DNA of 46,289 nt, taken from assembly GCA_903834765.1 (NCBI GenBank), contig CAILKE010000069.1, positions 1-46,289 on the forward strand. Direction: 5' to 3'. Shown piece by piece: positions 1 through 46,289 of this stretch. Under the pieces are notes generated by a model. The model was not told the DNA's origin. It saw only the letters and a program-made list of their open reading frames with translations, and searched no databases. Position 1 is the stretch's first letter; each line of letters begins with the position of its first letter. This stretch comes from an uncultured Bacteroidota bacterium. Lineage in GTDB: Bacteria; Bacteroidota; Bacteroidia; B-17B0; Aurantibacillaceae. A program made the position numbers and the translations under genes.

Positions 1-642
1 ATAATATTTTTCTTTTGAAGGTGTTGATGTTGATTGTGGAGAAAAATGATAGATATTAGTAATGATAGGAGAAATATAAAAATCAAAATCGGCCACAATT
101 CTTATCCATAAATCGAAATCTTGGGCTACCTTAACCTGTGTGTTAAATAAGTGTTTTTTAAATATATCTTTATGAATACAAACGCAATTCATATACGTTG
201 GATATTTAGAAATATAGTGTAGTTTATGCATTTCCAAAGGTTTTATCGGATCATTTTGTTCAATAAAGCTATGAGTTTTTGTTTCAATTTTTGCAAAGCT
301 TTTATACAATCCAACTTTAAAATTATTTTCTACAATTAAATTATGTAATACTTGTAAATGATTGGGCAGATATTCATCATCATCATCCAAAAAACAAACG
401 TATAAACCTTTAGCTAAGTTTATGCCGGTGTTTCTTGCAAAGTTTCCACCTATTTTCTCTTCTTTAGTAACTATTATTTTATCTGTTAGGTATGAATTTT
501 CAACAGTAATAGTACCATTATCGATAATTATAATTTCGTAATTAGTATATGTTTGTTTAATAACTGAGCTTATGGCTCTTTTTAAATCAATAGGTCTATT
601 AAAGGTTGGAATTATAATAGAAAAAAATGGTTCTTTGATCAT
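1..642 (-). CDS. Glycosyltransferase family 2, partial (C-terminus beyond left edge)
   Basis: Open frame of 214 codons that starts with ATG at 642 and reaches the window edge without a stop, so the C-terminus is missing. The N-terminus is a typical GT-A fold of family 2: FFSIIIPTFN at residues 6-15, the conserved NYEIIIIDNG strand at 34-43, and an Asp run (DDDD, 86-89) in the place of the metal/nucleotide-binding DxD motif. It should transfer a sugar from a nucleotide donor to a growing cytoplasmic glycan; donor and acceptor cannot be predicted. It lies 8 nt downstream of the 651-1757 gene and is the last visible gene of the minus-strand polysaccharide operon. Confidence 0.9.
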   Translation of the reverse strand, partial: MIKEPFFSIIIPTFNRPIDLKRAISSVIKQTYTNYEIIIIDNGTITVENSYLTDKIIVTKEEKIGGNFARNTGINLAKGLYVCFLDDDDEYLPNHLQVLHNLIVENNFKVGLYKSFAKIETKTHSFIEQNDPIKPLEMHKLHYISKYPTYMNCVCIHKDIFKKHLFNTQVKVAQDFDLWIRIVADFDFYISPIITNIYHFSPQSTSTPSKEKYY

Positions 643-650
643 TAGTTTTA

Positions 651-1757
651 TTATATTTTTTTTATCATTTCAATCAAACGTAAGGCTGTTGCTTTTGGAC
701 TATAATTTTCGATCGACCATTGCTTTCCTGCATTACCAATTTCCATAATAGCTCTATTGTCAATATTTAAAAGTTCTTCAGCTGATTCTTTAAAATTAAA
801 TCCTGAGACTCCCCAGTAATGAACTTTATTTATTGGCATAACAGGTAAAACCCAATCCCAATTGTCAAAATTCATATGTATAGGACAGGTATTAGCATAA
901 AATGATTCCCATAGACGCCAACTGTCATATTGGTCTATAAAGTGGCAAGATGAATTATCTTTTTGTAATTTTGTTAAAATATCAGCTTTAATTTTGTACA
1001 AGGATTGAAACTGTTTAACAATGCGATTGGTCGCAAATGGTTTTGTGAAAATAAAGCCACCGAATGAATAAGTTAATAAAGAAGAATTTAATAATTTATA
1101 ATAGGCAGGGTCGTGTCTATGACCAGATTGTTCCCAGTAAGATTGATCAATCTCGGATAAAGCCAAAGCTTCTTTTGTTTCTATATGCATAGTAATGGCA
1201 TTAAACATAGGGTGTTTTTTTGCAAGTACCGGTGACATTTCTTCAACTGCTTTACTCCTTAAATCATGTGATAATCGAAAACTGATAAAAGTTCTATCTA
1301 TTATAGGTTCTTTATATGACTCATTAATAGAATTAATAATTCTATTTGATAAACCAAAAGCCCATGGTTTTATATTTTTATTATAATAGTTATAGTTAAT
1401 GTTTTTGTTGTAATGAGTTCTTAAAATTAAGTTGAATTTCTTATAGTTTGGATTTCCATATTCACCGTAAAGCCCATCTTCTCTATCAATAAAGACATTT
1501 ATCTTTTTATAATCGACATTCAATATTTCTTCTGGAAAAGCCCTGAAATAATAAGTACTATAAACATCAACATCACTATTAAAATTATAGGGCATTTTTT
1601 TTATTAGGTAATTATTGTTTTTTGCGTCAAACCAATAATTATCAGACCCATAGAATTCAAAACCAAGTTCTAATAATCCTTCACATAATGCTACACTTTC
1701 GTGCTGATAACGTATCAAAGGATGTTCTTGTGGTACTATATGAAATTTGAATTTCAC
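651..1757 (-). CDS. Putative glycosyltransferase (exostosin/GT-B-like)
   Basis: 368 residues with a GTG start at 1757, 8 nt after the asnB stop; no in-frame ATG fits better. I do not recognise the N-terminal half. The C-terminal third carries DSWRLWESFYANTCPI, like the donor-binding region of exostosin-type and GT1/GT4 GT-B enzymes, where a 'SWRLWEALAAGCIPI' type motif is common. It ends with a 'W..ENYSPKATALRLIEMI' tail typical of bacterial GT-B proteins. No signal peptide or membrane segment is seen, so it is probably cytoplasmic. Function rests on this partial motif match and on its place among glycosyltransferases. Confidence 0.6.
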   Translation of the reverse strand: MKFKFHIVPQEHPLIRYQHESVALCEGLLELGFEFYGSDNYWFDAKNNNYLIKKMPYNFNSDVDVYSTYYFRAFPEEILNVDYKKINVFIDREDGLYGEYGNPNYKKFNLILRTHYNKNINYNYYNKNIKPWAFGLSNRIINSINESYKEPIIDRTFISFRLSHDLRSKAVEEMSPVLAKKHPMFNAITMHIETKEALALSEIDQSYWEQSGHRHDPAYYKLLNSSLLTYSFGGFIFTKPFATNRIVKQFQSLYKIKADILTKLQKDNSSCHFIDQYDSWRLWESFYANTCPIHMNFDNWDWVLPVMPINKVHYWGVSGFNFKESAEELLNIDNRAIMEIGNAGKQWSIENYSPKATALRLIEMIKKI

Positions 1758-1765
1758 TTTTACAG

Positions 1766-3685
1766 TTAATTGTTTTTTTGTAAAAGATGTGCATTAAAAA
1801 TTGTCCAAAATGCAGAACATTCATCACCTTGCCAAGTTTTTGATTTTGATTTTTGTGTAGCGTAAGTGGCAATTTCTTTTCCGTTCCACAAATCAGAATT
1901 TAAAAAGGCTGTAGAATTTACCTCGTCAATTATTACTTCGCCCATTTTTGTATTAAACCAATCGTACATAGGTGCCATTAATCCTACTTTTAATTTACGT
2001 TCTCTGATATCATTAGGCATAATTCCTTGCATAGCATCTCGTAAAATGCGTTTAGTATATCCATTGCCTATTTTACTAGACATTGGCAGAGAAAATACAT
2101 AAGATACTAATCTATAATCCATAAATGGCATACGCACTTCTATGCTATTTTGCATGGAGGATCTGTCAAATATTTTTAGTATTTCTGGTAGGGTACTTTT
2201 GTGAAAACAATCAAACAACATTTTTTCGGAAGAGTTTAAATTACTTGAATTATATGGTTTATCAGATAATTGTGGAAGTATAGAAACAGTGTTGTTATTT
2301 TTTATTTTCTCATATATTGTATTTAAGGGTGTACTTTTTATTTTGTTTTTAATATTTTGTAGTGAAGATTTTTTTGCAAATTCATTTCTAAATTGTTTTC
2401 GCATTATTTCTTTTGTATCATCGTAAAATAAATCAACATAGGTTTGTTCTATATCTTGCATGTTGGTTATATCATTTTTTACATTATAATAATTATAAGC
2501 TGCTTTTACTAACCAAGGGTATCCATATAGCATTTCATCGACTCCATGTCCATCCATAGATACAGAAATACCTGATTTCCTCATTGCTTCATATATCATA
2601 AATGAAGCTACGATTGGTGCACCAATGATACTATCCGACTTAACAGTTGTTTCAATAATTTGCCCAAGTAAATTGCGATCATCTAAAGTTATATATGTTC
2701 CTTTTAAGCTTGTGAAATCAACTACTTTTTCAGCAAACTTTCTCTCGTCAGACAAGGTATCAGGAAATGTTGCAACAAATGCTTGTTGCCAATTTGATGG
2801 CATACGTTCCTTATTTTGCATATGTTTCATCATATAATTCAACGAGCAAAAAACTGAAGATGAGTCTACTCCTCCGCTCAGCGCGGTGGCAACTGGTACA
2901 TCACTCCTAAGCCTTAATTGCATAGAATTGATTAATAATTCCTTAAATTTTTCTACCTGATCTTCATATTTAAGTGGAACATCTTGTAGATTATCTAAAG
3001 TGTTCCACCAGCGTTTTTGTTGATTAGGTTTGTTTTCTGAAACAATCATATAATGACCAGGCAGAAGCTGATATATGTTTTCAAAAATAGTATAGCCTAT
3101 TCCCTCAAGTGTATTTGGGTCTTTTATTTGAAGTGCGACATTTTTTTCGTTAAAACTTCTTTTATAATTTTCTAAAAATTTAAAGGCATAAGTCTCTGAT
3201 GCAAATGCAAAAATAGAATTAGGTATGAACGAATAAAAAAGAGGTTTAATTCCAAATCTGTCTCTTGCTAAAAATAGATTTTTTTCAACAGAGTCCCATA
3301 TAGCCATTGCCCACATACCATTAAATTTATTTAAACAATCAACTCCCCAACAATGGTAAGCTGCCAAAATAATTTCAGTATCAGTTTCTGTTACAAAAGT
3401 ATACCCTTGATTTTTTAATTCAGAACGTAATTCTATAAAATTAAATACTTCCCCATTATAACTTATCCAATAACGCTCATTTGCAAAATTCATAGGCTGT
3501 TTACCCGCAATAGATAAATCTAAAATAGAAAGGCGACGATGTCCTAAACCTAAGTTGGAGGCCTTGTCAATATAATATCCAGCACCATCAGGACCACGAT
3601 GAGACAGAGAATCAGTAAACTTTTTTAGTTTATGTTCCGTTAACGGTTCTTTATTAAGATTCCAAATACCAGCTATGCCACACAT
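1766..3685 (-). CDS. asnB: Asparagine synthetase B-type glutamine amidotransferase
   Basis: 639 residues, full length for the family. Cys2 directly after the initiator Met (MCGIAGIWN) is the N-terminal nucleophile of class II glutaminase domains. The ATP-pyrophosphatase P-loop SGGVDSS is at 270-276 and an acidic DGHGVDE motif at 378-384. The reaction is glutamine-dependent ATP-driven amidation, classically of aspartate. In O-antigen and capsule loci such paralogues (WbpS type) are often thought to amidate uronic acid or other carboxylated sugars; given its place among glycosyltransferases this is likely here but not proven. A 140-nt gap separates it from the upstream methyltransferase gene. 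Confidence 0.88.
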   Translation of the reverse strand: MCGIAGIWNLNKEPLTEHKLKKFTDSLSHRGPDGAGYYIDKASNLGLGHRRLSILDLSIAGKQPMNFANERYWISYNGEVFNFIELRSELKNQGYTFVTETDTEIILAAYHCWGVDCLNKFNGMWAMAIWDSVEKNLFLARDRFGIKPLFYSFIPNSIFAFASETYAFKFLENYKRSFNEKNVALQIKDPNTLEGIGYTIFENIYQLLPGHYMIVSENKPNQQKRWWNTLDNLQDVPLKYEDQVEKFKELLINSMQLRLRSDVPVATALSGGVDSSSVFCSLNYMMKHMQNKERMPSNWQQAFVATFPDTLSDERKFAEKVVDFTSLKGTYITLDDRNLLGQIIETTVKSDSIIGAPIVASFMIYEAMRKSGISVSMDGHGVDEMLYGYPWLVKAAYNYYNVKNDITNMQDIEQTYVDLFYDDTKEIMRKQFRNEFAKKSSLQNIKNKIKSTPLNTIYEKIKNNNTVSILPQLSDKPYNSSNLNSSEKMLFDCFHKSTLPEILKIFDRSSMQNSIEVRMPFMDYRLVSYVFSLPMSSKIGNGYTKRILRDAMQGIMPNDIRERKLKVGLMAPMYDWFNTKMGEVIIDEVNSTAFLNSDLWNGKEIATYATQKSKSKTWQGDECSAFWTIFNAHLLQKNN

Positions 3686-3825
3686 AATTTATTTTTAATA
3701 GCATTAATTTTAAGAGAATAAAAACGCATATTATAAATGTTTTAGATATTAAGTGAATATATTTTAAGGAGATATTAAAGCAGTTGTTTATGCAGTGTCG
3801 GTTTATTATTTCAATAAACTTCATA

Positions 3826-4521
3826 TTAAACTTGTTTTTGTAAAACGAGAGTATATGCACTCTTTTCTAGTTTTCTAAATCCAAGTATTCTTTTTACTTT
3901 TGAAGTCATTTTATATAAAATAATAAAAGGTATAAATGGCAAAGTCGTTTTTTCAAAAAAAACAGAATCTTCTTCATTTACATAAGAATAACGATAGACT
4001 TCTTCTTTTATTATGTATTTATCAGAAACAAGTTTTCGCGTTGCACATCCAATATTTCCTAAAGAAAGATATTTTTTTAAAACAGTTGTAGTATATGGTT
4101 TAACATGAGATAAATCATCATAAAATCCTGACCATAATAACGGGGCGCTTATAATTAAATGACCGTCATTAGCTAAACATCTATCAGCCTCTTTCAAAAA
4201 AGTATATAATTGTTCTTGATCCAAATGCTCTATAATATGACTACAATGGATCATGTTGAAAAAATTGTCGGAGTATGGTAAAGTAGGTAATTTACCGTAA
4301 TTAACATTTAAGTATTTTTCTTTTAATTTCTCAACAGTTTCAATGTTTCCATCTAAAATAAAAGTATCAGCCCTTTCAATAACTTCAGAAAAATAACCAT
4401 CACCACCGCCTACATCCAAAATTTTAGACGAAGCTGTTAAATATTTTTTTGCCAATAAAAAAAATGGGGAGCGTTCTCTTGTTATATATTGTTTTATATT
4501 TCTGTAATATTCTAAGTTCAT
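3826..4521 (-). CDS. Class I SAM-dependent methyltransferase
   Basis: 231 residues with ATG at 4521. Motif I of the Rossmann-like SAM-binding fold is clear (KILDVGGGDGYF; glycine-rich loop 36-42). A later HCSHIIEHL segment matches the post-motif region of Methyltransf_11/UbiE-like enzymes. It is cytoplasmic by sequence. In a polysaccharide locus it could methylate a sugar or a glycan terminus; the acceptor is unknown. Long gaps flank it (140 nt downstream, 194 nt upstream), unlike the tight packing elsewhere, so it may be a late insertion into the cluster. Confidence 0.8.
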   Translation of the reverse strand: MNLEYYRNIKQYITRERSPFFLLAKKYLTASSKILDVGGGDGYFSEVIERADTFILDGNIETVEKLKEKYLNVNYGKLPTLPYSDNFFNMIHCSHIIEHLDQEQLYTFLKEADRCLANDGHLIISAPLLWSGFYDDLSHVKPYTTTVLKKYLSLGNIGCATRKLVSDKYIIKEEVYRYSYVNEEDSVFFEKTTLPFIPFIILYKMTSKVKRILGFRKLEKSAYTLVLQKQV

Positions 4522-4715
4522 TATATTTTGAATTAATTAAACGCGATATTTATTAGATTTCTAAGTTACTATTAATAAATTATTTTACAAAAAACATAAT
4601 CATTTGTAATTTCAATTTTTCTAATTAGCCTAAAAATCTCAAGATTATATATTCATTTATGTTATTTTTCTGCTATAATGTTTTAATCAAAAATTTTTAA
4701 AAGCTTCTTTATTAT

Positions 4716-5777
4716 CTAATTCATATTATACTGATCAAAACTAAGATGTGTTTTTTTTACCCTCCATAAATATGCACGTTTAATCTTAAATAATAACCAA
4801 TTACTGTTTATTACATATTTATTTAAAAACTCCATCATTTGCAATTCATCAGGTTTTATATTGGCAATTGTTTGTGGAATAGACAAAAACTTTTTAGCAA
4901 ATTCAAAATCAGTTTTTGTAAAAATTTTAGTGGATTTACGCAGTAAATGATAAAATACAATATGTTCGATTAATAATTTATTTGTTTTATCTAAAATATG
5001 TTCCGAAAAGGTATAGTCTTTTTTTAGTTCATTTAATTCTAATAAAGTTGAGTATTGGATAAGGTTTTTATGTTTTGCAAAATACCAAATGATGCTATCG
5101 CTTTCTTTTATAAAACCAGGTATCTGTGAACTACTTTTTGAATCATTATGTAATAAGTAATGAGCAATCATAGTAGTATCTTCTGCAATATTATCCTGAT
5201 TAAATAAAAATAAAAATTTATATAGCCATTCAGCATCCATACAATAATGAAGGCTTTCATTGAGGGCTCCCATTTGTTCAATTGCATATTTGCTATAATA
5301 AACTGCTGGTTGCTTCAGTACTTTAAGCCGAATTGTATCTTCCCACAAGGGCATAAGCATATTGCCATAAAAACCAATAGTTTTATTGGGCAAAGAAAAT
5401 TGTCTTAATTTACCGGCATAGCAATGGACATTTTCATTATTCATAAATGCCTCTGCAATATGCAATAAACTCCCATCTTCCAAATAATCATCGCTGCAAA
5501 GCCAATTAAATATGTCTCCTGTAAATTTCTCTAATCCTTTATTAATTGCATGACTTTGTCCTTTGTCTTTTTCGCTAACCCAATATGTTAAATGTTTTTC
5601 ATACTTTTTAATTATTTCAACGGAGTTATCAGTGCTACCCCCATCAATTATGATATATTCTAAGTTAGGATAATTTTGATTTAATACAGATAGTATAGTT
5701 TTCTCTAAATATTGACCTTGATTATAAGAAGGTGTAACAATGGTTATTTTAGGCCAGATAATATTGTAGTTTTCCAT
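4716..5777 (-). CDS. Glycosyltransferase family 2
   Basis: 353 residues with ATG at 5777. The GT-A signature is clear: ITIVTPSYNQGQYLEKTI at 11-28, the IIIDGGSTDNS strand-loop at 42-52, the GQSHAINKGL helix (73-82), and the SDD metal-binding motif at 95-97 within NWLCSDDYLEDGS. The remaining roughly 200 residues are a poorly conserved acceptor-side domain. A cytoplasmic transferase acting on a lipid-linked glycan is expected. Donor and linkage cannot be told. Confidence 0.9.
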   Translation of the reverse strand: MENYNIIWPKITIVTPSYNQGQYLEKTILSVLNQNYPNLEYIIIDGGSTDNSVEIIKKYEKHLTYWVSEKDKGQSHAINKGLEKFTGDIFNWLCSDDYLEDGSLLHIAEAFMNNENVHCYAGKLRQFSLPNKTIGFYGNMLMPLWEDTIRLKVLKQPAVYYSKYAIEQMGALNESLHYCMDAEWLYKFLFLFNQDNIAEDTTMIAHYLLHNDSKSSSQIPGFIKESDSIIWYFAKHKNLIQYSTLLELNELKKDYTFSEHILDKTNKLLIEHIVFYHLLRKSTKIFTKTDFEFAKKFLSIPQTIANIKPDELQMMEFLNKYVINSNWLLFKIKRAYLWRVKKTHLSFDQYNMN

Positions 5778-5849
5778 TAATTTATTTAATACAATATAAT
5801 AAAAACTTATACCTGATTAACAGGAAATAAATAAAAGATTTTTTTAACA

Positions 5850-6875
5850 CTAACGAAGTTTATGGTATGCCTTTAATAAAAATACGGGTAAAAATCTTTT
5901 TATCATTTTCTTTATATAACTGTATTTTTGTAGGCTAATGATGTATTCTAATTGTGCATTTAGATAAAAACATTGTATTGTGCTTAACGATTCAATTTTA
6001 TTTTCAATGATTTTGTTGTGATATTGCTTATATAATGCTGTTAAATCAGAAGAATAATTTACTGAAATGCGATTGTAGTTTCCTCCAATTATATTAGGAG
6101 ATGTGTACTTGTAATTACTAAAATGATAAAACACTAATATACTCTCGTCAGGCATCATATAATGATTACCTTCTATTTTTCTCAAGTTTTTTCTTTCGTG
6201 TAAATTCCATGGTCCGGCATTATATCCCATTTGAAACATAATTTTTACCTTATTATAATAAAGCGGCACCAAATTAATCCATAATTGATCTACAAAATAA
6301 CCTTTTGCCACATTACTATATCCAACTTTTAAGGTTCTTTCCTCCCACCAATCTAAAAAAGAATTAACTATCTCTGACTTGTTTTTTACACCAATAAATC
6401 CAAGATTATATGTTCCATAATTCAAAAAGTTATTCTCAGTTGGAGTGAAGCCATCCAAAGGTATTGGAGTGATAATATGTGGGGTTAATAAAATATCATT
6501 TTGTTTAAATTCAGATTCTATACCAGCAAGACTTTCAAAAATTTGTATATCGGGATCGAAATAAAAAATGTAGTCAGTATTTGAATATTTTTGTTTTATA
6601 AATTTTATGTAAGAGGCTTTAACGGAAGTATTAAATTCGACTATATTATACTTTTTCCATAAATCATCAAAGTCTATAATACCAATGTCTTTAACAGTTA
6701 TTATTTCAAATTTTTTATAATCGCTATAATTTATTTTTTCATTTTTTTCATCAACTAATCCTATAATAAAATGATAATCAGGATTATTTTCAAGCAATGA
6801 ATCTCCAAGCACTTTAGACTGCGCTAAATAATTATTAGAACATAGTGTAAATACAATTTTTTTAATTTCAGACAT
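5850..6875 (-). CDS. GT8-like GT-A glycosyltransferase
   Basis: 341 residues with ATG at 6875. The N-terminus (KKIVFTLCSNNYLAQSKVLG) and the metal-binding YFDPDIQIF (DPD at 107-109) are those of GT-A nucleotide-sugar transferases resembling family 8. Further on there is a VDQLWINLVP segment, and near the C-terminus an 'ILVFYHFSNYKY' stretch whose His is the kind that coordinates metal in this fold. The same layout is found in the 7807-8844 protein, so the two are likely distant paralogues. Substrate unknown. Confidence 0.75.
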   Translation of the reverse strand: MSEIKKIVFTLCSNNYLAQSKVLGDSLLENNPDYHFIIGLVDEKNEKINYSDYKKFEIITVKDIGIIDFDDLWKKYNIVEFNTSVKASYIKFIKQKYSNTDYIFYFDPDIQIFESLAGIESEFKQNDILLTPHIITPIPLDGFTPTENNFLNYGTYNLGFIGVKNKSEIVNSFLDWWEERTLKVGYSNVAKGYFVDQLWINLVPLYYNKVKIMFQMGYNAGPWNLHERKNLRKIEGNHYMMPDESILVFYHFSNYKYTSPNIIGGNYNRISVNYSSDLTALYKQYHNKIIENKIESLSTIQCFYLNAQLEYIISLQKYSYIKKMIKRFLPVFLLKAYHKLR

Positions 6876-6938
6876 AAGGTTATTTTAGATATTTCTGATA
6901 TTTATTGAAAACATTAGAATGATAATAATTGATACGTT

Positions 6939-7745
6939 TTATGGTATTATTTTCAAATAAATAGCCATGATCATAAAATACACACCCTTAAAAAGATTTC
7001 CTTTCTTGAAGTTTATTTTTGACTGGTATAAGATATTTCTTATAAATTGTTTAAACTCTTTCTTATATAACTTATATGTAAAATACGATACAATATTGCT
7101 AACTTTATCTGTATAAAACTGCTTATCTGTATTTATTGTACTTATTCCGCCTCCAGAGAACTTGGCAATTACCATATCTATATATTTAAATTTAAAATTA
7201 GCGTAAGCATTTAAATTAAAATCCCAATCAGCGTTAACATCATATTTTATATTATAATGTCCTAATTTTTTAAACACAGCTTGATGATAAAAAATGGCTT
7301 GATGAGCAATATTTTGTTTTAAGATTTTTGATAAATTAAATTCTCCATCATAAATAGTTTTATCTTTTGCCCAAGGTGTATCTCCTACCATGATAACGCT
7401 ACCATACAATACGTTAATGTTTTTGTCTTGCAATTGATCATGAATTTTTGATAAAATAGTTTCATTATATAAGGCATCATCGCTTCCTAAAAAAAATAGC
7501 CATTTCCCTGTTGCCTTATCAATCCCTTTGTTCATGGCATCATATACGCCTTGGTCTTTTTCGCTAATAATTTTTATTCTGCTATTCTTATAAGCTGCCA
7601 CAATTTCTAAAGTAGAGTCTTTAGAAATTGCATCCATTATTAATATTTCATAATCCAAAAAAGATTGCGAAACAACACTATCTAATGTTTGTTTTAATGT
7701 TTTCGCAGAATTGAATGTAGGTATAATGATTGAAAAAAATGGCAT
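6939..7745 (-). CDS. Glycosyltransferase family 2
   Basis: 268 residues with ATG at 7745, compact for a GT2. Features are FFSIIIPTFNSAKTL at 3-17, ILIMDAISKDST at 34-45, the SEKDQGVYDAMNKGI acceptor-helix region at 61-75, and the GSDD motif at 87-90. This subgroup (WcaA/'PGL-like' GT2) commonly works in colanic-acid or O-antigen clusters. It is separated from its neighbours by about 60 nt on each side and keeps the operon direction. Confidence 0.9.
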   Translation of the reverse strand: MPFFSIIIPTFNSAKTLKQTLDSVVSQSFLDYEILIMDAISKDSTLEIVAAYKNSRIKIISEKDQGVYDAMNKGIDKATGKWLFFLGSDDALYNETILSKIHDQLQDKNINVLYGSVIMVGDTPWAKDKTIYDGEFNLSKILKQNIAHQAIFYHQAVFKKLGHYNIKYDVNADWDFNLNAYANFKFKYIDMVIAKFSGGGISTINTDKQFYTDKVSNIVSYFTYKLYKKEFKQFIRNILYQSKINFKKGNLFKGVYFMIMAIYLKIIP

Positions 7746-7806
7746 TTTAAAATTTATGTAGCACTTCTATAACCTTGTTTGACACTTTTTTTCTTGCAAG
7801 CACTAT

Positions 7807-8844
7807 TTAAACAATGTTGTTTACGTAATAAAAATAATTTTCTTTTATTATCTTTCTAATAGATGAAAAGCGCATAGGCCATTTTCTTAAAATACCATTT
7901 TTATATATAGAAACTTTATCTTTCCAATTATATGGGGTTCTTGGTGATGTTTGTAAAGCTGAATCTGCATCAAATGAAGGGTAAATTTCTTTAACCATCT
8001 TTTTTTGTTTAGTCAGTTCCTTTATATACGGGAAGTAAATACTAGTTTCTACCTTATTTGAAATATAGAATGATGGTGATAAGCAAACAATATCATTAAG
8101 GTAAAATTTTAAGGCATGAAAATGATAGAATACTAATTCTTTTTCTAAGCCTCCTTTTTCTTTTAAATACAATTTTTCGCTTTTAGTAGAAAAAGAATAC
8201 TGCTGCACATTCCAGGCTGCCACTCCACCGCCAATATGCTGTAATTCATGCACTCCTTTAAAACGCGTTGTCCAATCATCTAAATATTTTTGATCTCCAA
8301 ATTTACCGTCTTCAATTCGGTTATAACACCATTCCAGACAGGCGTTTCTCCACCAATTCAAAACAGTCATGCCCCTCTCATCGTTTCTAAAAAACATAAA
8401 TTGAACACAATACTTCCCGCTTGTTTTAGTCAGATCATACTCAGGTGTATAACGATGGTCAGTTATCATTACAGAGTTATCTCCCATTTCATTTATTAAA
8501 ACTTCCGGATTGCTGTAAAATAGTAAATCAGCGTCTATGTAAGTGCAGTTTGCTAATTTATAAGTTGTTATGCAATATAGTATAGTACTAGGTGTACAGG
8601 TCCAGCAATATTCGGTTGCAGTACGTGTTGGTTTTATTCTTAGTAATGCTTCATCTTCAAATTCTTTCAGGCTAATAATAGTGGCATGTTCGAGATTTAA
8701 TTTATTAAAAATTTCAACTGATTCATCGTCAAAAGCAAAAATGTAAAGATGAAAATCTGGGCAATGTTGCAATAACGATTGATGCATAGCTAACCCCCGC
8801 GTCATGTAATTAGAATCAAATAATGTACAAAAATTCAATTTCAT
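7807..8844 (-). CDS. GT8-like nucleotide-diphospho-sugar transferase
   Basis: 345 residues with ATG at 8844, 1 nt after the SGNH gene stop. N-terminal MKLNFCTLFDSNYMTRGLAM and the DAD motif at 104-106 in TYIDADLLFY indicate a GT-A fold with bound metal and nucleotide sugar. DGKFGDQKYLDDW and HIGGGVAAWN are motifs I know from uncharacterised bacterial GT8-like proteins in LPS and capsule loci. A late VFYHFHALKFY segment parallels the 5850-6875 protein. Specificity unknown. Confidence 0.75.
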   Translation of the reverse strand: MKLNFCTLFDSNYMTRGLAMHQSLLQHCPDFHLYIFAFDDESVEIFNKLNLEHATIISLKEFEDEALLRIKPTRTATEYCWTCTPSTILYCITTYKLANCTYIDADLLFYSNPEVLINEMGDNSVMITDHRYTPEYDLTKTSGKYCVQFMFFRNDERGMTVLNWWRNACLEWCYNRIEDGKFGDQKYLDDWTTRFKGVHELQHIGGGVAAWNVQQYSFSTKSEKLYLKEKGGLEKELVFYHFHALKFYLNDIVCLSPSFYISNKVETSIYFPYIKELTKQKKMVKEIYPSFDADSALQTSPRTPYNWKDKVSIYKNGILRKWPMRFSSIRKIIKENYFYYVNNIV

Positions 8845-8845
8845 A

Positions 8846-9730
8846 TTAAGGTAAATAATTTTTAATACTTTCTTTAAAATAACGGGTATAAGTTATGGCT
8901 GATTCATTATTTAGATGAAGTCCGTCTCCAGTAGTATAATTAGCCGAATCAGGTACCAGTATATAGGTATACTTTGTTTGCGGAAAATCCGTTAAGAATT
9001 TCGATTTGATGATAGTCGCAGAAGGTAAATTAATTAGTTCTTTGTTTACTGGCATTTCAAAAAAACACACATTCACACCTTTATCTTTTAATTCACTTAC
9101 GTATTTTTTTAATTTAGTAAACGATTCAGTAATTTTTAACTTATCAGGTATTTTGGAATAATCTTTTACCTGTATGTCCAACATTTTTTGAAATAAAGCA
9201 CTTTCACCACCAGGTTTGTTATTTGCACTTGGTGGAGAATAAAATATAGATTTAAATCGGTTTATTATTTTATTAGTAACTCGCCACGATATCTGATCGC
9301 CGACAATAGCTATTGGCTGCTCATCGTCCCGTAAGGCCTTAACATATTCTTTAGAATAGTATTGAATTGGTGAAAATAATCCCGATGTAAAATTTGTATC
9401 CGCTGTTCTTAAAACTACGTTGGTTTCTATAAAAACATTTTTGGGTAATTTTTTTATATGCGTAAGTATCTCTAATCCATCATAAATACTTAATCCATCA
9501 AAAGAAAGGTTGTAAGTATTTGGCAAACTATCTGATAATATTTTGTTGGCTAGCGATGAACCCACAATTACATTGCTATATGTATCTTTAGTATAAATAA
9601 ATTGTTGTGCCTTAACTAAGTTTCCCTGCCATTGGTTTTGTATAGCGTGCCACCATTTAGGTGCAACTATCACAAAGCCTGCATAAGCAAGTAATAAAAC
9701 AATCATAACCAGGATAGCTTTTTTTATCAT
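8846..9730 (-). CDS. SGNH-like membrane-anchored protein, partner of the adjacent MBOAT
   Basis: 294 residues with ATG at 9730, abutting the MBOAT gene stop at 9731. One N-terminal membrane segment (about residues 4-22) is followed by a periplasmic domain. An SGNH-type block is visible: VGSSLANKI with the candidate Ser at 58/59, and DGLHLN near the C-terminus giving the Asp269/His272 pair of the catalytic triad. In AlgI/AlgJ, PatA/PatB and DltB/DltD systems such a protein takes the acyl group delivered by the MBOAT and places it on the glycan. Adjacent placement and topology suggest an O-acylation role here. The exact SGNH subfamily is unclear. Confidence 0.75.
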   Translation of the reverse strand: MIKKAILVMIVLLLAYAGFVIVAPKWWHAIQNQWQGNLVKAQQFIYTKDTYSNVIVGSSLANKILSDSLPNTYNLSFDGLSIYDGLEILTHIKKLPKNVFIETNVVLRTADTNFTSGLFSPIQYYSKEYVKALRDDEQPIAIVGDQISWRVTNKIINRFKSIFYSPPSANNKPGGESALFQKMLDIQVKDYSKIPDKLKITESFTKLKKYVSELKDKGVNVCFFEMPVNKELINLPSATIIKSKFLTDFPQTKYTYILVPDSANYTTGDGLHLNNESAITYTRYFKESIKNYLP

Positions 9731-11134
9731 CTAAAATTGAAAATAAATAAAAGCGCCCGCAGAACCACTGTTTACAATAATTAAAAAGAATAAAAAACCA
9801 TACAAGACAAATTCTATTTTTTTAAAGGAAATAAAAAAACGTTTCTTAATTAAATAGGCAAAATGATAAAGTATTACGGGACTTGAATAAAGAATAATAT
9901 AGGTTATTAGCTGATAATTTTCTGCATAACTAAAATTTGTAAATACACATTGTATAAAATTTACAGCATGTTCAAAATTGGGCAATTTAAATAATAACCA
10001 TGCTAAGGTTACAAAGGCAAAAACTAAGAGTCCTTTAGCTATTTTTGCGAAAATAGTTGCGCGTATTACTATTTTATCACTTAAAAATCTTTCTATAGCT
10101 AATGCTAATCCATGAAAGAAGCCCCAAACAGCATAGCTCCATGCGGCTCCATGCCATAATCCTCCTAATATCATCACAATCATTAAATTTATATAAGTTC
10201 TTATTTTTCCCTTCTTATTACCTCCTAATGGAAAATATAAATACTCCATTAAAAAAGATGATAAAGAAATATGCCACCTTTTCCAGAATTCTTTAAAGGA
10301 AGTGGATATATAAGGAAAGTTAAAGTTGTCTTTAAAATTGTAACCAAACAGCTTAGCTAGGCCAATTGCTATTAATGAGTAACCTGCAAAATCAGCAAAT
10401 ATCTGACATGAATATCCAAACAACATAAATAATAATCCAATAGTAGATTGTGCCTGAAAGTAGGGAAACGCTATCCAAAAAGTTAAATCTTTTAAATTAT
10501 CAGCTACAACCATTTTAAGAAAGTAGCCCATTACTATAAACTTAAATACCGAAACCCAATCTATCTCATAAAAGTTTTTTTGTTTTATTTGAGTAATAAA
10601 ATCATGAGCTTTTACTATTGGTCCAGAAATTAATTGCGGAAAAAATCCTTTAAAAAATAATATTTGCTTGGCATGTAATAAAAAAGACCTAGGTACAAGT
10701 TCATAACTATTAACATATTTTTCCTTGTATACATCTATCACTAAACTAATTCCTTGAAATGTAAAAAAAGAAATGCCAATTGGTAAAGGCATCGTCAACA
10801 AAAAATCACCTATCGAATTTGATTCCTTAAAAAATGTTTTGGCGAATAACGGACTATACTTAAAAAACAAAAGTAAACCTAAATTAAGAGCTACTCCCGC
10901 AATAGCATATTGTTTTTTATTATTAGGGTTTCCATATACAATGTAATAACTCGAAACTATGTTAATACTTACCGAAAAAAGTAATAATAGAACTAATATC
11001 GGTTGATTGTATGAATAAAATAATAGACTTGAAATAATTAAAAGACTAACTTGTTGTTTTCGAAATAACGGTATATAGTATAACACGAATGTGATAATAA
11101 CTAATACGATAAATATAGAACTTGTAAAGAGCAA
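9731..11134 (-). CDS. MBOAT family O-acyltransferase (AlgI-like)
   Basis: 467 residues, polytopic with about 10-12 hydrophobic segments. TTG start at 11134 gives MLFTSSIF, matching the usual 'MxFNSxxF' opening of the AlgI group; no ATG is available nearby. Conserved blocks include FFPQLISGPIVKAHDF (164-179), FWKRWHISLSSF with His288, and GGLWHGAAWSYAVWG with the catalytic His328. It should move an acyl group, usually acetyl, across the inner membrane for transfer to a glycan by the SGNH partner encoded directly downstream. Presence in a polysaccharide operon implies O-acetylation of the exported polymer. Confidence 0.93.
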   Translation of the reverse strand: MLFTSSIFIVLVIITFVLYYIPLFRKQQVSLLIISSLLFYSYNQPILVLLLLFSVSINIVSSYYIVYGNPNNKKQYAIAGVALNLGLLLFFKYSPLFAKTFFKESNSIGDFLLTMPLPIGISFFTFQGISLVIDVYKEKYVNSYELVPRSFLLHAKQILFFKGFFPQLISGPIVKAHDFITQIKQKNFYEIDWVSVFKFIVMGYFLKMVVADNLKDLTFWIAFPYFQAQSTIGLLFMLFGYSCQIFADFAGYSLIAIGLAKLFGYNFKDNFNFPYISTSFKEFWKRWHISLSSFLMEYLYFPLGGNKKGKIRTYINLMIVMILGGLWHGAAWSYAVWGFFHGLALAIERFLSDKIVIRATIFAKIAKGLLVFAFVTLAWLLFKLPNFEHAVNFIQCVFTNFSYAENYQLITYIILYSSPVILYHFAYLIKKRFFISFKKIEFVLYGFLFFLIIVNSGSAGAFIYFQF

Positions 11135-11135
11135 A

Positions 11136-11993
11136 TTATAGATTTTTTTTGACTTCTAAATTAGAAAGTTTAAATTCAAAGCCTGCCCAAGTAGCATCGT
11201 ATTCAGAATTTAATGTTATTGGCATATCGCAATAACTTTCAAATTTTGTAATCAACGAATAATTAATAAATAATTTCTTTAAATAATCTTCATTAAAAAA
11301 CCAGCATGGGTAGCTTGCTTCATAAATTGAATAAGGTACTTTTTGTACTGTTATTATATTTCGCTCACAATTAATAATTGTTGTTCTATCTATTATGATA
11401 GTAGGAACTTTTAGTTTAATAAATTTTTCTACCCACACCCCAGGCTTCTCTAAATATTGTAATACGCCACTAAGTAATAGTACATTTGGTTTATGTTTAG
11501 CTATACATTCTTCTATCGTATGATAAAATTTTAGCTGTTCATCTTCAAAATAGCGTTTACCACAATTTACAAAATGTGTCTGTTCTACAATACACCAAGT
11601 GAGTTTCTTAATAGAACTTAATAATCTTTTGTTTTGAAAATAGCTACTACCTAAGCTTCCTCCAAAGTCTAGTATACACAATTTATTGTCATTTTCTAAA
11701 GCTGCTTTTTGCAATCCTTCTAATAAACATTGGCTATATTGTATTTCATCAAATATTACACTATCTCGTTCATAAACAGCGTCTCCATTTTTCACTTTTA
11801 ATAGAGCATCCTTACATTTTTTTAAAATAAGAGAACTATTGTAACCTGTACAAAACTTTTTAGCTTCCCTCCAGGTAGTATAATTTCCAGACCAACCATC
11901 AGGTAATTGGTTAATTGGTTTTCTATATTTACGTATTTTATTAAGAACTACTAAAGGAATAATTGCTTTAAGTATTTGTTTTACTGGTTTCAA
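11136..11993 (-). CDS. Putative methyltransferase, TIGR04325 (LIC12133) family
   Basis: 285 residues with TTG start at 11993; no usable in-frame ATG is present. Family features are the WSGNYTTWREAKKFCTGYNS opening (34-53), the SAM-site-like strand LCILDFGGSLGSSYF, and the WCIVEQTHFVNCGK and LLLSGVLQYLEKP blocks. The family is known mainly from O-antigen and capsule loci. A methyltransferase role is inferred from fold; the acceptor is unknown. It ends 1 nt before the MBOAT start, so the two are probably co-translated. Confidence 0.8.
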   Translation of the reverse strand: MKPVKQILKAIIPLVVLNKIRKYRKPINQLPDGWSGNYTTWREAKKFCTGYNSSLILKKCKDALLKVKNGDAVYERDSVIFDEIQYSQCLLEGLQKAALENDNKLCILDFGGSLGSSYFQNKRLLSSIKKLTWCIVEQTHFVNCGKRYFEDEQLKFYHTIEECIAKHKPNVLLLSGVLQYLEKPGVWVEKFIKLKVPTIIIDRTTIINCERNIITVQKVPYSIYEASYPCWFFNEDYLKKLFINYSLITKFESYCDMPITLNSEYDATWAGFEFKLSNLEVKKNL

Positions 11994-12059
11994 TAATTAT
12001 AAAATTAAATGTTTTTTGACTTTTTTAATGAATGTGTTTAGTCACTTATAAATAATTGA

Positions 12060-13016
12060 TTATTTTTTTTTGTTGAATATTTGGGTGTATGATTTAAGGG
12101 CAAATTCAGGAATTATTTTTTTGATATTTTTTTTGATATTATACAGCTTATTTGAATTATTTAATTTCAGAGTTTTAAAATAATTTGAAATCATTTTTGT
12201 TGCATCTATGTTTTCTGAAATTTGTATTGTTTTTAATACCATAGGAATTTCGAGAAGTCCAGCTTGATGATATTTTTCAATACCACTATGTGTTCCACTA
12301 CCGTCGAATCCAATATTCTCTACTAAACTTATATTAGGGTATAGAGTGAGTTTATTATTCAAGAATGCTGACGCATTCCATCTAATAGCCCAGGAATTAT
12401 TTTTACCATTAATTTGATTTTTAAGCATTTGTGTATATGGGTAGCTACCATTAAAATCAAATGAATAAGTTAATTTTTTTCTCTCTAAATGATTTAATAA
12501 TTTTTTACCATCACATTCAAATATATCCCATCCTCTTTTCCACGTTGCCCAGCCCCAGCAATCAGCTCCTTTAATGAAAAATTGAGTTGGTAGATTTTTA
12601 ATTGGGTAAATATATGCTGAAATGCTAATCACTGTTTCTTCCGATTCATATTTTAACAATGCTTCATTCATGAATTTTAGAAAATAGTTTGACACTATAA
12701 TATCGTCCTCTAATACAATGATGGAGCCATACTTGTTTACAATTTCAGTTACGCCATCAATGATAGAATTTGCTAAACCTTTATTTTTTGTTTGTTCTTT
12801 TACAATGACTTGTTTAAATCTATTTTCGCTTTTAGCAATTAGTCTAACTTGATTTATTTCCTTAACTATTTTTTCTTCTGCATTATCTTTCGCGCCATCA
12901 CAGTATATATATAACAAACTATCCTTAGCTTCCTCATTTAAGGCAAGCGAGTCAAGTACTTGCTGTGTATGCCACGGACGGTTATATGTAAATATGACAA
13001 TGGGTGCTAGTTGCAT
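12060..13016 (-). CDS. GT-A glycosyltransferase (GNT-I/GT2-like)
   Basis: 318 residues with ATG at 13016 overlapping the FkbM stop by one base (TAATG). The N-terminus APIVIFTYNRPWHTQQVLDS is the GT-A start, and the metal site is the EDD motif at 103-105 in IIVLEDDIIVS. KGADCWGWATWKRGWD is a block typical of the bacterial GNT-I-like (GT13-related) transferases of polysaccharide clusters. Cytoplasmic; donor unknown. The translational overlap with the FkbM methyltransferase suggests coupled expression. Confidence 0.85.
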   Translation of the reverse strand: MQLAPIVIFTYNRPWHTQQVLDSLALNEEAKDSLLYIYCDGAKDNAEEKIVKEINQVRLIAKSENRFKQVIVKEQTKNKGLANSIIDGVTEIVNKYGSIIVLEDDIIVSNYFLKFMNEALLKYESEETVISISAYIYPIKNLPTQFFIKGADCWGWATWKRGWDIFECDGKKLLNHLERKKLTYSFDFNGSYPYTQMLKNQINGKNNSWAIRWNASAFLNNKLTLYPNISLVENIGFDGSGTHSGIEKYHQAGLLEIPMVLKTIQISENIDATKMISNYFKTLKLNNSNKLYNIKKNIKKIIPEFALKSYTQIFNKKK

Positions 13017-13729
13017 TAGTTTATTTTTTTGAAAAATAAAGTATTATGTGTTTTAGCTACAACTTCATAGCCGAAAGGGTGTAAGTATGTATATAGTTTT
13101 GAACTTGATATATTTTCCAATGAACCGTTTAAATCTTCAATGAGGATAAAAGTAGGGCTATATTTTTTCCAGTTATTGGTTTGTAAAATTTCAAAGTCCA
13201 AGCCTTCTACATCTATAGTCAGAAAGTCAATTTGACTGACAGTTGACGCATATTCATCTAAAATTTGTGATAATGTTTTTGTTTGAACTTTTACTTTTTC
13301 TACTAATTTATATGGGGTTGCCTCTAATAAGTGTTTTACACGCTCTTCGCTAAACGTATTTAAAGCCGGTTCATTAAATAAATGGTAAGTTAAAAAACCT
13401 TCGTTGACAGATATTCCAACTTCAATATTTGTGTCTTCAGGTCTGACATTCTTAAAAGCATCCATGCTTCCAGGAGTAGCATCTATATTTATACCTCTCC
13501 AACCCTTTTTATAAAAATGAAAGGTATTAGAAAAACGTAGAGGATGATGAGCACCAATATCTACAAAAAAACCTTTTTCTTTTCCTTCAAAAAAGCGCTC
13601 CAATATCATATCCTCACCTTCTTGAGAATAACTCAATTGAGCTCCATATGGTAGTTTTTGAAGTTCATATTTAACAGCATTAGGTATTAATTTTATAATG
13701 ATTTTTTTTATAATTGATTTTAGTTCCAT
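13016..13729 (-). CDS. FkbM family methyltransferase
   Basis: 237 residues with ATG at 13729. The SAM-binding core is GFFVDIGAHHPLRFSNTFHF, followed by WRGINIDATPGSMDAF and, later, IDFLTIDVEGLDFEIL, the usual order in FkbM-type methyltransferases. This subgroup often O-methylates sugars in surface polysaccharides or polyketides. It lies between the KpsS-like transferase (8 nt upstream) and the GNT-I-like transferase (1-nt overlap), so it probably tailors the same glycan. Confidence 0.9.
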   Translation of the reverse strand: MELKSIIKKIIIKLIPNAVKYELQKLPYGAQLSYSQEGEDMILERFFEGKEKGFFVDIGAHHPLRFSNTFHFYKKGWRGINIDATPGSMDAFKNVRPEDTNIEVGISVNEGFLTYHLFNEPALNTFSEERVKHLLEATPYKLVEKVKVQTKTLSQILDEYASTVSQIDFLTIDVEGLDFEILQTNNWKKYSPTFILIEDLNGSLENISSSKLYTYLHPFGYEVVAKTHNTLFFKKIN

Positions 13730-13737
13730 TTCAATGT

Positions 13738-15360
13738 TTAATTAAGATTTTCATTACGGTAATAGTTTAAAAATTTTTCACTAAAGATGTCGTTTTTGTG
13801 AGATAAAATTAATTGTAAGTAATCATCATTGTAGGTGTTTCCTTTAAATGAACTTAGTATTTTAAAAATTTCATCATCAGGGAATTGTCCTATAAAAGCT
13901 TGGTAATAAAAGCTATAGATGTTTTTTTTATCAAAATTAATAATAGGTTTTTCTTCACCTTTTAAAATGGAAAAATAGCTTTCGGTGGTTTTACAGGTAT
14001 GAACAAAATCGAAGTTTGCATATAAATTATCATATAGCGCCACTGTTGGTATTTCAAAGTAAGCCATCTCTACACATACAGTTCCTCTGGCAGTTGCTAT
14101 TAAATCAGGCTTTAAGTCTATAATGTGCAGGTTGGACACGGATTCATCCAATATATGAAAATGACTTTTATGAAAGCTATTAACTAGATCAATGGTTTTT
14201 TCTTTACAACCCGCTATGCCATTCGGATGTGTTTTAATAAATACCGTTGTTCCTTTTAAATCAATTAATGCTTGCAGCGTTTGTTTCAAAAATTGGTATA
14301 AATCAGGGAATTGTAACATGCGATTCACGTGAGGAGAATCATAAAAATCGTGAGCGTATATGACAATATTTCTAGGCTCTTTAGTAAATAATTTTTTTAT
14401 TTCTGGATTTAGTGGTTTGTCAGAAAAAGCAGATTGTTTCATATAGCTTGTTGCAGGATCGATGATTCCTTCAAATCTTGACGTAAAAATTTGTTTTGCT
14501 AAATCTAATTGTTGATCACTTAAGTTTTTATTCGGTGAAAATAGCGTATGATTGATCTGGTGATATGGAAAATCTTTACTTAATTTATTAATGATATAAG
14601 AATAAGATCCTACAGTGTAAACTTCAATATTGTTGTGTAAGCAAATGCGGGCAGGTATTCCATGATGTATGTATGAACTATAGCTATTTACTAGTACTTT
14701 AACAGGATTTGACTTCAAAAATAACGTGAAATTATAAAATACATTAAGCGCAACTTCAATAATGTGAAAAACATCATCATTAATTTTTTTTATAGTAGGT
14801 TGATGAAAAAATCTTAAATACGTATCGTAAATTAAATCACCTACTAAAATATCATCAAATTTTATGTCTAAAACACTTGCCCCATTATTGATATCCAGTT
14901 TGCTTTTAATTTCATTTAATTTTTGTTGAATCAATGCTTGATCCATATATCTATCATTATTATCAAATAATAATTTATTTGCAAAAGAGCAATGTATTTT
15001 AATTAATCTAGTATCTAAGCGTTTTTGAGATTTTGTTTTCTCGATATGTTTACCCCATATCCAATGAATAAGCACACCATAAAAGCTAATATTCAAATTA
15101 TGTTTATCAGCAAGAACCCTACTTACGGCAGCCATCTTAATAGTGAACTCGTAATCCTCTATCATCTGAACAAGCAAAATCCCATTTACTTCCTTTTCGG
15201 TTTTATTGGGCTTAAAAAAGCTAAGGCATTCTGCGTAACGCTTATGTAAATCAGCAAATTTTAAAGCATGATAGTTTCGATATGAATTTCTTGGAAAGAA
15301 TACAATTCTTCCAATGAGGGGCTTTATTCTATTTTTTATTTTAATGAGAACTTTTTTCAA
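13738..15360 (-). CDS. KpsS-like GT-B glycosyltransferase, candidate pseudaminyltransferase
   Basis: 540 residues with TTG start at 15360 (MKKVLIKIKN); no in-frame ATG exists between the pseI stop and the body of the protein. The C-terminal half has a GT-B donor domain: VIYAHDFYDSPH, then VFIKTHPNG, then a LIATARGTVCVEMAYFEIPT block, as in capsule proteins of the KpsS/LipB type that transfer ulosonic acids such as Kdo. The gene follows pseI by 26 nt at the end of the Pse block. From fold and position I infer that it transfers Pse from CMP-Pse to the glycan. The family match is moderate; the substrate is inference. Confidence 0.65.
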   Translation of the reverse strand: MKKVLIKIKNRIKPLIGRIVFFPRNSYRNYHALKFADLHKRYAECLSFFKPNKTEKEVNGILLVQMIEDYEFTIKMAAVSRVLADKHNLNISFYGVLIHWIWGKHIEKTKSQKRLDTRLIKIHCSFANKLLFDNNDRYMDQALIQQKLNEIKSKLDINNGASVLDIKFDDILVGDLIYDTYLRFFHQPTIKKINDDVFHIIEVALNVFYNFTLFLKSNPVKVLVNSYSSYIHHGIPARICLHNNIEVYTVGSYSYIINKLSKDFPYHQINHTLFSPNKNLSDQQLDLAKQIFTSRFEGIIDPATSYMKQSAFSDKPLNPEIKKLFTKEPRNIVIYAHDFYDSPHVNRMLQFPDLYQFLKQTLQALIDLKGTTVFIKTHPNGIAGCKEKTIDLVNSFHKSHFHILDESVSNLHIIDLKPDLIATARGTVCVEMAYFEIPTVALYDNLYANFDFVHTCKTTESYFSILKGEEKPIINFDKKNIYSFYYQAFIGQFPDDEIFKILSSFKGNTYNDDYLQLILSHKNDIFSEKFLNYYRNENLN

Positions 15361-15386
15361 TGAATTTAATGTATGAATAATGGTTA

Positions 15387-16424
15387 TTAAAAATCAAAAA
15401 TGAGGGGCGTACCTTTTTTATAGTTTTTTTTAGAGATTTTCCCAATAATAGTAGTGTAATATTTTGGATGTAATCCATCGCCAGGCCTTATTACACGTAT
15501 ATTTTTTTCCGTAAATAATTCTCCTTCCTTAATGTCCTCAGAAACATATATAGATCGTTTAAAAAATACACTTTTCGTTTCAGCCTGTTGAACGCCATAT
15601 TGAACTTTTCCCAATGCTAAATAGGCTCTTTCTGTTTCTACAACTAATGCTTTTAATTCGTGTGGTTCAATCGAAAAAGCAGAATCAACACCACCATCTG
15701 CTCTATTTAATGTAAAATGTTTTTCAATTACACTTGCACCTAAGGCAACGGCTGCAATTGAAACGCCTATGCCCATTGTATGATCCGATAAACCGACAAT
15801 ACAATTATGTAATTGAGCTAAATGTGGAATTGTGTTTAAGTTTGTGTTTTCAGGTGTTGCCGGATAGGTACTCGTGCATTTCAAAAGTATGATATCCTTG
15901 CAACCAGCATTTCTTAAAACTCTTACGCTTTCATCAATATCAGCGATGGAACTAACTCCAGTTGACATTATTACTGGTTTTCCTGTTTTAGCAACTTTTA
16001 TTAATAATGGATGATGCGTGTTTTCAAAAGAAGCAATTTTATATAATGGCACATCTAAACTTTCTAAAAAATCGACAGCTGTTTCATCAAATGGAGAGCT
16101 GAAAGCAATCATTCCTTTTTCTTTAGCTCTATCAAATATGGCTTTGTGCCATTCCCATGGAGTATATGCCTCTTTATACAAATCATGTAACTCTTTCCCA
16201 TTCCATAAAGAGTTTACGTCTTTAATCGTATGAGCTCCCTTCATGGTAATAGTGTCTGCAGTATAAGTTTGTAATTTTAGAGCATGTGCCCCTGCCTCTG
16301 CCGCTGCATCAACCAATAATAGAGCGCGATCTAATGACTGATTATGATTACCACTCATTTCAGCAATCACAAATGGTTTGTGATTAACACCAATTATAAT
16401 ATTACCTATTTTTATATCATTCAT
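15387..16424 (-). CDS. pseI: Pseudaminic acid synthase
   Basis: 345 residues, usual length for PseI, with ATG at 16424 overlapping the pseH stop by one base. It is a NeuB-type TIM barrel: KPFVIAEMSGNHNQSLDRAL at 16-35, HALKLQTYTADTIT, the PseI-type LWNGKELHDLY segment, and IVGLSDHTMGIG. A C-terminal SAF/antifreeze-like domain (from about 285) contains KRSIYVSEDIKEGE. It condenses 2,4-diacetamido-2,4,6-trideoxy-L-altrose with phosphoenolpyruvate to give Pse. The other five pathway genes lie directly upstream, which makes PseI more likely than NeuB or LegI. Confidence 0.95.
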   Translation of the reverse strand: MNDIKIGNIIIGVNHKPFVIAEMSGNHNQSLDRALLLVDAAAEAGAHALKLQTYTADTITMKGAHTIKDVNSLWNGKELHDLYKEAYTPWEWHKAIFDRAKEKGMIAFSSPFDETAVDFLESLDVPLYKIASFENTHHPLLIKVAKTGKPVIMSTGVSSIADIDESVRVLRNAGCKDIILLKCTSTYPATPENTNLNTIPHLAQLHNCIVGLSDHTMGIGVSIAAVALGASVIEKHFTLNRADGGVDSAFSIEPHELKALVVETERAYLALGKVQYGVQQAETKSVFFKRSIYVSEDIKEGELFTEKNIRVIRPGDGLHPKYYTTIIGKISKKNYKKGTPLIFDF

Positions 16425-16972
16425 TATAATGTGCGATTATATATAGATTGTTTTAAATTTTCTTTTAATAGATCCCATTCATGTTTTAAAATTGCTAGAG
16501 CTACAACATCAAAATATTTTCCATCTTTTAAAATATGCTTTTTAAATAGTCCTTCTTGGTTGAATCCAAATTTTTCATGCATATGAATTACTTTTTCATT
16601 AAAGGAAAATACTTCGCACATAAGCTTATTAAATTTCATTGTTTCAAAAACATAATTTAGAATTGTGAATTCTACTTTTGAACCTATACCTGCACCTCTT
16701 ACCTCAGTATTCCCTATGTAAAATGCCCAACTGCAATGCTTGAAATTTTTTTTTATGTTATATATTGAAACAAGTCCTAGCTTTTTTCCATTATACTCAA
16801 TAAGCCAATACTTTTGAGAAGCATCTAGCTTTATCCTTTCAAACCATTTTTTTTGGTTTTCTGAAGAAATTTCTTCAGAAGTGTACATATACTGGCTTAC
16901 TTCTTTTGAGTTTCGCCAACGACGTATTAGTTCTAAATCTTCTTCCTTAATTTCAACTAAATTTATATCCAT
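16424..16972 (-). CDS. pseH: UDP-4-amino-4,6-dideoxy-N-acetyl-beta-L-altrosamine N-acetyltransferase
   Basis: 182-residue GNAT protein, ATG at 16972, sharing one base with the pseG stop and one with the pseI start. It begins LVEIKEEDLELIRRWRNSKEVSQYM, typical of PseH/RimJ-like GNATs, and contains NTEVRGAGIGSKVEF, the acetyl-CoA pyrophosphate-binding loop, and EKFGFNQEG near the end. It acetylates the 4-amino group of the PseC product using acetyl-CoA. Assignment rests on the GNAT fold plus its position between pseG and pseI. Confidence 0.93.
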   Translation of the reverse strand: MDINLVEIKEEDLELIRRWRNSKEVSQYMYTSEEISSENQKKWFERIKLDASQKYWLIEYNGKKLGLVSIYNIKKNFKHCSWAFYIGNTEVRGAGIGSKVEFTILNYVFETMKFNKLMCEVFSFNEKVIHMHEKFGFNQEGLFKKHILKDGKYFDVVALAILKHEWDLLKENLKQSIYNRTL

Positions 16973-18000
16973 TATATAAGATCTTTTACAATTTTTTTAA
17001 CTCTTCCACCAGATTTACCGTCAATTATTTGATTCTGTAAAAACAACATTTTATTAATTTCTGTTCGATTATCAATATGTTGCATAATAATCTCATTAAC
17101 TTCTTTAGAAGTGATTGTATGCAAATCACCTAAATCAAAAATTAATTGCTGGGATTTTAAATAATTATAGAGGTGTTTTTGATTTGATGCACTATACCCG
17201 GCAAAAATCAAAGAGTTCACAGCAATTAGTTCTAAGCAAGTTGTGCTACATGGGGCAAATGCTATATCACTTTTTTTCATAAGTTCAATCATTTTTATTT
17301 CTGATAAACCTGAGAAAAGCTGTATGTTTTTAGAAGAATGATTGATTTCAGATACCAAACTATTTTTATGAGGATATAACTCTCCAACTATAATGCTAAT
17401 TGAATTTATTTTTTTAATTGTTAATAATGATTTTAATATTTTAAGCGTAATGTTATGCTCATCACTTCCTCCAAATGTTATTAATGCACTAGAAATATTT
17501 GAATTTGTTTCTTTTTTTAGGGTGGCTTCATTAATAAAGCTCTGCCTTAGAAGAACATAATCTAAACCTGTATATAATTTTGTATAAGTTTCTTTTTTAT
17601 ATAAATTTATATTGACGTTTGGGGTATGATTAATAACAGCATCTGCAAACATATGTTCACATAGTAAATCATCAATGTAAATTAATTTTGCCTGAATTTT
17701 TTTGATATTTTTTTGATACAAAGAAGTAAATTTATATCCATCTAAAATGATTAATAATGAATTTGTATCATAGTTTGATTGTATCCACTGATGCTCCAAT
17801 TCAATAGAATAATCATTAGGAATATGTTTTATTGTAAAATGTTTCGGAATAACATTATCAATTTTACTTTGGGATTCTAGCAGAAATTCACAATCAAAAT
17901 CGTTGCATAGCATTTCGGCGATTCCAATACATCTGTATATATGACCTAGGCCAATTTTAATATCCCCATCTGTTCTGAATACAATTTTTTTTTTAATCAT
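16972..18000 (-). CDS. pseG: UDP-2,4-diacetamido-2,4,6-trideoxy-beta-L-altropyranose hydrolase
   Basis: 342 residues with ATG at 18000, overlapping the pseF 3' end by 8 nt. It is a GT-B-fold nucleotide-sugar hydrolase: FRTDGDIKIGLGHIYRCIGIA (8-28) with the conserved GxGHxxR, then SALITFGGSDEHNITLK and FAPCSTTCLELIAVN in the C-terminal domain, as in MurG-related PseG. It removes UDP to give the free sugar for PseI. Position and motifs agree. Confidence 0.94.
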   Translation of the reverse strand: MIKKKIVFRTDGDIKIGLGHIYRCIGIAEMLCNDFDCEFLLESQSKIDNVIPKHFTIKHIPNDYSIELEHQWIQSNYDTNSLLIILDGYKFTSLYQKNIKKIQAKLIYIDDLLCEHMFADAVINHTPNVNINLYKKETYTKLYTGLDYVLLRQSFINEATLKKETNSNISSALITFGGSDEHNITLKILKSLLTIKKINSISIIVGELYPHKNSLVSEINHSSKNIQLFSGLSEIKMIELMKKSDIAFAPCSTTCLELIAVNSLIFAGYSASNQKHLYNYLKSQQLIFDLGDLHTITSKEVNEIIMQHIDNRTEINKMLFLQNQIIDGKSGGRVKKIVKDLI

Positions 18001-18688
18001 TATTTGGGAATAGTAATGAATGTTTTAATTCTGCTAGTTTCCAATCAGTTTCGTTGTCTATATCCTGAACTTGTAATTCATCTAAAATAATGGAACCAGA
18101 GTTTTCAGTAAACACTTTTTTTTCTATTATAAAACTTTCTATATTTATCCAATAAAACTGTCCAGCATCATGATAAGCTGGTTCTAAATCTTGAGATCGT
18201 TTGTTTATATTTTCAGGCCATATCATGGCTGTTTTAGAATCATTTATTTTTAATGCTCTCAGTATTGGGTAAGAAAATGGGCAAACAGGAAAAACACTGT
18301 CAAATTTTTGATCAATTAATAATTTGTATGATTCTTTTAAAGATTGCTTAGTAATAAAAGGTGCTGTAGGATAAATGCAACAAGCGTTATCAAATTGTTT
18401 TCCTATTTTAGTTAAGTCATTTAAAACCTCTAATACCACATCAGCCGTTCCAGTATAATCATCAGCTGTTTGTTTACTTCTGATAAATGGTACTTGAGCA
18501 CCATAACGTTTTGCTACTTCTGCAATTTCATCATCTTCCGTTGACACCATTACATAATCAAATAAACCCGAATTTAAAGCAGTTTCGATTGAGTAAGCAA
18601 TAATAGGTTTTCCTAAAAATTCTTTGATGTTTTTTCGAGGAATACGCTTACTGCCTCCGCGAGCAGTTATGATAGCCAAATTAGCCAT
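17993..18688 (-). CDS. pseF: Pseudaminic acid cytidylyltransferase
   Basis: 231 residues, ATG at 18688, overlapping pseC upstream and pseG downstream by 8 nt each. The CMP-sugar synthetase signature ARGGSKRIPRKNIK is at 9-22, followed by FLGKPIIAYSIETAL and the DYVMVSTEDDEIAEVA strand. The PseF-like DAGQFYWIN block occurs in the C-terminal half. It activates Pse with CTP to CMP-Pse, the donor for the transferase. Confidence 0.95.
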   Translation of the reverse strand: MANLAIITARGGSKRIPRKNIKEFLGKPIIAYSIETALNSGLFDYVMVSTEDDEIAEVAKRYGAQVPFIRSKQTADDYTGTADVVLEVLNDLTKIGKQFDNACCIYPTAPFITKQSLKESYKLLIDQKFDSVFPVCPFSYPILRALKINDSKTAMIWPENINKRSQDLEPAYHDAGQFYWINIESFIIEKKVFTENSGSIILDELQVQDIDNETDWKLAELKHSLLFPNND

Positions 18689-19829
18689 TTAAAAAAGAGT
18701 TGATGGTGTCAATGACAAAATGTTGTTCTTCTTTTGTTAAGGTTGGATACATAGGCAAACTCAAGCAGCCTTGATAATAATTTTCCGAATTTACAAAATC
18801 ACCTTGTTTCCATCCTAAACTTTTATAATAGGGTAGGGTATGTACTGGTATATAATGTACCTGACAAAAAATATCCTTTGATCTTAAAAAGTCATACAAC
18901 TCTTTTCTATTATTTACTTCAATAATATATAAGTGGTAAGCATGTCCTTCAATCACTCCCGATTGTCCTTTAATGTGTTGATTTGTTTTAAAGGTATCAA
19001 AATAAGTTTGAGCAATTTCTCGTCTTCTTTCTATACCGGCATCAGCTCTTTTTAATTGAGAAGTTCCTAATGCAGCCTGAAAGTCAGTAATTCTGTAGTT
19101 ATATCCTAACTCTTGCATTTCGTAATACCAACCTCCATCATTTTGATGCATTAAATTTGAATCTTTGGTAATACCGTGTGTTCTTAGTTTAATAAGCTTG
19201 TTGTATAATGCTTCATCATTGGTAGTAACCATGCCACCTTCGCCGCAGGCAATATGTTTTACTGGGTGAAAAGAGAAGATTGCTAAATCAGCAAAATTAC
19301 TGTTTCCACAAAATTGCTTTGTTCCTTTACTATCTATAAAATACCCACCAGGCGCATGGCAAGCATCTTCAATAATCCAACAATTAAATTCATTGGCTAG
19401 TTTGCGAAATGCTTCCAAATTAACCGCATTTCCTGCAAAATCAACTGGTATTATACCTTGGAAATAACCCTTAGGGTGATTTTCTAATAATGCACGTACT
19501 TTCTTAATATCTAATAAATAAGTTTCAGGATCAATATCAGCAAAATATACTTCACCATCACAATATCTCACGCAATTAGCTGACGCAGCAAATGTAATTG
19601 GGCTTGTAATGACCCTTGAATCTTTGTTTACACCTAAAGCCAAGGCACATAAATGTAAGGCAGCTGTTCCGTTTGAAACAGCTACGGCATATTTACAACC
19701 AATATATTCAGCAAAGGCTTTTTCAAAGCTTGCAATTTCCGGACCTTGAGTTAAAAAATCAGAGGTTAAAGCCTTAACTACTGCATTAACATCTTCTTCT
19801 GTTATATTCTGTTTTCCGTATGGAATCAT
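18681..19829 (-). CDS. pseC: UDP-4-amino-4,6-dideoxy-N-acetyl-beta-L-altrosamine transaminase
   Basis: 382 residues, full length, ATG at 19829, 6 nt after pseB. It is a DegT/DnrJ/EryC1 aminotransferase: MIPYGKQNITEEDV opening, AVSNGTAALHL PLP-phosphate region at 50-60, IIEDACHAPGG at 152-162, and FSFHPVKHIACGEGG with PLP-lysine Lys191. It transfers an amino group from glutamate to C4 of the PseB product. MIPYGKQ.I and the neighbours favour PseC over other sugar aminotransferases. Confidence 0.95.
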   Translation of the reverse strand: MIPYGKQNITEEDVNAVVKALTSDFLTQGPEIASFEKAFAEYIGCKYAVAVSNGTAALHLCALALGVNKDSRVITSPITFAASANCVRYCDGEVYFADIDPETYLLDIKKVRALLENHPKGYFQGIIPVDFAGNAVNLEAFRKLANEFNCWIIEDACHAPGGYFIDSKGTKQFCGNSNFADLAIFSFHPVKHIACGEGGMVTTNDEALYNKLIKLRTHGITKDSNLMHQNDGGWYYEMQELGYNYRITDFQAALGTSQLKRADAGIERRREIAQTYFDTFKTNQHIKGQSGVIEGHAYHLYIIEVNNRKELYDFLRSKDIFCQVHYIPVHTLPYYKSLGWKQGDFVNSENYYQGCLSLPMYPTLTKEEQHFVIDTINSFLNG

Positions 19830-19835
19830 TTCTAA

Positions 19836-20846
19836 TTATGGTTTAAACGTTGGGTCAACGTGTTCTACAATTAATTGCCTTAAGCCTTCTACTGTTTCCC
19901 ATTCTGTGTTATTTTCAGAGGTATAGTGAAAACCCTGAGGAACTATGGCCGCATTGAAATGCTTGATGTACTCCGTCAAATTCCAATTGGTTACTTGAGG
20001 CAAAATCACATAATATTTTCCTAAATCATAGGTTGTAAAAGAATCCGAACTGGTAATCATTTCTTCATGAATTTTCTCTCCGGGACGAATGCCATTTATT
20101 CTGTGTTCACAATTAGGACCGATTGCCTTAGCTACATCCATAATTTTATACGATGGTATTTTTGGTACAAATAATTCTCCTCCCCAAGCTGAATCTAATG
20201 CATGTAGCACCATATCAACACCTCCTTTTAATGAGATATTAAAGCGAGTCATATTAGGATCAGTAATGGGTAATACGCCTTCTTTCTTTTTATTCAAGAA
20301 AAAAGGAATAACAGATCCATTAGATCCCATGACATTACCATAACGTACTACCGAAAATTTTAAATCTCTGCTGCCTTTGATATTATTAGCGGCAATAAAT
20401 AATTTATCGGATGTTAATTTGGTTGCGCCATATAAATTAATTGGAGCGCAGGCTTTATCAGTAGATAAAGCTACTACTTTGGAGACATTGGTTTCTAAAC
20501 AGGCTCTGATAACATTATCTGCCCCACCAATATTTGTTTTAACACATTCATCAGGATTATATTCTGCAATGTGCACATGTTTCATTGCCGCTGCGTGAAT
20601 AACGTAATCAATACCAGTAAATGCTCTTTTTAAACGATCCAAATCGCGAACATCTCCAATAAAGTAACGAATGGCTTTGTATTTGGAAGCAGGAAACTCT
20701 TGTTCCATTTGAAATTGCTTTTGCTCATCGCGAGAGTATATTACGAGTCGCTTTACATCGGGCCATTTCTCGAGGATGGTTTTAGTTAACTCTTTACCTA
20801 AGGAACCGGTGCCACCGGTTATTAAAATTGATTTGTGATTTAGCAT
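19836..20846 (-). CDS. pseB: UDP-N-acetylglucosamine 4,6-dehydratase (inverting)
   Basis: 336 residues, ATG at 20846. It is an extended SDR of the FlaA1 type: ILITGGTGSLGKELTKTI with the NADP-binding glycine motif at 11-18, HAAAMKHVHIAEYNP, STDKACAPINLYGATK with Asp130/Lys131 in the catalytic place and the YxxxK pair Tyr139/Lys143, and VRYGNVMGSNGSVIP. It starts the Pse pathway by dehydrating UDP-GlcNAc with C5 inversion. The single-domain length separates it from the large membrane-bound WbpM-type dehydratases. Confidence 0.96.
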   Translation of the reverse strand: MLNHKSILITGGTGSLGKELTKTILEKWPDVKRLVIYSRDEQKQFQMEQEFPASKYKAIRYFIGDVRDLDRLKRAFTGIDYVIHAAAMKHVHIAEYNPDECVKTNIGGADNVIRACLETNVSKVVALSTDKACAPINLYGATKLTSDKLFIAANNIKGSRDLKFSVVRYGNVMGSNGSVIPFFLNKKKEGVLPITDPNMTRFNISLKGGVDMVLHALDSAWGGELFVPKIPSYKIMDVAKAIGPNCEHRINGIRPGEKIHEEMITSSDSFTTYDLGKYYVILPQVTNWNLTEYIKHFNAAIVPQGFHYTSENNTEWETVEGLRQLIVEHVDPTFKP

Positions 20847-20861
20847 ACGTATATGAATCTA

Positions 20862-21917
20862 TTATTTTATTTCTATGTTAGATGCAAATGTTTGATGAGT
20901 ATTGCAAAATTCTTTAAAAGCATCACTCGCATTATGGACAATCATTTTAGGATAGTTTGCTATAAATAAAGAGCTAGTGTATTCTAATTCTAAAACTAAA
21001 CGATGTCCTTTTTTGAGAGGGGTTCCTTTATGCCAACATTTAGTGTCACCAATAAATATTGAACCTGCTTCGCCGCACACTACTTTTATAGTATCTGGTG
21101 AATAATAAGGTTCTAAATCAGTATCAGGTATTCTTGCATAACCTCTTTCTAATAGAATGGCAGGTTTAGCGCCTACTTTATGCGATCCTTCTATATAACA
21201 ATGTGGCCCATTATCTAAAGTTACATCATTAATGTAAAAAAACACCTTTAACCATTTTACACGATCCATGTCAAAATGATATAATTGTGCAGCTTCAGAT
21301 GAGGCTTCTTTTTGAAAAGATGTACTCCACCACATTGCAGGAAAGTCAAAAATAGGTTCACAGCCTAAATAGTTTCTGGCAAAATTAATTAATACAGGAT
21401 CCATCATTAATTGCTGAATCTCTTTATTATTAACTAAATCTTGAATATCAAATCGGTAAATTTCGGCTAAAGGCGCTTCCGGATTATATATGATTTTTTT
21501 ATCATAAGCTGGTGGTATAACGGCGGCTTTTTGCATCGCATAATTGTAGATACTTTCACAGACTTCTTGACTTAATTTTTTATCAAAATGAACATATCCC
21601 TTTTCATTCATTTCATTATTTACTTTATCGAAATCATTTTTTGTAAAAACACCAGCAACGCCTTCAAGTGTATCTTTTATTATTTGTGGTGGATTGCTTT
21701 GTTTTAGCCTGTCATTAAAAGCTTCGTTAAAAACGCCGTTAGTAGAGCAATATAAATTGATATTGGCCATATTCGCATTATGCGGCGTTTGGCCAGTTTT
21801 TAAAAATACCTCATAACCCTGCATAAAATAGTCTTGTTGAGTAGAAGGAACATAGGGTTTCATTAAACCAAATTTTTCTAATACTTTTCTTAATACTTTT
21901 TTTATTTTTTTGATCAT
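20862..21917 (-). CDS. Phytanoyl-CoA dioxygenase (PhyH) family Fe(II)/2-oxoglutarate oxygenase
   Basis: 351 residues, ATG at 21917, overlapping the acyltransferase stop by 4 nt (ATGA). The PhyH-like metal site is visible: HFD with His214/Asp216, distal His296 in CWHKGTPL, and Arg306 in GHRLVLELEY as the likely 2-oxoglutarate anchor. A GPHCYIEGSHK block is typical. It should hydroxylate or otherwise oxidise a small molecule or sugar. Such genes turn up in polysaccharide loci but few have known substrates; here it is co-transcribed with the Pse genes and the exporter. Family confident, role unknown. Confidence 0.88.
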   Translation of the reverse strand: MIKKIKKVLRKVLEKFGLMKPYVPSTQQDYFMQGYEVFLKTGQTPHNANMANINLYCSTNGVFNEAFNDRLKQSNPPQIIKDTLEGVAGVFTKNDFDKVNNEMNEKGYVHFDKKLSQEVCESIYNYAMQKAAVIPPAYDKKIIYNPEAPLAEIYRFDIQDLVNNKEIQQLMMDPVLINFARNYLGCEPIFDFPAMWWSTSFQKEASSEAAQLYHFDMDRVKWLKVFFYINDVTLDNGPHCYIEGSHKVGAKPAILLERGYARIPDTDLEPYYSPDTIKVVCGEAGSIFIGDTKCWHKGTPLKKGHRLVLELEYTSSLFIANYPKMIVHNASDAFKEFCNTHQTFASNIEIK

Positions 21918-22897
21918 TGTGTAGATATTGATTGAATGAATATGTTGTCTTTTATATCTATGTCGGTAGTTTCTTTATTTAATAAAATGTCAAACGAGTG
22001 AATGTTTCCTGGATTTATATCAAATACAATATTCGTATAATCATCAGTTTGTATTTCTTTAATTTGATTGAAGTAGCTTATTTTAATTGCAGAATTACTT
22101 TTGATTTTTATAGTAATAGTTTTTTTACCTTCACTCTTTAAGTAGGCAGTAAATTGTTCCATTACATTGATGCCTTCCTCTTTTCTAGTTTCTAAAAGTG
22201 TTTTATAATTTGTATAAAAGCCTGAATAGAAATAAGGTAAATCTGTATCATTTAAATAATGGATACTTTCTTTTAATTCAAAATTTAATCTTTTTTTTAT
22301 CAATGTAGCAGGGCTACCAACCATAACAGAATAAGGAGCTACATCTTTTGTTACAACAGAATTTGCGCCAATAACACTTCCTTTACCAATTTTAACTCCA
22401 GACATTACTACCACGTTAATCCCAAGCCAGCAATCATCTTCTATGATTATTTTTTTTGAATGTTTTTTTGATAGTTCTTCATTAGTAAGAATCAATTCAT
22501 CTTGGTCTTTAATATAGTATTCGGGTTTGAAATTATAATAGTGTCTCCCAGAACTTAGGTATACATTTTGAGCAAAAACGCAGTATCTGCCAATATCAAT
22601 ATCACCTAATAAAATACATCGATCCTGTATAGAAGTATTAGCGCCTAATCGTATTTTTTGATTACTCACTCCTAACTCAACATTTCTACCGATATAATTA
22701 TTACCTTCTAATTCAATGACGCTATTATTTAAACATGTTAATATTGCTGATGGGTTAATATCGCAATTATTACCAATTAAAATGTTTTTATCAAAAGTAG
22801 TTTTGGCAGTATCCTCAGCTATTATTCTTTTTAAAGATAAATAATAAATTAGCTTGGTAGGCTTTTTTAATATTTTTGAAAGTAAGCGCTTAAACAT
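21914..22897 (-). CDS. Left-handed beta-helix acyltransferase with C-terminal extension
   Basis: 327 residues, ATG at 22897, overlapping Wzt by 8 nt. Residues from about 35 to 200 are hexapeptide repeats, ending in the maltose/xenobiotic-acetyltransferase pattern IIEDDCWLGINVVVMSGV and VIGANSVVTKDVAPYSVMVGSPA. It is probably an acetyl-CoA-dependent O- or N-acetyltransferase acting on a sugar. About 120 further residues follow the helix, rich in Ile/Thr/Lys and alternating in a beta-strand fashion. I do not recognise this domain, which most small acetyltransferases of this group lack. Confidence 0.82.
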   Translation of the reverse strand: MFKRLLSKILKKPTKLIYYLSLKRIIAEDTAKTTFDKNILIGNNCDINPSAILTCLNNSVIELEGNNYIGRNVELGVSNQKIRLGANTSIQDRCILLGDIDIGRYCVFAQNVYLSSGRHYYNFKPEYYIKDQDELILTNEELSKKHSKKIIIEDDCWLGINVVVMSGVKIGKGSVIGANSVVTKDVAPYSVMVGSPATLIKKRLNFELKESIHYLNDTDLPYFYSGFYTNYKTLLETRKEEGINVMEQFTAYLKSEGKKTITIKIKSNSAIKISYFNQIKEIQTDDYTNIVFDINPGNIHSFDILLNKETTDIDIKDNIFIQSISTQ

Positions 22898-24179
22898 TTT
22901 TTTCGTATACGCTATATGTAGTATTAAAATAACCTATATTTTGATGAGGGTCATCACTTGTTGGAATTATTAATAAAGAAGGGATATTTATATTACTATC
23001 TATGACATCATAAAAAAGTGTCGTATTTGTATTTCCAATAGCAAAATAGAGATCGTATTGTCCTGCTCTTAAATTTCCTTTAGGAATACAAATTTTAAAT
23101 TCCACAATAGTTCCTGTTTTTATTTGGTTTGTTGTAATATTAGTTTTTACATTAGTGATTACTTTTTCGGTGAGCGTATCTAAAAATGCCATATAAAAGG
23201 TCAATCCCTCACAAACCTCATTTGTAATACAACTAAATGCAAAATGAATATCTTCATCTGCTTTGTATGTCCAATTACTTTCATTTATTAATCCATCTTT
23301 AAAGCAACCCAATTTTTGAAAAGAGGCATTACCGCTTGTTCTATTTACTCGATCTTTTTTAGAAGTGTTTGCATTGAAGCGGAAATCTTTCATTAAGTCC
23401 ATATAGGTTTGAATCGATACACCAACTTCGTTAATTGAATGTAATTTGCCAGAGTCTAAAATAATTCCTTTTTGACAAAAGGCAGAAATAGCTTGAAGAT
23501 TGTGGCTAACAAACAAAACGGTTCTGCCTTCACCTTTACTTACATCTCCCATTTTACCCAAACATTTTTTTTGAAATTCCGCATCTCCTACAGCTAATAC
23601 TTCATCCACAATTAATATTTCTGATTCTAAATGGGCAGCAACAGCAAAAGCTAAACGGACATACATGCCACTGCTATAACGTTTCACAGGTGTATCAATA
23701 TACCGCTCTACGCCACTAAAATCAACAATTTCATCAAATTTCCTTTTGATTTCTTGTTTGGTCATTCCTAATATAGCTCCATTCAAAAATATATTTTCCC
23801 TTCCTGTTAATTCAGGATGAAAGCCCGTGCCAACTTCCAATAATGCAGCAATGCGTCCCTTCACTTTGATGTCACCAACGGAAGGTCCTGTAACGCGAGA
23901 TAATATTTTTAATAATGTAGATTTACCTGCTCCATTTCTTCCAATGATACCAATTGCTTCCCCTTGCTTAACTTCAAAATTAATATCTTTTAAAGCCCAC
24001 ACCAAATCGCTATTTCCTTTAATTGTTCTATCATTTGTCTCGCCAATTTTCAAATAAGGATCTTCTTTTCCCCTTACTTTATGATACCAACGATTAAAAT
24101 CGTTGGTGATAGTCCCGGTTCCAACTTGTCCTAATCGGTATTGCTTTCCTAAATTTTCTACTTTGATGACGGTACTCAT
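22890..24179 (-). CDS. wzt: Polysaccharide ABC transporter ATP-binding protein with C-terminal Wzt domain
   Basis: 429 residues, ATG at 24179. The ATPase has Walker A GRNGAGKST (80-88), signature YSSGM (168-172) and Walker B ILIVDEVL (188-195), plus the KDINFEVKQGEAIGIIG lead-in of polysaccharide exporters. About 170 extra residues follow the ATPase (from about 260), the size and place of the carbohydrate-binding domain of Wzt proteins that read a modified non-reducing end before export. With the Wzm-like gene 111 nt upstream it forms the inner-membrane exporter. Confidence 0.94.
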   Translation of the reverse strand: MSTVIKVENLGKQYRLGQVGTGTITNDFNRWYHKVRGKEDPYLKIGETNDRTIKGNSDLVWALKDINFEVKQGEAIGIIGRNGAGKSTLLKILSRVTGPSVGDIKVKGRIAALLEVGTGFHPELTGRENIFLNGAILGMTKQEIKRKFDEIVDFSGVERYIDTPVKRYSSGMYVRLAFAVAAHLESEILIVDEVLAVGDAEFQKKCLGKMGDVSKGEGRTVLFVSHNLQAISAFCQKGIILDSGKLHSINEVGVSIQTYMDLMKDFRFNANTSKKDRVNRTSGNASFQKLGCFKDGLINESNWTYKADEDIHFAFSCITNEVCEGLTFYMAFLDTLTEKVITNVKTNITTNQIKTGTIVEFKICIPKGNLRAGQYDLYFAIGNTNTTLFYDVIDSNINIPSLLIIPTSDDPHQNIGYFNTTYSVYEKNV

Positions 24180-24290
24180 TTTATTTAAAGTTAAGATTGA
24201 GATTAAGGTTTAGCTTAAGTTGCCAGCGTTACTTTTACCTTATTTAAACTCAGAATGATAATATTGCATTAATTTTTTCAATCACTTCAG

Positions 24291-25154
24291 TTACACGGTG
24301 TCCATAAATGATTTTTCAACTTTGTTAAAGATGATTACCGAAAAGAAAATGAGAATCAACATAAACCCAAAACCGTAGATTAACCAATATACATCAAAAA
24401 AACCACTACCTAAAAAAATGTATTTAAAGGCTTCAATAATAGATGTTAAGGGATTTAAAAGCATTAAGAATTTGACATTACCATTCATGCTAGACACAGG
24501 AATAACAACCGAACTACCATACATTAATAATTGAACACCAAATCCAATCAAAAATGTTAAGTCGCGATATTTAGTGGTTAACGATGAAATTAAAATACCA
24601 AATCCAAATCCTAATCCCGCCATCATAAATATTAATACTGGCAGCATCCACATTAATTGCCAGTGAGGTGTAACCTGATTGGAATATATTAAAAAGTAAA
24701 TCCAAATGCAGATAAAAATTAAAAGCTGTATTCCCAATTTAATCAAGTTAGATACTAAGACAGATAGGGGAATAATAAGACGTGGAAAATAAACTTTACC
24801 AAATACTCCAGCGTTAGCAATAAACGTATTAGAAGTTTTGTTTAAACAATCGGCAAAATAAGTCCATAATGTAATACCTGCCATGTAAAATAAAATGCCG
24901 GGAATGCCGTCCGTACTTATTTTGGCTATACTGCCAAATATAAAAGTAAAAGTGAGAGATGTAATAATTGGTTGTATAAAAAACCAAAGAGGCCCTAAAA
25001 TAGTTTGTTTGTATACAGAAACAAAGTCTCTTCGAACCAATAGCAACAACAAATCCCTATAAGCCCAAAGAGCGCCTAAATCTAGTTGATACCATTTATT
25101 TTTGGGTTTAATTATTAAGTCCCAGTGTTCGTTTTCAGGTTCAGGTATTCTCAT
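24291..25154 (-). CDS. wzm: Polysaccharide ABC transporter permease (ABC-2 type)
   Basis: 287 residues, ATG at 25154, directly abutting the epimerase stop at 25155. It has about six hydrophobic helices and the RDLLLLLVRRDFVSVYKQTILGPLW entry motif (split here by function: coupling region plus first helix) of TagG/Wzm/KpsM proteins. It forms the membrane channel for Wzt-driven export of an undecaprenol-linked polymer. The 111-nt gap to wzt (24180-24290) is longer than most in this operon and has no ORF. Confidence 0.94.
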   Translation of the reverse strand: MRIPEPENEHWDLIIKPKNKWYQLDLGALWAYRDLLLLLVRRDFVSVYKQTILGPLWFFIQPIITSLTFTFIFGSIAKISTDGIPGILFYMAGITLWTYFADCLNKTSNTFIANAGVFGKVYFPRLIIPLSVLVSNLIKLGIQLLIFICIWIYFLIYSNQVTPHWQLMWMLPVLIFMMAGLGFGFGILISSLTTKYRDLTFLIGFGVQLLMYGSSVVIPVSSMNGNVKFLMLLNPLTSIIEAFKYIFLGSGFFDVYWLIYGFGFMLILIFFSVIIFNKVEKSFMDTV

Positions 25155-26147
25155 TTATTTTATAAAATTTGATTTATACCACTTAATAGTTTCAATAATA
25201 CCAGTTTCTATATCTATTAAGGGTTTGTAGTGTAAGTGTTTTTTAGCTTTATCAATATTTGCTAGGCTATTTTTGATGTCACCTTTTCGCTCGGGTTTGT
25301 ATGAAGCAGAAATAGGCGAATCTAATCGTTTTTTTATTAATTCAAACAGCGTGTTTAAACTGGTAGATGCACCATAAGCCACATTATAGACCTGATCAAT
25401 AGCCTTAGGGTTTTGGGTGGTCATTGCTAACACATTTGCATATACTACATTATCTATAAAGGTAAAATCACGACTAGTAGTTCCATCTCCAAAAATAGAA
25501 GGAGCAGTATTGCTAAGTATATGCGAAATAAAAATGGGGATAACAGCAGCGTATTGTCCGTTGGGGTTTTGTTTTGGACCAAAGACATTAAAATATCTTA
25601 ATCCTATTATTGGTAAACCATAGGATTTGTAAAATATTGACGCGTATAATTCATCTGTTTTTTTTGAAACGGCATAAGGGGAAAGCAGTTTACCTGTAAT
25701 ATGCTCCTGCTTTTCGGCACTTACATCATCTCCATATACCGAGGAGGAAGAGGCATATACAACCCGTTTAACCTGTTGATTTTTAGCCGCAGTTAATATA
25801 GTTATAAAGCCAGTAACGTTTGCATGATTAGTAGCAAGAGGATCTTCTAAACTGCGAGATACTGAACCTAAAGCAGCATTGTGAAAAACTCCATCCACAT
25901 TACTCGTAGCGTCATAGCAGGTTTGATAATTGGTAATGTCTCCTAAAATAAATTTGAAAGTTGGGTTATTCTCAAATTCTTTAAGATTGTCTTTATTGCC
26001 CGTCGATAAATTATCCAATACGCGAACCTCTTTGGCGCCATTAGTTAATAAATAAGAAACCAGATTCGAACCGATAAAACCGGCACCTCCTGTTACTAAA
26101 TATGTTTGATTTTTAATGTCGGAAATATGTGGAACAGTTGATTGCAA
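25155..26147 (-). CDS. NAD-dependent epimerase, WbpP/TviC-like UDP-GlcNAc(A) 4-epimerase
   Basis: 330 residues, TTG start at 26147; no ATG lies between the upstream stop and the Rossmann motif. SDR features: TGGAGFIG at 19-26, Ser134-136 in YASSSSVYGDD, and Tyr158/Lys162 in SPYAVSKK. The AALGSVSRSLEDPLATNHAN block is close to the WbpP/TviC group rather than GalE. The expected reaction is UDP-GlcNAc to UDP-GalNAc, or the uronate version, supplying a sugar of the exported polymer. Confidence 0.88.
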   Translation of the reverse strand: MQSTVPHISDIKNQTYLVTGGAGFIGSNLVSYLLTNGAKEVRVLDNLSTGNKDNLKEFENNPTFKFILGDITNYQTCYDATSNVDGVFHNAALGSVSRSLEDPLATNHANVTGFITILTAAKNQQVKRVVYASSSSVYGDDVSAEKQEHITGKLLSPYAVSKKTDELYASIFYKSYGLPIIGLRYFNVFGPKQNPNGQYAAVIPIFISHILSNTAPSIFGDGTTSRDFTFIDNVVYANVLAMTTQNPKAIDQVYNVAYGASTSLNTLFELIKKRLDSPISASYKPERKGDIKNSLANIDKAKKHLHYKPLIDIETGIIETIKWYKSNFIK

Positions 26148-26157
26148 ATTTCTTTTT

Positions 26158-26655
26158 TTAGTTAGCTAAAATTTTAATAATAGTTTTTGGTACTTTAATT
26201 CTAATGCTTTGCTTAATGCTATTTAACTCGATACTGATATAATCTTCGTTTTGAATACGGACAATTTTACCGGTTAAACCTTTCAATGGTCCTTGCGTAA
26301 TTTCAACATCATCACTCATTTTTAAATCGGTTACTTCCTCAGTTATATCATAACCTGTAAGTTCTATAGATTTTAAAATGTCTATTTCTGACTCTCTAAT
26401 ACTAGCTTCTGTGCCATTAAATTTAATGAAGCCTAAAATGTGTGGTGTGCGTAATATAGTTTCTTTGTCTACAAGATCTATTTTCACAAAGATATAACCA
26501 CTTAACATTGGGAATTCAATACGTTTTTTTCGGTCACTCCATTGTTGCATGCGTCTTGCAATCGGTGTGTAAGCTTCAATGCGCTGATCTATTAATTTAA
26601 GCACAATTTTTTTTTCGTGCCGTGCATTTACATATAAAGCGTACCAATGTTGCAT
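26158..26655 (-). CDS. UpxY/NusG-like transcription antiterminator
   Basis: 165 residues, ATG at 26655. An N-terminal NGN domain (WYALYVNARHEKKI at 4-17, then FPMLSGYIFVKID) is followed by a KOW motif (MSDDVEITQGPLKGLTGKIV). NusG paralogues of the UpxY type sit near the start of Bacteroidota capsule operons, travel with RNA polymerase and let it read through the long operon. It is the second gene here, with a hairpin-bearing 83-nt leader upstream. The start agrees with the usual 'M..WYALYV' opening. Confidence 0.93.
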   Translation of the reverse strand: MQHWYALYVNARHEKKIVLKLIDQRIEAYTPIARRMQQWSDRKKRIEFPMLSGYIFVKIDLVDKETILRTPHILGFIKFNGTEASIRESEIDILKSIELTGYDITEEVTDLKMSDDVEITQGPLKGLTGKIVRIQNEDYISIELNSIKQSIRIKVPKTIIKILAN

Positions 26656-26688
26656 GTATAATGAACTCTTTTTTCAAAGCTTCGCCCC

Positions 26689-26708
26689 CTCAGTCACAGT
26701 TGACTAAG
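26689..26708 (-). promoter_or_regulatory. Inverted repeat in the leader of the UpxY-like gene
   Basis: Read on the minus strand, CTTAGTCA and TGACTGAG pair around an ACTG loop with one G-U wobble, followed by a G-rich stretch and then an A-run before the ATG. It lies in the 83-nt gap between the tyrosine kinase stop and the UpxY-like start. It could be an attenuator or a recruitment hairpin for the antiterminator, but no U-run follows and the role is not shown. Confidence 0.35.
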
Positions 26709-26738
26709 TGTGGTAAATGAAACAGATAACAATATGTA

Positions 26739-29102
26739 TTACGATTTGTTTCCATATCCATAGCCATAGCCATATCCGTAGCCATAACCATATCCGTAAC
26801 CATATTTTGAATAATAATACTTATTTCTTCTTCTTTTAACGCCGTTTAATACCAAATATACATTATTAATAGAATTGTCATTGACCAATTTATGGAAAAG
26901 ATTTAACACACTTTTGGTAGCAAATTTTGTATTCAATACCAACAAATTAATATCGGAATATTGCATTAAGTAAGAGGCATCCGACAACATTCCTGCCGGA
27001 GGTGTATCAATTAATACAAAATCAAAATTATTTTTCGCGTAATCAATAATTTCTTTTAGCTTTTCGGATAATACCAAGTCAGAGGGATTAGGAGGAATAG
27101 GCCCTGATAAAATGGTATTTAAATTTTTTATTACAGTTGGTTTAATAATTTCATCTAAGGTACTTTGGCCCGCCATATAGGTACTGATACCAATATCGGC
27201 ATTCATCTCTAGGGCTTTTTGTATACGAGGTTTGTGTAAGTCTAATTCCAACATCACTACTCTTTTCCCACTATTAGCTAATATGGCACCAAGGTTAATG
27301 ATGGTAAAGGTTTTACCCTCTCCAGGTGCATTAGAAGTGACTAGAATGGTTTTTTTATTACTATTTAAAAGAGCATATTGTAAGTTTGTCCGAAGGGTTC
27401 TAAATGCTTCTGATATAAACGCATTAGGATGCTCTTGAACATAAATTCCTTTATCGGGCACTCCCCTTTGAAAAGGTAAATCACCAATGATGGGTAAAAA
27501 CGTTTTTTCTTTTAATTCATCTACCGTTTGTATAGTTGAAAAGAATAATAAACGAATTAAAATAATAATAATGGATATAACAACGCCAACAGTTAAGTAA
27601 GTGGATAGTATCTTTTTTTTATCAGGGCTCACTACTCCTAAATTTCGAGGACTATCAATAATTTTTAAGTTAGGCACTATTGAGGCTTTGGCTATTTTAG
27701 TATTTGCTCGTTGTTGTAATAAAAAATTAAATAAACCCTCACTAACATTTACTTTACGTTGGATATTTAATATACCACGTTGTTTTTCAGGTATATTTTT
27801 AATGTCAGCAATATAATTTTTAATTTCTCCATTAATATTTTCTATGATATTATTAGTTGCATTGCGTGTATTATTTAAATAAAGCAGCATGTTTTGTTTC
27901 AAACGTTTAAGGTTCTGTCTGATCTCAATAATATTAGGATTATTTTCTTTAGAAATACTTAAAGCCTGATTCAGTTTAATTTGATTATTATATAATTCAG
28001 CAACAGATGTATTTAAAAAAGCATCATTATCTACGAGGTACACATTAGGTGGAAGGAATTGGGGATCTTTATCTTCGATGATGTATTTTTCCAAATCATT
28101 AACTGCATCAATTTTTAAGTTTAGTTTAGATTTTTGACCGTCATAAGAGGATAGTTTATCTAATAAATCCTTTTTTTCAAAATCCATATCCAAGATAGCC
28201 TTACGTCTTTTGTAGTTTTCCATCGTATCTTCCGTTTGTTTTAAGGAAGAGCTCACTTCGTCTAATTGTTTATCAATGTAACTAATAGTTCGTTCGTTTA
28301 TATCAAAGCGTGCATTTAATGATTTATTCATATAAACCTTAGAAAGGGTATCTAAGATTAATACAGCGCGCTCTGGTAAAATATCATTTAGTGTTAGGAC
28401 AAGCACATTCGTGTACTCTGGGTTTTGTACTTCTAAGGCTTGTTGGTATTGGTAAATAAGGTTATTGATGTCGTGAACAATAATTTCATAGTTAAGTGAG
28501 GCTAATTGTTCGGCTGTATTTCTGTTAAAATTACCTTCTCGCTTTACTAACACATTAAAATCAATGTCAATAAAATCTTTATCAAAATAGCCAGTCTTCA
28601 TTACTTCAAGACCATTTACCATATATTTTAACTCATATTGATCATAATTTTTTATTTTAAAACTAATCTTCGTTTCATTTAAATTGGGATTAATGGTATT
28701 AACACTAACATTAAAAGGTGTTCCAGAAAACTGTTCGGTGGTTCTTACTCGCCCCACCAAATAGTAAGATACTTGTAATTGATTTTGAAGTTTCCCAACG
28801 GTTTCCTTCATTAAATCAAAGGACTTAATAATTCTAATTTCGTTAGAGTTATCTATAAATGATTGCCCTCCTCCATAAAAACCTTGATCAGTAATTAAAT
28901 TATCTTTATAGTAAGTGTCATTTGATTTTAAGAGTTCAACCGATGCTTGATAAACGCTGGTTAATTTATAAACATAAAAATAACCTATAACGTATAAAAT
29001 TGGAACTATTAATATAGGTATGAACCAGTTTCTAGCGATTATTCGCCATATAACTTTTAGATCATTAATATTTATAGACGCCGTATTCTTTTTTTGTTCC
29101 AC
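26739..29102 (-). CDS. Polysaccharide biosynthesis tyrosine autokinase (Wzc-like)
   Basis: 787 residues, GTG start at 29102 (MEQKKNTASI). First gene of the minus-strand operon. Residues 25-45 form TM1; a long periplasmic Wzz/GNVR region with coiled coil (about 270-445) leads to TM2 at 498-520. The cytoplasmic BY-kinase domain has Walker A APGEGKT (592-598), a Walker A' with ELD (619-621) instead of the usual DxD, and Walker B FVLIDTPP (695-702). The C-terminus is a Tyr-Gly repeat tail (762-784), the autophosphorylation cluster. It controls polymer length and export by cycling phosphorylation. No matching phosphatase is in the window. Confidence 0.95.
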   Translation of the reverse strand: MEQKKNTASININDLKVIWRIIARNWFIPILIVPILYVIGYFYVYKLTSVYQASVELLKSNDTYYKDNLITDQGFYGGGQSFIDNSNEIRIIKSFDLMKETVGKLQNQLQVSYYLVGRVRTTEQFSGTPFNVSVNTINPNLNETKISFKIKNYDQYELKYMVNGLEVMKTGYFDKDFIDIDFNVLVKREGNFNRNTAEQLASLNYEIIVHDINNLIYQYQQALEVQNPEYTNVLVLTLNDILPERAVLILDTLSKVYMNKSLNARFDINERTISYIDKQLDEVSSSLKQTEDTMENYKRRKAILDMDFEKKDLLDKLSSYDGQKSKLNLKIDAVNDLEKYIIEDKDPQFLPPNVYLVDNDAFLNTSVAELYNNQIKLNQALSISKENNPNIIEIRQNLKRLKQNMLLYLNNTRNATNNIIENINGEIKNYIADIKNIPEKQRGILNIQRKVNVSEGLFNFLLQQRANTKIAKASIVPNLKIIDSPRNLGVVSPDKKKILSTYLTVGVVISIIIILIRLLFFSTIQTVDELKEKTFLPIIGDLPFQRGVPDKGIYVQEHPNAFISEAFRTLRTNLQYALLNSNKKTILVTSNAPGEGKTFTIINLGAILANSGKRVVMLELDLHKPRIQKALEMNADIGISTYMAGQSTLDEIIKPTVIKNLNTILSGPIPPNPSDLVLSEKLKEIIDYAKNNFDFVLIDTPPAGMLSDASYLMQYSDINLLVLNTKFATKSVLNLFHKLVNDNSINNVYLVLNGVKRRRNKYYYSKYGYGYGYGYGYGYGYGYGNKS
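26751..26804 (-). repeat. Hexanucleotide tandem repeat encoding the (Tyr-Gly)n tail
   Basis: Nine consecutive slightly diverged TATGGN-type hexamers (read on the minus strand) encode alternating Tyr and Gly at residues 767-784 of the kinase. Tandem hexamers can gain or lose units by slippage without shifting the frame, so the number of phosphorylatable tyrosines may vary between strains. Confidence 0.85.
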
Positions 29103-29121
29103 AAAAAACCTTATTAAGCTA

Positions 29122-29129
29122 CAAATATA
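29122..29129 (-). promoter_or_regulatory. Candidate -7 box for the kinase/polysaccharide operon
   Basis: Reads TATATTTG on the minus strand, a full match to the Bacteroidota -7 consensus TAnnTTTG, about 20 nt before the GTG start of the tyrosine kinase gene. No good TTTG/TTG -33 element is seen at the right distance. The region is AT-rich, so chance is a real alternative. Confidence 0.4.
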
Positions 29130-29130
29130 A

Positions 29131-29138
29131 TATATTTG
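29131..29138 (+). promoter_or_regulatory. Candidate -7 box for the PID-CTERM gene
   Basis: Reads TATATTTG on the plus strand, one base away from the matching minus-strand box, in the 111-nt divergent intergenic region. It lies about 75 nt upstream of the PID-CTERM ATG. No clear -33 element. The back-to-back pair could allow joint control of the polysaccharide operon and the exosortase module. Confidence 0.35.
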
Positions 29139-29213
29139 ACACGATTTTTACCTATCAATTGCCGTTCTAAATATTTTTTTTATATTTACACATTCTAAAC
29201 TATATAATTGATA

Positions 29214-29432
29214 ATGCGCCTAAAGTTTATATTATCTGTTTTTTTCATTTCTTTTTTTACAGCTGTATGTTATTGTGCACCTCCAGCTCCTGGTGGCGGA
29301 GGTAAACCAGTATGTTGGCCACCACCTTGCGTGCCTATAGATGGAGGCATCTCTTTGTTAATAGTAGCAGGTGCAATATATGGTGGCAAAAAATTGTATT
29401 CTAAATCATCTAATAAAAAAACATTGCTTTAA
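29214..29432 (+). CDS. Small PID-CTERM sorting-signal protein (exosortase substrate)
   Basis: 72 residues from ATG at 29214; a longer reading from TTG at 29208 adds only two residues and is less likely. Residues 1-21 are a signal peptide. A short Pro/Gly/Cys-rich middle follows (APPAPGGGG at 22-30; two Cys at 34 and 39). Then come the PIDGG motif (41-45), a hydrophobic helix ISLLIVAGAIYGG (46-58) and a Lys-rich tail. This three-part tail is the PID-CTERM protein-sorting signal of Bacteroidota. Only about 20 residues remain between signal peptide and sorting motif. A hairpin terminator follows and then the exosortase gene. Biological role of this class is not established. Confidence 0.88.
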   Translation: MRLKFILSVFFISFFTAVCYCAPPAPGGGGKPVCWPPPCVPIDGGISLLIVAGAIYGGKKLYSKSSNKKTLL

Positions 29433-29439
29433 CTCTTTA

Positions 29440-29465
29440 ATCCCTGCTCCTAGCGGGGATTTTTA
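29440..29465 (+). terminator. Intrinsic terminator after the PID-CTERM gene
   Basis: Nine-base stem 29440-29448 with 29452-29460 (one G-U pair), 3-nt loop, then five T. It sits 8 nt after the PID-CTERM stop and 5 nt before the exosortase ATG. Partial termination here would give much more PID-CTERM transcript than exosortase transcript, fitting a substrate/enzyme pair. Confidence 0.8.
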
Positions 29466-29469
29466 ATAT

Positions 29470-30000
29470 ATGCTTGATAAAATCGTCAAAAACAAGTTTT
29501 ATTTTTTTATTTTAAAAGCGAGTGCGTTGTATAGCTTTTTATATATTTTTTATGAATTCTATATTAAAATATATACGAACATCGATCAATTATTTATTCG
29601 GAAAATAATCATTGTTTGCACCTTTATTCTTCAAACAATGGGTTATAAAACCTTTGCCAGTAAAGAAATAAACGATTTTCAGGTATTTGGTGTAGATGGT
29701 TCTAATGGTGTTTGGATTGGTGGCGGCTGCAATGGGATTACGTTAATGTTTTTGTTCGCTATTTTTGTGATAGCTTATCCCGGCAGAATCAAAAATAAAT
29801 TATGGTATTTACCTCTAGGTATTATTTTAGTTAACATCATCAATTTCATTCGTATTGTTGCTTTATCTTTACTATCGCTATACGCTCCTTCTTATCTTGA
29901 GTTTAACCACACGTATACGTTTACTTTTATAGCATACAGCATTGTGTTTGCCTTATGGATGTTGTGGGTCAATAAATTTTCAAAATTGGATGTTGATTAA
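29470..30000 (+). CDS. Exosortase/archaeosortase family protein
   Basis: 176 residues, ATG at 29470. It is polytopic and carries the exosortase catalytic set: Cys87 in GGGCNGI, Arg128 in NFIRIVAL and His147 in FNHTYTF. The size matches the short Bacteroidota exosortases (XrtF/XrtX-like). These enzymes cut the PEP-CTERM-like tail of secreted proteins at the membrane and probably pass the protein to another anchor. The PID-CTERM gene next door is the obvious substrate. Its stop overlaps the next start by one base. The subfamily (possibly the one called XrtX) cannot be fixed without a model search. Confidence 0.92.
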   Translation: MLDKIVKNKFYFFILKASALYSFLYIFYEFYIKIYTNIDQLFIRKIIIVCTFILQTMGYKTFASKEINDFQVFGVDGSNGVWIGGGCNGITLMFLFAIFVIAYPGRIKNKLWYLPLGIILVNIINFIRIVALSLLSLYAPSYLEFNHTYTFTFIAYSIVFALWMLWVNKFSKLDVD

Positions 30001-30476
30001 TGAAAATATGGCTAAAATACCTCTTATTTTTGTTGTTATTTGCCATTTTAGGTTTTAGCAGGGAGTTTATTTTTGTTAATCTCAACGCCCAACTTTTTGA
30101 CTTTTTTTATGGTCACGCAGACTTCAAATTACCGACTAGTTTGAGTTATTTTGCCAGTTTGAGTTACGATAGTTTATACTATTCAAAATATATATTAACT
30201 ATTGGATATTACTTGGCTTATTTTGCGGTTACCTATTTTTCGGTAAAAATAATTTGTGTTGATAAAAAATATACTCTTTGGATTATTTATATTTATGGTT
30301 TATTACTACTATTGTCAGGTATTTCTATGACCTATAATTATATTTTCAATAGCAACTTAGATGGTGATGAATACACCTTTAGCAGGTGGTTAATGGGTAT
30401 TGCCCAATCGCCTCTGGTCGCTTTTTTTATGATTGCCGCTAATAAATTATACAAAAAAATACATACACAACCTTAA
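30000..30476 (+). CDS. Exosortase-associated small membrane protein
   Basis: 158 residues, ATG at 30000 in a TAATG overlap with the exosortase stop. It has four hydrophobic segments (about 5-19, 64-82, 94-112, 130-150) and a [16 protein letters not shown] stretch after the first. Short membrane proteins with a conserved Arg-Glu after helix 1 are known next to Bacteroidota exosortases as 'exosortase system-associated' proteins. Identity is inferred from this and from translational coupling. Its job, perhaps a subunit or chaperone of the sortase, is not known. Confidence 0.7.
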
Positions 30477-30490
30477 TACATATAAAATTT

Positions 30491-31768
30491 ATGAAAAAAG
30501 ACACAGCAATTTTTAAATTAATTAAAGAAGAACAAGAGCGTCAAACACGTGGTATAGAATTAATTGCCAGTGAAAATTATGTAAGTAATCAGGTGATGAA
30601 AGCAATGGGAAGTGTATTAACTAACAAATATGCTGAAGGTCTTCCAAACAAACGTTATTACGGCGGTTGTGAAGTAGTGGATAAGGTTGAGCAATTAGCA
30701 ATAGATAGAGCTAAAGAATTATTTGGAGCTGTTTGGGTAAACGTGCAACCACACTCAGGAGCGCAAGCAAATGCGGCTGTTATGTTAGCATGCCTAAAAC
30801 CGGGCGACACTATTTTAGGCTTTGACCTTTCTCATGGAGGGCATTTAACTCATGGATCTCCAGTTAATTTTTCAGGGAAATTATACCACGCTACTTTTTA
30901 CGGAGTAGAAGAAAAAACTGGTCGAGTAAATTACGATAAAGTTGAAGAAACCGCTAAAAAAGAAAAACCAAAAATGATTATTTGCGGCGCTTCAGCATAT
31001 TCTCGTGATTGGGATTATGCGCGTTTACGTAAAATTGCAGATAGTGTGGGGGCTTTATTATTAGCTGACATATCTCATCCATCAGGGCTAATTGCTAAGG
31101 GAATTTTAAATGATCCATTACCTCATTGCCATATTGTAACAACTACTACACATAAAACCCTGCGCGGACCAAGAGGAGGCATGATTATGATGGGTAAAGA
31201 TTTTGAAAATCCTATGGGTGAAAAAACACTTAAAGGAGAATTAAAAATGATGAGTGCTTGTTTGGATATGGGCGTATTCCCTGGAACACAAGGTGGACCT
31301 TTAGAACATGTAATCGCTGCTAAAGCAATTGCTTATGGAGAGTGTTTGAGCGATGAATATATGTTGTACTGCGTACAAGTTATTAAAAATGCTCAAACGA
31401 TGGCAAAAGCATTAATTGAAAAAGGTTATAAAATTATTTCAGGTGGTACAGATAACCACTGCATGTTAATTGATTTACGAAGTAAAAACTTAACAGGTAA
31501 AGAAGCAGAAAAAGCGCTTGGAGAAGCCGATATTACTGTTAATAAAAACATGGTACCTTTTGATGATAAATCTCCATTTGTAACATCTGGTATACGTATC
31601 GGAACACCTGCTATTACAAGCCGTGGCTTAAAAGAGAAAGATTGTTTGAAAGTGGTAGAATATATTGATGCTGCTTTAAAACATAAGGATAATCCGAAAG
31701 AAATAGCTAAATTGAAAACTAAAATAAATACAATGATGGCTAAGTTTCCATTGTTTGCTGGAAACTAA
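30491..31768 (+). CDS. glyA: Serine hydroxymethyltransferase
   Basis: 425 residues, full length, ATG at 30491. PLP lysine Lys222 lies in [14 protein letters not shown]; other family blocks are [12 protein letters not shown] (21-32), the [15 protein letters not shown] segment (53-67), [12 protein letters not shown] (84-95) and ADISHPSGL (192-200). It converts serine and tetrahydrofolate to glycine and methylene-tetrahydrofolate in the cytoplasm. The gene starts only 14 nt after the exosortase partner gene, so it may be co-transcribed with it despite an unrelated role. A strong terminator follows. Confidence 0.98.
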
Positions 31769-31806
31769 TAGAGTCTTTAAAAGTCATTTAATTGAGATGG
31801 CTAAGT

Positions 31807-31842
31807 AAAAGCCTGCTTGAGATTTCTCAAGCAGGCTTTTTT
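31807..31842. terminator. Bidirectional intrinsic terminator between glyA and the TPR/PD40 gene
   Basis: Perfect stem of 12 GC-containing pairs (31811-31822 with 31825-31836) with TT loop, flanked by AAAA and TTTTTT that extend the pairing and supply U-runs on both strands. It lies between the convergent glyA stop (31768) and the minus-strand gene stop (31866). Confidence 0.92.
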
Positions 31843-31865
31843 AAATGAATGTTTTTAAGCTTTGC

Positions 31866-33476
31866 TTATTTTTCTTTAGTAAGCATCATTTGTTTTTCCA
31901 AAGAGTAGGTATCGTTTTTACCTACTTTTAAATCTACTTTTTCTTCTCCTGATTTATATCCTTTTTTCGAAACTTTAAGAGTGTATGTTACATCTCCTGG
32001 CAGCGTAATGAAATACTCTCCGTTTTCATTCGTTACGGTTGATGCTACTATAGCACCTGCAGCATCTAATATTTTTATATCTACAGCAGATAAGCCACTG
32101 CCTTCATGCGCATCACGAATAATGCCTTTTAAAATACTTAACCCACTAGTTGTTTTCTTTTGTCCACCCTTTTCAAGGATGCCGAAATTACTAAGGTCTA
32201 CTTTATAAATATCACTTGCTCCTAAGCCGCCTTTTCTATCACTTGCTATATAAGCTGTTTGTTCATCAGCACTCACAACTAAAGGTCCATCGCTGCTAAT
32301 AGTATTAATTGGATAGCCAATGTTAACAGGTTTTGTCCACTTTCCATTTTCAAAGACTGTTTTAAAAATATCATAAGAGCCCATAGACCCTTTTCCATTA
32401 GATGAGAAGAATAACGTTTTGGCATCTGGTGCAATAAATACGCCTACTTCGTCAAACTCAGAGTTTACTTCTCCCCCTAAATTTACAGGTTTGCCCCATT
32501 CTGTTTTAGAGATACGAGTTACCATCCAAATATCAGCATTTCCAAATCCACCCTTACGTTCACTAATAAAATATAAGGTTTTGCCGTCAGGCGAAATACA
32601 TGCACCGCCTTCCCAATAACTTGTGTTTATTGGTTTCCCCATCGGTTCGGGCGTTTTCCATTTATTACTAACTACTTTGGATACAAAAATATCTCCACCA
32701 CGAGATTCAACATCTCTCACATCATTTTTATAAATGTAAATTTGTTTTCCATCGGGCGATATACTTGTACAAGCATCATGAGCATCTGTATTAACATTAC
32801 CAGGAACTGATTCCGCATCAGACCATTTTTTATTAATCGTATCCCAATTAGAAATAAAAATGTCTTCAAAATAACTGCCATCTCCTTCTACATCTACTGG
32901 AGAGTCCGTCGTTTCTGGTCTACGAGACGTGAACACAAGTTTTTTTCCATCTGCACTGATACAGGGTGTTTTATCAGCAAATTTTGTATTAATAGCTGTA
33001 CCCATATTTTCAATTTTTACATTGATTGGTATTGCCATTAATTTTTTAGCATTATCACATTGACTGATGTATAAGTCTAAATCTTCCTCTTGCGCTTCTT
33101 TGGCGCTTGCAGTTGTTTTATAGATGTTTAATTCCGTTAATGCGTCATCTATTTTTTCTTCTGATAAATATATTTTACCCATTAATAAATGGGCTTCGGG
33201 TTTCACATCTATTTTCGTTGCGATTGATTTTTTGAGAGTTTCCGTGGCTTCTTCATAGCGTTTTAATTCGAATAGACACTTACCAATATAATAAAGAACA
33301 GTCCCATCTTCTGGATTTTTTTGCAAAACTTCTTTATAAATGTTAAGTGCACCTAAATATTGTCCACCAAATAATTTTTGTTTTGCTAATACCATTTTTA
33401 CTTGATCACCTGCATCCATAGCATGCATGTTTGATAGGAAAGCAAAAAAACAAAATGTCGTAAATAATTTTCTCAT
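31866..33476 (-). CDS. Secreted TPR/PD40 beta-propeller protein with carboxypeptidase-regulatory-like domain
   Basis: 536 residues, ATG at 33476. Signal peptide at about 1-19, TPR-like helices at 25-140, five PD40-type propeller repeats (e.g. ISPDGKTLYFISERKGG, IAPDAKTLFFSSNGKGS) at 165-420, and a carboxypeptidase-regulatory-like beta-sandwich at about 448-530. This order resembles PorE-like periplasmic proteins of Bacteroidota tied to type IX secretion and gliding, but the C-terminal OmpA peptidoglycan-binding domain of those is absent. The mature protein is probably periplasmic or surface-located. Function is not established. Confidence 0.82.
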   Translation of the reverse strand: MRKLFTTFCFFAFLSNMHAMDAGDQVKMVLAKQKLFGGQYLGALNIYKEVLQKNPEDGTVLYYIGKCLFELKRYEEATETLKKSIATKIDVKPEAHLLMGKIYLSEEKIDDALTELNIYKTTASAKEAQEEDLDLYISQCDNAKKLMAIPINVKIENMGTAINTKFADKTPCISADGKKLVFTSRRPETTDSPVDVEGDGSYFEDIFISNWDTINKKWSDAESVPGNVNTDAHDACTSISPDGKQIYIYKNDVRDVESRGGDIFVSKVVSNKWKTPEPMGKPINTSYWEGGACISPDGKTLYFISERKGGFGNADIWMVTRISKTEWGKPVNLGGEVNSEFDEVGVFIAPDAKTLFFSSNGKGSMGSYDIFKTVFENGKWTKPVNIGYPINTISSDGPLVVSADEQTAYIASDRKGGLGASDIYKVDLSNFGILEKGGQKKTTSGLSILKGIIRDAHEGSGLSAVDIKILDAAGAIVASTVTNENGEYFITLPGDVTYTLKVSKKGYKSGEEKVDLKVGKNDTYSLEKQMMLTKEK

Positions 33477-33586
33477 AGTTTATCTTCGTAAATATATTGC
33501 AGCCTAAATATAAATAAACAAAATTGAAACTCGGCTTTTTTGTGAATAAAATACGCTAGTTTCTTTAAAAACTGTATTTTTAAACC

Positions 33587-34459
33587 ATGAGCACTATAGG
33601 ATTTTATTTAGCGTTACCGTTTCTTTATTTGATATCTATACTTCCTTTTCCTTTATTTTATTTGGTTTCGGATGGTATTTACCTATTATTATACCGTATA
33701 ATTGGTTATCGAAAAAAAGTAGTTTATCAAAACCTTAAAAATTCGTTTCCCGAAAAAAAACACGAAGAATTAAAAAAAATTGAAAAGCAATTTTATCATT
33801 ATTTAGTGGATTTGTTTTTAGAAACACTTAAAACACTTACCATATCAAAGAAAGAAGCCATTAAACGCTGTAAACTTAATTCTAAAGCAATATTACTGTT
33901 TAATGAACTATACACTCAAAAACAATCCTGTATATTGGTTATGGGACATTTTGGAAACTGGGAATGGGCAGGTAATACTTTTAGTTTAATCAATCAACAA
34001 CAATTGTATGTGATCTATCATCCTCTCACTAATAAGCATTTTGATAAACTGATGTATGATATGCGTACCCGATTTGGTTCTAAATTGTATGCTATGAAAG
34101 ACACTATGCGCGGTATGATTAGTAATAGAAATGAAATAAATGCGACGGCATTTATTGCAGATCAAACGCCTTCTCCCGAAAATGCTTATTGGACAACCTT
34201 TTTAAATCAAGATACTCCCGTGTTTTGGGGTACCGAAAAAATTGCTCAAAAATTAAATTATCCAGTTGTATATGTTACTATTAATAGAGTTAAGCGCGGC
34301 TTTTATGAGGTAAATGCAGAAATATTGGTTAAAGAACCCAAGAACACTAAAGAAGGTGAAATATCGGAATTACATACTCGCCAATTAGAAAAAGACATTA
34401 AAGCTCAACCCGAAATTTGGTTATGGAGTCATAGGCGTTGGAAACATAAAAGAAAATAA
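33587..34459 (+). CDS. LpxL/HtrB-like lysophospholipid acyltransferase
   Basis: 290 residues, ATG at 33587, divergent from the TPR/PD40 gene. One N-terminal hydrophobic segment is followed by the HTRB/LABLAT-type HX4E motif, His121 to Glu126 in GHFGNWEWAGN, and ATAFIADQTPSPENAYW, typical of lipid A late acyltransferases. It adds a secondary acyl chain to a lipid A precursor at the inner membrane. The single-paralogue identity (LpxL versus LpxM) cannot be fixed. Confidence 0.9.
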   Translation: MSTIGFYLALPFLYLISILPFPLFYLVSDGIYLLLYRIIGYRKKVVYQNLKNSFPEKKHEELKKIEKQFYHYLVDLFLETLKTLTISKKEAIKRCKLNSKAILLFNELYTQKQSCILVMGHFGNWEWAGNTFSLINQQQLYVIYHPLTNKHFDKLMYDMRTRFGSKLYAMKDTMRGMISNRNEINATAFIADQTPSPENAYWTTFLNQDTPVFWGTEKIAQKLNYPVVYVTINRVKRGFYEVNAEILVKEPKNTKEGEISELHTRQLEKDIKAQPEIWLWSHRRWKHKRK

Positions 34460-34522
34460 CGCTGTTTTTTTATGAACACAAACAATTAACGATGAAATGT
34501 TACGTTCTATCTAGCTATAATG

Positions 34523-34552
34523 TTTCATATATAAAGTAAAAGGATATATTTG
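34523..34552 (+). promoter_or_regulatory. Candidate promoter for the flippase-Wzz-Wzz-ligase operon
   Basis: A TATATTTG box at 34545-34552 fully matches the TAnnTTTG -7 consensus, with TTTC at 34523-34526 as a one-mismatch -33 element, 18 nt apart. It lies 24 nt upstream of the flippase ATG, in the 117-nt gap that separates the operon from the acyltransferase gene. Confidence 0.5.
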
Positions 34553-34576
34553 CCTTTTGCTTGATTTAAATAAGAA

Positions 34577-36019
34577 ATGCATCAAAAAAAGTTTGTCACA
34601 AATATTGCTTTTTTAATAGTACTGAATCTATTAATCAAACCTTTTTGGCCATTAGGGATAGAACCTGCGGTTCAAAATGCGGTTGGAAATGCGGGTTACG
34701 GTGAGTATTTCATTTTATTTAATTTTTCCTTTCTTCTCAATATTATTTTAGATTTTGGTGTAACAAATTTTAATAATAAAAACATAGCTCAAAACAATCA
34801 TTTATTGACAAAACACTTTAGTAGCTTATTTTCATTAAAGTTGGCTTTGGGTGTTATCTATTTAGCAGTTACTATTTTATTAGGTTTTTTCATGGGTTAT
34901 GAATACCGTTATATGAAACTCCTTTCTATATTGGCAGTTAATCAATTTTTAATTAGCATGATCGCTTATTTGCGCTCTAATTTGTTAGGCTTACATTTAT
35001 TTAAAACAGATAGCTTTGTTTCGGTTGCTGATAGAGTTATTATGATTGGCTTGTGTTTGATGCTCTTGTTTAGATGGTTTGGTTTACAAATAGACATCAT
35101 GACTTTTGTATATGCTCAAACCCTAGGTTATGTATTAACTGCTGTTATTGCTTTTTCAACCGTTTATTTTAAAACAGATCATTTTAAATTTACGTGGAAC
35201 TGGCCTTTCAGTTTAATGATATTGAAACAAAGTTTTCCTTTTGCTGTTTTGGTTTTATTAATGACATTCTATAACCGCTTAGATGCTGTTATGATAGAAC
35301 GTATATTACCCGCTGGTGAAGGCACAGAGAAAGCCGGTATCTACGCTAAAGCCTTTCGATTACTAGATGCTGGTAATATGATAGCATATTTATTTTCGGT
35401 GCAATTACTACCTGTTTTTAGCCGTATGATTAAATACAAAGAAAATGTGGAGCAATTGGTTAAATTGGCTTTTATTCTTTTAGTAACACCTGCGCTTATT
35501 ATATCTGTAGGCTGCTTTTTTTATGCGAATGAATTGTCGTCACTCATTAATCATGGTGTTACTGATTCGGCTACAGAGTTTAGTATTTTGATGTTTTGTT
35601 TTACGGCCGTTTCTACCACTTATATTTTCGGAACGCTTTTAACTGCTAATGGAAATTTAAAGCAATTAAACACCATGGCTATTATTGGAATTTGCATCAA
35701 TTTAATTTTAAACTTCATTTTAATTCCTCATTACAAAGCTATGGGAAGCGTCTTTAGCAGCCTTATTACACAATTTTTTACGGCAGGCATTCAAATTTAT
35801 TTCGCCTGCAAAATATTTAAGTTTAAAATGAACGTTCGGTTAATATTAGCTTTGGTTATTTTTATTGTTGGCATTGTTGCTTTTAATTATTTTTCCAAGT
35901 CCTTTACTTCCAATTGGATGATTAATTTCGTGATTATGAGTGTGTTTTGCGGGTTATGGGCTTTTGCTTCAGGATTAATTAGTATAAAATCAATTTTCAG
36001 ATTTATAAAGTATAAATGA
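34577..36019 (+). CDS. wzx: Wzx-like polysaccharide flippase (MOP superfamily)
   Basis: 480 residues, ATG at 34577, with 12-14 hydrophobic segments and the usual opening of a membrane helix followed by a GNAGYGEYFILFNFSF segment. YNRLDAVMIERILP in the middle (helix 7 region) and EKAGIYAKAFRLLDAGN match polysaccharide-type MOP flippases. It should move a lipid-linked oligosaccharide repeat across the inner membrane. The Wzz- and ligase-like genes directly downstream support this over a MATE or MurJ role. Confidence 0.88.
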   Translation: MHQKKFVTNIAFLIVLNLLIKPFWPLGIEPAVQNAVGNAGYGEYFILFNFSFLLNIILDFGVTNFNNKNIAQNNHLLTKHFSSLFSLKLALGVIYLAVTILLGFFMGYEYRYMKLLSILAVNQFLISMIAYLRSNLLGLHLFKTDSFVSVADRVIMIGLCLMLLFRWFGLQIDIMTFVYAQTLGYVLTAVIAFSTVYFKTDHFKFTWNWPFSLMILKQSFPFAVLVLLMTFYNRLDAVMIERILPAGEGTEKAGIYAKAFRLLDAGNMIAYLFSVQLLPVFSRMIKYKENVEQLVKLAFILLVTPALIISVGCFFYANELSSLINHGVTDSATEFSILMFCFTAVSTTYIFGTLLTANGNLKQLNTMAIIGICINLILNFILIPHYKAMGSVFSSLITQFFTAGIQIYFACKIFKFKMNVRLILALVIFIVGIVAFNYFSKSFTSNWMINFVIMSVFCGLWAFASGLISIKSIFRFIKYK

Positions 36020-36039
36020 TAAAATAGTATATTTGAGGG

Positions 36040-37068
36040 ATGGACGAATCAAACATTAATAACGAATCTATAAAATTATTAACGAAAATGTATAAGTGGC
36101 GTAAGCCCTTAATTATCGTGACTCTTTTAGCTGCAGCGATTTCAATTGTGTGCTCATTTTTAATTTCCCCACAATATTTAGCAACTGCAGTTGTTTTCCC
36201 TGCTCGTACCTTTTCGGTATCTAAATTACTTGTAGAACAAAACATCGGTAATCAAGAAGATTACATGGAGTTAGGCGATGAGGATGATGCTGAAAAATTA
36301 TTACAAATATTAAATTCAACTGAAATACGTAAACGAATTGCTGATGATTATAATTTATGGGAAAATTGGAAAATAAATAAAGAAGGTGATTATGCTGATC
36401 ATTATTTGAAATTGAAATGGGCTGAGATGGTTTCGTTTAAGCGAACTGATTACGTTTCTATAAGAATTGATGTTTATGATTATGTTGCAGCTAGAGCGGC
36501 TAAAATAGCTAATTCTATTGTCAGTTATGCAGATTCTGTTAAGTTTAGAATGACTAAAGAAGTTGCAAAACAAGCCCTTACTATTGTTGAAGAAGAATAC
36601 GCTAACACCATTACACGCATAACGGAGTTAGAAGATAGCTTACAAAAAATACGCGTATTAGGTGTTTTGGATTATAAAGCAGAAATAAATGCTTATTCTA
36701 AAGCTATGGCAAAGGCCGTATCTAAAGGTAATCAATCTGCTATTACTAATTTACAAGTAAAGTTAGATAACCTTAATAAATATGGTTTAGCATACGAAGG
36801 TGTTTTTCAAAATTTAAGAAAGTACCGTTTAAAATATCCTTTGATTAAACAAAAATATGACGAGGCTGTAGTTAATTACACTAAACATTTACCATCTAAA
36901 TTTATAGTTGATAAAGCAATTGCAAATGAAAAAAAGGCTAGACCTGTCCGTGCATTGATAGTTATTATCCCTACAATATCGGCATTTTTACTTGCATTAT
37001 TATATCTAATGTTTTCAGATAAATTGATAGAAATTAAAAAAAAAATAGTTATTCAATCCAAAGAATAA
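36040..37068 (+). CDS. Wzz-like chain-length determinant protein (first of two)
   Basis: 342 residues, ATG at 36040, 20 nt after the flippase stop. TM1 is at about 23-44 (LIIVTLLAAAISIVCSFLIS), followed by the SPQYLATAVVFPAR beta region, a coiled-coil arm (about 180-290), and TM2 at about 306-326. There is no cytoplasmic kinase domain, so it is a polysaccharide co-polymerase of the Wzz class rather than Wzc. The GVLDYKAEINAYSKAM segment and the Lys/Arg-rich stretch before TM2 recur in the next gene, which marks the two as paralogues. Confidence 0.85.
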   Translation: MDESNINNESIKLLTKMYKWRKPLIIVTLLAAAISIVCSFLISPQYLATAVVFPARTFSVSKLLVEQNIGNQEDYMELGDEDDAEKLLQILNSTEIRKRIADDYNLWENWKINKEGDYADHYLKLKWAEMVSFKRTDYVSIRIDVYDYVAARAAKIANSIVSYADSVKFRMTKEVAKQALTIVEEEYANTITRITELEDSLQKIRVLGVLDYKAEINAYSKAMAKAVSKGNQSAITNLQVKLDNLNKYGLAYEGVFQNLRKYRLKYPLIKQKYDEAVVNYTKHLPSKFIVDKAIANEKKARPVRALIVIIPTISAFLLALLYLMFSDKLIEIKKKIVIQSKE

Positions 37069-37085
37069 AGAAATTAAAAGAACAC

Positions 37086-38006
37086 ATGGAAAACATCAAT
37101 ACGGTTACTATTGCAAAAATTGCATTTACTCACTGGAAAAAGCTTTCTTTAGTAGCTATTATTGCTATTATACTTTCAAGCTTTTTTTCTTCTCCACTTT
37201 TTATTTCGCCAAAATATAAATCAACAACGGTTATTTTCCCTTCCAATTTAGTATCATTTAGTAATGAATCGAATACCGAGCAATTGTTGCAATTTATTAA
37301 TAGTGAAGAATTAAAAAATGCAATGGCCAAACGCTTTGATTTATATAAGCATTATGGCATTGACACTGCTGAACAAAGAGCGGTTTCTAAATTTAATGAA
37401 TATTATAATACTAATTTTTCCGCTAGTGCTACATTATACGAATCTGTTGATATTGAAGTCGTTGATGTGTCTCCTAAACTAGCTCAGAGTATGGCTATTG
37501 GTATTGTAGAAGAGGTTAATCACTTGATCCTTCAAACTAAAAAAAATATCGTAGCCGAATATGTGAAAACATATTCTAATCAGCTAAAAATTAAAAAATC
37601 AGAAATTGATTCAATTGAAGCTAAATTAAAATATATGCGTGTCAACTATGGCTTACTTGATTACAGGGCTCAAGCAAAAGTAATTAGTAAACGAATGGGA
37701 AAAAAATCAATGTCCGAAATTGATTCGAAAACAATGAAAGCATTGCAAGAACATGGTGGAGATTATGAACTATTACATAATCAATTAGACATTGAATTAA
37801 ATTCGTATAAAGATATAAAATCTGCTTACGATAAAAATATGTTAGATTATAATGGTAAATTGAGTTACACTTCTGTTGTTTCTAAAGCTAATTTACCAGA
37901 TAAAAAATGTGCACCCATGCGTTTGGTTATTGTTGTTTTATTCACGTTATCTTCGCTATTATTAGCATTAACGATACTTTTGTTTAATACTAAAAAACAA
38001 AACTAA
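37086..38006 (+). CDS. Wzz-like chain-length determinant protein (second of two)
   Basis: 306 residues, ATG at 37086, 17 nt after its paralogue. Same layout: TM1 about 18-38, ISPKYKSTTVIFPSNLVS, helical arm, and TM2 about 280-300. It keeps a YGLLDYRAQAKVISKRM segment equivalent to that of the upstream protein. Two Wzz-type proteins next to one flippase and one polymerase/ligase could form a mixed complex or set two chain lengths; this is inference. Confidence 0.82.
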   Translation: MENINTVTIAKIAFTHWKKLSLVAIIAIILSSFFSSPLFISPKYKSTTVIFPSNLVSFSNESNTEQLLQFINSEELKNAMAKRFDLYKHYGIDTAEQRAVSKFNEYYNTNFSASATLYESVDIEVVDVSPKLAQSMAIGIVEEVNHLILQTKKNIVAEYVKTYSNQLKIKKSEIDSIEAKLKYMRVNYGLLDYRAQAKVISKRMGKKSMSEIDSKTMKALQEHGGDYELLHNQLDIELNSYKDIKSAYDKNMLDYNGKLSYTSVVSKANLPDKKCAPMRLVIVVLFTLSSLLLALTILLFNTKKQN

Positions 38007-38007
38007 T

Positions 38008-39447
38008 TTGCTAAAGCTTAAAAATACTTATGTATTTTATTTCATTGTAGTTAGCTACATTTTAATTAATTCTTACGTACTAGTATTTGATAGAGGTAAT
38101 TTTTATTTTTATAATTTACTTCCTGCCCTTATTTTAGTTGTATTACTAGCTGTTTTCGATATAGAAAAAATCATGTATCTCATGGTATTTTCTACACCCT
38201 TAGCTATTACCCTCAAAGAATTAGGCTATTCGGAGGGTTTAAATTTAAGTTTACCGTCAGAACCATTAATGATAGGAATTACCTTTGTGTATTTTTTAAA
38301 TGAAGTTAGTAATGGCATTACTGATAAACGGATTTTAAGACATCCCATTACCATTATTATTTTTATTCAAATGGCTTGGATGCTGATAACAACACTTACC
38401 AGCGAGTTGCCAATCATCTCTATCAAATTTATTTTAGCACGAACTTGGTTTTTAACTTCTTGTTATTTTATTGCAACTCAGTTTTTTAAAAAACGACAAG
38501 CAATCATTAATCACCTGTTGTTTTATGCTGCTGCTCTTGCTATAGTTGCTATCATTACAACTGTTAAACACGCAGCTTATGGCTTTGATGAAAAAACAGC
38601 AGATTGGATTGTATCTCCGTTTTACAATGATCATACTGCTTATGGTGCTGCCTTAGCAATGTACATCCCTATTACTTGCGGCTTAATTTTAATGAAAGAC
38701 ATTCCAATCAAAATAAAAACATTGAGTTTAGCTTTGTTAACTATTTTTTTAATTTCCATAGTTGTATCGTATGCGCGAGCAGGATGGCTCAGTTTAGCTG
38801 TTTCTTTATGTGTTTTGGCAACATTAATAGTTGGTATAAAGTTTCGTACCATCTTATTTACAATTCTTGGGGGTGCATTAATTTTCTTATCATTTCAATC
38901 GGAATTACTAATGGTGTTAGGAAGAAACAATACAGACTCTGACGGTGATTTTATGGCGAACATTGAATCTATGACCAACATTTCAACCGACGTATCAAAT
39001 GTAGAGCGTTTAAATAGATGGAGCTGCGCCATACGTATGTTTGAAGAAAAACCTTATTTTGGACATGGTCCAGGCACGTATCAATTTTTATATGCGCCTT
39101 ATCAAAAAAGTAGTCAAAAAACAGTAATCTCTACCAATTTTGGTAATAAAGGAAATGCGCATAGCGAGTACTTAGGTCCTTTATCAGAGCAAGGTTTAGT
39201 GGGCGCACTCATTGTTTTATCTTTAGTGTTAGCAGTCATGTTTTTAGGATACCGTTTGGTATACAACATTAAAGAGAGGCCTTTGAAAATATTAACAATT
39301 TGTATATTGATGGGACTGAGCACTTATTTTGTGCATGGCTTTTTAAATAATTTCTTAGATACCGACAAAGCATCTGTTCCATTTTGGGGATTTTTAGCCA
39401 TGTTGGTGTGTATCGATGTTTATCAAAAAGATAAGGTCGTACTTTAA
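38008..39447 (+). CDS. O-antigen ligase/polymerase family membrane protein (Wzy_C)
   Basis: 479 residues. Start is TTG at 38008, 1 nt after the previous stop; no early in-frame ATG exists. About 12 hydrophobic segments, with the large periplasmic loop of the Wzy_C domain before the last helices (VERLNRWSCAIRMFEEKPYFGHGPG, read here as loop start, and GNAHSEYLGPLSEQGLVGA with the conserved His). YARAGWLSLAV is a typical arginine-bearing helix edge. It could polymerise repeats (Wzy) or ligate chains to an acceptor (WaaL); the neighbours with flippase and Wzz favour Wzy. Confidence 0.88.
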   Translation: MLKLKNTYVFYFIVVSYILINSYVLVFDRGNFYFYNLLPALILVVLLAVFDIEKIMYLMVFSTPLAITLKELGYSEGLNLSLPSEPLMIGITFVYFLNEVSNGITDKRILRHPITIIIFIQMAWMLITTLTSELPIISIKFILARTWFLTSCYFIATQFFKKRQAIINHLLFYAAALAIVAIITTVKHAAYGFDEKTADWIVSPFYNDHTAYGAALAMYIPITCGLILMKDIPIKIKTLSLALLTIFLISIVVSYARAGWLSLAVSLCVLATLIVGIKFRTILFTILGGALIFLSFQSELLMVLGRNNTDSDGDFMANIESMTNISTDVSNVERLNRWSCAIRMFEEKPYFGHGPGTYQFLYAPYQKSSQKTVISTNFGNKGNAHSEYLGPLSEQGLVGALIVLSLVLAVMFLGYRLVYNIKERPLKILTICILMGLSTYFVHGFLNNFLDTDKASVPFWGFLAMLVCIDVYQKDKVVL

Positions 39448-39986
39448 TGGAATCAAGGATTATACAGCAAACCGAAAAGTGGATTAAGTCTGTAGTGATT
39501 GATTTAAATTTTTGTCCCTTTGCAGCGAAAGCACTTCTTAAAAAAAGTGTCCGTTATCTTGTTTTAAAAGATGTAGATGTTAAACAAAGTTTAGAAGTTC
39601 TCGTTCAAGAGTTTGAATTCTTAAATAATCACGATGACATAGAAACAACCTTTATTATTTTCGCCAATGATTATGTTGATTTTAAGGACTATTTGCAATT
39701 AGTGAAAAAGGCTGAAAAAACAATCACTAAGGAAGATTACGATGGGATTTATCAAGTAGCTAGTTTTCATCCCGATTATTGTTTTGCCGGTTCAGATAGT
39801 GATGACGCAGCCAATTATACCAATCGTTCTTTGTATCCTATGTTACACATATTGCGTGAAGACAGCTTAACGAAGGCTTTAGCTCTTTATCCTTCTCCTG
39901 AATTAATTCCAGAACATAACATCGCTTTAGCTCGGCAAAAAGGATTGCAGTATATGCAAATGCTAAGAGCAGCTTGTATGGGTTAG
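39447..39986 (+). CDS. DUF1415 family protein
   Basis: 179 residues, ATG at 39447 in a TAATG overlap with the ligase stop. Recognised by the LNFCPFAAKAL block near residue 21, FHPDYCFAG and the SLYPMLHILREDSLTKAL segment, all features of DUF1415. It has no signal peptide or membrane helix, so cytoplasmic. The conserved Cys residues (FCPF, DYCF) are the likely functional site, but no function is known for the family. Translational coupling to a polysaccharide gene may be only an operon accident. Confidence 0.85.
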   Translation: MESRIIQQTEKWIKSVVIDLNFCPFAAKALLKKSVRYLVLKDVDVKQSLEVLVQEFEFLNNHDDIETTFIIFANDYVDFKDYLQLVKKAEKTITKEDYDGIYQVASFHPDYCFAGSDSDDAANYTNRSLYPMLHILREDSLTKALALYPSPELIPEHNIALARQKGLQYMQMLRAACMG

Positions 39987-39994
39987 TATTGGCA

Positions 39995-40048
39995 GACCTT
40001 CAAGGTTTTCAAAACCTTGAAGGTCTTTTAAAACCTTGAAGGTCTTTT
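39995..40048. repeat. Palindromic intergenic repeat, likely bidirectional terminator
   Basis: A 15-base arm (39995-40009) and its exact complement (40011-40025) are separated by a single base. The second arm with its TTTT is then repeated in tandem (19-base copies 40011-40029 and 40030-40048). The element lies exactly between the convergent DUF1415 and ftsK stops, so it can fold as a terminator for both. Similar AAAACCTTGAAGGTC palindromes are, from memory, spread through many Bacteroidota genomes. Confidence 0.85.
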
Positions 40049-40053
40049 AAAAT

Positions 40054-42696
40054 CTATCCTTTAATATTTCGGATAATTTCATCAAGCTGAGCCATGTCTT
40101 TGCAACGAACTTCTCGTGCTTTAGACCCTTCGAAACCACCAATAATTCCAGCTGCTTCCAGTTGATCCACAATACGGCCTGCACGGTTATAACCTAATTT
40201 TAATTTGCGTTGCAAGAAGGATGCAGAACCTTGTTGGAATTGTACAACTAATTTAGCCGACTCTTCAAACATTTTATCACGTTCACTTAAATCGACTTCA
40301 TCTTTTCCTAAAGAACCATCTTCACCTATATACTCAGGTAATAAGAAGGCAGAAGGGTAGGCGCGTTGAGATCCAATAAACTCCGTAATTTTTTCAGCTT
40401 CAGGTGTATCCACAAAGGCACATTGTATACGAATCAAATCATTGCCTGTGCTTAATAACATATCACCTCGCCCTATTAATTGCTCAGCTCCTCCGGCATC
40501 TAAGATTGTACGACTATCAATTTTACTTGTCACACGGAAGGCTATTCGTGCTGGGAAGTTAGCCTTAATAGTACCAGTAATAATATTAACGGATGGACGT
40601 TGGGTGGCAATAATTAAGTGTATGCCGATAGCACGCGCTAGTTGCGCTAAACGAGCAATGGGTGTTTCAACTTCTTTACCCGCAGTCATAATTAAATCAG
40701 CAAACTCATCTACTACCAATACTATGTATGGCAAGTATTTATGTCCTTCGTTTGGATTTAATTTACGATTGATAAACTTCACATTGTACTCTTTGATATT
40801 ACGTACCTGTGCATCTTGCAATAACGCATAACGGTTATCCATTTCTATACACAATGAATTTAACGTATGTATAACCTTGGTATTATCTGTGATAATGGCG
40901 TCTTCGGAGTTTGGTAACTTCGCTAAAAAGTGACGTTCAATTTTATTGAACAACGTTAACTCTACTTTTTTAGGATCTACTAACACAAACTTTATTTGCG
41001 CAGGATGTTTTTTGTAAAGTAAAGAAACTAAAATAGCATTTAATCCAACCGACTTCCCTTGTCCTGTAGCACCCGCCATAAGCAAGTGAGGCATCTTAGC
41101 TAAATCAGCAATAAAAATTTCGTTATTGATGGTTTTACCTAATGCAATAGGTAAATCATGAGTTGTATTTTGAAACTTTTCAGAAGCAATGATGTTGCGC
41201 ATTGGCACCATTTCCGGTGTTTGGTTTGGAACTTCAATACCAATAGTTCCTCTGCCAGGTATTGGCGCAATAATACGAATACCAAGAGCTGCTAAGCTTA
41301 GGGCAATATCATCTTCTAAGTTTTTGATTTTAGAAATACGAACACCTGCGGCAGGTACAATTTCATATAAAGTTACTGTAGGCCCAACTGTTGCAGAAAT
41401 ACGCGCAATTTCGATCCCGTAATTTTTAAGGGTATTTACAATACGATCTTTATTAGCCGTTAATTCTTCATTGCTAACCTTTGCATTACCTGTTCCATAA
41501 TCAATTAATAACTCGGGACTTGGAAATTGGTAATTACCCAAATCAAGAGTAGGGTCGTATTGCCCAAATTTTTCAACCAACTGAGAGGCTTTCAATTCAT
41601 CATCTAACGAAATAGAAGAAACAGGTTCTTCTTCTTTTACAAATTCGGGTTCAGTAATAATTTCATCAGCACTAGGATTATTAATCTCGAATTCTAAAGA
41701 AGTTGGTTCAACAGGTGTTTCAGTAGTTGTGCTCAATTCTAGAGCTGCTGGTTGATCTTGCTCAATAATTGGGTCTTCTTCAGTAGGATCTGCATTGGGA
41801 GATAAGACTTCAAAATTCAATAAAGCTTCCTCTTCTTCTTTGCTGTATGAAGGCTCTTGTTCAAAAATAGTTGATGCATGCGGATTGAGGTCGTTGGCCG
41901 TAGATTTTAATTCTTCTTCAATGATATCTTCTCCATCAGCATTTGGTATCATATCTTTGGTGACACGAAAAGATAAGTTGATACTCAGCACCAAAAACGC
42001 TAACATCGAAAATGCTAAAATAGCAACTGTGCCTATCTTTCCAACATAGTTCCCTAACTGTTGATTTAAAATATAACCATATCCACCACCTAGAAAAAAC
42101 AATTTATCGTGAAATAAAAAGGCTAAGGTTAAACTTACCCATACCATCATAAACAGCCATTTAGCAGTAAATAAAGAAGGTTTGGTAATTTGTTTATTCA
42201 AAACTTTTTGTAATCCGTAAATAACAAATACTGGCACTAAAATAAAGGATGCAACTCCAAACCATCTATACATAAACAAATGCGACACAAGCGCTCCTAA
42301 TTTACCTAACCAATTATATACTTTGGTTTCGATGGCAAATAATTCGGAAAGAGGCGCTAATACTTTATCTTGATCTTTATCCCAGGTGAATATGTAAGAT
42401 AGAAGCGCAATAAATAAATAAATACCAGCTAAGATTAAAATTAACCCAATCAATTTTTGAGTGCGTTCGTCTTTATATACATTAACCGTTTTGTTCCAAC
42501 GTTCCAACAAAGACACTTTAGATTCCGTATTTGATTTTTTGGTTTCGGCTCTGGTATTAGCGGTTTTAGCCGATTTAGGTTTACTTTTAGTGGTTGAAGA
42601 TATAGTCTCTTCAATATCATTTTTAGAGTGCGCAGTTTCTGAAGCATTCACTTCCTCTTCGGCTTTTTCTCTGAATTTATTTTTAGTTGTTGCCAT
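40054..42696 (-). CDS. ftsK: DNA translocase FtsK/SpoIIIE
   Basis: 880 residues, ATG at 42696. A Lys/Ser/Thr-rich N-terminus leads into about four membrane helices (82-104, 146-162, 180-198, 220-240), then an acidic linker (255-370) and the motor domain with Walker A GATGQGKS (542-549) and VLVVDEFADLI as Walker B. The C-terminal winged-helix gamma domain (about 815-880; SASFLQRKLKLGYNRAGRIVDQLE) reads KOPS-like polarity sites. It pumps chromosomal DNA at the septum and activates XerCD resolution. Confidence 0.97.
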   Translation of the reverse strand: MATTKNKFREKAEEEVNASETAHSKNDIEETISSTTKSKPKSAKTANTRAETKKSNTESKVSLLERWNKTVNVYKDERTQKLIGLILILAGIYLFIALLSYIFTWDKDQDKVLAPLSELFAIETKVYNWLGKLGALVSHLFMYRWFGVASFILVPVFVIYGLQKVLNKQITKPSLFTAKWLFMMVWVSLTLAFLFHDKLFFLGGGYGYILNQQLGNYVGKIGTVAILAFSMLAFLVLSINLSFRVTKDMIPNADGEDIIEEELKSTANDLNPHASTIFEQEPSYSKEEEEALLNFEVLSPNADPTEEDPIIEQDQPAALELSTTTETPVEPTSLEFEINNPSADEIITEPEFVKEEEPVSSISLDDELKASQLVEKFGQYDPTLDLGNYQFPSPELLIDYGTGNAKVSNEELTANKDRIVNTLKNYGIEIARISATVGPTVTLYEIVPAAGVRISKIKNLEDDIALSLAALGIRIIAPIPGRGTIGIEVPNQTPEMVPMRNIIASEKFQNTTHDLPIALGKTINNEIFIADLAKMPHLLMAGATGQGKSVGLNAILVSLLYKKHPAQIKFVLVDPKKVELTLFNKIERHFLAKLPNSEDAIITDNTKVIHTLNSLCIEMDNRYALLQDAQVRNIKEYNVKFINRKLNPNEGHKYLPYIVLVVDEFADLIMTAGKEVETPIARLAQLARAIGIHLIIATQRPSVNIITGTIKANFPARIAFRVTSKIDSRTILDAGGAEQLIGRGDMLLSTGNDLIRIQCAFVDTPEAEKITEFIGSQRAYPSAFLLPEYIGEDGSLGKDEVDLSERDKMFEESAKLVVQFQQGSASFLQRKLKLGYNRAGRIVDQLEAAGIIGGFEGSKAREVRCKDMAQLDEIIRNIKG

Positions 42697-42999
42697 GGCT
42701 TATAGTCTTTAAAAATAACGTAAAGTCAATGTTTTTGAGACTCATACTCAAAATGTTTTAAACGAAGGATTGTTTAATTCGTTGATGGTTAAATCCTCGG
42801 ACTTCTTTCATCTTTTAACTATCACTTCGAATAGCGATTAATTTATCAATATTCTTGGCTTCTTTTTGATGTTAGTATTTAAATTTAAAAATGCTTATCA
42901 CGAATGATATTATTTGATAAAATTCCTATATTGTATATTAATAATTTACAGGCAAGCCGAAACCTATAAAAAAGGCATTCATTTTAAAAAATAAAAATT
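42697..42999. other. Intergenic region upstream of ftsK and the repeat protein gene
   Basis: 303 bases between two divergent genes. It must hold the promoters for both. I see no ORF, no tRNA and no convincing TAnnTTTG box. A TTTG at 42914-42917 upstream of the repeat-protein gene has no good -7 partner, and a short imperfect hairpin near 42830-42847 is too weak to call. Confidence 0.6.
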
Positions 43000-43419
43000 A
43001 TGAAAAAACTAGCACTAAGTATTACCGTGATTTTATTATTAATCACAAGTCTTTCAACATTAAAAGCTCAAGAACTAAGAAATGGTTCTGGAAACAGTAC
43101 AGGCAAAATTGATTCAGATGGAACTATCAGAAATGGTTCTGGAAACAGCGTTGGTAAAATTGATTCAGATGGAACAATCAGAAATAAATCAGGAAACAGC
43201 ATCGGAAAAATTGATTCGGATGGCACAATCAGAAACTCTTCAGGAAACAGTTTCGGTAAAGTGGATTCTGATGGAACAGTAAGAAACTCATCAGGAAACA
43301 GTATCGGAAAAATTGATTCTGATGGAACCGTTAGAAACAGTTCAGGAAATAGTATCGGAAGCGCTAGAGGTGTTTCTAAAGGTGCTGCGGCTGTGGTTTT
43401 CTTCTTCTTTTCTTTTTAA
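43000..43419 (+). CDS. Secreted 17-residue-repeat protein (beta-flower-like)
   Basis: 139 residues, ATG at 43000. Signal peptide at 1-24 ending in LKA-QE. Then five 17-residue repeats of the RNxSGNSxGKIDSDGTI type (27-43, 44-60, 61-77, 78-94, 95-111) and a sixth partial one, closing with a hydrophobic VVFFFFSF end. Similar small repeat proteins with an aromatic end occur in Bacteroidota, some called '5-fold beta-flower' proteins; five repeats would suit a five-bladed fold. Exported, function unknown. Confidence 0.8.
   Translation: MKKLALSITVILLLITSLSTLKAQELRNGSGNSTGKIDSDGTIRNGSGNSVGKIDSDGTIRNKSGNSIGKIDSDGTIRNSSGNSFGKVDSDGTVRNSSGNSIGKIDSDGTVRNSSGNSIGSARGVSKGAAAVVFFFFSF
43078..43362 (+). repeat. 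51-bp tandem repeat inside the repeat protein gene
   Basis: Five full 51-base units starting at 43078, 43129, 43180, 43231 and 43282, and a partial sixth from 43333, each encoding a 17-residue unit. DNA identity between units is high enough that copy number could change by recombination. Confidence 0.9.
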
Positions 43420-43443
43420 TTCATTTTATATTCTCCTTTCATA

Positions 43444-43478
43444 CATCCTCGTCTATCATTGTATAGCGAGGATGTTTT
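43444..43478 (+). terminator. Intrinsic terminator after the repeat protein gene
   Basis: Eight-base GC-containing stem (43444-43451 with 43467-43474) continued by four inner pairs after a bulge, with a 6-nt loop and followed by TTTT. It lies 24 nt after the stop codon. Confidence 0.8.
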
Positions 43479-43570
43479 GCTTTAGACGAGTGTCATACAT
43501 AAATCAGTAACGATAATGATTAACGAACTTTACATCAAAAAATTCAATTAGTAGTAAGTCCATTTTCTAT

Positions 43571-43601
43571 TTTGAAAATCAACTCTTTTTTATTATTTTT
43601 A
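43571..43601 (+). promoter_or_regulatory. Candidate promoter of the toxin-antitoxin pair
   Basis: TTTG at 43571-43574, 19 nt, then TATTTTTA at 43594-43601, seven of eight bases of the TTTG/TAnnTTTG promoter pattern. It is 17 nt before the antitoxin ATG. Confidence 0.35.
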
Positions 43602-43618
43602 GTCTAAATTTAAGAATC

Positions 43619-43855
43619 ATGACAACGACTGATCAGATAAGAAATGGAATTATTGAAAATCTTTTAACGATTTCTAATAAAGACTATTTAACTGCGCTTT
43701 TTCAATTAGTTAAAAGTAGCTCTATTGATACTGTAAAGCTTACGGAAGAGCAAGTTGTGATGTTACGTTTAAGTGAAAAAGACATAAAGGATGGCAAATT
43801 GATATCACAATCTCAACTTGATAAAAGCGATCTGAAATGGCTAAAAGAACTGTAG
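43619..43855 (+). CDS. Putative antitoxin of a RelE/ParE-type module
   Basis: 78 residues, ATG at 43619. No clear DNA-binding motif; helical and charged, ending DKSDLKWLKEL. It overlaps the start of the following RelE/ParE-like reading frame by 19 nt, the usual arrangement for an antitoxin ahead of its toxin. The class (a small antitoxin of about 75 residues common in Bacteroidota) is inferred from context. Because the toxin frame is interrupted, this may now be an orphan antitoxin. Confidence 0.65.
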   Translation: MTTTDQIRNGIIENLLTISNKDYLTALFQLVKSSSIDTVKLTEEQVVMLRLSEKDIKDGKLISQSQLDKSDLKWLKEL

Positions 43856-44142
43856 TTTGGACTGAAACAGCCGTACGCCAACGTAGAGAAATATTGAAGT
43901 ATTGGGTTAAAAGAAACGGTTCAATTATTTATGCAGAAAAACTTATTAAGTTAATTGCAGAATAAATCAATGTCATTTTAAGTAATCCTAAGCTTTTTAA
44001 GAAAACAGATTTTCCTGAGACACATGTCTCAGCCCTAGGGCACTTTAGTATTTTTTACAAATACAATAAGAGTACCCTCATCATCACCGCATTTTGGGAT
44101 AATAGACAAGATCCCAAAAAATTACTTGATCTTCTCAAGTAA
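43837..44142 (+). pseudogene. RelE/ParE-like toxin with an in-frame stop
   Basis: 102-codon frame from ATG at 43837 to TAA at 44140-44142, broken only by TAA at 43963-43965 (codon 43). The first 42 residues (MAKRTVVWTETAVRQRREIL start) and the rest (SNPKLFKKTDFP, LGHFSIFYKYN, ITAFWDNRQDPKKLL) together give a normal RelE/ParE-like toxin with the family's C-terminal FWDNRQDP motif. A single base change (for example from AAA, CAA or GAA) explains the stop. It is most likely inactivated; a sequencing error is possible. It is too short in either piece to appear as a normal gene. Confidence 0.82.
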
Positions 44143-44308
44143 AAAATAGCAAACAGAATTTTTTTAGTTTGCATATAGCAAAGTGAAATGATTATTTTTC
44201 AAAGTCACGAATACCATATCTCACCAATTTAGTGAGTTGTTTGTGAGTAAAAAGTCAATATCTATTAGTTAAATAATAGTATTTTCGTTTTTCAAAAAAA
44301 TAAGAAAA

Positions 44309-45259
44309 ATGTCATCAACTTCACAACATATCAAATGCCTTATCATCGGCTCTGGTCCCGCTGGTTATACAGCAGCTATTTATGCAGCACGTGCCGATTT
44401 AAAACCTATTTTATATACTGGTTTAACGCCAGGTGGTCAATTAACAGAAACCACGGAAGTTGATAATTTTCCAGGTTACCCTAAAGGAATTACTGGCCCC
44501 GAATTAATGGAAGATCTTAAAGCCCAAGCAGAACGCTTTGGAACAGAGGTTCGTTTTGGATTAGCTACGAAAGCCGATTTAAACGCTTCACCTAAACGTA
44601 TTTGGATTGATGATACTATTGAAATAACGGCAGATACCGTTATTGTTTCTACAGGTGCTTCGGCAAAATGGTTAGGATTAGAAAATGAAACGCGCTTACG
44701 TTTGAATGCTGGTGGTGTTTCTGCCTGTGCCGTATGTGATGGTTTCTTTTACAAAGGACAGGAAGTAGCAATTGTTGGAGCAGGGGATACCGCTGCTGAA
44801 GAAGCCACTTACTTATCGAAGTTGTGTAAAAAAGTATATATGATTGTCCGTAAAGGCGAAATGCGCGCTAGTAAAGCCATGCAGAATCGTGTAAAAAACA
44901 CAGAGAATATTGAAATGGTTTACAATAGCGAAACATATGATATATTGGGTAAAGAAATGGTTGAGGGTGTGGTTGTAAAAAACATTGTCACAAACGAATT
45001 GCGTACGTTAGATGTAACTGGATTTTTTGTGGCAATTGGTCATAAACCAAACACTGATATTTTTAAGGGACAATTAACAATGGATGAATTAGGTTACCTA
45101 GATGTTATACCTGGTTCAACTAAAACTAATATTGCAGGTGTTTTTGCTGTGGGCGATTGTGCTGATAAAACTTACCGTCAAGCAGTAACTGCTGCCGGAA
45201 GTGGATGTATGGGTGCTTTGGATGCAGAACGCTATTTAGCAGAATCTGGAAAACATTAA
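44309..45259 (+). CDS. trxB: Thioredoxin-disulfide reductase
   Basis: 316 residues, ATG at 44309. FAD motif GSGPAGYTAA at 14-23, redox-active Cys140 and Cys143 in CAVCDG, and NADPH motif VGAGDTAAEEA. C-terminal GVFAVGDCADKTYRQAVTAAGSG is the second FAD block. It reduces thioredoxin with NADPH in the cytoplasm. Length is standard for the bacterial low-molecular-weight type. A 166-nt gap upstream holds no gene. Confidence 0.98.
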   Translation: MSSTSQHIKCLIIGSGPAGYTAAIYAARADLKPILYTGLTPGGQLTETTEVDNFPGYPKGITGPELMEDLKAQAERFGTEVRFGLATKADLNASPKRIWIDDTIEITADTVIVSTGASAKWLGLENETRLRLNAGGVSACAVCDGFFYKGQEVAIVGAGDTAAEEATYLSKLCKKVYMIVRKGEMRASKAMQNRVKNTENIEMVYNSETYDILGKEMVEGVVVKNIVTNELRTLDVTGFFVAIGHKPNTDIFKGQLTMDELGYLDVIPGSTKTNIAGVFAVGDCADKTYRQAVTAAGSGCMGALDAERYLAESGKH

Positions 45260-45319
45260 TATTTGTTTTTGTATTTTAGTTATTTTCATTAAATTGCATA
45301 TCATTTGATTTTATTGAGC

Positions 45320-46057
45320 ATGATTTTTTTTAAAACACAGTTTATAATATTGCTAGCCTGTATTTCTACTGGTGTTTTTTCGCAACGTTTTGCAAATCAA
45401 ATTCCTCAAATAAAGCGCTATACACCCGAAGAGGTTACCGATGCAGACTATGGTATAATTATATACAATAAATTGGTGCAAGGCATTGGTGGCGATTCGA
45501 TGAGGTATACTAAAGATGGCTACAATGCTCAAGGTTGGCAGGAAGATTATTACGTGAGCGGTAAAATATTGCATAAAGGGTATTATGCAGATGGGTTGAT
45601 TAAAATATTTAAAAATTTTTATGAAAATGGTCAAATAGAAAGAGTCTACACTAGTAGTGACCCTCGCCGTAGTAAAATGGAAATTTTTTACGAAGACGGT
45701 AAAGTACGCTCTAATATTGATTATTTTGAAGGCAATACACAAAATCAACATGATTTTTTTAGAAATGGTTTGCCTGAGTATGTGGAAGAAAATGATAAGG
45801 ACATTGAGTTTTTATATAAGCGTAATACGTATTTTGAAAATGGCACTCCTTCGTCCATGTTTGAATTAGTTGATAAAAAATCGAAGAAATACATTAAGAA
45901 AGAATTTTACGAAAATGGTCGTATAAAAGAAGAAGGAACCATGTACTTGCGCAAAGAAATGGGTGATTATCAAAAAGAAGATAATTGGACCTATTACGAC
46001 GAAAAAGGAAATGTGACTAAAACTGAAAAATACCACAAAGGAGAGTTATTGAATTAA
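45320..46057 (+). CDS. Secreted MORN-repeat/YwqK-like protein
   Basis: 245 residues from ATG at 45320; a TTG at 45305 would add five residues and spoil the signal-peptide start, so ATG is preferred. Signal peptide MIFFKTQFIILLACISTGVFS at 1-21. The body has MORN_2/YwqK-type repeats (FYENGQIERVY, YEDGKVRSNIDYFEG, FYENGRIKEEGT, YDEKGNVTKTEKYHKGE). Such proteins are common and secreted in Bacteroidota; function unknown. No operon partner downstream within the window. Confidence 0.85.
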   Translation: MIFFKTQFIILLACISTGVFSQRFANQIPQIKRYTPEEVTDADYGIIIYNKLVQGIGGDSMRYTKDGYNAQGWQEDYYVSGKILHKGYYADGLIKIFKNFYENGQIERVYTSSDPRRSKMEIFYEDGKVRSNIDYFEGNTQNQHDFFRNGLPEYVEENDKDIEFLYKRNTYFENGTPSSMFELVDKKSKKYIKKEFYENGRIKEEGTMYLRKEMGDYQKEDNWTYYDEKGNVTKTEKYHKGELLN

Positions 46058-46117
46058 CTACACTCTTTTAATTATCTGTAATTTCAATAATTAAGCAAGC
46101 ACTTAAAAGATTTAGTC

Positions 46118-46138
46118 ATTCCGAACTTGTTTCGGAAT
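46118..46138. repeat. Short inverted repeat (ATTCCGAA...TTCGGAAT)
   Basis: Eight-base perfect arms (46118-46125 and 46131-46138) with a 5-nt loop, followed by TTT, 60 nt after the YwqK-like stop. It may act as its terminator. Copies of a very similar sequence are, from memory, dispersed in many Bacteroidota genomes. The remaining bases to 46289 hold no ORF or RNA that I can recognise. Confidence 0.7.
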
Positions 46139-46289
46139 TTCTTGAGACTCAACACTCAATTATTAAGGCTTGTAGTCCTGATAATTAGAGTTCAAAAAAA
46201 CAGGAATGTTATAGGTAAACGAGGATTTCAATTGACTTAGGATAGGGGTGAAACGTTGCTAGGTGTGCTGGCGCAAATAATTTTAAGAT

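Follow-up and report, generated by a model that had tools for sequence, protein, structure and literature searches.

The mini-gene of an exosortase module in the window (the whole 46,289-nucleotide stretch of DNA analysed here, from an uncultured bacterium of the family Aurantibacillaceae) belongs to a set of tiny exosortase targets that, outside this family, are repeatedly encoded beside T9SS adhesins. In the other families a T9SS cargo gene is located directly 5' of the mini-gene and on the same strand in 43/68 cases, as compared with 16/741 background genes. Our preferred reading, to which we give a probability of roughly 45%, somewhat short of even odds, is that the exosortase XrtX produces, in an exopolysaccharide setting, a short mature peptide that serves a T9SS adhesin of the RemA/RemZ type as anchor or adaptor.

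The module is a slightly divergent, otherwise ordinary member of an already named NCBIfam system, XrtX / PID-CTERM (NF046081, NF046080 and NF046082). All three window genes match these models and a small single target is located upstream, as in the named system; the divergence lies in the XrtX-associated membrane protein, which fails its NCBIfam cut-off by score, and in XrtX, which is at its own cut-off. The features of the module and of the polysaccharide genes beside it are given in Table 1.

Table 1. Positions of the module and of neighbouring polysaccharide genes in the window.
Feature	Position	Strand	Evidence
Precursor (72 aa) of the PID-CTERM mini-protein, target of the exosortase	29214..29432	+	ORF; NF046080 43.7 bits, cut-off 26
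Predicted signal peptide, residues 1-21	29214..29276	+	Cleavage point by eye; pattern recurs in relatives
Conserved core CWPPPC, residues 34-39	29313..29330	+	Comparison of mini-proteins in XrtX loci
Sorting motif PIDGG, residues 41-45	29334..29348	+	Sequence; PID_CTERM model match
Hydrophobic C-terminal helix and Lys-rich end of mini-protein	29349..29429	+	Sequence; PID_CTERM model match
Exosortase XrtX, 176 aa; C87, R128, H147	29470..30000	+	NF046081 E 4.7e-50
XrtX-associated membrane protein, 158 aa, all-helical model	30000..30476	+	NF046082 32 bits, E 8.7e-8, below cut-off 75
Intergenic region common to the divergent mini-gene and Wzc gene	29103..29213	.	ORFs, sequence
Wzc-like polysaccharide co-polymerase / tyrosine autokinase, 787 aa	26739..29102	-	TIGR01007 152.2 bits, cut-off 108.05
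UpxY family transcription antiterminator	26158..26655	-	NF033644 126.9 bits, cut-off 100
ABC-2 (Wzm-like) permease	24291-25154	-	PF01061 68.2 bits, cut-off 26.9
Wzt-like ATPase	22890-24179	-	None of the listed NCBIfam cut-offs reached
Pseudaminic acid genes PseI, PseH, PseG, PseF, PseC, PseB	15387..20846	-	Six of six over NCBIfam cut-offs

The original prediction, made from the sequence of the window, described a 72-residue protein with a signal peptide, a PIDGG motif and a Lys tail, next to an exosortase with Cys87, Arg128 and His147 and a coupled small membrane protein, and all three genes are indeed present at the positions given. The mini-gene begins with ATG and encodes a Pro/Gly/Cys stretch and a hydrophobic helix; the PID-CTERM layout of signal peptide, motif, helix and basic end can be followed by eye, and the PID_CTERM model spans residues 40-64. 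Relatives show the same pattern, with a hydrophobic stretch, then A/Q/G and after it Pro. The CWPPPC core falls outside the residues matched by the model. It is kept in 43/44 distinct mini-proteins from the Aurantibacillaceae and in 23/34 from other XrtX loci, while two cysteines precede the motif in 44/44 and 30/34, respectively. In 67 sequences, chosen because they carry CWPPPC[VIM]P[IV]DGG, the codons for Cys, Pro, Asp and Gly vary synonymously throughout, Trp apart. Given this variation and the retention of the core in nearly all mini-proteins of the family, we conclude that its conservation goes beyond chance.

The core can also be traced where the model does not reach. Eight genomes combine an XrtX over cut-off with the lack of any PID_CTERM match at E 0.001. 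Inspection by eye reveals a mini-gene within 900 bases upstream of XrtX in four of them and none there in the other four. Three of the four mini-genes identified by eye keep CWPPPC, followed by PVDGG, PVNGG or PADNG, and the remaining one differs in its core and carries PLDSN. The spacing between CWPPPC and the motif is fixed in most mini-protein sequences. A small conserved core at a fixed distance from the motif, and the great constancy of Wzc as a neighbour in the window's family, would suit a mechanism in which a short Pro/Cys peptide, released by XrtX, signals to or gates the Wzc export machine; such a mechanism nevertheless leaves both the pairing with T9SS adhesins and the multiple mini-genes per genome unexplained, and we consider it quite unlikely.

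A target with almost no mature body had been called odd. It turns out to be the rule, as all 68 PID_CTERM matches over cut-off in the window's family lie in open frames of 117 codons or fewer, stop to stop. A 995-codon frame contains one of the listed class matches; every other match listed falls in a frame of at most 194 codons. The 995-codon exception to the tiny-target rule (genome G188, contig C1, 2167132-2167203) has a PID_CTERM match over cut-off. These frame lengths come from the model matches; our collection of 102 distinct mini-proteins is restricted to frames below 260 codons and cannot speak to body size. Mini-genes were found by a motif rule in frames of fewer than 260 codons, which misses divergent forms. 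A plasmid search with the mini-protein as query found nothing.

The window's exosortase scores 169.8 bits against the XrtX model NF046081, or 170.1 bits with its frame neighbours, for a cut-off of 170; the next best model, XrtF (TIGR04128), gives 84.6 bits, below its cut-off of 90. Model-based assignment of the subfamily, proposed earlier, therefore places the enzyme far closer to XrtX than to XrtF and at the edge of XrtX membership. Cys87, Arg128 and His147 (codons at 29728-29730, 29851-29853 and 29908-29910), which we take to be the catalytic residues of the enzyme, are three of 12 columns that are invariant in 65 aligned relatives. The predicted model of XrtX is helical (mean pLDDT 91.7). 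The gene for the membrane protein shares a single base with the stop codon of the exosortase gene. Lys63 and Pro138 of the encoded protein are invariant in 49 aligned syntenic relatives, and its predicted model has a pLDDT of 95.4. Because it is syntenic and alignable with these relatives yet scores below the cut-off, we regard it as a divergent relative of NF046082 and not as a member by cut-off. Fold searches with XrtX and with its membrane partner returned no PDB match at E < 0.001. A profile search of XrtX against PDB sequences gave a single match at E 0.96, which was taken as chance. The constant coupling with the membrane partner, together with the tail-anchored layout of the mini-protein, would also fit an uncut protein that acts as a tail-anchored periplasmic helper with XrtX as its scaffold. 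The invariant Cys, Arg and His of XrtX, which are of catalytic type, would then be needless, and we find this arrangement very unlikely.

The pairing of the exosortase with one dedicated tiny target, as originally envisaged, is borne out in the genome from which the window derives. The general model TIGR04178 identifies one exosortase, and the whole-genome search for further PIDGG tails that had been called for yields one PID_CTERM match over cut-off, the next being at 15 bits, below cut-off. Within the family, PID_CTERM is matched in 74/87 genomes at E 0.01 and in 68/87 over cut-off, one match each, and the mini-gene is directly upstream of XrtX in 71/77 genomes with an XrtX match (count compiled by hand). 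Of the 295 class genomes, an XrtX-like enzyme is found in 172 and PID_CTERM in 132; 127 have both, 45 XrtX-like only and five PID only, the XrtX-like set taking in XrtF-type enzymes without PID targets. The genome lists behind the class and genus counts were compiled by hand. In one genus (g163), a PID_CTERM match adjoins XrtX in G350, and none stands next to the XrtX genes of six other genomes (G346-G349, G351 and G352); of these six, G349, G351 and G352 have a match on a different contig, which exceeds the cut-off only in G349.

Several known systems resemble this module in part. PEP-CTERM / EpsH (XrtA) has a tripartite C-terminal signal, an exosortase-family membrane enzyme and EPS genes. 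PEP-CTERM genomes usually carry many larger targets, whereas the window's system has one tiny target. The XrtF system of F. johnsoniae (Fjoh_1448/1449) likewise combines an exosortase with a small associated protein, and its model matches the window's XrtX, although below cut-off; a passage of PMC10936215 leaves the XrtF targets in F. johnsoniae to future research. Myxosortase / MYXO-CTERM and MrtJ / JDVT-CTERM share a C-terminal tag and a cysteine near the cut site, and MrtJ is described, in part of PMC11980579, with a single target gene alongside. Both of these enzymes belong to a different family (CPBP intramembrane proteases).

The minus-strand neighbours of the mini-gene start, in turn, with the Wzc-like gene, the UpxY-family antiterminator, an epimerase, the ABC-2 permease and the Wzt-like ATPase. 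The module had been described as divergent from a polysaccharide operon containing Pse genes, and this description holds, with a Wzc-like first gene and PseB, C, F, G, H and I all over their cut-offs. A divergent Wzc gene lies within 1 kb of the mini-gene for 42/44 distinct mini-proteins of the window's family. A Wzc homologue is present within about 10 kb of XrtX in 49/50 loci of the family and in 27/40 loci from the rest of the class, as compared with 0/20 random control stretches, three of them short. The expected linkage between exosortase and polysaccharide genes is thus supported. The outcome that had been named as a refutation, the same module with no polysaccharide genes nearby, is borne out in part, in that 13/40 class loci lack a Wzc homologue in the stretch examined (some stretches being short), and the tie to polysaccharide is accordingly real but not universal.

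Other elements around the module are noted here. Window 33587-39447, on its other side, contains a gene resembling lipid A acyltransferases and, as a further set for a surface glycan, genes of Wzx-like (34577), Wzz-like (36040) and Wzy/O-antigen ligase-like (38008) type, all of which exceed their Pfam cut-offs. A gene beside the module (window 31866-33476, minus strand) encodes a TPR/PD40 protein with a carboxypeptidase-regulatory-like domain that resembles T9SS PorE, far below the PorE cut-off. On the Wzc side of the shared intergenic region, TATATTTG (window 29122-29129, minus strand) resembles the consensus of the Bacteroidota -7 element.

These surroundings raise the alternative that XrtX joins the peptide, as a cap or an anchor, to the exopolysaccharide made by the divergent Wzc/Wzm/Wzt genes or to its lipid carrier, the adhesins being incidental. 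The recurrence of Wzc beside XrtX and its absence from the controls favour this alternative, as does the absence of an adhesin gene adjoining the mini-gene in the window's family, and a link between exosortases and EPS genes has long been described (in part of PMC1569441). The class loci without a Wzc homologue count against it, as do the mini-genes away from XrtX, 22/35 of which come after adhesin genes. We allow this alternative a minor chance. The tiny substrate had been proposed to be attached to a surface glycan or lipid made by the flanking genes. Beyond the family the strongest partner signal comes not from the glycan operon but from the gene of a T9SS adhesin immediately 5' of the mini-gene, and in this respect the proposal is not supported as worded.

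That signal was obtained in two sets of loci. A cargo with a T9SS C-terminal signal (CTD), as detected with a profile seeded from the cargos themselves, is encoded directly 5' of 21/35 mini-genes in class XrtX loci and of the same 22/35 at loci away from XrtX, the latter 35 including two from the window's family, both without an adjacent cargo. Fisher p-values against the 16/741 background (genes of the same loci, these cargos excluded) are 3e-22 and 1e-23, which overstate the significance because the genomes are related; in control stretches the corresponding background is 16/267. Forty stretches (L232-L271) were picked by hand among the PID_CTERM matches listed, and six of the stretches with PID matches (L238, L250-L253 and L259) have no mini-gene by the motif rule and therefore stand outside the adjacency counts. 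The gaps between mini-gene and cargo are mostly below 120 bases. Mini-gene/cargo adjacency does not depend on the presence of T9SS across genomes.

The pairs come from 22 family codes (hand count), and several genomes contain more than one: five cargo/mini-gene pairs are found in four stretches of G240, three in G058, and two each in G188, G138, G186 and G125. In the XrtX loci of the window's family, none of 48 mini-genes has an adhesin gene next to it (0/48), and no PID-type small frame was found 3' of the adhesin gene in the 31 family loci examined. This separation would be expected if adhesin, mini-protein, exosortase and EPS genes were clustered as a shared biofilm regulon, with no physical tie between mini-protein and adhesin, and the functions encoded are of biofilm type throughout. 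Such a regulon would hardly account for the one-to-one pairing of cargo and mini-gene that recurs within single genomes, nor for the one region that most of the cargos have in common and that control cargos lack, and we judge it unlikely.

The cargos share this region, termed A3, of about 430 residues located just before the C-terminal signal. When an A3 profile was run against PDB sequences at E 0.1, the only matches were the F. johnsoniae T9SS type A adhesins RemA (8gl6_D, E 8e-49) and RemZ (8gl8_D, E 3.2e-43). To our knowledge, no PID-CTERM partner is known in F. johnsoniae. No Pfam or NCBIfam model extends across A3 in the cargos scanned (for L240, the best of six repeat stretches), L168 excepted; L168 has SprB and PKD repeats in the stretch, and its place in A3 is doubtful. 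The control stretches contain 17 CTD proteins with a length of 450 aa or more, and A3 was absent from all of them. The possibility that all T9SS cargos carry A3 was rejected, given 0/17 in the controls and one A3 protein as against 132 CTD matches in the window's own genome. At XrtF-type loci (L017-L026), an A3 cargo was present in 1/10 stretches.

A3 was then compared with XrtX-like enzymes across the 295 class genomes, with at most six candidates scored per genome, so that absences may be over-called. The region is present in 184/295 genomes; 164 have both, eight XrtX only, 20 the region only and 103 neither. When the 30 genomes contributing to the profile are excluded, the corresponding numbers are 134, 8, 20 and 103, and at the genus level they are 88, 4, 8 and 56. 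Part of this co-distribution may only reflect the presence of T9SS across genomes. In the window's family, A3 is found in 80/87 genomes, in one to five copies. G339, a near-complete genome of the family, has A3 without XrtX or PID; this genome and the 20 class genomes with the region only count against our preferred reading. XrtX is interrupted by in-frame stops in two genomes of the family (G301, contig C14, 11448-11942; G332, contig C111, 22633-23115); both lack A3, as compared with 3/75 of the others, the numbers being small and assembly error possible.

The window's own genome encodes exactly one A3 protein (contig C3, 34107-35321, E 8.9e-68), unlinked to the module; its frame has 842 codons, and a signal peptide can be made out by eye. 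Its tail matches the cargo-seeded CTD profile (E 4.2e-10), is not listed for TIGR04183, has no Pfam model over cut-off, and reaches 18.7 bits against the type C T9SS signal NF033708, below the cut-off of 40. The adhesin of genome L169, used as a plain query in this genome, gave two C-terminal matches only, and thus the A3 region profile was needed to find the genome's own adhesin. The window's own genome also has one SprA, and the T9SS type A signal is matched there 132 times at E 0.001, with 129 of the matches listed exceeding the cut-off.

In the mechanism that we propose, Sec would export the 72-residue precursor, and once the signal peptide had been cleaved off, a body of about 20 residues, rich in Pro, Gly and Cys, would remain on the outer side of the inner membrane, retained there by the C-terminal helix. 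Cutting at the PID motif would be the work of XrtX, through Cys87, Arg128 and His147, with its coupled membrane partner, and the peptide would probably be passed to a lipid or glycan acceptor. The matured peptide could then serve as anchor or adaptor for a T9SS-exported adhesin of the RemA/RemZ type, for which the A3 protein on contig C3 is the candidate in this organism, and the adhesin would thereby be fastened either to the envelope or to exopolysaccharide linked with Wzc. A more elaborate version has two sortase-type reactions in series, in which XrtX at the inner membrane makes a peptide-lipid or peptide-glycan with the short Pro/Cys peptide and a surface T9SS sortase joins the RemA-type adhesin to it, the mini-protein being the covalent acceptor in Bacteroidota without the A-LPS of Porphyromonas; we regard this version as a long shot.

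Published work on F. johnsoniae offers points of comparison for the anchor or adaptor role. Overexpression of RemA causes cell aggregation through a galactose-containing EPS, according to part of PMC8481357. As reported in sections of PMC10936215, deletion of xrtF or of its partner gene results in much less biofilm and abolishes zorbs, and among nine mutants tested colony spreading was lost only in the sprA mutant. Loss of biofilm with spreading kept points to adhesion, not the gliding motor, as the process involved, and concerns XrtF, not XrtX.

Among open-licence PMC papers, PID-CTERM was absent from those listed, only four mention exosortase together with type IX secretion, and the searches showed no pairing of a mini-target with RemA-type T9SS adhesins; this pairing is the part of the analysis that is worth following. 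Taken across many genomes, the observations suggest that large, sticky surface proteins, which aid biofilm building, have the tiny target as their partner or anchor. If the mini-protein does partner RemA/RemZ-type adhesins, it would join exosortases and T9SS, which have so far been treated mostly apart, and could show how T9SS adhesins of this type stay attached to the cell in bacteria other than Porphyromonas.
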